DNA of 34,498 nucleotides from Fidelibacterota bacterium. GTDB lineage: Bacteria > Fidelibacterota > Marinisomatia > Marinisomatales > Marinisomataceae. The DNA lies in the NCBI GenBank assembly GCA_017856055.1, contig JAFMFP010000006.1, forward strand, positions 1 to 34,498. Reading direction: 5' to 3'. A program made the translations under genes and the position numbers. The notes beneath the pieces were generated by a model. The model saw nothing but the letters and a program-made list of their open reading frames with translations. It did no database searches and was not told the DNA's origin. Shown one piece after another: positions 1 to 34,498 of this stretch; position 1 is the first letter of the stretch; every line of letters begins with the position of its first letter.

Positions 1-152
1 AGAACTGCAACTGGAGTTAATTGCTCCATTTCAATAAATTGTTTGAAAAGTGTAAATCCAAGACCAGGATCGATGATTAAACATTTTTTATCTTGATAAA
101 CTATATAAGTATTTTCTTCAAGAAGCTCCGAGACAATTCTTTGATAATCCAA
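1..152 (-). CDS. MBL-fold metallohydrolase (glyoxalase II-like), N-terminal fragment, runs off window edge
   Basis: Minus-strand translation from a TTG at 152: LDYQRIVSELLEENTYIVYQDKKCLIIDPGLGFTLFKQFIEMEQLTPVAV, matching the N-terminal 'NxYxV...CLIIDPG' pattern of MBL hydrolases. The metal-binding HxHxDH motif lies outside the window. Confidence 0.6.
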   Translation of the reverse strand, partial: MDYQRIVSELLEENTYIVYQDKKCLIIDPGLGFTLFKQFIEMEQLTPVAV

Positions 153-154
153 CG

Positions 155-1219
155 TTAAATCCTATCATAAAAATATGGGAGCAAACTATTGATTTTATCT
201 TGAAATGAATGCGGGTTTAAGAACCTGATGGTTGCAGCGATTGAGGATAGTAGAGAGTTCCCATCTTGAGGAGTGAAACAAAATCCAGAAATTTGGTTAC
301 CATTCTTAACGTTAATAGTACTTTCAACGATAACAGTTTGGTTAAGTATTCTTCCATAAATACCCTGATCTCTACCAAATGAAAAGATTTCATTAGCTGA
401 CTTATGCTCAGTAAGTGCAATCCTATCATTATCTTTCAATAGTTTTATTACTTTTTCTTTTGAAGTAGGTTCCTTGACTTTTAAGTCAAACCAAACAACA
501 TGCATGTATTGACTATTTACGATCATAGCAGAAGAAAATAAATTAAGATCTAAATTTAATGTTGCAAAAAGTGCATTAGCATCTTTAGCATGATGAGTGC
601 CAAATACTTCATCTTTATGATCATTGACTGTTGGAGATGGTGCGAAACCTGAAGATTGACTAATATCACTACTTCTTCTAATACAGACAAATTTACCTTC
701 TGCTAAATTATCCGGACCATCAGATAATGCTAAAGTATTAACAAGACATGCAATGTTATGTGTATTACATGAAACAATCTGTAAAAACTGATCCTCAGAT
801 GATATAACATGATCATTAATACCTCTTGCATATTTTTTACCAAACCCATCTTCACTTCCTTGAGCTAAAAAGCCCTTCACTCTATCTTTATATGGTAAAT
901 AAAATTCTTGCTTATTTTTATTACCAAATCCCTTCGGAGTACAATCAATAACTACTGAAGCTCGAGAAATTGCTTCTTCCATTGTAAAATCAGGTTCAAG
1001 TCCAATTGCTTTGAATTCTTCAACTTTTTCTTTTAAAACTGAAAGCCTAGCACCTTTACGAATCAAATTTTTTATTTTAGGAGCATCAACCGTTAAAGGG
1101 GTATGCTTATGGAATGTTACTTCATCAATACCAAGTTTACTTTTTAAATCACACATAATTCCTATTAATGGCTCACCAATCGTACCAGTACCAACAATAT
1201 GAACAACTTTTCTATCCAT
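155..1219 (-). CDS. Type II (archaeal-type) glyceraldehyde-3-phosphate dehydrogenase-like protein
   Basis: N-terminal Rossmann GTGTIG; 'ASVVIDCTPKGFGNKNKQ..', 'FLAQGSED', catalytic 'IVSCNT', 'HH' and C-terminal 'QTVIVES' blocks align colinearly with archaeal GAPDH. SD AAGGAG lies just upstream; ATG at 1219 (the track start at 1222 is TTG). Confidence 0.8.
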   Translation of the reverse strand: MDRKVVHIVGTGTIGEPLIGIMCDLKSKLGIDEVTFHKHTPLTVDAPKIKNLIRKGARLSVLKEKVEEFKAIGLEPDFTMEEAISRASVVIDCTPKGFGNKNKQEFYLPYKDRVKGFLAQGSEDGFGKKYARGINDHVISSEDQFLQIVSCNTHNIACLVNTLALSDGPDNLAEGKFVCIRRSSDISQSSGFAPSPTVNDHKDEVFGTHHAKDANALFATLNLDLNLFSSAMIVNSQYMHVVWFDLKVKEPTSKEKVIKLLKDNDRIALTEHKSANEIFSFGRDQGIYGRILNQTVIVESTINVKNGNQISGFCFTPQDGNSLLSSIAATIRFLNPHSFQDKINSLLPYFYDRI

Positions 1220-1228
1220 CAAATCTCC

Positions 1229-1330
1229 TTAAAGTTTTTTGAAATTTTTAAAATTTATTAGAAACCAAATTGTTATTACACCAATGACAATTACTAACGA
1301 AAAAAGAAAATAATTAAAGTAGTTGTACAT
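1229..1330 (-). CDS. ccmD: CcmD-like single-TM small protein (33 aa), not in the ORF track
   Basis: MYNYFNYFLFSLVIVIGVITIWFLINFKNFKKL: one TM helix with a basic C-terminus. Its ATG directly abuts the ccmC stop (TAAATG), the usual ccmC-ccmD position. Confidence 0.6.
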   Translation of the reverse strand: MYNYFNYFLFSLVIVIGVITIWFLINFKNFKKL

Positions 1331-1969
1331 TTATAACTTAGATTCTTTTAAAGTTAAAATTTTGTTCTTCAAATTTACCATTGTAATCATTAAAAAAGTG
1401 AACACAAATAATGAAAAAAGAAAGTAATTTAGTATTCCAGAGGGCTGTTTATTCATCTCAACTTGAGGATGCAACTGAATTTCTTCTGCCCAAAAAGTTA
1501 CAGAGGTAAAAATGATTGGGATATCAATAAAGGCGATAATTCCTAAAATACTACAGATTAAAGCAGCTCTTTGTCTATAAAGACCTATATTTCTTAAAAT
1601 AAAATAACCTACATAGATTATAAAAAGCAGTAACGTAGTAATTAGTCTTGGTTCCCAAACCCAAGGTTTACCCCAGATAGGAGTAGCCCAAATAGGTCCT
1701 GTTACCAGCACTAATGCAATAAAGAGTGTCCCTACCTCTGCAGATGCTAAAGCAAAACGGTCATATTTTAAATCTTTTTTAAATAGATACAGAACACTTG
1801 AAATCATCACAAAAAAATAAGCCAAGAATCCGGACCAAGCAGCTGGAACATGAAGATAGAATATTTTTTGTGCCCATTCTTGTTCGGGAACCATCGGAGT
1901 AAAGAAAATTATGGCAATTAGGTTTATAAAAACTAAAAAAATGGTAATTATAAATAATGCTAAATTCAT
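1331..1969 (-). CDS. ccmC: Heme exporter protein CcmC
   Basis: 212 aa, about six TM segments; tryptophan-rich 'WGKPWVWEPRLITTLLLF' motif of the CcmC/CcsA family; sits in a ccm cluster. Confidence 0.9.
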   Translation of the reverse strand: MNLALFIITIFLVFINLIAIIFFTPMVPEQEWAQKIFYLHVPAAWSGFLAYFFVMISSVLYLFKKDLKYDRFALASAEVGTLFIALVLVTGPIWATPIWGKPWVWEPRLITTLLLFIIYVGYFILRNIGLYRQRAALICSILGIIAFIDIPIIFTSVTFWAEEIQLHPQVEMNKQPSGILNYFLFSLFVFTFLMITMVNLKNKILTLKESKL

Positions 1970-2629
1970 CTATTTCTTAATTAATGTACTAAAAAATTGA
2001 ACGCCCAATATAACCGAAATTAAACTGTAACTCAATAAAATCATAATGGAAGGTAAGTTGCTAATATTATCATCAATATATGTATTTGTAAAAATTCTAG
2101 AACTATTAATTAGAATTGGAGTCAGCAGAGGAAAAAAAATTAACGGGAAAAGAAAGCTCTTAATTCTTTCTGAAGAAGTAATTAAATAAATAATAATTGC
2201 CAATGAAATTATTGAGATATTAGAAATTAAAAATAAAGGGAAAAGTATTTTTAAGTCACTTATTGAAATCATAGGATTTAATAAAGAATAGAAAAGAAAA
2301 ATTAAAAATTCGATAATCAATAGCACAAATGTGAACACTAAAAGCTTACTTAAAAAAAATAAATGTCCATAAACAGGAGAAGAATAAATTAGATCATATA
2401 TTCCGAATTCTTTTTCTCTAGCAAAGGAATTCTCCACTACTTTTATTGATGAAAAAGAAATAATTATCCAAAAAAAACTACTTAAAATATTTGGATCATT
2501 TAAGAAAGTTAATGGCATAGAAAAAAATAGAAGTATCAATGAAGATAAAGCAAAAAAACTTATGTAAAATAAATTGAATGATGACTTTACCTCAATAATT
2601 ATTTCATTTTTGATTAAACTAAATAACAT
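1970..2629 (-). CDS. ccmB: Heme exporter protein CcmB (ABC permease)
   Basis: 219 aa polytopic protein with 'FAREKEFGIYDLIYSSPVYGHLFFLSKLL', typical of CcmB; overlaps ccmA. Confidence 0.82.
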   Translation of the reverse strand: MLFSLIKNEIIIEVKSSFNLFYISFFALSSLILLFFSMPLTFLNDPNILSSFFWIIISFSSIKVVENSFAREKEFGIYDLIYSSPVYGHLFFLSKLLVFTFVLLIIEFLIFLFYSLLNPMISISDLKILFPLFLISNISIISLAIIIYLITSSERIKSFLFPLIFFPLLTPILINSSRIFTNTYIDDNISNLPSIMILLSYSLISVILGVQFFSTLIKK

Positions 2630-3224
2630 TTTGTATTGACCCAGATTGAATTAGATATGTTGCATCTGCAATTTCTTTAAATAAATGATGATTGTGCGTT
2701 GAAAAAATCACAGTTTTATTTTCAGATTTAAATTTTTTGATTAATTCTTTTTGAGTACAGATTGAATCATCATCTAAATTTGAAAAAGGTTCATCCAGCA
2801 ATAAATAATCCCAATTTGTGCATAGAGCCATTAACATTTTATTTTTTTGAAGATTCCCTCTGGATAAATTTTTTAATTGTTTATCTAATTGTTCATTTAG
2901 ATTGAGCTGTTTCACATACCTATTAAATACTTCACAGTTAAAATCTGTTTCGTAAAGTGAAGTGATGATTTTAAGATTATCTTTAATAGTTAAATTTCCA
3001 ACTACATTATCCTTATCGCTTAAAAAAAATGTCCTAAATCCATTATTATTAATTTTTCCTCTATCAATTTCAGTAGTTCTGGAAAGACAATTAAGCAGGG
3101 TTGATTTACCAGATCCATTACTACCTATAATCATTATTATTTTACCTAAAGGAAAGTCTATAGAAAGATTTTTTAGAACATGATTTGAATCAAAGGATTT
3201 GTAAAGTTTCTTTGCAGATAACAT
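2619..3224 (-). CDS. ccmA: Heme exporter ABC ATPase CcmA
   Basis: Walker A GSNGSGKST, signature LSRGNLQK, Walker B YLLLDEPFSNLD; 201 aa; located between ccmF and ccmB. Confidence 0.88.
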   Translation of the reverse strand: MLSAKKLYKSFDSNHVLKNLSIDFPLGKIIMIIGSNGSGKSTLLNCLSRTTEIDRGKINNNGFRTFFLSDKDNVVGNLTIKDNLKIITSLYETDFNCEVFNRYVKQLNLNEQLDKQLKNLSRGNLQKNKMLMALCTNWDYLLLDEPFSNLDDDSICTQKELIKKFKSENKTVIFSTHNHHLFKEIADATYLIQSGSIQNVI

Positions 3225-3230
3225 ATGATA

Positions 3231-3314
3231 TCAACTTTTAATTAGAGGTCCAAAAACATATAATAAAACTAAAATATAACAGAAGAAGATAAAAAGCTGG
3301 TTAAATATTTCCAT
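3231..3314 (-). CDS. Putative 27-aa single-TM peptide between ccmF and ccmA, not in the ORF track
   Basis: MEIFNQLFIFFCYILVLLYVFGPLIKS; SD-like GGGAGTAGGA immediately upstream of the ATG; overlaps the ccmF 3' end by 14 nt and ends 6 nt before ccmA. Confidence 0.45.
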   Translation of the reverse strand: MEIFNQLFIFFCYILVLLYVFGPLIKS

Positions 3315-5280
3315 TCCTACTCCCGGTTGGCCAGAATGCTAAAATTGCACCCAAAATCATTATTATGCTTCCAATCCAAACCCAAGAAACTAATGGGTTT
3401 ATCATAATTTTAAAAAAACCTACATTTTTTTCTGCATCATAGGATGAAAAAATAGAATAAATATCTTTACTTAAATTTGAATTAATATCTAATTCACTAT
3501 GAGGTTGTCTTTGTTCCGGATCTGAATTCCAGTAAAAGTAGACTCTTTTCTCTGGATAAAGCTTACCAATAAAATTATTAGATGAAGAAATAATATCAAA
3601 ATCACTAATAAATGCGAAGTGGTTTCCTCTAGCTTCGCTGGTAATATCATTTAGTTTAAAAATGTAATTGGAAAAATAAATTTCTTCTCCAGGCTTTAGA
3701 CTAAATTCTTTCTCAGTTTCAAATGCTTTACCTATAAAACCGACAAACATCAAAGTCAAACCAATGTGAACTATGTAACCTCCTGAACGATGTCGATTCC
3801 TAACAAAAGTACTTAGTATTGAATGAAAAAAAGAGGATGACTTTCTATGCTTAAGAAAGATTCTATAAAACTCAGTAACTATGGCAGTCGAAGTAAAAAC
3901 AATACCAATTAAGGTTAAAAAAACATAAAAATCAAATTTATTAAAATATAAGATTAGATAGGCAGAGCCGAATGCAAAAGAAAATAAAGTTGGAGTTTTA
4001 AATTTCTTGACAATTGATTCTCTAGGTGTATTTCCCCAAGAAAGTAATGGACCCATTCCCATAAGAATCAATAATAAAATTCCTAAAGGAATATTTAAAG
4101 CGTTGAAATAAGATTGCCCTATATGAATTTTTTCATCATTCCATGCTTCAGAAAGAATTGGGAAAAGTGTTCCCCAAATTATTGTAAAACACATTATAAC
4201 GAGTAAAAAATTATTGATTAGAAATCCACCTTCCCTTGATTTAATGGATTCTATTTTATCATTTACAATTAATTTTGATTTATTAACAAAATACGTCCCT
4301 AGACTGATTAAAAATAACAGGATTAAAAACGCAAAAAATATTGGCCCTAAAGATTCTGCAGTAAAAGAATGGACTGAAGAAATTATACCGCTTCTTGTAA
4401 TGAATGTTCCTAGTATAACTAAAATAAATGAACCAGAAGCGAGAAAGAAATTCCAAGATTTTAAAATTCCTTTCCTCTCCTGAATGATAATAGTGTGGAT
4501 AAATGCTGTCAAAAGCAACCAAGGCATTAACGAAGAATTTTCAACTGGGTCCCAAGCCCAATACCCTCCCCAGCCAAGCTCATTATAAGCCCAATATCCT
4601 CCAAGAATTATTCCTGCTGTTAAAAAAGTCCACGTAAATAATGACCATTTTCTTATAGAATAGATCCATTTATTTGAGAGCTCGTTAGACATTAATCCGG
4701 CAATAGCCATAACAAAAATTATTGTCGTACCAATAAAGCCAAAATAGAGTGTAGGAGGATGAATAGCCATAGTCACATTTTGAAGAAGAGGATTTAATCC
4801 GTTACCATTGGAAACAATTATATCTGAGCTTACAGGTTCAAAAGGGTTGGCTATAAAATTATTTAACATAAGAAAAAATGCTAAAATTACATTAAGCATT
4901 AAAAAAGAAATATTTTTGATTGATGGTATTTTTTTTAAAGTACACAGTATAAAAAATATGGCATACAATGAAGTGATAGATGACCAAAATAATAGCGATC
5001 CTGCTTGCCCCGCCCATAAGGCAGTCATTTTAAAGAATAAAGGAGTTTCATAACTCGAATACTGTGCAACATATTGTAAATTAAAATTACTAACTAACAA
5101 TTCATTCAAAAGACAAAGATTCGAAAAAATAATACAAAAACTTTGTGATAACAAACTTCTCTCAATGACCTGTAAGTATCTCTGATCATTAGAATGTTTA
5201 TAAAGGACAAAAAGAAAAAAATTAAATAATGATAAAATTCCTGCTAGACTCAGGATTAAGCTTCCAATTTGTGAAACCAT
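3301..5280 (-). CDS. ccmF: Cytochrome c-type biogenesis protein CcmF
   Basis: 659 aa; WGGYWAWDPVENSSLMPWL heme-handling motif; multi-TM. Confidence 0.95.
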   Translation of the reverse strand: MVSQIGSLILSLAGILSLFNFFLFVLYKHSNDQRYLQVIERSLLSQSFCIIFSNLCLLNELLVSNFNLQYVAQYSSYETPLFFKMTALWAGQAGSLLFWSSITSLYAIFFILCTLKKIPSIKNISFLMLNVILAFFLMLNNFIANPFEPVSSDIIVSNGNGLNPLLQNVTMAIHPPTLYFGFIGTTIIFVMAIAGLMSNELSNKWIYSIRKWSLFTWTFLTAGIILGGYWAYNELGWGGYWAWDPVENSSLMPWLLLTAFIHTIIIQERKGILKSWNFFLASGSFILVILGTFITRSGIISSVHSFTAESLGPIFFAFLILLFLISLGTYFVNKSKLIVNDKIESIKSREGGFLINNFLLVIMCFTIIWGTLFPILSEAWNDEKIHIGQSYFNALNIPLGILLLILMGMGPLLSWGNTPRESIVKKFKTPTLFSFAFGSAYLILYFNKFDFYVFLTLIGIVFTSTAIVTEFYRIFLKHRKSSSFFHSILSTFVRNRHRSGGYIVHIGLTLMFVGFIGKAFETEKEFSLKPGEEIYFSNYIFKLNDITSEARGNHFAFISDFDIISSSNNFIGKLYPEKRVYFYWNSDPEQRQPHSELDINSNLSKDIYSIFSSYDAEKNVGFFKIMINPLVSWVWIGSIIMILGAILAFWPTGSRNGNI

Positions 5281-5687
5281 TATATTGAACTTTTATTTTT
5301 GAGATCACCCTCGTATCTAGATGCACATTTTGTCTGTAGATCTTCAGCAATGATTCTGTTATCGCTATAGGAACCAGTTACTACAACTTCTGCGTCATCT
5401 TTGAATAAATCAGGACGAATTCCATTATATTCAACTAGAACTGTATTTTCTGCATCATAAACATAGAATGATACCTCAAGTAAATTATCTGGATTAATTT
5501 TAATACTTTCAGGTAATATTCTACCTCCTAATTTCATTTTATTTATAGGTGAGACATTATCAGATAATTCAGAAACTGTAAAATATTTAACTGATGACAA
5601 ATTTCTTTCATCATATTGTGTTAAATAGATTGTCCATGATATAACGAGCATCATAGATAGTATAAGTGTTATATAAAACTTATTCAT
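5280..5687 (-). CDS. ccmE: Cytochrome c maturation heme chaperone CcmE, Cys-variant (CxxxY)
   Basis: 135 aa; N-terminal TM, OB-fold-like core (VLVEYNGIRPDLFKDDAEVVVTGSYSDNRIIAEDLQTKC), C-terminal KCASRYE in place of H-x3-Y. Confidence 0.88.
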   Translation of the reverse strand: MNKFYITLILSMMLVISWTIYLTQYDERNLSSVKYFTVSELSDNVSPINKMKLGGRILPESIKINPDNLLEVSFYVYDAENTVLVEYNGIRPDLFKDDAEVVVTGSYSDNRIIAEDLQTKCASRYEGDLKNKSSI

Positions 5688-7270
5688 TAAAAACTAAAGG
5701 ATTCTTCCCATTCTCCATAAACTGATTTCATTAAGTCAACAATCTCACCAAGGGTTCCACCATGGTCAGCAACATCAATAATATAATTAACTAAATTTTC
5801 ATTTTCTATACAGGCCTTTTTTAAAAGATCTAACTTTTCCTGAACAGCAGAATTATTTCTGCTATTTCTTATTGAATTTATTTTTTTTATCTGATCTTTT
5901 TCGGCTGCATGAGAAATCTTCAGAATTTCAATATCAATCTTCTCATCTTCTTCAACAAATTCATTAACTCCAACAATAATTCTTCTCTTGGAATCTACTA
6001 GTTCTTGAAATTCAGAAGCAGATTCAGAAATTTTTTTCTGAAAATATCCATCCTCAACAGCCTCAACAGTACCACCCATCTGATTAATTTCATCAAAATA
6101 TTTTAAAGCTTCTTCTTCAATTTCATCAGTTAGCTGTTCCACATACCATGATCCACCTAAAGGATCAGCTACATTTGGTACTCCCGTCTCAAATGCAAGT
6201 ATTTGTTGAGTTCTTAAAGCAATTTTTGCAGCTTTTTCTGACGGAAGAGCTAAAGTTTCATCAAGTGAATTGGTGTGTAAGGAATTTGTACCTCCTAAAA
6301 CTGCAGACATGGCTTCATAAGCGGTTCTTATTATATTATTTTCTGGCTGTTGAGCAGTTAATGAACATCCAGCAGTCTGTGTGTGGAACTTCAACTTCAA
6401 AGAATTTTCATTCTTTGCACCATATTCGCTTCTAAGCTTATTTGCCCAAATTCTTCTTGCAGCTCTATATTTTGCAATTTCTTCAAAAAAATCTTGATGA
6501 GCATTGAAAAAGAATGATAGCCTATGGGCAAAACTATCTATATCTAACCCTCTTTGAATGCAAGAATCAATGTAAGTAAAACCATTGTTCAGTGTAAATG
6601 CAAGTTCTTGGCCAGCAGTGGAGCCAGCTTCACGAATATGATATCCGCTTATTGAAACAGGATTATATAAAGGCATATTATTTGAACAGTATTCAATTAT
6701 ATCAACAACTAACTTAATTGATGGATTAGGAGGAAATATCCACTCTTTTTGTGCAATATATTCTTTCAAAATATCATTTTGCAGTGTCCCTCTTAATTTT
6801 GAAATATCTATTCCCCTTCTTTTTGCTAATGCCACATAAAAAGCAAAAAGAATAATAGCTGGACCATTAATTGTTTGAGAAACAGAAATTTTTTCTAAAT
6901 CTATTCCATCAAATAAAATTTCCATGTCATTAAGAGATGCAACACTTACCCCACAAACACCCACCTCCCCTACAGATAATTCATGGTCAGGGTCATATCC
7001 CATCAATGTAGGCATATCATATGCTACTGAAAGTCCAGTTTGTCCATTTTTTAATAAGTACTTATATCTTTGATTTGTTTCTTCTGGAGTACTAAACCCT
7101 GAAAATTGTCTCATAGTCCAAATTTTTCCACGATACATATTAGAATGGATTCCTCGCGTGTAAGGAAATTGCCCAGGTTTTAAAGAGTCTTTATTTTCAG
7201 AATAGAATTCCTTGAGTGTTTTACCACTTAGACTATTAAAGTTCTTTTCGTTATCTTTATTTGTACTCAT
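5687..7270 (-). CDS. Adenosylcobalamin-dependent acyl-CoA mutase, large/catalytic subunit (isobutyryl-CoA mutase-like; would be annotated methylmalonyl-CoA mutase)
   Basis: 527 aa TIM-barrel catalytic domain without a C-terminal B12 domain; TRGIHSNMYRGKIWTMRQFSGFSTPEETN, QNDILKEYIAQKEWIFPP, SISGYHIREAGST, HTNSLDETLALP. Phe and Gln occur at the positions of MCM Tyr89/Arg207. Confidence 0.9.
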   Translation of the reverse strand: MSTNKDNEKNFNSLSGKTLKEFYSENKDSLKPGQFPYTRGIHSNMYRGKIWTMRQFSGFSTPEETNQRYKYLLKNGQTGLSVAYDMPTLMGYDPDHELSVGEVGVCGVSVASLNDMEILFDGIDLEKISVSQTINGPAIILFAFYVALAKRRGIDISKLRGTLQNDILKEYIAQKEWIFPPNPSIKLVVDIIEYCSNNMPLYNPVSISGYHIREAGSTAGQELAFTLNNGFTYIDSCIQRGLDIDSFAHRLSFFFNAHQDFFEEIAKYRAARRIWANKLRSEYGAKNENSLKLKFHTQTAGCSLTAQQPENNIIRTAYEAMSAVLGGTNSLHTNSLDETLALPSEKAAKIALRTQQILAFETGVPNVADPLGGSWYVEQLTDEIEEEALKYFDEINQMGGTVEAVEDGYFQKKISESASEFQELVDSKRRIIVGVNEFVEEDEKIDIEILKISHAAEKDQIKKINSIRNSRNNSAVQEKLDLLKKACIENENLVNYIIDVADHGGTLGEIVDLMKSVYGEWEESFSF

Positions 7271-9111
7271 TGTATAATAAAACTCTCAATTTTTGATTTT
7301 ATTGAATCAGTGTCTAGGCCAACTTTTTCTAATAGTTCATCTCTAGTACCATGATCTACAAAGCTATTTGGTAGGCCTAAAGTTAGTATATCATTATTAG
7401 AATTGCTCGAAGAAAAATGCGATAATATGCTTTCGCAAAAACCTCCATCTAAATTACCTTCTTCAATTGTTATGATTTTTCTAAATTTCTTTTTAGCAAT
7501 TTTTAAATACTCTTCATCAAGCGGTTTAATAAATCTACAATTAACAACCTCAATGTTAATTCCTTTTATCTGAAATTCTTTCGCGATATCAACACTTTTA
7601 TAAACCATAGACCCTACGGCTAATATTACAAAATCTTCACCTTTCATTAATACTTCCCAAGAACCTTTAGGAATTAAAATTGGAGTATCTGAGGTATAAA
7701 TAATTGAATTATCTTTGGGATAACGAATACTAATAGGACCCTCATTATATGTTGTAGCAGAATACAATAGATTCTTCAATTCATTTCCATCTTTTGGAGA
7801 TGCAACTGTCATACCAGGGATACACTTTAAATAACTGATATCTAATACGCCATGATGAGTTGCCCCATCTTCACCAACAAGTCCTGATCGATCTAAACAG
7901 AAAATAACTGATAACTTTTGTAGTGCAATATCATGAATAATTTGATCAAATGCTCTTTGTAAAAAAGTTGAATAAATTGCAACAATAGGAATTTTTCCAC
8001 TAGCTGCTAAAGCACCAGCAAAAGTTACCGCATGGGCTTCAGCAATTCCTACATCAAAAAATCTATCTGGATAATTTTCGGCAAATTCTACTAAACCAGT
8101 TCCTTCTTTCATGGCCGCTGTGATTGCAATAATATCATTATTGTCTTTTGCTAATCTTAAAATCTCCTTCCCAAATACATTTTGATAAATGATAGAAGGA
8201 CTTGAAGATTTAGTTTCTTTTTGCTTCACTCCATGAAATTTAACAGGATCTTTTTCAGCATAGTCAATTCCTTTACCCTTCTTTGTAATAGCGTGCAAAA
8301 CAACTGGAGAGTTAATGTTCTTAATTTTTTTGAAAACTGATACTAATTCTTCAACATTATGACCATCTACTGGACCGAAATATCTAAACCCTAACTCTTC
8401 AAAAATTGTAACTGGAAGAAAAAAACTTTTTATACTTTTTTCCGCTTTATAAAAAAAAGATTGAAGAAGTTTTGGAAATTTTGTTAATAGTTTTGTAAAT
8501 CTAGATCTAACAACGTTGTAATACCTATTAGTTGAAATTTTTAATAAATAATTTCTAAATGCTCCAACATTAGGGCTAATTGACATATCATTATCATTTA
8601 AAACTAGTAAGAATTGTTTCTTTTGATGTCCAATATTATTCATTGCTTCAAAAGCTAAACCTCCACTCATTGCACCATCGCCAATTACACTAACAACCTT
8701 AAAATTCCCACTATTTAACTCTCTAGCTTCAACAAAACCAATTCCAGCTGAAATAGATGTAGAAGCATGTCCAGCTCCAAAAAAATCATGTATGCTTTCA
8801 GATCTCTTTAAAAATCCACTCAAACCATTCATTCGACGTATAGTAGAAAAATCATTAAAACGACCAGTTAATATCTTATGTGCATAAGCTTGATGACCTG
8901 TATCCCAAATAATTTTGTCTTCAGGAGAATTAAAAACGTAATGTAATGCAGTAGTAATTTCAATTGCTCCTAAAGTTGGAGCTAAGTGTCCACCAATTTC
9001 TGTGATTGTGTCAGTGATATAATGTCTTAATTCATCACAGATTTTAGGTAATTCATTTTCTGAATAATTTTTTAAATCTTTTGGCGAATTAATTCTATTT
9101 AAATATTTCAT
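7267..9111 (-). CDS. dxs: 1-deoxy-D-xylulose-5-phosphate synthase
   Basis: 614 aa; GHLAPTLGAIEITTALHYVF, GDGAMSGGLAFEAMNN(I)GH, DRSGLVGEDGATHHGVLDI, HGTRDELLE. ATGA overlap with the mutase gene. Confidence 0.97.
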   Translation of the reverse strand: MKYLNRINSPKDLKNYSENELPKICDELRHYITDTITEIGGHLAPTLGAIEITTALHYVFNSPEDKIIWDTGHQAYAHKILTGRFNDFSTIRRMNGLSGFLKRSESIHDFFGAGHASTSISAGIGFVEARELNSGNFKVVSVIGDGAMSGGLAFEAMNNIGHQKKQFLLVLNDNDMSISPNVGAFRNYLLKISTNRYYNVVRSRFTKLLTKFPKLLQSFFYKAEKSIKSFFLPVTIFEELGFRYFGPVDGHNVEELVSVFKKIKNINSPVVLHAITKKGKGIDYAEKDPVKFHGVKQKETKSSSPSIIYQNVFGKEILRLAKDNNDIIAITAAMKEGTGLVEFAENYPDRFFDVGIAEAHAVTFAGALAASGKIPIVAIYSTFLQRAFDQIIHDIALQKLSVIFCLDRSGLVGEDGATHHGVLDISYLKCIPGMTVASPKDGNELKNLLYSATTYNEGPISIRYPKDNSIIYTSDTPILIPKGSWEVLMKGEDFVILAVGSMVYKSVDIAKEFQIKGINIEVVNCRFIKPLDEEYLKIAKKKFRKIITIEEGNLDGGFCESILSHFSSSNSNNDILTLGLPNSFVDHGTRDELLEKVGLDTDSIKSKIESFIIQ

Positions 9112-9114
9112 TTT

Positions 9115-9711
9115 TTAACTAAAACAAATTTCATGGATAAATGTTTCTTGAAAAATTTCAGGGTGAAAAGTTATACCAATATGCTTTCCGGACTTTATTC
9201 CAACTACTTCATTTTGAAAAAAGGCAAATGGCTCAGTATCTTCTCCATATGAAATAATTTTAGGCGCTCTAATAAAAGAGCCTTGAATGAGTCTTTCATC
9301 AAATGAATCATTTTTTAACTGAATACTAGCTGAAAAGGAATTGATCTGTCTACCATATGCATTTCTTTCAACCAGTACATCAAGAATATTTAGAGATTTC
9401 ACAATCTTATCATCTTCTATTTTAGACATTAAGATTAAACCTGCACAGGTTCCTAGTATAGGAAATGAGCGAGAAAATGATTTAATTTCTCTAGCAAAAT
9501 TTTTCTCTCTATTAAGAAGATTATAGATTGTAGTTGATTCACCTCCTGGAATAATTAACCCTTCTATTTGGTCAAGCTCTTTAGAAAATTTTATTTCTTT
9601 AGAAGTCTTACCTAATTGATTTAATATTTCCAAATGAGATTGAAAATTCCCCTGTAATGCTAAAACGCCAATCAATTTAATCTCCTCGATTAGAAAACTT
9701 TTCATCCTCAC
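9115..9711 (-). CDS. pdxT: Pyridoxal 5'-phosphate synthase glutaminase subunit PdxT
   Basis: [30 protein letters not shown] (catalytic Cys), FHPEI; directly downstream of pdxS. Start may be internal to the ORF call. Confidence 0.93.
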
Positions 9712-10552
9712 TTAGATCGCTCATTAAAATTCCTTTCATAGCGTCTTTTAAATTATAGGAAGCTTTTAATACTTCTTCAGAATTTTTATAATGAGTAACC
9801 GCATGTACAATAGATTTAGCTCTTTCTAGCGGATCAGAGCTCTTAAAAATACCAGAACCTACAAATACAGTTTCTGCACCCAATTGCATCATTAATGATG
9901 CATCAGCAGGAGTAGCGATTCCTCCAGCTGCAAAATTGGGTACTGGTAATTTTTTATTTTGTAAGACATATTTAACTAAATCAGTAGGTACTCTAAATTC
10001 TGAAGCTTTTTCATCCAAATTATTTTCTGTTAATTCAAAAATTTGTTTATTAATCATATTCATATGTCTTACAGCTTCAACAATGTTACCACTTCCAGCT
10101 TCGCCTTTAGTTCTAATCATTGCAGCGCCTTCATCAATCCTTCTTAAAGCTTCTCCCAAATTTCGAGCACCACAAACAAAGGGTATTTTAAAAGGATGTT
10201 TTAAAATATGAGCTTCTTCATCTGCTATTGTTAAAACTTCACTTTCATCAATAAAATCTACCTCAAGTGCTTCTAAAACTTGCGCTTCAGCAAAATGTCC
10301 TATTCTACATTTAGCCATCACTGGTATTGAAACATTTTCTTGAATTTCTTTTATCATTTGAGGATTACTCATTCTAGCAACACCACCGTCGGCCCTGATA
10401 TCAGATGGAATTCTTTCTAAAGCCATAACGGATACAGCTCCAGATTCCTCTGCAATCTTGGCTTGTTCAACATTAGTAACATCCATAATAACGCCCCCCT
10501 TTAACATTTCAGCGAGAGCTACTTTTTCTCTAAATGTATCTTTATTAATCAT
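9677..10552 (-). CDS. pdxS: Pyridoxal 5'-phosphate synthase lyase subunit PdxS
   Basis: 291 aa; [48 protein letters not shown], highly conserved PdxS/SNZ sequence. Confidence 0.98.
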
Positions 10553-11411
10553 AAATAATTTCCTTTGATGTTGTATTAGTTATTTCTTTTACTTTTTTTA
10601 TAACTGATTCAATTATCCAATCTGGTGTCGATGCTCCAGCTGAAATTCCTAATGTACTTATATTATTCTCGAACCATTTTGAATCAATATCTGCAGCACA
10701 TGTAACTTGAAAAGTTTTTTTATTTTTACTCAAACTTAATTCAGTTAATCTTTTAGAATTAGCACTCGTAAATGATCCAATAATAATCATCATATCAGTG
10801 TTAACTGATAGTTCCTTAATTTGCTCTTGATTTCTTTTGGTGGGATAACAAATGGTATTTACAAACCTTAAATCAAAAACTTTTGTCATTAAAACATTGA
10901 TAATATCTTGAACGTTTTCAATGGTTTGAGTTGACTGACTTACTACACCTGCCTTCTTTGTTTTCCGAAGCGCCTTAGCTTCTTCAATTGTTGAAACAAT
11001 AATAGGATTAGGAATTTGACTTGCAATACCTATCACTTCATCATGTCCATGATCACCAATGATAATAATTTTTCTTCCTTCTCTATGCAATGCCTTCACT
11101 TCATGATGAATTTCATGAACAAGGGGACAAGTCGCATCAATAATGTTCATTTTTTGCTTATGAGCAGAATCCCATACGTTTTTTGGGGTACCATGAGCTC
11201 TAAATAGAACGGGCTTGTTATCAGGAATTTGATCAAGTTCACTTACAACTTTGACTCCATTACTTTCTAAATCTTTAACAACATTTTCATTGTGAACTAT
11301 ATCTCCTAACATGTATACTTCGCCATACTTATCTGCAATCTCATATGCTTTATTTACTGCATCTCTTACTCCAAAACAATATCCTGCATCTTTTGCTAAA
11401 ATAATTTTCAT
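10545..11411 (-). CDS. ispH: 4-hydroxy-3-methylbut-2-enyl diphosphate reductase
   Basis: 288 aa; [35 protein letters not shown] (three cluster Cys), [11 protein letters not shown]. Confidence 0.96.
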
Positions 11412-11414
11412 TTG

Positions 11415-12425
11415 TTACTTCTTAGTTTGATTTATGTAGTTAGATATTAAATTTAAAACACTTTTTTTAACCTCTGAGAAATCTCCTTCAATAAGAGCAG
11501 CGGAAGCATATGGATGACCACCTCCACCCATCTGTTTAGCTAATTCATCTACCTTATACAATCCTTTTGAACGTAGACTAATTCTCACCTTACCTTTTAG
11601 ATCATATAACATTAAAGATATTTCTACGCCATTAATAGATCTGAAAAAATCTGTAAAACCCTCGAAGTCTTCATTGCTTCCTCCAACTTCTTTTATCATA
11701 TCTTGATTTACGCCAAACCATACTAATTGATCATTGCAGTCAAATTTTAGATTCTGAATCACATTTCCAAGTAACTTTATTCGACTTTTTGAGGAGTTTT
11801 CATAGATATTCTGATAAATTTTTGTCGTATTAATTCCGAAGTTTATTGATTCTTTGGCAATTAAATGACTTAATCCAGTAGTATTATTATGTTTAAATGA
11901 ACCTGTATCAGTTAAAACTGCAATATAGATTCCTTCAAGGATCTCTTTTGATAAATAGCCATTAAACTCGTTTATTACTAACTCATAAATTATTTCCCCA
12001 ACAGAAGAGGATTTTGTATTAATAAAGTTGTGATCAAATTTCTTCAAATCTATAACATTGTGATGATCGATATTCAGCAGTTCAATATTTTCAATTTCGT
12101 CTAAAAGTAAAGCTATATCACCCAATCTATAATAATCTCCAATATCTAGAATAATTCCTAAATCAGAATTTTTAATAAAGGCAGCAGTTTCTGAATTATG
12201 TTCATGAAAGATATTTTCTTGATTTAAAAAATTATACATTTTAGGCAATGGTGAATGATTAATAATCATACAGTCTTTTCCTAATTGAGTGAGCAGATGG
12301 TAAAATGCATATGATGATCCTAAACTATCTCCATCCGGATTAATGTGAGAAGAAATGAAAATTTTATTACTTTTTAATATAAGAGAACTAATTGATTTAA
12401 AATCCATAGAAGTTATCTCTTCCAA
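11415..12425 (-). CDS. DHH/DHHA1 family phosphoesterase (NrnA-like oligoribonuclease/pAp phosphatase)
   Basis: SSHINPDGDSLGSSYAFYHLL, NIDHHNV, GGGHPYASA motifs. Confidence 0.88.
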   Translation of the reverse strand: MEEITSMDFKSISSLILKSNKIFISSHINPDGDSLGSSYAFYHLLTQLGKDCMIINHSPLPKMYNFLNQENIFHEHNSETAAFIKNSDLGIILDIGDYYRLGDIALLLDEIENIELLNIDHHNVIDLKKFDHNFINTKSSSVGEIIYELVINEFNGYLSKEILEGIYIAVLTDTGSFKHNNTTGLSHLIAKESINFGINTTKIYQNIYENSSKSRIKLLGNVIQNLKFDCNDQLVWFGVNQDMIKEVGGSNEDFEGFTDFFRSINGVEISLMLYDLKGKVRISLRSKGLYKVDELAKQMGGGGHPYASAALIEGDFSEVKKSVLNLISNYINQTKK

Positions 12426-12952
12426 ATATTTTCATTAATTCCTTTTTGATGATTATAGTGACGAGAAAGAACAAAGAAATAGTCAGATAATCTATTAAGA
12501 TATTTTAGCATATTATTGTCATCATTGATTGTTTCTAAAAAAAGTGAAACAAGACTTCTTTCTGCTCGACGGGTTATAGTTCGCAAAATATGTAGGAAAG
12601 AAGAAAATTGATCTCCTCCAGGAAGTATAAATTCTCTCAATGGACTTAATTCTGAATTATAGTATTCAATTCTATTGTCGAGTACAATAACTTTTTCGTG
12701 ACTAAATCTATTTTCGTTATCAAATAAAGAAATTAAACCACCCATATCAAAAAGATCGTTTTGAATTGATTTAAGCTCATCAATTATGTTAGGTTCATTG
12801 GTTAAAGAGATTGCAAAACCAAGATGACTATTAAGTTCATCTATTTCACCTAAAGTTTTAATTATAAGACTATCCTTAGATACAACATCACCCTTAGCAA
12901 GATTTGTTTTACCATAATCTCCATTACGGGTTGTAACTTTAGTTATTCTCAT
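12413..12952 (-). CDS. PduO-type ATP:cob(I)alamin adenosyltransferase
   Basis: MRITKVTTRNGDYGKTNLAKGD... LGEIDELNSHLGF ... RRAERSLV... YLNRLSDYFFVLSR. ATG at 12952 gives an ATGA overlap with nhaD; the longer track start (13024) is probably spurious. Confidence 0.93.
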   Translation of the reverse strand: MRITKVTTRNGDYGKTNLAKGDVVSKDSLIIKTLGEIDELNSHLGFAISLTNEPNIIDELKSIQNDLFDMGGLISLFDNENRFSHEKVIVLDNRIEYYNSELSPLREFILPGGDQFSSFLHILRTITRRAERSLVSLFLETINDDNNMLKYLNRLSDYFFVLSRHYNHQKGINENIWKR

Positions 12953-14265
12953 AAAGTAATGTTCCACATTAATAAATGGACAACAATGCTTAAAACATAT
13001 CCAAGAAAAATGACCCCAGTCCATCTAAGATGACTTGAAAATGTATATAACCCTTTTGCTTGACCCATTAATGCCACTCCAGGAGCGGAGCCAATTGATA
13101 ATAGACTTCCACCTACACCTGTAGCTAAGGTCACTAATAACCATTGACCAAGATCCATTGCATCTTGGGAATGCATCTGTAAAACTGAAAACATAACAGG
13201 AATATTATCAATGACAGCTGAAATGATACCGGTTAAAATATTAGAAATGGTGAAACCATATCCTTCATATAAGTAATTATTTAATAAAGTTAAATATCCC
13301 ATTTCAGCAAGACCTGCTACACAAAGAATAATTCCATAGAAAAATAACAAAGTATCCCATTCTGCTTGAGCAATTTGTTTAAATACTCCAAAAGGAGCAT
13401 CAGACCCATCTCTCTGCACTTCAGTTGATTTTGCATATGTGGTTTTTAAGTAATATCCATAAAGTTGAAGTAGACTAAAACCAAACATCATACCGAAAAC
13501 AGGAGGAAGATGTAAAATATTTTCGAAAGAAACTGCTAAAAAAATGGTAATTAAGAATAAAAAGATAATTGGAATAGCACCCCTTTTAAGTTTTACAGGA
13601 GTATTCTCAACATCTGCTGAAGAACCATGAATAAAGAAGCTCATAATAGTAGCAGGAACTATATAGTTGACAAGAGATGGTAAAAATAACCAAAAAAACT
13701 GAGTAAACTCTACATGCCCTGACTGCCACACCATTAAAGTAGTAATATCTCCAAATGGACTAAAGGCACCTCCAGCATTTGCTGCAACAACAATGTTTAC
13801 GCAACTGATACTTACAAAATTTCTATTTCCAACTCCTACAGCCATCACAACTGCACACATAGTTAAAGCAGTTGTCAAATTATCTGCAATCGGAGACAAA
13901 AAGAAAGAAATAGTTCCAGTAATCCAAAACAGCTTTCTGTAAGAGTAATTTTGCTGAAGTAAGATTGATCTTAATTTTTGAAAAACATTTCTCTCAGTCA
14001 TAGAGTTGATATAAGTCATCGCAACTAATAAAAATAACATAAGTTGAGAGAACTCTTCAAAAGCATGCATAATTGATTCTTCAACATGCTCAGCATGTCC
14101 ATGCATTCTGGCATACCATGCCAGGGAAGCCCAAATAATTCCTGCTGCAAATAATACCGGTTTGGATTTTCTTAAATGAGTTACTTCCTCAGTCATTACA
14201 AAAGCGTATGCAATCGTAAAAATAACTAAAGCAAAGATACCCAGGGGATGTGATACTAAATTCAT
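12949..14265 (-). CDS. nhaD: Na+/H+ antiporter NhaD
   Basis: 438 aa polytopic; SPIADNLTTALTMCAVVMAVG, NAGGAFSPFGDITTLMVW, DNIPVMFSVLQ, GSLLSIGSAPGVALMG. Confidence 0.92.
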   Translation of the reverse strand: MNLVSHPLGIFALVIFTIAYAFVMTEEVTHLRKSKPVLFAAGIIWASLAWYARMHGHAEHVEESIMHAFEEFSQLMLFLLVAMTYINSMTERNVFQKLRSILLQQNYSYRKLFWITGTISFFLSPIADNLTTALTMCAVVMAVGVGNRNFVSISCVNIVVAANAGGAFSPFGDITTLMVWQSGHVEFTQFFWLFLPSLVNYIVPATIMSFFIHGSSADVENTPVKLKRGAIPIIFLFLITIFLAVSFENILHLPPVFGMMFGFSLLQLYGYYLKTTYAKSTEVQRDGSDAPFGVFKQIAQAEWDTLLFFYGIILCVAGLAEMGYLTLLNNYLYEGYGFTISNILTGIISAVIDNIPVMFSVLQMHSQDAMDLGQWLLVTLATGVGGSLLSIGSAPGVALMGQAKGLYTFSSHLRWTGVIFLGYVLSIVVHLLMWNITL

Positions 14266-14331
14266 AGTGGGAATATACCAATAAGGTGATTAATATTTTA
14301 GAAAAATCGAATTAAAATTGTAAATTATAAT

Positions 14332-14487
14332 ATGGAATATCTTATAGTAATTTTGATATTAATTTTTTGTTTCTTTATAATGAATATTGGTTTGATTTTT
14401 AAAAATAGACCGCTTAAAAAAGGCTGCGGTTCTTCTCCAGATGGATGTGAAATATGTGGAGGAGATATTTCTAAATGCGATAGTTAA
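14332..14487 (+). CDS. nqrM: NqrM-like (DUF539) Na+-NQR maturation protein, 51 aa, not in the ORF track
   Basis: MEYLIVILILIFCFFIMNIGLIFKNRPLKKGCGSSPDGCEICGGDISKCDS: N-terminal TM helix plus four clustered Cys (CX6CX2CX6C); adjacent to apbE and the nqr operon; stop codons of this gene and apbE overlap at TTAA. Confidence 0.75.
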   Translation: MEYLIVILILIFCFFIMNIGLIFKNRPLKKGCGSSPDGCEICGGDISKCDS

Positions 14488-15503
14488 TTATTTTTTATTA
14501 AAGAACCAGTAAAAGACTTTTTATAGGTTCCATCTTTAGTTAAAAAAATTAGCATAGAATTAATTGATTTTGATTCTAAGAAGTCCTCTAAATCTTCTGA
14601 ATTGCTCATAGCAAAAACCATCGTTGCTAATGCATCTGCATCCATGCATGATTTCTCACTCAATATGGAAACTGAACCTAAGTTAGCAGTAATTGGGTAT
14701 CCTGTTTTAGGGTTGATTCCATGATGAAAAAAGGACTGAAATTCATCAATGAAATAGTTTCTATAATTTCCTGAAGTAGCAATTGATAAATTATTTAAAG
14801 AAATAACTTCTTCAATATCATTTTGTGAACTTTGTAAACTGGGGGAAACAATTCCTATTTTCCAGTCTTTTTTGTAAGATTTAGTACGAATTTCTCCACC
14901 AATCTCAATCATTATATCTTTATAACTCAAAGACTCTATTAACCTATCTACAGCATATCCTTTTGCAATAGAACTTAAATCAATTTGTAGTTTGGGGTGT
15001 TTTTTTCTAATTCTATTCCCATCTATTTCAAGCAAATCTTGCCCCACAAATTCTAACTTTTCATCTATCATTTCTTGAGATGGTCTATTTAAATAAACTT
15101 CCGGACCAAATCCCCATAAATTTACTAATGGCATCACAGTTATATCGTACAAACCATTTGATAATTGATGATACTCAAAGGAGGCCTTCACTACCTCAGC
15201 AAATTCTGGAGAGATACCAAACCATAAAGTATCAGAAAATGAATTAAAATTAGAAATTTCACTATCAACTATATACGTTGACATCTGTCTATTAATTTCT
15301 CCTAAAATTTTATCAATTTTATTTTGATTGAATTTCTTTATAGAAAATTTCTTCGGAATATATTTTATTGAGTATGTTGTACCCATGGTTTGTCCAGATA
15401 AAATAATCTCTTTGTTGAAAAAAAATTGATTGATTGTAAAAAGTGCAGCAGCAATAAAAAGTATGTACGAAGAGCTTTTTCTAACCGAAGTCATCATAAG
15501 CAA
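14484..15503 (-). CDS. apbE: FAD:protein FMN transferase ApbE
   Basis: SGQTMGTTYSIKY, DLSSIAKGYAVDRL, HHGINPKTGYP, DADALATMVFAM; N-terminal membrane anchor; directly downstream of nqrF. Confidence 0.94.
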   Translation of the reverse strand: MLMMTSVRKSSSYILFIAAALFTINQFFFNKEIILSGQTMGTTYSIKYIPKKFSIKKFNQNKIDKILGEINRQMSTYIVDSEISNFNSFSDTLWFGISPEFAEVVKASFEYHQLSNGLYDITVMPLVNLWGFGPEVYLNRPSQEMIDEKLEFVGQDLLEIDGNRIRKKHPKLQIDLSSIAKGYAVDRLIESLSYKDIMIEIGGEIRTKSYKKDWKIGIVSPSLQSSQNDIEEVISLNNLSIATSGNYRNYFIDEFQSFFHHGINPKTGYPITANLGSVSILSEKSCMDADALATMVFAMSNSEDLEDFLESKSINSMLIFLTKDGTYKKSFTGSLIKNN

Positions 15504-16710
15504 TCATATCTTCTTCAACTCCTAAATCCCATAACATTTTTTGTACAGCACTTATCATCATAGGTGGACCACACAAATAATACTCACACTCTGTTGGATC
15601 TTCATGGTTTTTTAAATATAAATCAAGCGCTACCTGATGAATAAATCCAATAGGACCTTCCCAATTATCATTTGGAAGAGGGTCTGACAGTGCAACTTGA
15701 TATTTAAAATTAGAGAATTGTTTCTCAAGATCTTTAAATTCTTCATCATAGAACATCTCCTTAACAGAACGTGCACCGTACCAAAAAGAAACTTTTCTTT
15801 TTGTATTTTCAGTTTTGAGAAGATGAAATATATGAGATCGTAAAGGAGCCATACCAGCACCACCACCAATATAGACCATTTCTCTTTCAGTGTCTTTGAT
15901 ATGAAAATCACCATAAGGGCCAGAAACAGTTATTTTGTCTCCAGGTTTTAAATTAAATACATAGGATGAGGCAATTCCAGGTGGAACGCTTGGCATATTT
16001 GGTGGAGGAGATGCAATTCTGATATTGAGCATAATCATATTTCCTTCAGCAGGATGGTTTGCCATAGAATATGCCCTGAAAATAGGATTTTTATTTTCTG
16101 CAGTATATTGCCATACATCAAATTTATCCCAATCATCTCTATAGATTTCTTCAATTTCAAAATTTTTATATTCGATATTGTTATATGCTGGTACATCAAT
16201 CTGAATATAGCCCCCAGATTCAAAATGGATAGGGTCATCTTTTGGAAGTTCAATGACTAATTCTTTAATAAAAGTGGCCACATTATTGTTTGATTTAACG
16301 GTAGCATCCCACTTTCGAATACTAAAAATTTCATCTGGAACTTTAATTTTCATGTCATTTCTGATTTTCACCTGACATCCTAATCTCCAGTAATCTTTTT
16401 GATCTTTTCTACTTATATATGCTTGTTCAGTAGGAAGAATATCACCTCCGCCTTCAACTACTTGACACTTACATTGAGCGCAGGTTCCTTGGCCTCCACA
16501 TGCTGAAGGCAAATATACATTTTGAGATGCAAGCGCTGACAGTACTGTACCACCTGTTTGAACTTTCAAAGATTTTGAAGCATCATCATTAATTACTAAA
16601 GAAACTTCACCTTGAGGAAGTAATAGATTACCAACAAAATTAAGTAATAGCACTAAAAGAATGATAACTGCAGTAAAAACCAAGACTCCAACTAATACTT
16701 CAAAAATCAT
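15481..16710 (-). CDS. nqrF: Na+-translocating NADH:quinone reductase subunit F
   Basis: N-terminal TM, [2Fe-2S] CGGQGTCAQCKCQV, FAD motif RAYSMANHP, YIGGGAGMAPLRSHI, YLCGPPMM. Confidence 0.98.
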   Translation of the reverse strand: MIFEVLVGVLVFTAVIILLVLLLNFVGNLLLPQGEVSLVINDDASKSLKVQTGGTVLSALASQNVYLPSACGGQGTCAQCKCQVVEGGGDILPTEQAYISRKDQKDYWRLGCQVKIRNDMKIKVPDEIFSIRKWDATVKSNNNVATFIKELVIELPKDDPIHFESGGYIQIDVPAYNNIEYKNFEIEEIYRDDWDKFDVWQYTAENKNPIFRAYSMANHPAEGNMIMLNIRIASPPPNMPSVPPGIASSYVFNLKPGDKITVSGPYGDFHIKDTEREMVYIGGGAGMAPLRSHIFHLLKTENTKRKVSFWYGARSVKEMFYDEEFKDLEKQFSNFKYQVALSDPLPNDNWEGPIGFIHQVALDLYLKNHEDPTECEYYLCGPPMMISAVQKMLWDLGVEEDMIAYDDFG

Positions 16711-17327
16711 AAATCAATTCCTGAAAATGCCATAAAAGCCATTGATAATAATCCAGTTAATAACATTGCCATCGCAACCCCCCTCAGCCTAGGAGGTATA
16801 TTAGAGTATCTCAGTCTATATCTAACTGATGCGAGTGCAACAATAGCTAAAAGAAATCCTACACCTGAACCAAATCCATACACGATTGTCTCTGATAATA
16901 AGTACTCTCGTTCTACCATAAACAGAGATCCACCTAGTATTGAACAGTTTACAGCAATCAGAGGCAAGAAAATTCCTAAACTGTTGTATAAAGATTGAGA
17001 AAATTTTTCCATAAAAATTTCAACCAGCTGAACCATGGCAGCAATAACTGAAATGAAAACAATTAGTTTTAAAAAATCCAAATTTACTTCAGATAGATTT
17101 GGATGAATCCATGACAATGCTCCATCTTTTAACAGAAATTCCCATAAATACCAATTTATTGGAGCTGTTATAGTGAGCACTACCACCACAGCCATTCCTA
17201 TTCCAACTGAAGCATCTATTTTCTTAGAAATGGCTAAGAATGAACAGAGGCCAAGAAAGTAGGCTAATACAATATTTTCAATAAATACTGCTTTAGTAAA
17301 AATACTCAAATAATGTTCTAGACCCAT
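16707..17327 (-). CDS. nqrE: Na+-NQR subunit E
   Basis: 206 aa; YFLGLCSFLAISKK, NCSILGGSLF with conserved TM Cys; in nqr order. Confidence 0.97.
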   Translation of the reverse strand: MGLEHYLSIFTKAVFIENIVLAYFLGLCSFLAISKKIDASVGIGMAVVVVLTITAPINWYLWEFLLKDGALSWIHPNLSEVNLDFLKLIVFISVIAAMVQLVEIFMEKFSQSLYNSLGIFLPLIAVNCSILGGSLFMVEREYLLSETIVYGFGSGVGFLLAIVALASVRYRLRYSNIPPRLRGVAMAMLLTGLLSMAFMAFSGIDL

Positions 17328-17981
17328 CTAAGCCTCCTCTTCAATTCCAATTAATTCTCTTTGAAACCAGATGACTAATCCTAGAATTATAAATGCTCCA
17401 GGAGAAAGCACTAATAGTCCAATATTTTCATATCCTGCAGCATACCAAGATTCCGGAATTGAGAATAAAACATATCCTGCTCCACCATCTGGTAAGGTAA
17501 TTGTACCAGAACCAAAAAGTTCTCTGAAAAAAGAAACAATGATTATAATCATTCCGTATCCTAAACCATTACCAATGCCATCGAGAAACGCTTTTGAAGG
17601 ACCATGTTTTAAAGCAAATGCTTCTGCACGACCCATTACAATGCAGTTTGTAATAATTAAACCAACAAAAACAGATAACTGCTTACTCATATCATACATA
17701 TAGGCTTGTAATAACTGATCAACAACTGATACTAGCGATGCGATAACAGAAAGCATAATAACTATTCGAACTCGATTTGGAATAAAATTTCGAATCATTG
17801 ATAGAATTACATTTGAAGAAGCTAAAACAAAAATTACAGCTAAGCTCATTATGATAGCTTGATCTACTCTAATTGTTACAGCTAGGGCTGAACAGATACC
17901 TAATACTTGCAAAGAAATTGGATTATTGACATTTATAGGATCGGAAATGATTTTTTTTGATTCTGAATTAAATAGTTCCAC
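17328..17981 (-). CDS. nqrD: Na+-NQR subunit D
   Basis: 217 aa; [47 protein letters not shown]. Confidence 0.97.
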
Positions 17982-18681
17982 TTACTTTAACCTTATTTAA
18001 ATATTCTTCATATCTCTTTAAATCTTCAGCAATAAAAACTGAAACACCTCTACCTGTAACAGTTGCTCCAGAAATACCATCTACTTGATGGATAGAACTA
18101 GAATTTTCTGGATTAACCTTTCCTTTGACTACCTCAATACCAATAATTTCTTTTTGGATATCTCTAATTTTTTTTCCTTTAAAGTTGTTTGTAAACCAAC
18201 CTTTTTCAACTTCTCCACCCAACCCTGGAGTTTCACCATGTTTGTAAAATTGTATTCCTAAAACTGTGTCAGTATCAGGTTTTAAAGCAATATAGCCATA
18301 AATAGTGGACCAAAGTCCTTTCCCAGCTACAGGAAGAGCAATTCCAGAAATATCACCATCAACAATCTTGAGATAAACAGGAAGTTGGGATTGATTTTTT
18401 TCAATATCAACATCTTCTATAACACAATCAATTTTGTTTCCATCTTTATCTACACAAAAAGCTTGAACATTTTGAGAAAATATTTTCTCTACTAAATCAT
18501 TTGTCCATGGGTTGTTAGGGTCTTCTTCATAATCTAAGGACCTTAAAATATTTTTCTTAACATCAGCTTTTAAATTATAATCTTGCAGATCTCTCACATT
18601 AATTTTAGTAAAGGACAAAATAGTCCCTAAAATAGCTGTTACTATAAAAACAAACCCTAAAGTATAAGTATTACTATGCAT
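17968..18681 (-). CDS. nqrC: Na+-NQR subunit C
   Basis: 237 aa; covalent-FMN motif [24 protein letters not shown]. Confidence 0.97.
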
Positions 18682-19849
18682 TTCTACCTAACCTCATTTT
18701 AATGTTTGATTGAATTATATAGTAATCAATTAGAGGAGCAAACATATTCATAATTAAAATGGCCAACATAACTCCTTCGGGATATGCTGGATTGATAGAT
18801 CTGATAATTACTGTCAAAAAACCTATAAAAAATCCATAAATCCATCTACCGCGATTGGTATGAGAAGAAGTAACAGGTTCAGTCGCCATAAACACTATTC
18901 CAAAAAGAAAACTTCCAATTAATAAATGTTGCAAGGGAGTGATGGTTAACATTGCATTTGTTGAAAAAGGAGCAAGCAAATTTAAAATAGTTGCGGTTAG
19001 GATTAAACCAACAATTGATGAAAGCATTATTCTCCACGATGCAATACCACAGTATATTAAGAATAGACCTCCTAATATAATTAATAATTTGTTTGTTTCT
19101 CCAATAGAACCAGGAATAAGGCCCCAAAAAAGATTCATATTTGAAAAATCGAATTGAGTTATATTGGAAAATAAATTGGAAGCAGTATCATAATTTTTGG
19201 GGTTAGCAGGAACAGATAAAGCAGTTGCAGCACTGTATCCATCTACACCAATAGCCCATATTTTGTCACCAGACATTTTGGTTGGAAAAGCAAAATACAT
19301 AAAAGCTCTAGCTGTGAGAGCAGGATTAAAAATATTAGTTCCAACACCACCAAAAATTTCTTTTCCAATTATAATACCAAAAGCAGTTCCAATGAAAACT
19401 TGCCAGAGAGGAACAGTAGGCGGTAAGGTCAAGGGAATCAACGCACAAGAAACTAGGAAACCCTCATTTACTTCATGTTTTCTAATAATTGCAAAACTTA
19501 ATTCACAAATTGCTCCAGCAACAAAAGTTGTTATCAAAATTGGAAGAACATATTTTAACCCGAAAAGAAATGAAGGAATAAAGCTGGAATCAATGTTTAA
19601 AGCATTGGAGTAAAGATAGCCAATATTATATGCGCCAAATATATAGCAAGGAATTAAAGCTATTACTACAAAAAACATTGTCCTTTTAATATCCATATTA
19701 TCTCTAATATGAGGACCAGATTTTGTCTGACTATCCGTAGAAAAGAAAATTGTGTCGGCCGCCTCCCAAATTGGATAAGCCCATGAAAGTGGTTTACCTT
19801 TTTCTACTAACTTTCCTGTTTTTTCAAAAATGTTTTTTAAAAATTTCAT
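18674..19849 (-). CDS. nqrB: Na+-NQR subunit B
   Basis: 391 aa; GKEIFGGVGTNIFNPALTARAFMYFAFP, FMN-site DGYSAATALS, FMATEPVTSSHTNRGRWIYG. Confidence 0.98.
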   Translation of the reverse strand: MKFLKNIFEKTGKLVEKGKPLSWAYPIWEAADTIFFSTDSQTKSGPHIRDNMDIKRTMFFVVIALIPCYIFGAYNIGYLYSNALNIDSSFIPSFLFGLKYVLPILITTFVAGAICELSFAIIRKHEVNEGFLVSCALIPLTLPPTVPLWQVFIGTAFGIIIGKEIFGGVGTNIFNPALTARAFMYFAFPTKMSGDKIWAIGVDGYSAATALSVPANPKNYDTASNLFSNITQFDFSNMNLFWGLIPGSIGETNKLLIILGGLFLIYCGIASWRIMLSSIVGLILTATILNLLAPFSTNAMLTITPLQHLLIGSFLFGIVFMATEPVTSSHTNRGRWIYGFFIGFLTVIIRSINPAYPEGVMLAILIMNMFAPLIDYYIIQSNIKMRLGRNA

Positions 19850-21183
19850 TATTTATCCAAATAAATCATATTCAAACCTTTGCGAATAATCCCCGCAACA
19901 TCAGTCTTTGATGGACATACAAAAGAACATAATGCCACATCTTCTTCAGAGCACTCATAAATACCTAGTTTCTCCATTTCTTCAAAATCTCCTGCTTCAA
20001 TACTTCTAACTAAAGCATTGATATAGATGTTCATTGGAAAAACTTTTTCCCACGCATCAATTGGAACTAAAGCACGATGGCTCCCATTTTGAAGAGTAGT
20101 AAATTCAAAAGGTTTTTTATTAGTACCAAAATAAGCATTGAAAACGCTATATTTTGATTTACCACCTGGATGAAGCCATCCAATAAAAGGTCTATTAAAA
20201 GACTCTAATATTACTGAAATAGATGAGTGGTAAAAACCTAAAAAGTTTTCAATTGATGTGTGCTTTCCTGTTAAAACATCTCCTGAGATTATTCTTAAAC
20301 TTGAATCAACCAAATCATCTTTACATAAATTATTTATATTAGCGCCTAACCTTGAGCTAATATAACTAGGATTTTTGACACCTGGTCCAGCTAGATTTAT
20401 GGTAGTTTTAAAGTCATAAATACCATAAGAGAAAGCTTTTCCAAGAATTACCAGATGCTGGGGTTTTATTGTCCAAATAATATCTTTATTATTAATTGGA
20501 TCAACATGATTGAGAATAACTCCTATATTACCTGATGGATGAGGACCTTCTACAAAGATTTTTTCTACAAATTCTAAATCATCAACAAAATCAAATTGAG
20601 AAGAATTTACGGCGACATAAATCTTACCATCTGTTAAGTGTTTAAGGTTTTTCAATCCTTCAGTGATGTATTTTTTTTCTCCTGACAAAGAAAAATTGAA
20701 ATCTGTTCCAAGGGGAGCAGTATTGGCGAAGCTAACAATAATAGCTTTAGGTTTTTCAGCAGGATTAGCTACCATATCAAATGGACGCTTTTGAATAAAA
20801 GGAAATAAATTTTTATCTAAAAGAAAATTAATTACTTCTTCTCTAGAACTAAGATTTGTTGTTGAAGAAGTTTGTATTTTTTCTGATTCGTAATCTATGC
20901 GAGTAATAATATTTAATATTGCTCGTCTTTCTCCAAACTCAATTCTCTCAATTACTCCAGAAGCGAGTGATGGCCATTTTACTGATGGGTTATTTTTATC
21001 ATAAAAAATTGGCTCTCCAATCCTAATTGACTGACCTTCTTCAATTAATAGTTTTGGTTTTATATAATTAAACTCTACTGGAGAAATAGAAACTGTTTCG
21101 GGAAATTTTTCGCTTATTGAATCAATTCTCGCTTTTCCAGCAATATTAATATCATGACCTTTTTTGATTTTAATCTTTTTCAT
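19849..21183 (-). CDS. nqrA: Na+-NQR subunit A
   Basis: 444 aa; KIKKGHDINIAGKA, EGPHPSGNIGVILNHVDPI, GWLHPGGKSKYSVFNAYF, CSFVCPSKTDV. Confidence 0.97.
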   Translation of the reverse strand: MKKIKIKKGHDINIAGKARIDSISEKFPETVSISPVEFNYIKPKLLIEEGQSIRIGEPIFYDKNNPSVKWPSLASGVIERIEFGERRAILNIITRIDYESEKIQTSSTTNLSSREEVINFLLDKNLFPFIQKRPFDMVANPAEKPKAIIVSFANTAPLGTDFNFSLSGEKKYITEGLKNLKHLTDGKIYVAVNSSQFDFVDDLEFVEKIFVEGPHPSGNIGVILNHVDPINNKDIIWTIKPQHLVILGKAFSYGIYDFKTTINLAGPGVKNPSYISSRLGANINNLCKDDLVDSSLRIISGDVLTGKHTSIENFLGFYHSSISVILESFNRPFIGWLHPGGKSKYSVFNAYFGTNKKPFEFTTLQNGSHRALVPIDAWEKVFPMNIYINALVRSIEAGDFEEMEKLGIYECSEEDVALCSFVCPSKTDVAGIIRKGLNMIYLDK

Positions 21184-21250
21184 TTAAAAATTGATTTTTT
21201 GCAACGAGAAGATAAGAAAAAAAGATTATCGAATTAAAGGAATTTTAAAA

Positions 21251-22468
21251 TTATTTTTGAGATACTTTAGCTTTCCAGGAAAAATAATCCCCATCATAAT
21301 TACTTATTGATTGCCACTCTTTAATTTTTTGAAAGATTCTTTCTGAAGTATCGGAATCAATATCTTTAATATCTTCAATTGTTAATTCGCTTACAGTTTT
21401 AGCACTAACTCTAGATGCTTTAATGTTTCCTTTACCAGTAATGGCATTTCCCATTCCATGAACAGATTCCAAATGGTTAAATTTTCCAGAATTTTGATCT
21501 ACAATATCATAAACAGAACCACTCATTGGAACTCCTTTAATTGGTTCTGGTAAACTACCAATTGAACTGATGAAAGTGTTTCCTCGAACAACCATTTCAG
21601 AATCTTCAATTGTTTTTAATTGACCATTGATATTTCTGCTTTTTATAACCTTTAGACCAACTAGTAAATCGTTTTCTAAATTTATTCCACAAGGTTGAGT
21701 ATTTTCTAAGACTTTAAATAAGAATTTTGAAGTAGTATTTTCAAGGATTTTTCTACGAGCCATCTTTCGTTTTTCGATCATATCTTCACTTAAATCATCT
21801 GGAATAGTGGTTAGAGGCATACTTTCAATGTCTCTTCTATAAATTAAAGTTGTTCCTTTTATCCCAAGATCTTCATAGGAAATACCATGTTCAGCTAAAT
21901 AATCTGGAATTCCCTTATGCTCCATTTCTATAATATCAAAATTTTTAATCTTGGACTCAACTTTTTGTCTAACAAGTTCTAATTGAGATATCTTACAAAC
22001 ATCAATAGATGCTAATCCTCCGCCAATAACGATAACATTATCTTCAATTGAAACAGATGCTCCCTGATAACCATTCTCGTGATAATGATTAAACCAATAA
22101 ACAAGAGGATTTTGATAATAAAAATTTTTGAAACTCTCAATTTCTTTCACTGGAAAACTTCTATCTTTCCAAGCACCGTTAGCAAAATATATACAACTCC
22201 AACCCATGTTCATTAATTCTTCTAAAGAAATGTCCGATCCAACCTTCATATTTGGGACAAAGCTTACTAGTTCATTAGAAAGAATTTCGTCAATCTTAAA
22301 ATATTCGCTTATCCTTTGCTTTTCATGCCATCTAGGAAGTCCATCTTCGATCTTACCATAAGGCATTGAGTTTTGATCAATAATAACAGACTTAATTCCT
22401 TGTTCTGAGAGTTTTTGCGCAGCTGTCGAACCTGAAACTGCACCTCCAATAATTAATACTACTTTCAT
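21251..22468 (-). CDS. FAD/NAD(P)-dependent oxidoreductase, GltD/ferredoxin-NADP reductase (FprA)-like
   Basis: VLIIGGAVSGSTAAQKLSEQG (FAD), PYGKIEDGLPRWHEKQRI, VIVIGGGLASIDVCKI (NAD(P)), C-terminal GNAITGKGNIKASR. No Fe-S cysteine motif. Confidence 0.72.
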   Translation of the reverse strand: MKVVLIIGGAVSGSTAAQKLSEQGIKSVIIDQNSMPYGKIEDGLPRWHEKQRISEYFKIDEILSNELVSFVPNMKVGSDISLEELMNMGWSCIYFANGAWKDRSFPVKEIESFKNFYYQNPLVYWFNHYHENGYQGASVSIEDNVIVIGGGLASIDVCKISQLELVRQKVESKIKNFDIIEMEHKGIPDYLAEHGISYEDLGIKGTTLIYRRDIESMPLTTIPDDLSEDMIEKRKMARRKILENTTSKFLFKVLENTQPCGINLENDLLVGLKVIKSRNINGQLKTIEDSEMVVRGNTFISSIGSLPEPIKGVPMSGSVYDIVDQNSGKFNHLESVHGMGNAITGKGNIKASRVSAKTVSELTIEDIKDIDSDTSERIFQKIKEWQSISNYDGDYFSWKAKVSQK

Positions 22469-22498
22469 ATTTTTTGTAATTTGTTAAATTTATCGCTA

Positions 22499-23410
22499 AT
22501 GAAGTTACTAAATAAATTAATAATTACAATTATTCCCTTTCTTCCCAAATCTTTTGTTCGGTTAGTTGCTTCTCCATACATAGCTGGAATCACTAATGAT
22601 GAAATGATAGATAGTGTTCTCAAGCTCAACAATCAAGGATACGATGTTGCAATTGATATTCTGGGAGAACATGTTAAAACAGAAATTGAAGCTGAGAGGA
22701 TTACAAATCATTATAAAGAAATTTATCAATTGATAAATCAAAATAATCTTTCAGCAAATATCTCAATCAAACTAACACATATTGGACAAGATTTGGGATA
22801 CGATGTTGTAAAAAAAAATCTATTTGAGCTATTAAAAGCTGCGAAAGAAACAAATAATTTTCTTCGAATTGATATGGAAAATTCACCCTATACCAGTGAA
22901 ACTATACAATTATATAAAGAATGTATTAAAATTTATGATAAAGTTGGGATAGTGCTTCAAGCTTATATGTTAAGATCAGAAAATGATTTAGAAATTTTAT
23001 CCGACGAAAATTTTAATGTAAGAATTTGTAAAGGAATTTATGTTGAAGATGAATCAATTGTTTTGAAAGATTATCATAAAATAAGAAAAAACTATATTTC
23101 TCTAGTAAAAAAGGGATTAAAAAACAATTCTTACATTGCCATTGCTACACATGATGAAGAAATAATTAATCATCTTTCATCATGGATTTTTGAAAATAAT
23201 ATTCCAAAAAATCAATTTGAATTCCAATCATTGCATGGAGTCCCAATTGAAAAGAAACTTAAAGAGCTTCTGAATCATAATTTTAAAGTTAGGATATATC
23301 TTCCCTTTGGAGATAATTGGTATGATTATTCCATCAGGAGATTAAAAGAAAACCCTAAGATGGCTGGATACATTATAAAGAATTTATTTAAAAAAATTTT
23401 CCGAATTTAA
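22499..23410 (+). CDS. Proline dehydrogenase (monofunctional PRODH)
   Basis: C-terminal RIYLPFGDNWYDYSIRRLKENP matches the PRODH RxPxGxxWYxYxxRRLxENP signature. ATG at 22499 is preferred over the TTG at 22481. Confidence 0.9.
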   Translation: MKLLNKLIITIIPFLPKSFVRLVASPYIAGITNDEMIDSVLKLNNQGYDVAIDILGEHVKTEIEAERITNHYKEIYQLINQNNLSANISIKLTHIGQDLGYDVVKKNLFELLKAAKETNNFLRIDMENSPYTSETIQLYKECIKIYDKVGIVLQAYMLRSENDLEILSDENFNVRICKGIYVEDESIVLKDYHKIRKNYISLVKKGLKNNSYIAIATHDEEIINHLSSWIFENNIPKNQFEFQSLHGVPIEKKLKELLNHNFKVRIYLPFGDNWYDYSIRRLKENPKMAGYIIKNLFKKIFRI

Positions 23411-23867
23411 ATTTTCTATAAACGAAAAGAAATACTAGTCCAGCAACATTTGAAAACCATACTTTAGGGTTTGACCATGGAATTCCATCGAAATAGAAAT
23501 TATTTATAGGCCAAAAGATCTTTGTTGGGAAATAGGCTTCTGAATGAAATGGAAAGTCTAATAAAATATGAAATGGCCAAGCAAGCATTGGGATAAAAAA
23601 TTCTCTTTTGAAAAAAAATACTATTCCAATAAATAAAAAAGAAATAATGAAACTGTGTGTAAAATTATAAAAGAAAAATAGCCAATCTGGAAGAATACTT
23701 ATTTCGGGCGGTTTACCGAAAGTAAAATCTCCTTCAAAAACCTTTAGAATAAAAAAAATTCCAAAAGAAAATAAATCAGGCATTGCGCCAAAGAAAAAAG
23801 CTAGATGTCCAAAGTTTTTATTGGAAAATAATCCTCTTCCCCATAATGCATGGCTTAAAGTATCCAA
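23388..23867 (-). CDS. Membrane protein, YdjM/DUF457-like (predicted membrane-bound hydrolase family)
   Basis: 159 aa multi-TM beginning MDTLSHALWG with NFTHSFIISFLF and WPFHILLDFPFHS His-containing motifs. Family assignment from motif memory only. Confidence 0.55.
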   Translation of the reverse strand: MDTLSHALWGRGLFSNKNFGHLAFFFGAMPDLFSFGIFFILKVFEGDFTFGKPPEISILPDWLFFFYNFTHSFIISFLFIGIVFFFKREFFIPMLAWPFHILLDFPFHSEAYFPTKIFWPINNFYFDGIPWSNPKVWFSNVAGLVFLFVYRKFKFGKFF

Positions 23868-23869
23868 GA

Positions 23870-24748
23870 CTAAATCCCTCTTTTACCCCATCCCATTTTT
23901 TCTCTAAGGGTTTCGTAATAGTCATAATCGTCAAAAGTTATAAACTTGAGATTATTTGAGGACTTGGCTATTGATAGAGTTTCATTCTTACTAAAATTAA
24001 TTATCTGTTGTCCATCGCAAATTAGATTTAATGAATTTTCTGAGGAACCTTTGAAATCAAATTTAATTTTAACATCCGATGGAAGAACTAAAGGCCTTGA
24101 AGTCAAAGAATGAGGGGCAATAGGAGTAACAAGAATAGAAAAAACATCTGGCTGAACAATGGGACCTCCAGCTGACAAAGAGTATGCAGTAGATCCAGTG
24201 GGAGTACTAACGATAATACCATCCGATTTATACTGGCCAACCAGTTTATTATTCACACTAAATGATAGCGAGGTTATTCTATAGGAATTCTTATTTTGGA
24301 TAACCAAATCATTTGTAGCAAAATATATTTTTTCAGAATCAGATAGCTTGGCATTTAAAACTATTCTTTCTTCAATGCTATAATTGCCTTTTAACATATC
24401 ATCTAGTTTTGCAATTATGTTAATTGGAGTAGTATTTGATAAAAATCCAAGACCTCCGAGATGAACACCAAGAACTGGGATAGATTTTTCTCTTAAATTT
24501 CGTACTGCAGAAATTAAAGTACCATCTCCACCTAAGCACAACAAAAAGTCAACGCTAGGAATTGATTCATCAGCCTGAAAATAACTAAAATTATATCCTT
24601 TAGTTACTTCACTAATTTTTTCAAATGAGCTTGGAAGAAAAGCTTCTAAATTATTTTTTTTTGCCCAATCGAGGATTGAAACAAGTAACAAAGAAGATTC
24701 TTTTTTATCTAAATTAGCCCAAATAGCAAATGTTTTGGGAGCTTTCAT
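23870..24748 (-). CDS. nadK: NAD kinase
   Basis: LLCLGGDGTLISAVR, GVHLGGLGFLSN, SDGIIVSTPTGSTAYSLSAGGPIV. Confidence 0.96.
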   Translation of the reverse strand: MKAPKTFAIWANLDKKESSLLLVSILDWAKKNNLEAFLPSSFEKISEVTKGYNFSYFQADESIPSVDFLLCLGGDGTLISAVRNLREKSIPVLGVHLGGLGFLSNTTPINIIAKLDDMLKGNYSIEERIVLNAKLSDSEKIYFATNDLVIQNKNSYRITSLSFSVNNKLVGQYKSDGIIVSTPTGSTAYSLSAGGPIVQPDVFSILVTPIAPHSLTSRPLVLPSDVKIKFDFKGSSENSLNLICDGQQIINFSKNETLSIAKSSNNLKFITFDDYDYYETLREKMGWGKRGI

Positions 24749-24754
24749 TTAAAT

Positions 24755-24850
24755 TTATCTATTTTTTTTCTTATGTCTGTTAGCACGTAAACGTTTTTTA
24801 CGTTTATGTGTGTTCATTTTTCTTTTTTTTCTCTTTTTACCGCAAGGCAT
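24755..24850 (-). CDS. Very basic 31-aa protein, AURKAIP1/COX24-like (putative small ribosome-associated protein), not in the ORF track
   Basis: MPCGKKRKKRKMNTHKRKKRLRANRHKKKNR, complete ATG..TAA ORF filling the nadK-HU gap; more than half Lys/Arg. Confidence 0.68.
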   Translation of the reverse strand: MPCGKKRKKRKMNTHKRKKRLRANRHKKKNR

Positions 24851-24862
24851 TTATAACTCCGT

Positions 24863-25153
24863 TTAATAATCAATTAATTTTTCATTAACATTTGTTTTCA
24901 TTTTTTTTGATGGCTTGAAAACAGGAACATAACGTTCAGGTAAATATATTGGATCACCTGACTTTGGGTTTCTTGCTTTCTTTGGCAATCTGTATTTAAC
25001 TGAGAAAGTTCCAAATCCTCTTAACTCAATTTTATCATTTTTTTCAAGGGCTTTAATAATCAAATCAAAGGCATGGTTCAAAACAGTTTCTACTTCCACT
25101 TTAGATAATCCTGTTGAAGATGAAACAGCATCGACTATATCTTGCTTAATCAT
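24863..25153 (-). CDS. HU/IHF family DNA-binding protein
   Basis: 96 aa; KQDIVDAVSSSTGLSK...IELRGFGTFSVKYRLPKKARNPKSGDPIYLPERYVPVFKPSKKMK. Confidence 0.95.
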   Translation of the reverse strand: MIKQDIVDAVSSSTGLSKVEVETVLNHAFDLIIKALEKNDKIELRGFGTFSVKYRLPKKARNPKSGDPIYLPERYVPVFKPSKKMKTNVNEKLIDY

Positions 25154-25163
25154 ATATATTTAT

Positions 25164-26912
25164 TCAATTTGTATTTATTTTTAATTTTTGACCAGGATAA
25201 ATTATGGAAGAAGTTAATTTATTCCATTCATTTATTTGTTTTACAGAAACTTTATATTTTTCTGCAATTCTTATTAATGAATCCCCACTTTTTACTATAT
25301 ATTCAATAGATTGACTGGAGGAACTTTCAGTAATTCTATTTACAAATAACGTAAGTTTTTGCCCAGGATAAATGCTTGAGCTATTACCCATGTTATTCCA
25401 TTTTCTAATTTCACTGGCTCTAGTTTTGTAATCTTCGGCAATATGTCCTAAGGTATCTCCACTCTTAACTACATATGTAATTTTGTCAGGATAATTTGAA
25501 TAGATACCTCCTTTAATTGGAATTTTAAGCTTTTGTCCAATATAAACTTTATTAACATTTGTTATATTATTAATACTTTGTAAATCTGCAACTGAAACCC
25601 GATACTTGGAAGCGATTGAAATTAAATTTTCTCCCTTTCCAACTCTATGTTCTACTCTTTGAATGGCAAATTTTTCATCATCTGGAATAGAATTGAAGTT
25701 TTTTATAAATATATCTTTTTTCCCTATTGGAATTTTTAATTGATAAACTTTATTAGATGGTGTAGCAGGTTGTCTGAGCTCAGGATTTAACTTCTTAATA
25801 ACTGATAATCTTGATTCAGCTGCCTTTGCTAAAATTGAGAGATCTGCACTTTTTTCAACTTCAACAATATCATAAGTTAATGGTTTGTTTCGAGGAATTT
25901 TAAAACCATATTTTTCAGGATTTTTCAAAATAATTGCTGAAGACATAAAATATGGGATATAGTTTTTTGTATCCTCAGGCAAAGAATATAATTGCCAAAA
26001 ATCAGTAGTATCATGGAATTTGATTGCTCGATTAACTCGTCCTGGGCCAGAATTGTAGGCAGCTAAAACTAGAAACCAATCTCCAAATTCGTTGTATAAA
26101 TCTGAGAAATATTTTACTGCTGCTTCTGTTGACTTTTCAGGATCTTGTCTTTCATCAACATACCAATTTCTTTGAAGTCCATATTGCTCTCCTGTTGAAT
26201 ACATAAATTGCCAAAAACCAACTGCCTTTGCTCTAGAAACAGCTCGAGGGTCGAATCCTGATTCAATCATTGAAACAACAATTAATTCTTCCGGTAAATT
26301 ATTCTTCTGTAAAATTGGCAATATCATATCTCGATATTCTGCATATCTCCTGAGCCAAATGTTATATCCTTTCCTCCCTTTCCCCTGAAAGTATCTTATA
26401 TATCTATCAACATCATTATTAATTACTAGAGGTATATGACCAGCTCTATCTTCAATAATTGTAAATTTTGTAGTACCCATTTCGACTGTTTCGTTATCAT
26501 CGACATAATCAGCAATATCTTTTTTGATTATGTCAGCCGTTAGAAATTGAGTAGAACGATCTATCGTATTTAATCTATCTGTATAAATTTTTATAAAGTC
26601 AGTCTGGAATTTTTCAAATTCTATTTTATCAATTTCTTCTTTGACTCCAATTTGATCTACATCAGATAAAAGATCAAAAATTCGCTTGATATTATATACT
26701 ACTTCAACCGTATCCAGATTTACATCTGCAATAATTGCATCAGATAAATATTGTTTTGCTTCATTCAAAATAGAAGTAATTCTATTCCCTGCTAGCAAAA
26801 AAGTTGTATCATCTGTATTCATAAAAGGTTTCTTGCTAGATTGAGACAAGCTATTTTGTCCAATTAATAGATTAAAAAGGATTACTAAGTATAAATATTT
26901 ATGATAAAACAT
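25164..26912 (-). CDS. Lytic transglycosylase (MltD-like, SLT domain) with three C-terminal LysM repeats
   Basis: Signal-like N-terminus; SMIESGFDPRAVSRAKAVGFWQFMYSTGEQYGL, AAYNSGPGRVNRAI; three LysM blocks (HRVGKGENLISIASKY, YVVKSGDTLGHIAEDY, YIVKSGDSLIRIAEKY). Confidence 0.94.
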   Translation of the reverse strand: MFYHKYLYLVILFNLLIGQNSLSQSSKKPFMNTDDTTFLLAGNRITSILNEAKQYLSDAIIADVNLDTVEVVYNIKRIFDLLSDVDQIGVKEEIDKIEFEKFQTDFIKIYTDRLNTIDRSTQFLTADIIKKDIADYVDDNETVEMGTTKFTIIEDRAGHIPLVINNDVDRYIRYFQGKGRKGYNIWLRRYAEYRDMILPILQKNNLPEELIVVSMIESGFDPRAVSRAKAVGFWQFMYSTGEQYGLQRNWYVDERQDPEKSTEAAVKYFSDLYNEFGDWFLVLAAYNSGPGRVNRAIKFHDTTDFWQLYSLPEDTKNYIPYFMSSAIILKNPEKYGFKIPRNKPLTYDIVEVEKSADLSILAKAAESRLSVIKKLNPELRQPATPSNKVYQLKIPIGKKDIFIKNFNSIPDDEKFAIQRVEHRVGKGENLISIASKYRVSVADLQSINNITNVNKVYIGQKLKIPIKGGIYSNYPDKITYVVKSGDTLGHIAEDYKTRASEIRKWNNMGNSSSIYPGQKLTLFVNRITESSSSQSIEYIVKSGDSLIRIAEKYKVSVKQINEWNKLTSSIIYPGQKLKINTN

Positions 26913-26950
26913 TGCGGGGAAAGTTATTTGAAAAGAAAAAGATAAGCAAG

Positions 26951-27409
26951 TTACGCTTTTTTTATTTGATTAATGTATTTTGAGGAACTGTAACCATAAT
27001 GAAAAGATAATGTTTTGACTTCTCCCCCATTATTTTTTACAAAGTCAGACCCGACAATATTAGATTCACTGTAATCTCCACCCTTTACTAAGATATTTGG
27101 TTTGATTTTTTTGATAAGATTTAGAGGAGTATCTTCTTCAAATATAAAAACGAAATCAACTGCTTTTAATGACTCCAATATTATTTTTCTATCAGATTCA
27201 ATATTTATAGGTCTATCTTTACCTTTAAGTTTTTTTATAGAGAAATCAGAGTTTATTCCTACGACTAAAATATCTCCAAGTTTTTTCGCATCATTCAAAA
27301 GCCTTATGTGCCCAACATGAAGAATGTCAAAACACCCATTAGTAAAAACAATTTTCTTGTTTGAAGATAGATTATAAAGTTGTTCAAAGTTGTTAGCTAT
27401 ATTTTTCAA
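26951..27409 (-). CDS. rfaE2: D-glycero-beta-D-manno-heptose 1-phosphate adenylyltransferase (stand-alone RfaE2/HldE C-domain)
   Basis: 152 aa cytidylyltransferase-like; FTNGCFDILHVGHIRLLNDAKKLGDILVVGINSD, KGGDY, GYSSSKYI. Confidence 0.9.
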   Translation of the reverse strand: MKNIANNFEQLYNLSSNKKIVFTNGCFDILHVGHIRLLNDAKKLGDILVVGINSDFSIKKLKGKDRPINIESDRKIILESLKAVDFVFIFEEDTPLNLIKKIKPNILVKGGDYSESNIVGSDFVKNNGGEVKTLSFHYGYSSSKYINQIKKA

Positions 27410-28082
27410 TGAGAGTTTGGATCCTAATTTTTATCTTGTCTGTTAAAAAATTTCTATCTTGATAATTAAATTTTTCTGTATTGATTTCCTCTCCAAAAAT
27501 AACTTTTACTTTTTTAGTTTTCCACCAATTCCTTCCACCTATAATTGCTATTGGAATTATTGGCAAACCCGAATTTAAGCTAAAAACAGCTGCTCCTTTT
27601 TTAAAATGGATTAAATTTCCATTTTTTGAACGAGTTCCTTCAGGAAAGATAACTACAGATCTTGGTGTAGTCTTTAAATCATTTTCAAGAAGATTTATGC
27701 TTTTTTTTGCGCTATTAGAATTTGACCTATCAACATAGAAAAAACCCGCAAAATCTAAAATTGTCTTGAAAATAGGTATTTTACTTAGCTCTTTTTTGTA
27801 AAGAAATACAATGTATTGATCTATTGACTTGAACACAACAGGTATATCAATTAATGAAGAATGATTTGGACAAAAGACAAAATTTTTTGAAAGATCAAAT
27901 GGTTTATCATAAATGACTTCTAGCTTTACACCATAAATTTTTAATAAAAAAGACGCCCACCCTCTACCATAACGTTTAAAATTCTCTTTTTTACCAGTAA
28001 CAATTATTTCAATAAGAGAAGAGAAACCAAATAAAAAGGTCCAAAGAAATAGATTTATTAAAATCCAACTTTTAACTAACAG
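27393..28082 (-). CDS. 1-acyl-sn-glycerol-3-phosphate acyltransferase (PlsC-like); start uncertain, probably non-AUG
   Basis: The frame stays open upstream of the track start (27836 GTG) and encodes ...LSKNFVFCPNHSSLIDIPVVFKSIDQ..., containing NHX4D; then FPEGTRSKNG and P-x-x-P motifs. No in-frame ATG upstream; CTG at 28082 is one candidate start. Confidence 0.85.
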   Translation of the reverse strand: MLVKSWILINLFLWTFLFGFSSLIEIIVTGKKENFKRYGRGWASFLLKIYGVKLEVIYDKPFDLSKNFVFCPNHSSLIDIPVVFKSIDQYIVFLYKKELSKIPIFKTILDFAGFFYVDRSNSNSAKKSINLLENDLKTTPRSVVIFPEGTRSKNGNLIHFKKGAAVFSLNSGLPIIPIAIIGGRNWWKTKKVKVIFGEEINTEKFNYQDRNFLTDKIKIRIQTLIEKYS

Positions 28083-29344
28083 TCTAATTTTGAAATTCCC
28101 ATATACGGTTGAAGAGCGGCTGGGATATTGATTGAACCATCTTTATTTTGATGTGTTTCAAGTAATGCAGCAAAAATTCTTGGAATAGCAAGACCTGAAC
28201 CATTCAAGGTATGAACAAACTCAACTTTTCCGTCTTGACCTTTAAATCTTATATTACCTCTTCTTGCTTGAAAATCTTCAAAGTTACTACATGAAGAAAC
28301 CTCTAACCAACTCTCTTCTGTGGGAGCCCAAACCTCTAAATCATAACATTTGGCTGCGGCAAAACTTAAATCACCTGAACAAAGCTCAACTACTCGATAC
28401 TCTAATTCTAGTAGCTCAAGTATTTTAGAAGCTTGGACTACAAGGTTTTCTAACTCTTGATAAGAATTATTTGGTTCAACAAATTTTACTAATTCTACTT
28501 TACTAAATTGATGTACTCTTAACAAACCTCGGGTATCTTTTCCGTAAGAACCAGCTTCCCTTCTAAAGCAAGCTGAATAACCCAGATAATATTTTGGAAG
28601 ATCATTAAGATCTAAGATTTCATCTCGATGAATATTTGTTATTGAAACTTCTGCAGTAGGGATAAGATACAAGTCATCTTTTTCAATATAATACATGTCT
28701 TCAGAAAACTTTGGTAGTTGACTGGTTGTAATAGCTGATGAAGGATTTACAAGAAAAGGAGTTAAATACTCTGTGTAATTATAATTTTTTAAATGATAAT
28801 CAATCATGAAATTAATTAATGCTCTTTCTAATAGCGCTCCGCTTCCTTTCATAAGAGGAAATCCTCCTCCAGATATTTTAACTCCACCCTCAAAATCAAC
28901 TAATGACAAGTCATTGCAGATTTGGACATGGTCTTTGAGATTAAAGTCAAATTTTTTTCGTTCTCCATGATTTCTAGTAACTACATTGTTATCTGCAGTT
29001 GTTCCAAAAGGAACAGAGTCGTGAGGAGGGTTAGGAATTAATAGCATTTTATCTCTTATTTTTTTAGATAAATTCTTTGATTGAGTCTCTAGGTCCTTAA
29101 TATTTGATGATAAAGATTTCAAGCTGGTAAATAGTTTATCATCTACTCCTCCTTGAGATTTCATTCTACCTATTTCTTTAGAGATTTGGTTTTGTTCTGA
29201 TTGAAGAACATTAAGTTCACTTGTTAAAGATCTTAATTCTTTATCCATTTCGAGAATTTTAGATAATGATATTGTTTTATCTTTTCTTTTTAAAGAATTT
29301 TCAATGAGTTCAATATTATCTCTAATTTTTTTTATATCAATCAT
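28076..29344 (-). CDS. serS: Seryl-tRNA synthetase
   Basis: 422 aa; N-terminal coiled coil, class II motifs including ACFRREAGSYGKDTRGLLRVHQFSKVE and LNGSGLAIPRIFAALLE. Confidence 0.98.
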   Translation of the reverse strand: MIDIKKIRDNIELIENSLKRKDKTISLSKILEMDKELRSLTSELNVLQSEQNQISKEIGRMKSQGGVDDKLFTSLKSLSSNIKDLETQSKNLSKKIRDKMLLIPNPPHDSVPFGTTADNNVVTRNHGERKKFDFNLKDHVQICNDLSLVDFEGGVKISGGGFPLMKGSGALLERALINFMIDYHLKNYNYTEYLTPFLVNPSSAITTSQLPKFSEDMYYIEKDDLYLIPTAEVSITNIHRDEILDLNDLPKYYLGYSACFRREAGSYGKDTRGLLRVHQFSKVELVKFVEPNNSYQELENLVVQASKILELLELEYRVVELCSGDLSFAAAKCYDLEVWAPTEESWLEVSSCSNFEDFQARRGNIRFKGQDGKVEFVHTLNGSGLAIPRIFAALLETHQNKDGSINIPAALQPYMGISKLDC

Positions 29345-30540
29345 TTGTTATTTTCTTTGACATTAAAGTTCATTTCTGAAAAAATATTATTATTATTGTC
29401 GATTATAGAAATTGAATATAATCCTGTTTTTAAGCTACTAAATTTTGCAAAATAATAATTACCAACAGGGTTTAGAAACATTTTAGATTCTAAATACACT
29501 TTTTGTTCAACATTACTAATAATTGCTTTAAAAACTTTATTATTTTCATTTCGGATATTGGAATATCCATATAAAATTAAATCATCATCTTTGAAATAGT
29601 CAGATTTCGAGGAATAAAAACTAAAAACTAGTTTATCTTTTTTTAACGTCCAGTCTATTGCACTCTTAATGCTTTCATTATCATAATTAAAAAATTGTGA
29701 AGGAAATTGATTATAAAAAAACGCTGAACGAAAATCTTGATTCTCATATATTTTAAAGTTCTTTAAAATCGATTCATTTTCTTTCATACCAAATAAAGGC
29801 AATAATTTTCTAATGTATTTTTCTTGGTCGTTTTTAGATACTAAAATAAGTGAAGATTGGTCTTCAATTAATTTTTTAAGAAAGATTTCAAACCATTTTT
29901 TAGGAATTTCTTTTAAAGGAAAATAATCTAGAATAACTAAATTATATTTTGTTTTCCAAAAGTTATCTAAATCAATAAAATCTTCATAGGGCAATACAAA
30001 ATAGTGATCTAAATCTTTTTGAAATTCTTCTTTAATAGCTTTAGTAGATAAACTAAGTTGACCACTAATTAAAGCTATTTTTTTTGAATTAATTTTTAAA
30101 TTTCTTTCAACAAGTATCCGATTATCATTGATGTTATTCTCTTCTTTAAGGCTTGAAAAAATGATTTGGATATTTTTCTCAGGAAGAAATTCTTCACTAA
30201 TAAGATATCTTTTAAAGTAATCAACTTTTTTACTTTCTAAAGTAATTGATTCATTTAATACCAATTGATTATCTGATAATATAGAAAGCATAGAAACATC
30301 ATTTAGATTATAATTACTAAAATTGATATCTAAAAAAAATCCCTCCCCAAGTGAATTCGGGTAAATTATAACATTATCTATTTTTAAATTAAATCCATCA
30401 GATAGTTCATTTTCATGTTGAAATGAATCTTCATTGAAAACTAATTTTTCAGAAATTATTTCGGTCTTAGAATTAGATGCATTATTATTGCAACCAAATA
30501 GAAGTATTAAAAAAAATAAACTTTTAAAACGAAATATCAT
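29341..30540 (-). CDS. Hypothetical lipoprotein
   Basis: 399 aa; MIFRFKSLFFLILLFGCNNN signal peptide with lipobox; no family recognised. Confidence 0.7.
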   Translation of the reverse strand: MIFRFKSLFFLILLFGCNNNASNSKTEIISEKLVFNEDSFQHENELSDGFNLKIDNVIIYPNSLGEGFFLDINFSNYNLNDVSMLSILSDNQLVLNESITLESKKVDYFKRYLISEEFLPEKNIQIIFSSLKEENNINDNRILVERNLKINSKKIALISGQLSLSTKAIKEEFQKDLDHYFVLPYEDFIDLDNFWKTKYNLVILDYFPLKEIPKKWFEIFLKKLIEDQSSLILVSKNDQEKYIRKLLPLFGMKENESILKNFKIYENQDFRSAFFYNQFPSQFFNYDNESIKSAIDWTLKKDKLVFSFYSSKSDYFKDDDLILYGYSNIRNENNKVFKAIISNVEQKVYLESKMFLNPVGNYYFAKFSSLKTGLYSISIIDNNNNIFSEMNFNVKENNK

Positions 30541-30549
30541 TAAATAAAA

Positions 30550-31521
30550 TTACATTTTAGAAAAAACATTTATGTCATAATTGTTTTTTCTCTTTTTAGA
30601 ATTTTTATATTTTAACTCACCCAAAAAGGCTATCATATCTGCATTGTCAGTACAATATTTCATTGAAGGAAAATAAAAATTTTTGCTTGAAGATTCTAAT
30701 TTTTGTCTCAAACGTGAATTAGCAGCAACACCTCCACATAAAACTCCAGTATTTATCTCATAGTAATTTAATGCCTTATCAAACTTAGAAATTAATGAGT
30801 CTATAATTGCCTCTTGATAACTTGAACACACATCATTTAAGTCATAATTACGATTCTTTCTTATATAATTTAAAAGAGATGTCTTCAAACCACTAAAACT
30901 CAAATCGAAAGTATCAGATTGAATCATTGGTCTAGGAAAATTTATTTCAAGAGGATTTCCTTGTTTCGAAATCTTATCTATTTCTGGTCCACCTGGGTAT
31001 GGTAATCCTAATAATTTAGCGCCTTTATCAAAAGCCTCACCACATGCGTCATCTAATGTTTGACCAATTAATTCATAATCAAAAAGTTTTTTAACTAACC
31101 AAAGTTGAGTATGTCCACCAGAAATTAAAAAATTAATATGTGGTATTTTCAAAGATGGGTAATCAATGAAAATGGAATTCAAGTGAGCTTCAAGGTGATT
31201 AACTGGTACAATAGGTATCCCGAGCCCTTGAGCTAAACCTTTTGCGAAAGAAACTCCAGATAATAATGAGCCCATCAATCCTGGTCCATTCGTTACAGCA
31301 ATTGCGTCAATATCTTTTAATTCTAAGCTAGACCTGGAAAGGACTAAATCAGTTATTTCTGATAAATACTTTTCATGTTCTCTGGAAGCAAGTTCAGGTA
31401 CTACACCACCATATTGATTATGAATGAGTTGAGTTTTGGTATGACTTTCGATGACTTGAGAATTCTGACATATAGCTACTCCAGTCTCATCACATGATGT
31501 TTCTATTCCTAAAACAATCAA
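30550..31521 (-). CDS. tsaD: tRNA N6-adenosine threonylcarbamoyltransferase TsaD
   Basis: GIETSCDETGVA, VNHLEAHLNS metal-binding HxxxH, INFLISGGHTQL, DDACGEAFDKGAKLLGLPYPGGP. Confidence 0.98.
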   Translation of the reverse strand: MIVLGIETSCDETGVAICQNSQVIESHTKTQLIHNQYGGVVPELASREHEKYLSEITDLVLSRSSLELKDIDAIAVTNGPGLMGSLLSGVSFAKGLAQGLGIPIVPVNHLEAHLNSIFIDYPSLKIPHINFLISGGHTQLWLVKKLFDYELIGQTLDDACGEAFDKGAKLLGLPYPGGPEIDKISKQGNPLEINFPRPMIQSDTFDLSFSGLKTSLLNYIRKNRNYDLNDVCSSYQEAIIDSLISKFDKALNYYEINTGVLCGGVAANSRLRQKLESSSKNFYFPSMKYCTDNADMIAFLGELKYKNSKKRKNNYDINVFSKM

Positions 31522-32477
31522 TTGATTTCTTTGATTACTAAAATCTCTAAATTATTTGGAGATAAATTTTTCCATTCAATTAACGATTTAGGAATAATTA
31601 TCTCAGGAGAATAAAATTGCTTATCAGCTTTCCAATCTTTTTCAAAATCTATAATTACTTGAATATCACTAGGAAGAATTCTTGTAATCTGATTTAAGCC
31701 ACCTACAATTGTTAATGATACAGTAGATGGGTTCACAAAAACGTTAACATCAGTAGGCTTATTTTTTAGTTGAACAGGTATACCAGAAACGATGGTTTCA
31801 CTAATAGGCTGAATATCAAATTTATAATTTACTCTTTTAGGAGAAAAATCTACAAGTTTATCAGGAGAAGATAATTGAATTTCCCCAACAAATTCACGAT
31901 CTAAATTGTCAATTGTGTCTTGAAAAGTTTCTATATGAGAAATTAGGTTAACAACTTCTTCCGGTCCTCCCATACTAACACTATCAGGGTTAAACTGAAT
32001 TTCTCCAACAATAATATTTCCAGGTATTATAATTGGAATAATATTCGATTTAATTGGGATTTTTTTAACTAAGTAACGATCTAAATTAATTTCAATCTGT
32101 CTTGGAGAAATTACTTCAACAAATTCTAAAGAAAGGGATTGGGGTAGAACAATTTTTTCAGGATTTTGCTTATAATATGAATTCAGTTCAAAATTATATT
32201 CATCTGAAATGCTACTTAAATCTATGACAGCTTTAAAATCATCATAAAAGTTTTTAAATAAACTGAGCCAAATAAAGGATCTTCCTGAACCTTTTAAAGT
32301 AACAATAATACTTTCAGGTACTTCTTCTTTGTATGTTTTTTGTTCTTGAAGATTTCTTGCTTCTAATGGAATTCTAAGATTAACACTGTAGTTATCTTCG
32401 CTTTTTATAAAAAACCAAAAAACAAATGCAATTAAAAAAGCTGTAACTAGTCGTTTAATTGATAATGAATTAATCAT
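31518..32477 (-). CDS. YbbR-like domain protein
   Basis: 319 aa; N-terminal TM (LVTAFLIAFVFWFFIKSED) followed by YbbR-type repeats (ISETIVSGIPVQLKNKPTDVNVFVNPSTVSLTIVGG). Confidence 0.78.
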   Translation of the reverse strand: MINSLSIKRLVTAFLIAFVFWFFIKSEDNYSVNLRIPLEARNLQEQKTYKEEVPESIIVTLKGSGRSFIWLSLFKNFYDDFKAVIDLSSISDEYNFELNSYYKQNPEKIVLPQSLSLEFVEVISPRQIEINLDRYLVKKIPIKSNIIPIIIPGNIIVGEIQFNPDSVSMGGPEEVVNLISHIETFQDTIDNLDREFVGEIQLSSPDKLVDFSPKRVNYKFDIQPISETIVSGIPVQLKNKPTDVNVFVNPSTVSLTIVGGLNQITRILPSDIQVIIDFEKDWKADKQFYSPEIIIPKSLIEWKNLSPNNLEILVIKEIN

Positions 32478-34200
32478 TTTCGATGTTATTAAACATCAAA
32501 ATAATATTTTTACCTTTCTCATTAACTTCATCAATAGTTAATTGTATATCAGATCCAGACTTTAGTTCGGGAAGAATATTTTTTTTGACATCTTTTGAAA
32601 CTTTGTTCATAGGTACTATTCCTTGAATATCTCCCTCTAATTTAAACTTAACAAGATTATCCTCCAAACTTTCAAACTTTGCATCTATAGTACTTCCAAC
32701 TTGAAAATTGTTAGAAATCTCTACCCAAGGATTCTCATTTAAATCTTTAATACTGAGAAGTATTTTTCTTTCTTTAGAAGAAATGTCAGTAATTATAAAT
32801 TCTACTTCTTCTCCTTCATTAATTAATTCTCTCGGATGAGCAGGATTAACTTTCCAATCTAAATCAACAATTCTTACAAAACCTTCAAATGTATCATCAA
32901 GCTCAATAAAAGCACCAAATTTTGTTATTTTACTAACTAAACCTTTTCCTTTATCTCCAATTTTAAATTTGCCATCAATCTCTAACCAAGGATCTGTAGT
33001 AAGTTGTTTAATTCCTAAACTTATCTTTTGATCACTTGGTTCTACAGATAAAACTTTAGCTTGAATCTTATCTCCAACTTTGTAAGAATCTTGAAGATTT
33101 TGAATATTTTTAACCCAAGAAATTTCAGAAATATGAACTAAGCCCTCAATTCCTTTTTCAATCTCAACAAAAATACCATAATTCATTACACTAACAATTT
33201 TTCCATCAATAGTATCATCAACTTTGTATTTCTCTGGTATAGATTCCCATGGATTTTCTATAAGTTGTTTTATTCCCAGTGAAATTCTTGAAGTTTTTTG
33301 ATCATAATCTACTACTTGGACATTTATTTTATCACCAATTGACACTATTTCAGAGGGGTGATTGATTCTGCCCCAAGAAAAATCAGTAATATGTACTAAA
33401 CCATCTACACCACCGAGATCTATAAATGCTCCAAAATCTGTGATATTTTTTACTACACCTTCTAATTTTGAACCAATCTCAATATTTTCCATTAATTCTT
33501 GTCTTTTTTCATTTAAAGATTCTTCAAGAATTGCTTTTCTGGAAACAACTAGGTTTTTTCTTAATTCATCAACTTTTACAATTAAAAAATCAAATTCTTT
33601 ACCAATCAAATCATCAAAATTTTTAATTGGCTGAACATCGGCTTGAGATCCAGGTAAAAAAGCTTGAATAACACCTAGATCGACAACTAATCCTCCTTTT
33701 ACTCTTTTTAAAATCTTACCTTTTATAGTGATTTCATCTTGAGCAACCTGAATTAATTCTTCCCATCTTTTAATAAAATCAGCTTTGTATTTAGATAAGC
33801 TAATATTTCCTTCGTTATCCTCAAATTTGTCAAGAAAAACTTCAATATCTGAACCAATTTCAGGAAGGTCCTGATTTTCAAACTCCGATCTTGAAATTAA
33901 ACCTTCAGACTTGAATCCAATATCAACCATTACATCTGAGTCACTTATCCCGATTACACGAGCATTAATTATTTGATTTTCAGTAATATCGCTAAAAGTA
34001 CTTCTATATTCTTCTAAATTTGTAGCTTTTTCTTCGGAAACTTGATCATCATTTATATCAATTACCTTAACTCCGCTAAATAAATCTTTGCTTAAATAAT
34101 TTTTAATTTTAGATAAAACGCTTTGAGTTTTTACCTCTTCATTAGTTTCTATAATATTAGAATCTATCAATTCATTTTTGTTTTCTAGTTTATCATTCAT
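32470..34200 (-). CDS. rpsA: 30S ribosomal protein S1
   Basis: 576 aa, tandem S1 domains (GAFIDLGGVDGLVHITDFSWGRINHP, YGIFVEIEKGIEGLVHISEISW, FGAFIELDDTFEGFVRIVDLDW); cmk-rpsA order. Confidence 0.95.
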   Translation of the reverse strand: MNDKLENKNELIDSNIIETNEEVKTQSVLSKIKNYLSKDLFSGVKVIDINDDQVSEEKATNLEEYRSTFSDITENQIINARVIGISDSDVMVDIGFKSEGLISRSEFENQDLPEIGSDIEVFLDKFEDNEGNISLSKYKADFIKRWEELIQVAQDEITIKGKILKRVKGGLVVDLGVIQAFLPGSQADVQPIKNFDDLIGKEFDFLIVKVDELRKNLVVSRKAILEESLNEKRQELMENIEIGSKLEGVVKNITDFGAFIDLGGVDGLVHITDFSWGRINHPSEIVSIGDKINVQVVDYDQKTSRISLGIKQLIENPWESIPEKYKVDDTIDGKIVSVMNYGIFVEIEKGIEGLVHISEISWVKNIQNLQDSYKVGDKIQAKVLSVEPSDQKISLGIKQLTTDPWLEIDGKFKIGDKGKGLVSKITKFGAFIELDDTFEGFVRIVDLDWKVNPAHPRELINEGEEVEFIITDISSKERKILLSIKDLNENPWVEISNNFQVGSTIDAKFESLEDNLVKFKLEGDIQGIVPMNKVSKDVKKNILPELKSGSDIQLTIDEVNEKGKNIILMFNNIEND

Positions 34201-34498
34201 TTCTTTTCTCTATCTCTTGGAAAATAATACTGACTTGTTCATCAATAGAACAATTAGTTGTATCTATTTCAAAAGCATCTTCAGCTTTTTTGAGAGGAGA
34301 TATTTTACGATTAGAATCATAATTATCTCTAGTCAGTAAATCTTCCTTTATTTGGTTAACGTTAATATTTTCATTCATATTATTAAATTCTTTTAACCTT
34401 CTCAAAGCTCGCACTTCATATTCTGCAGTTAAAAAAAATTTAAATTTTGCATCAGGAAATACCACTGTTCCAATATCTCTACCTTCAACAACAACATT
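34193..34498 (-). CDS. cmk: Cytidylate kinase, C-terminal part (5' end outside window)
   Basis: Open frame to window edge: NVVVEGRDIGTVVFPDAKFKFFLTAEYEVRALRRL...; matches the Cmk core motif. Confidence 0.93.
   Translation of the reverse strand, partial: NVVVEGRDIGTVVFPDAKFKFFLTAEYEVRALRRLKEFNNMNENINVNQIKEDLLTRDNYDSNRKISPLKKAEDAFEIDTTNCSIDEQVSIIFQEIEKRNE

Follow-up and report, generated by a model that had tools for sequence, protein, structure and literature searches.

The window, by which we mean the whole stretch of 34,498 nucleotides that was analyzed, is one entire contig (G000:C30) of a 0.84-Mb assembly that is 95% complete, comprises 59 contigs and has Candidatus Marinimicrobia (SAR406, Fidelibacterota) as its nearest named relatives. 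The genes and active-site features that concern us are collected in Table 1. A preliminary description had placed a GAPDH homologue at positions 155-1219 without naming a strand; these coordinates hold, and the open reading frame is on the minus strand. A plus-strand reading of the same interval was rejected, as it contains no open reading frame and its translation is riddled with stops. The motifs quoted in that description, VVIDCTPKGFGNKN, IVSCNTHNIAC and THHAKD, are all found in the protein. Comparison of the gene with its near relatives gave dN/dS values of ~0.08-0.12; it is intact, under purifying selection and functional by selection.

Table 1. Genes of the GAPDH-like locus and active-site features of the GAPDH-like protein.
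Feature	Position	Strand	Remarks
CDS of type II-GAPDH-like protein	155..1219	minus	354 aa; ATG at 1219, last codon 158, stop 157-155
Shine-Dalgarno-like AGGAGA	1229-1224	minus	just 5' of the GAPDH-like start; read from the sequence
Active-site loop I148-V-S-C151-N-T-H154-N155 (archaeal VVSCNTTG/A)	755..778	minus	C151 = catalytic Cys139/140
R181-R182, aligned with archaeal R166-R167	674..679	minus	invariant
H209-H210 (archaeal SHH motif)	590..595	minus	H209 in 67/67 and H210 in 66/67 core members
H240, at the position of the catalytic His219 in archaeal type II GAPDHs	500..502	minus	invariant
Downstream MBL-fold hydrolase gene, start	1..151	minus	cut by contig end; conserved next gene; named by reading
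ccmC, ccmB, ccmA-like ABC ATPase, ccmF, ccmE (cytochrome c maturation)	1331..5687	minus	upstream of the GAPDH-like gene
Methylmalonyl-CoA mutase catalytic subunit	5687..7270	minus	conserved operon partner
dxs, pdxT-like, pdxS	7267..10552	minus	dxs and pdxS over cut-off; pdxT by reading

The gene order in Marinimicrobia is [ispH-pdxS-pdxT-dxs]-methylmalonyl-CoA mutase-[ccm]-GAPDH-like-[MBL hydrolase]-[metF]-tilS-[hpt]-ftsH-folP, and this operon is conserved in nearly all loci read (neighboring genes were named by reading, save those run against models). In several relatives the ccm genes are missing from this place and the mutase gene directly precedes the GAPDH-like gene. Two products of the operon, Dxs and PdxS, consume glyceraldehyde 3-phosphate. 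The GAPDH-like gene of Holophagaceae follows a glutamate dehydrogenase gene (named by reading) with MeaB nearby, and in Acidimicrobiia-type loci it follows genes for malate synthase, isocitrate lyase and a TPP/Rieske enzyme. The common thread of these neighborhoods points to growth on C2/C3 acids and amino acids, a mode of growth that requires gluconeogenesis. One contig labelled Thaumarchaeota archaeon (L017, PAWD01000039.1) also bears the Marinimicrobia-type operon and is either mislabelled or part of a mixed bin. Elsewhere in the window we recognized, by reading, a PduO-type cobalamin adenosyltransferase (12413-13024) that would serve the B12-dependent mutase, an nqr operon (Na+-translocating NADH:quinone reductase, 14484-21183) with an NhaD-like antiporter near it (12949-14265), and a proline dehydrogenase-like gene (22481-23410) that, together with the P5C dehydrogenase of this genome, suggests proline catabolism.

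The protein had been described as an archaeal-type (type II) GAPDH, and profile, PDB sequence and fold searches bear out that type II GAPDH is its nearest characterized relative. The NCBIfam PRK04207 profile (NF003251) matched it significantly (E=3.5e-30), yet the protein stays below both curated type II cut-offs, with 105.2 bits against 185 for NF003251 and 77.7 bits against 232.9 for TIGR01546. Six other members of its family score 71-92 bits with NF003251 and thus also lie under 185. The GAPDH superfamily C-terminal domain (Pfam PF02800, Gp_dh_C) is marginally above its gathering threshold (24.9 versus 24.4 bits). When the PDB was searched by sequence, the only credible matches were four archaeal type II GAPDHs (best 1.7e-15), and profile-profile comparison with hhalign gave 99.7% (E 1.4e-26) against type II GAPDH versus 38% probability (3e-4) against type I GAPDH (TIGR01534). 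An AlphaFold2 model of the protein (pLDDT 90, pTM 0.90) retrieved archaeal type II GAPDHs at Foldseek ranks 1-6, the best TM values being 0.77-0.82 for four structures, followed by type I GAPDH and E4P dehydrogenase at 0.61-0.73; no other Rossmann dehydrogenase family matched better. Identity to archaeal type II GAPDH is 20-23% over the structural alignment. The similarity of the protein to type II GAPDH far exceeds what chance would produce and marks the two as homologous. Because the nearest profile and fold are type II while the curated cut-offs are missed, we regard it as a relative of type II GAPDH and not as a member by the curated definition. With type I GAPDH (gapA) it has the superfamily and the Cys/His chemistry in common, but the profile-profile and TM values are much weaker, and neither TIGR01534 nor the SNASCTTNC motif assigns it to that type.

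We read the conservation of the active site from an alignment of 67 core members of the family, out of 71 sequences from several phyla in all. Compared with the archaeal type II GAPDHs of M. jannaschii (2yyy), M. fervidus (1cf2), S. solfataricus (1b7g) and P. horikoshii (2czc), the window protein has the same fold and retains GxGxxG, SCNT with the catalytic Cys, the position of catalytic His219, RR..D, HH and the QGxE segment. GxGxxG, C151, R181-R182, D185, H209, D213 and H240 are invariant over the core members and Q120-G121 is also conserved; C151, H240 and the cofactor motif are invariant in all 71 sequences. The preliminary description was right that the SCNT and HH motifs are retained, and the catalytic Cys and His and the RR residues are kept as well. 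Other parts of the archaeal active site are changed. Archaeal CNTT(G/A)xxR becomes CNTHNxxx in the family, with H154 in 67/67 and N155 in 66/67 core members. In the MHxH motif the first His is retained and the second is Leu, Val or Ile family-wide; there is also a Thr to Gln change. The archaeal QGGEK segment is replaced by QGSEDGFGKKYARGIND in the window protein, and the C-terminal QES...PENIDxIRA segment (archaeal QES..PENIDAIRA) is missing, with QDGNS in its place (TPQDGNS in the window protein). In M. jannaschii numbering, the type II invariants T146, R150, T222 and H227 and the PENID..R segment are replaced in the window family, which means that the substrate pocket has been remodelled. 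The family has invariants of its own in R283, R290 and N321, and R132 is nearly invariant.

The loss of the loop Arg, first noted from this one sequence, is confirmed: the position is C in the window protein and C, V, S, A, T or I among the 67 core members, never Arg. The divergent loop is no oddity of one gene, as CNTHN is the signature of a whole bacterial family. As it is clade-wide and kept by selection, the absence of the Arg reflects an old, maintained remodelling and not damage. The part of the lost loop Arg may be taken over by His154, the invariant Arg290 and, in most members, Arg132. In the window protein, strand beta-2 ends with a Lys and no acidic residue, which suggests a preference for NADP(H); the K38/K33 correspondence is seen in one alignment and not in the other, so this cofactor assignment is weak. 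A Marinimicrobia subclade, f26 (L055-L058), has CNAHN or CNAQN in the loop and Tyr in place of H209, and its host genomes have a type I GAPDH; f26 probably represents a further functional shift, apart from the core family. A 409-residue Acidobacteriota homologue (L088, 1680-2906, minus strand) has CNTHAIAR, that is, the His of the family together with the Arg of type II, on a branch too long for placement in the tree.

One genome scan returned 53 loci of 53-90% identity, mostly from Marinimicrobia, the others from Acidobacteria including Holophagaceae, Syntrophobacter, another deltaproteobacterium and Acidimicrobiia. Matches to the GAPDH-like protein were found in 140/175 Marinimicrobia genomes and in 89/396 genomes of Acidobacteriota, about 80 of the latter strongly (about a fifth of the sample). 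Among the weak Acidobacteriota matches, a few (L089-L093) are true type II GAPDHs of bacteria. These canonical enzymes also have a bacterial host, belong to the same superfamily and are matched weakly by the profile of the window family, but they carry the CNTTSIVR motif and exceed the type II cut-off (447 and 452 bits versus 185 for the two proteins scanned). The tree groups them with archaeal type II GAPDHs, outside the window family, which forms a separate 100/100 clade ~8.8 changes per column away from the archaeal and acidobacterial type II proteins. The window gene thus falls outside the type II clade, across a very long branch, and nests among its near Marinimicrobia relatives inside a bacteria-only clade. 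By these comparisons, the window protein belongs to a bacterial sister family of type II GAPDH that lies outside type II itself. The preliminary description had entertained horizontal acquisition. A recent transfer of an archaeal GAPDH would fit with the nearest solved structures being archaeal, but the position of the gene in the tree and the synteny kept in nearly all Marinimicrobia loci read leave this explanation with hardly any credibility, and the tree is best read as vertical inheritance. At one locus (L073, G042:C14), where the genome retains two type I GAPDHs, the GAPDH-like gene is garbled in places and interrupted by three in-frame TGA codons, reflecting either decay or sequencing error.

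Glycolysis and gluconeogenesis share GAPDH as part of their trunk, and type I is the form assumed for bacteria. A GAPDH-I search for a type I gapA in the window's own genome gave no match, and the same search gave 0/14 across genomes of the genus. The GAPDH-like protein is present in 13/14 genomes of this genus, together with PGK (12/14), TPI (12/15) and enolase (11/15); in the window's genome pgk and tpi are adjacent, intact and adjoin a glutamate dehydrogenase gene (L107). PFK was found in 0/15 genomes of the genus, and KDPG aldolase over the model cut-off likewise in 0/15. Without these two enzymes neither of the classical pathways, EMP or ED, leads down from hexose, so that the trunk most likely runs upward; a gluconeogenic role, raised as one possibility at the outset, fits best. 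A type I GAPDH, a GAPN or an unrelated GAPDH might lie in unassembled parts of the genome and make the window protein an accessory. An assembly of 59 contigs at 95% completeness gives some room for this, but type I is missing from all 14 genomes of the genus, some of them assembled in 2-10 contigs, and we consider a hidden enzyme very unlikely. GAPN was rejected as the missing enzyme, as neither of the two ALDHs of the genome is of that type: one is a P5C dehydrogenase (776 bits, over cut-off) and the other an MdlD-like enzyme far under the cut-off of the archaeal NADP-GAPDH (GAPN-type) model (160 versus 780 bits). A role as erythrose-4-phosphate dehydrogenase was also set aside, since PdxS/PdxT in the genome would make that step unnecessary.

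Beyond the genus the picture is mixed. Among 94 genomes of the phylum that are at least 90% complete, 14 have no type I GAPDH and 13 of these 14 have the GAPDH-like protein. Presence of the protein and absence of type I are not significantly associated across genomes (Fisher p=0.29, with genomes that are not independent), and a simple phylum-wide presence/absence association was rejected. Type I GAPDH is also present in the 8 genomes tested outside Marinimicrobia. The majority of bearers outside the genus likewise possess type I, so serving as the only GAPDH does not by itself describe the ancestral role.

Taken together, we believe that the window protein is probably a phosphorylating GAPDH, likely with a preference for NADPH, that works in the gluconeogenic direction and is the only candidate for this step in the genus. 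This reading draws on the type II-like profile, PDB sequence and fold, on the conserved catalytic residues, and on the retention of PGK, TPI and enolase in a genus where no type I was found. Counting against it are the missed cut-offs, the remodelled pocket, a neighborhood that is in part a mixed housekeeping operon, the gene with stops beside two type I copies (L073), and a bacterial type II GAPDH that was inactive when assayed (PMC6543838). The proposed enzyme would catalyze 1,3-bisphosphoglycerate + NAD(P)H <-> glyceraldehyde 3-phosphate + NAD(P)+ + Pi, running chiefly toward G3P by reduction of 1,3-BPG, with Cys151 forming the thio(hemi)acetal/acyl intermediate and His240 acting as the base; we infer both the substrate pair G3P/1,3-BPG and the gluconeogenic flux. 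Small acids and amino acids would thereby supply the cell with sugar. Type I GAPDH would have been lost in the streamlined genus, where the GAPDH-like enzyme would carry the step alone, while relatives with larger genomes have it beside type I, as haloarchaea have gapII beside gapI. Haloarchaea, with gluconeogenic gapII and glycolytic gapI side by side (PMC10817205), offer a precedent for such a pairing. Haloarchaeal GapII is likewise type II-like, gluconeogenic and co-occurring with type I (PMC10817205), but it is a genuine type II enzyme with genetic evidence, whereas in the window's genus the role is deduced and no type I was found.

The remodelled pocket is also what a GAPDH-fold dehydrogenase would show had it been neofunctionalised for another phosphorylated or CoA-linked aldehyde, keeping Cys and His and rebuilding the phosphate pocket; a semialdehyde from methylmalonyl-CoA or glyoxylate metabolism is one example of such a substrate. 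The family-wide changes of the loop (Thr to His, Arg to C/V/S), of the second His (to Leu/Val/Ile) and of Thr to Gln would agree with it, as would methylmalonyl-CoA mutase, MeaB and isocitrate lyase/malate synthase as neighbors, the co-occurrence of type I GAPDH in most bearers and the further divergence of f26 (CNAHN, H209 to Tyr). However, all 67 core members retain RR, H209 and the catalytic pair, the reduced genus keeps the protein with PGK, TPI and enolase and no other GAPDH found, and the neighborhoods have no single alternative pathway in common. We regard such a change of substrate as rather unlikely, though clearly the strongest competitor to a gluconeogenic GAPDH. A pseudoenzyme, or a moonlighting or regulatory protein without dehydrogenase activity, has a precedent in the inactive type II GAPDH of Pseudoclostridium (PMC6543838) and in a pseudoenzyme-like type I paralogue known from the same lineages, but it is hard to reconcile with a cofactor motif, catalytic Cys and His that are invariant in 71 sequences, a dN/dS of ~0.1 and retention of the gene in genomes of 0.7-1.0 Mb; we consider it quite improbable. 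With slightly less than even confidence, we propose that the CNTHN proteins are a third, bacteria-only family of phosphorylating GAPDH-fold dehydrogenases apart from types I and II, and the only GAPDH of several Marinimicrobia lineages, above all of this genus. Such a family would represent either a 'type III' gluconeogenic GAPDH or a new related reaction in C2/C3-acid assimilation.

Our literature search on Marinimicrobia GAPDH and on type II active-site residues found nothing direct. In the one reported assay of a bacterial type II GAPDH, the protein, CDQ83_07070 of Pseudoclostridium thermosuccinogenes, was inactive in the oxidative direction; it is not conserved among close relatives, and the same study states that functional evidence for a bacterial type II GAPDH is lacking (PMC6543838). 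Compared by description alone, that protein is also of type II in a bacterium, whereas the window family is conserved across a phylum. We thus have a bacterial family that is phylum-wide, extends to about a fifth of the sampled Acidobacteriota and, in streamlined marine bacteria, provides the only GAPDH that we see. The role proposed here, if true, would fill a hole in SAR406 metabolic models at a step that annotation by curated cut-offs would miss, and the question of a functional type II-like GAPDH in bacteria becomes testable with one gene.

Finally, we note that a type I GAPDH paralogue that has no catalytic Cys adjoins the normal gapA at several loci, namely L101, L102 and L113-L115 in Marinimicrobia and L110 and L112 of the Acidimicrobiia type. 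In this paralogue SNASCTT is changed to SxSSSTT, SAASATT or LGSNTSN, and it appears to be a conserved, pseudoenzyme-like partner. By hand count, uncorrected for kinship, the GAPDH-like protein is present in 98/104 phylum genomes with at least two type I matches versus 11/36 with one.
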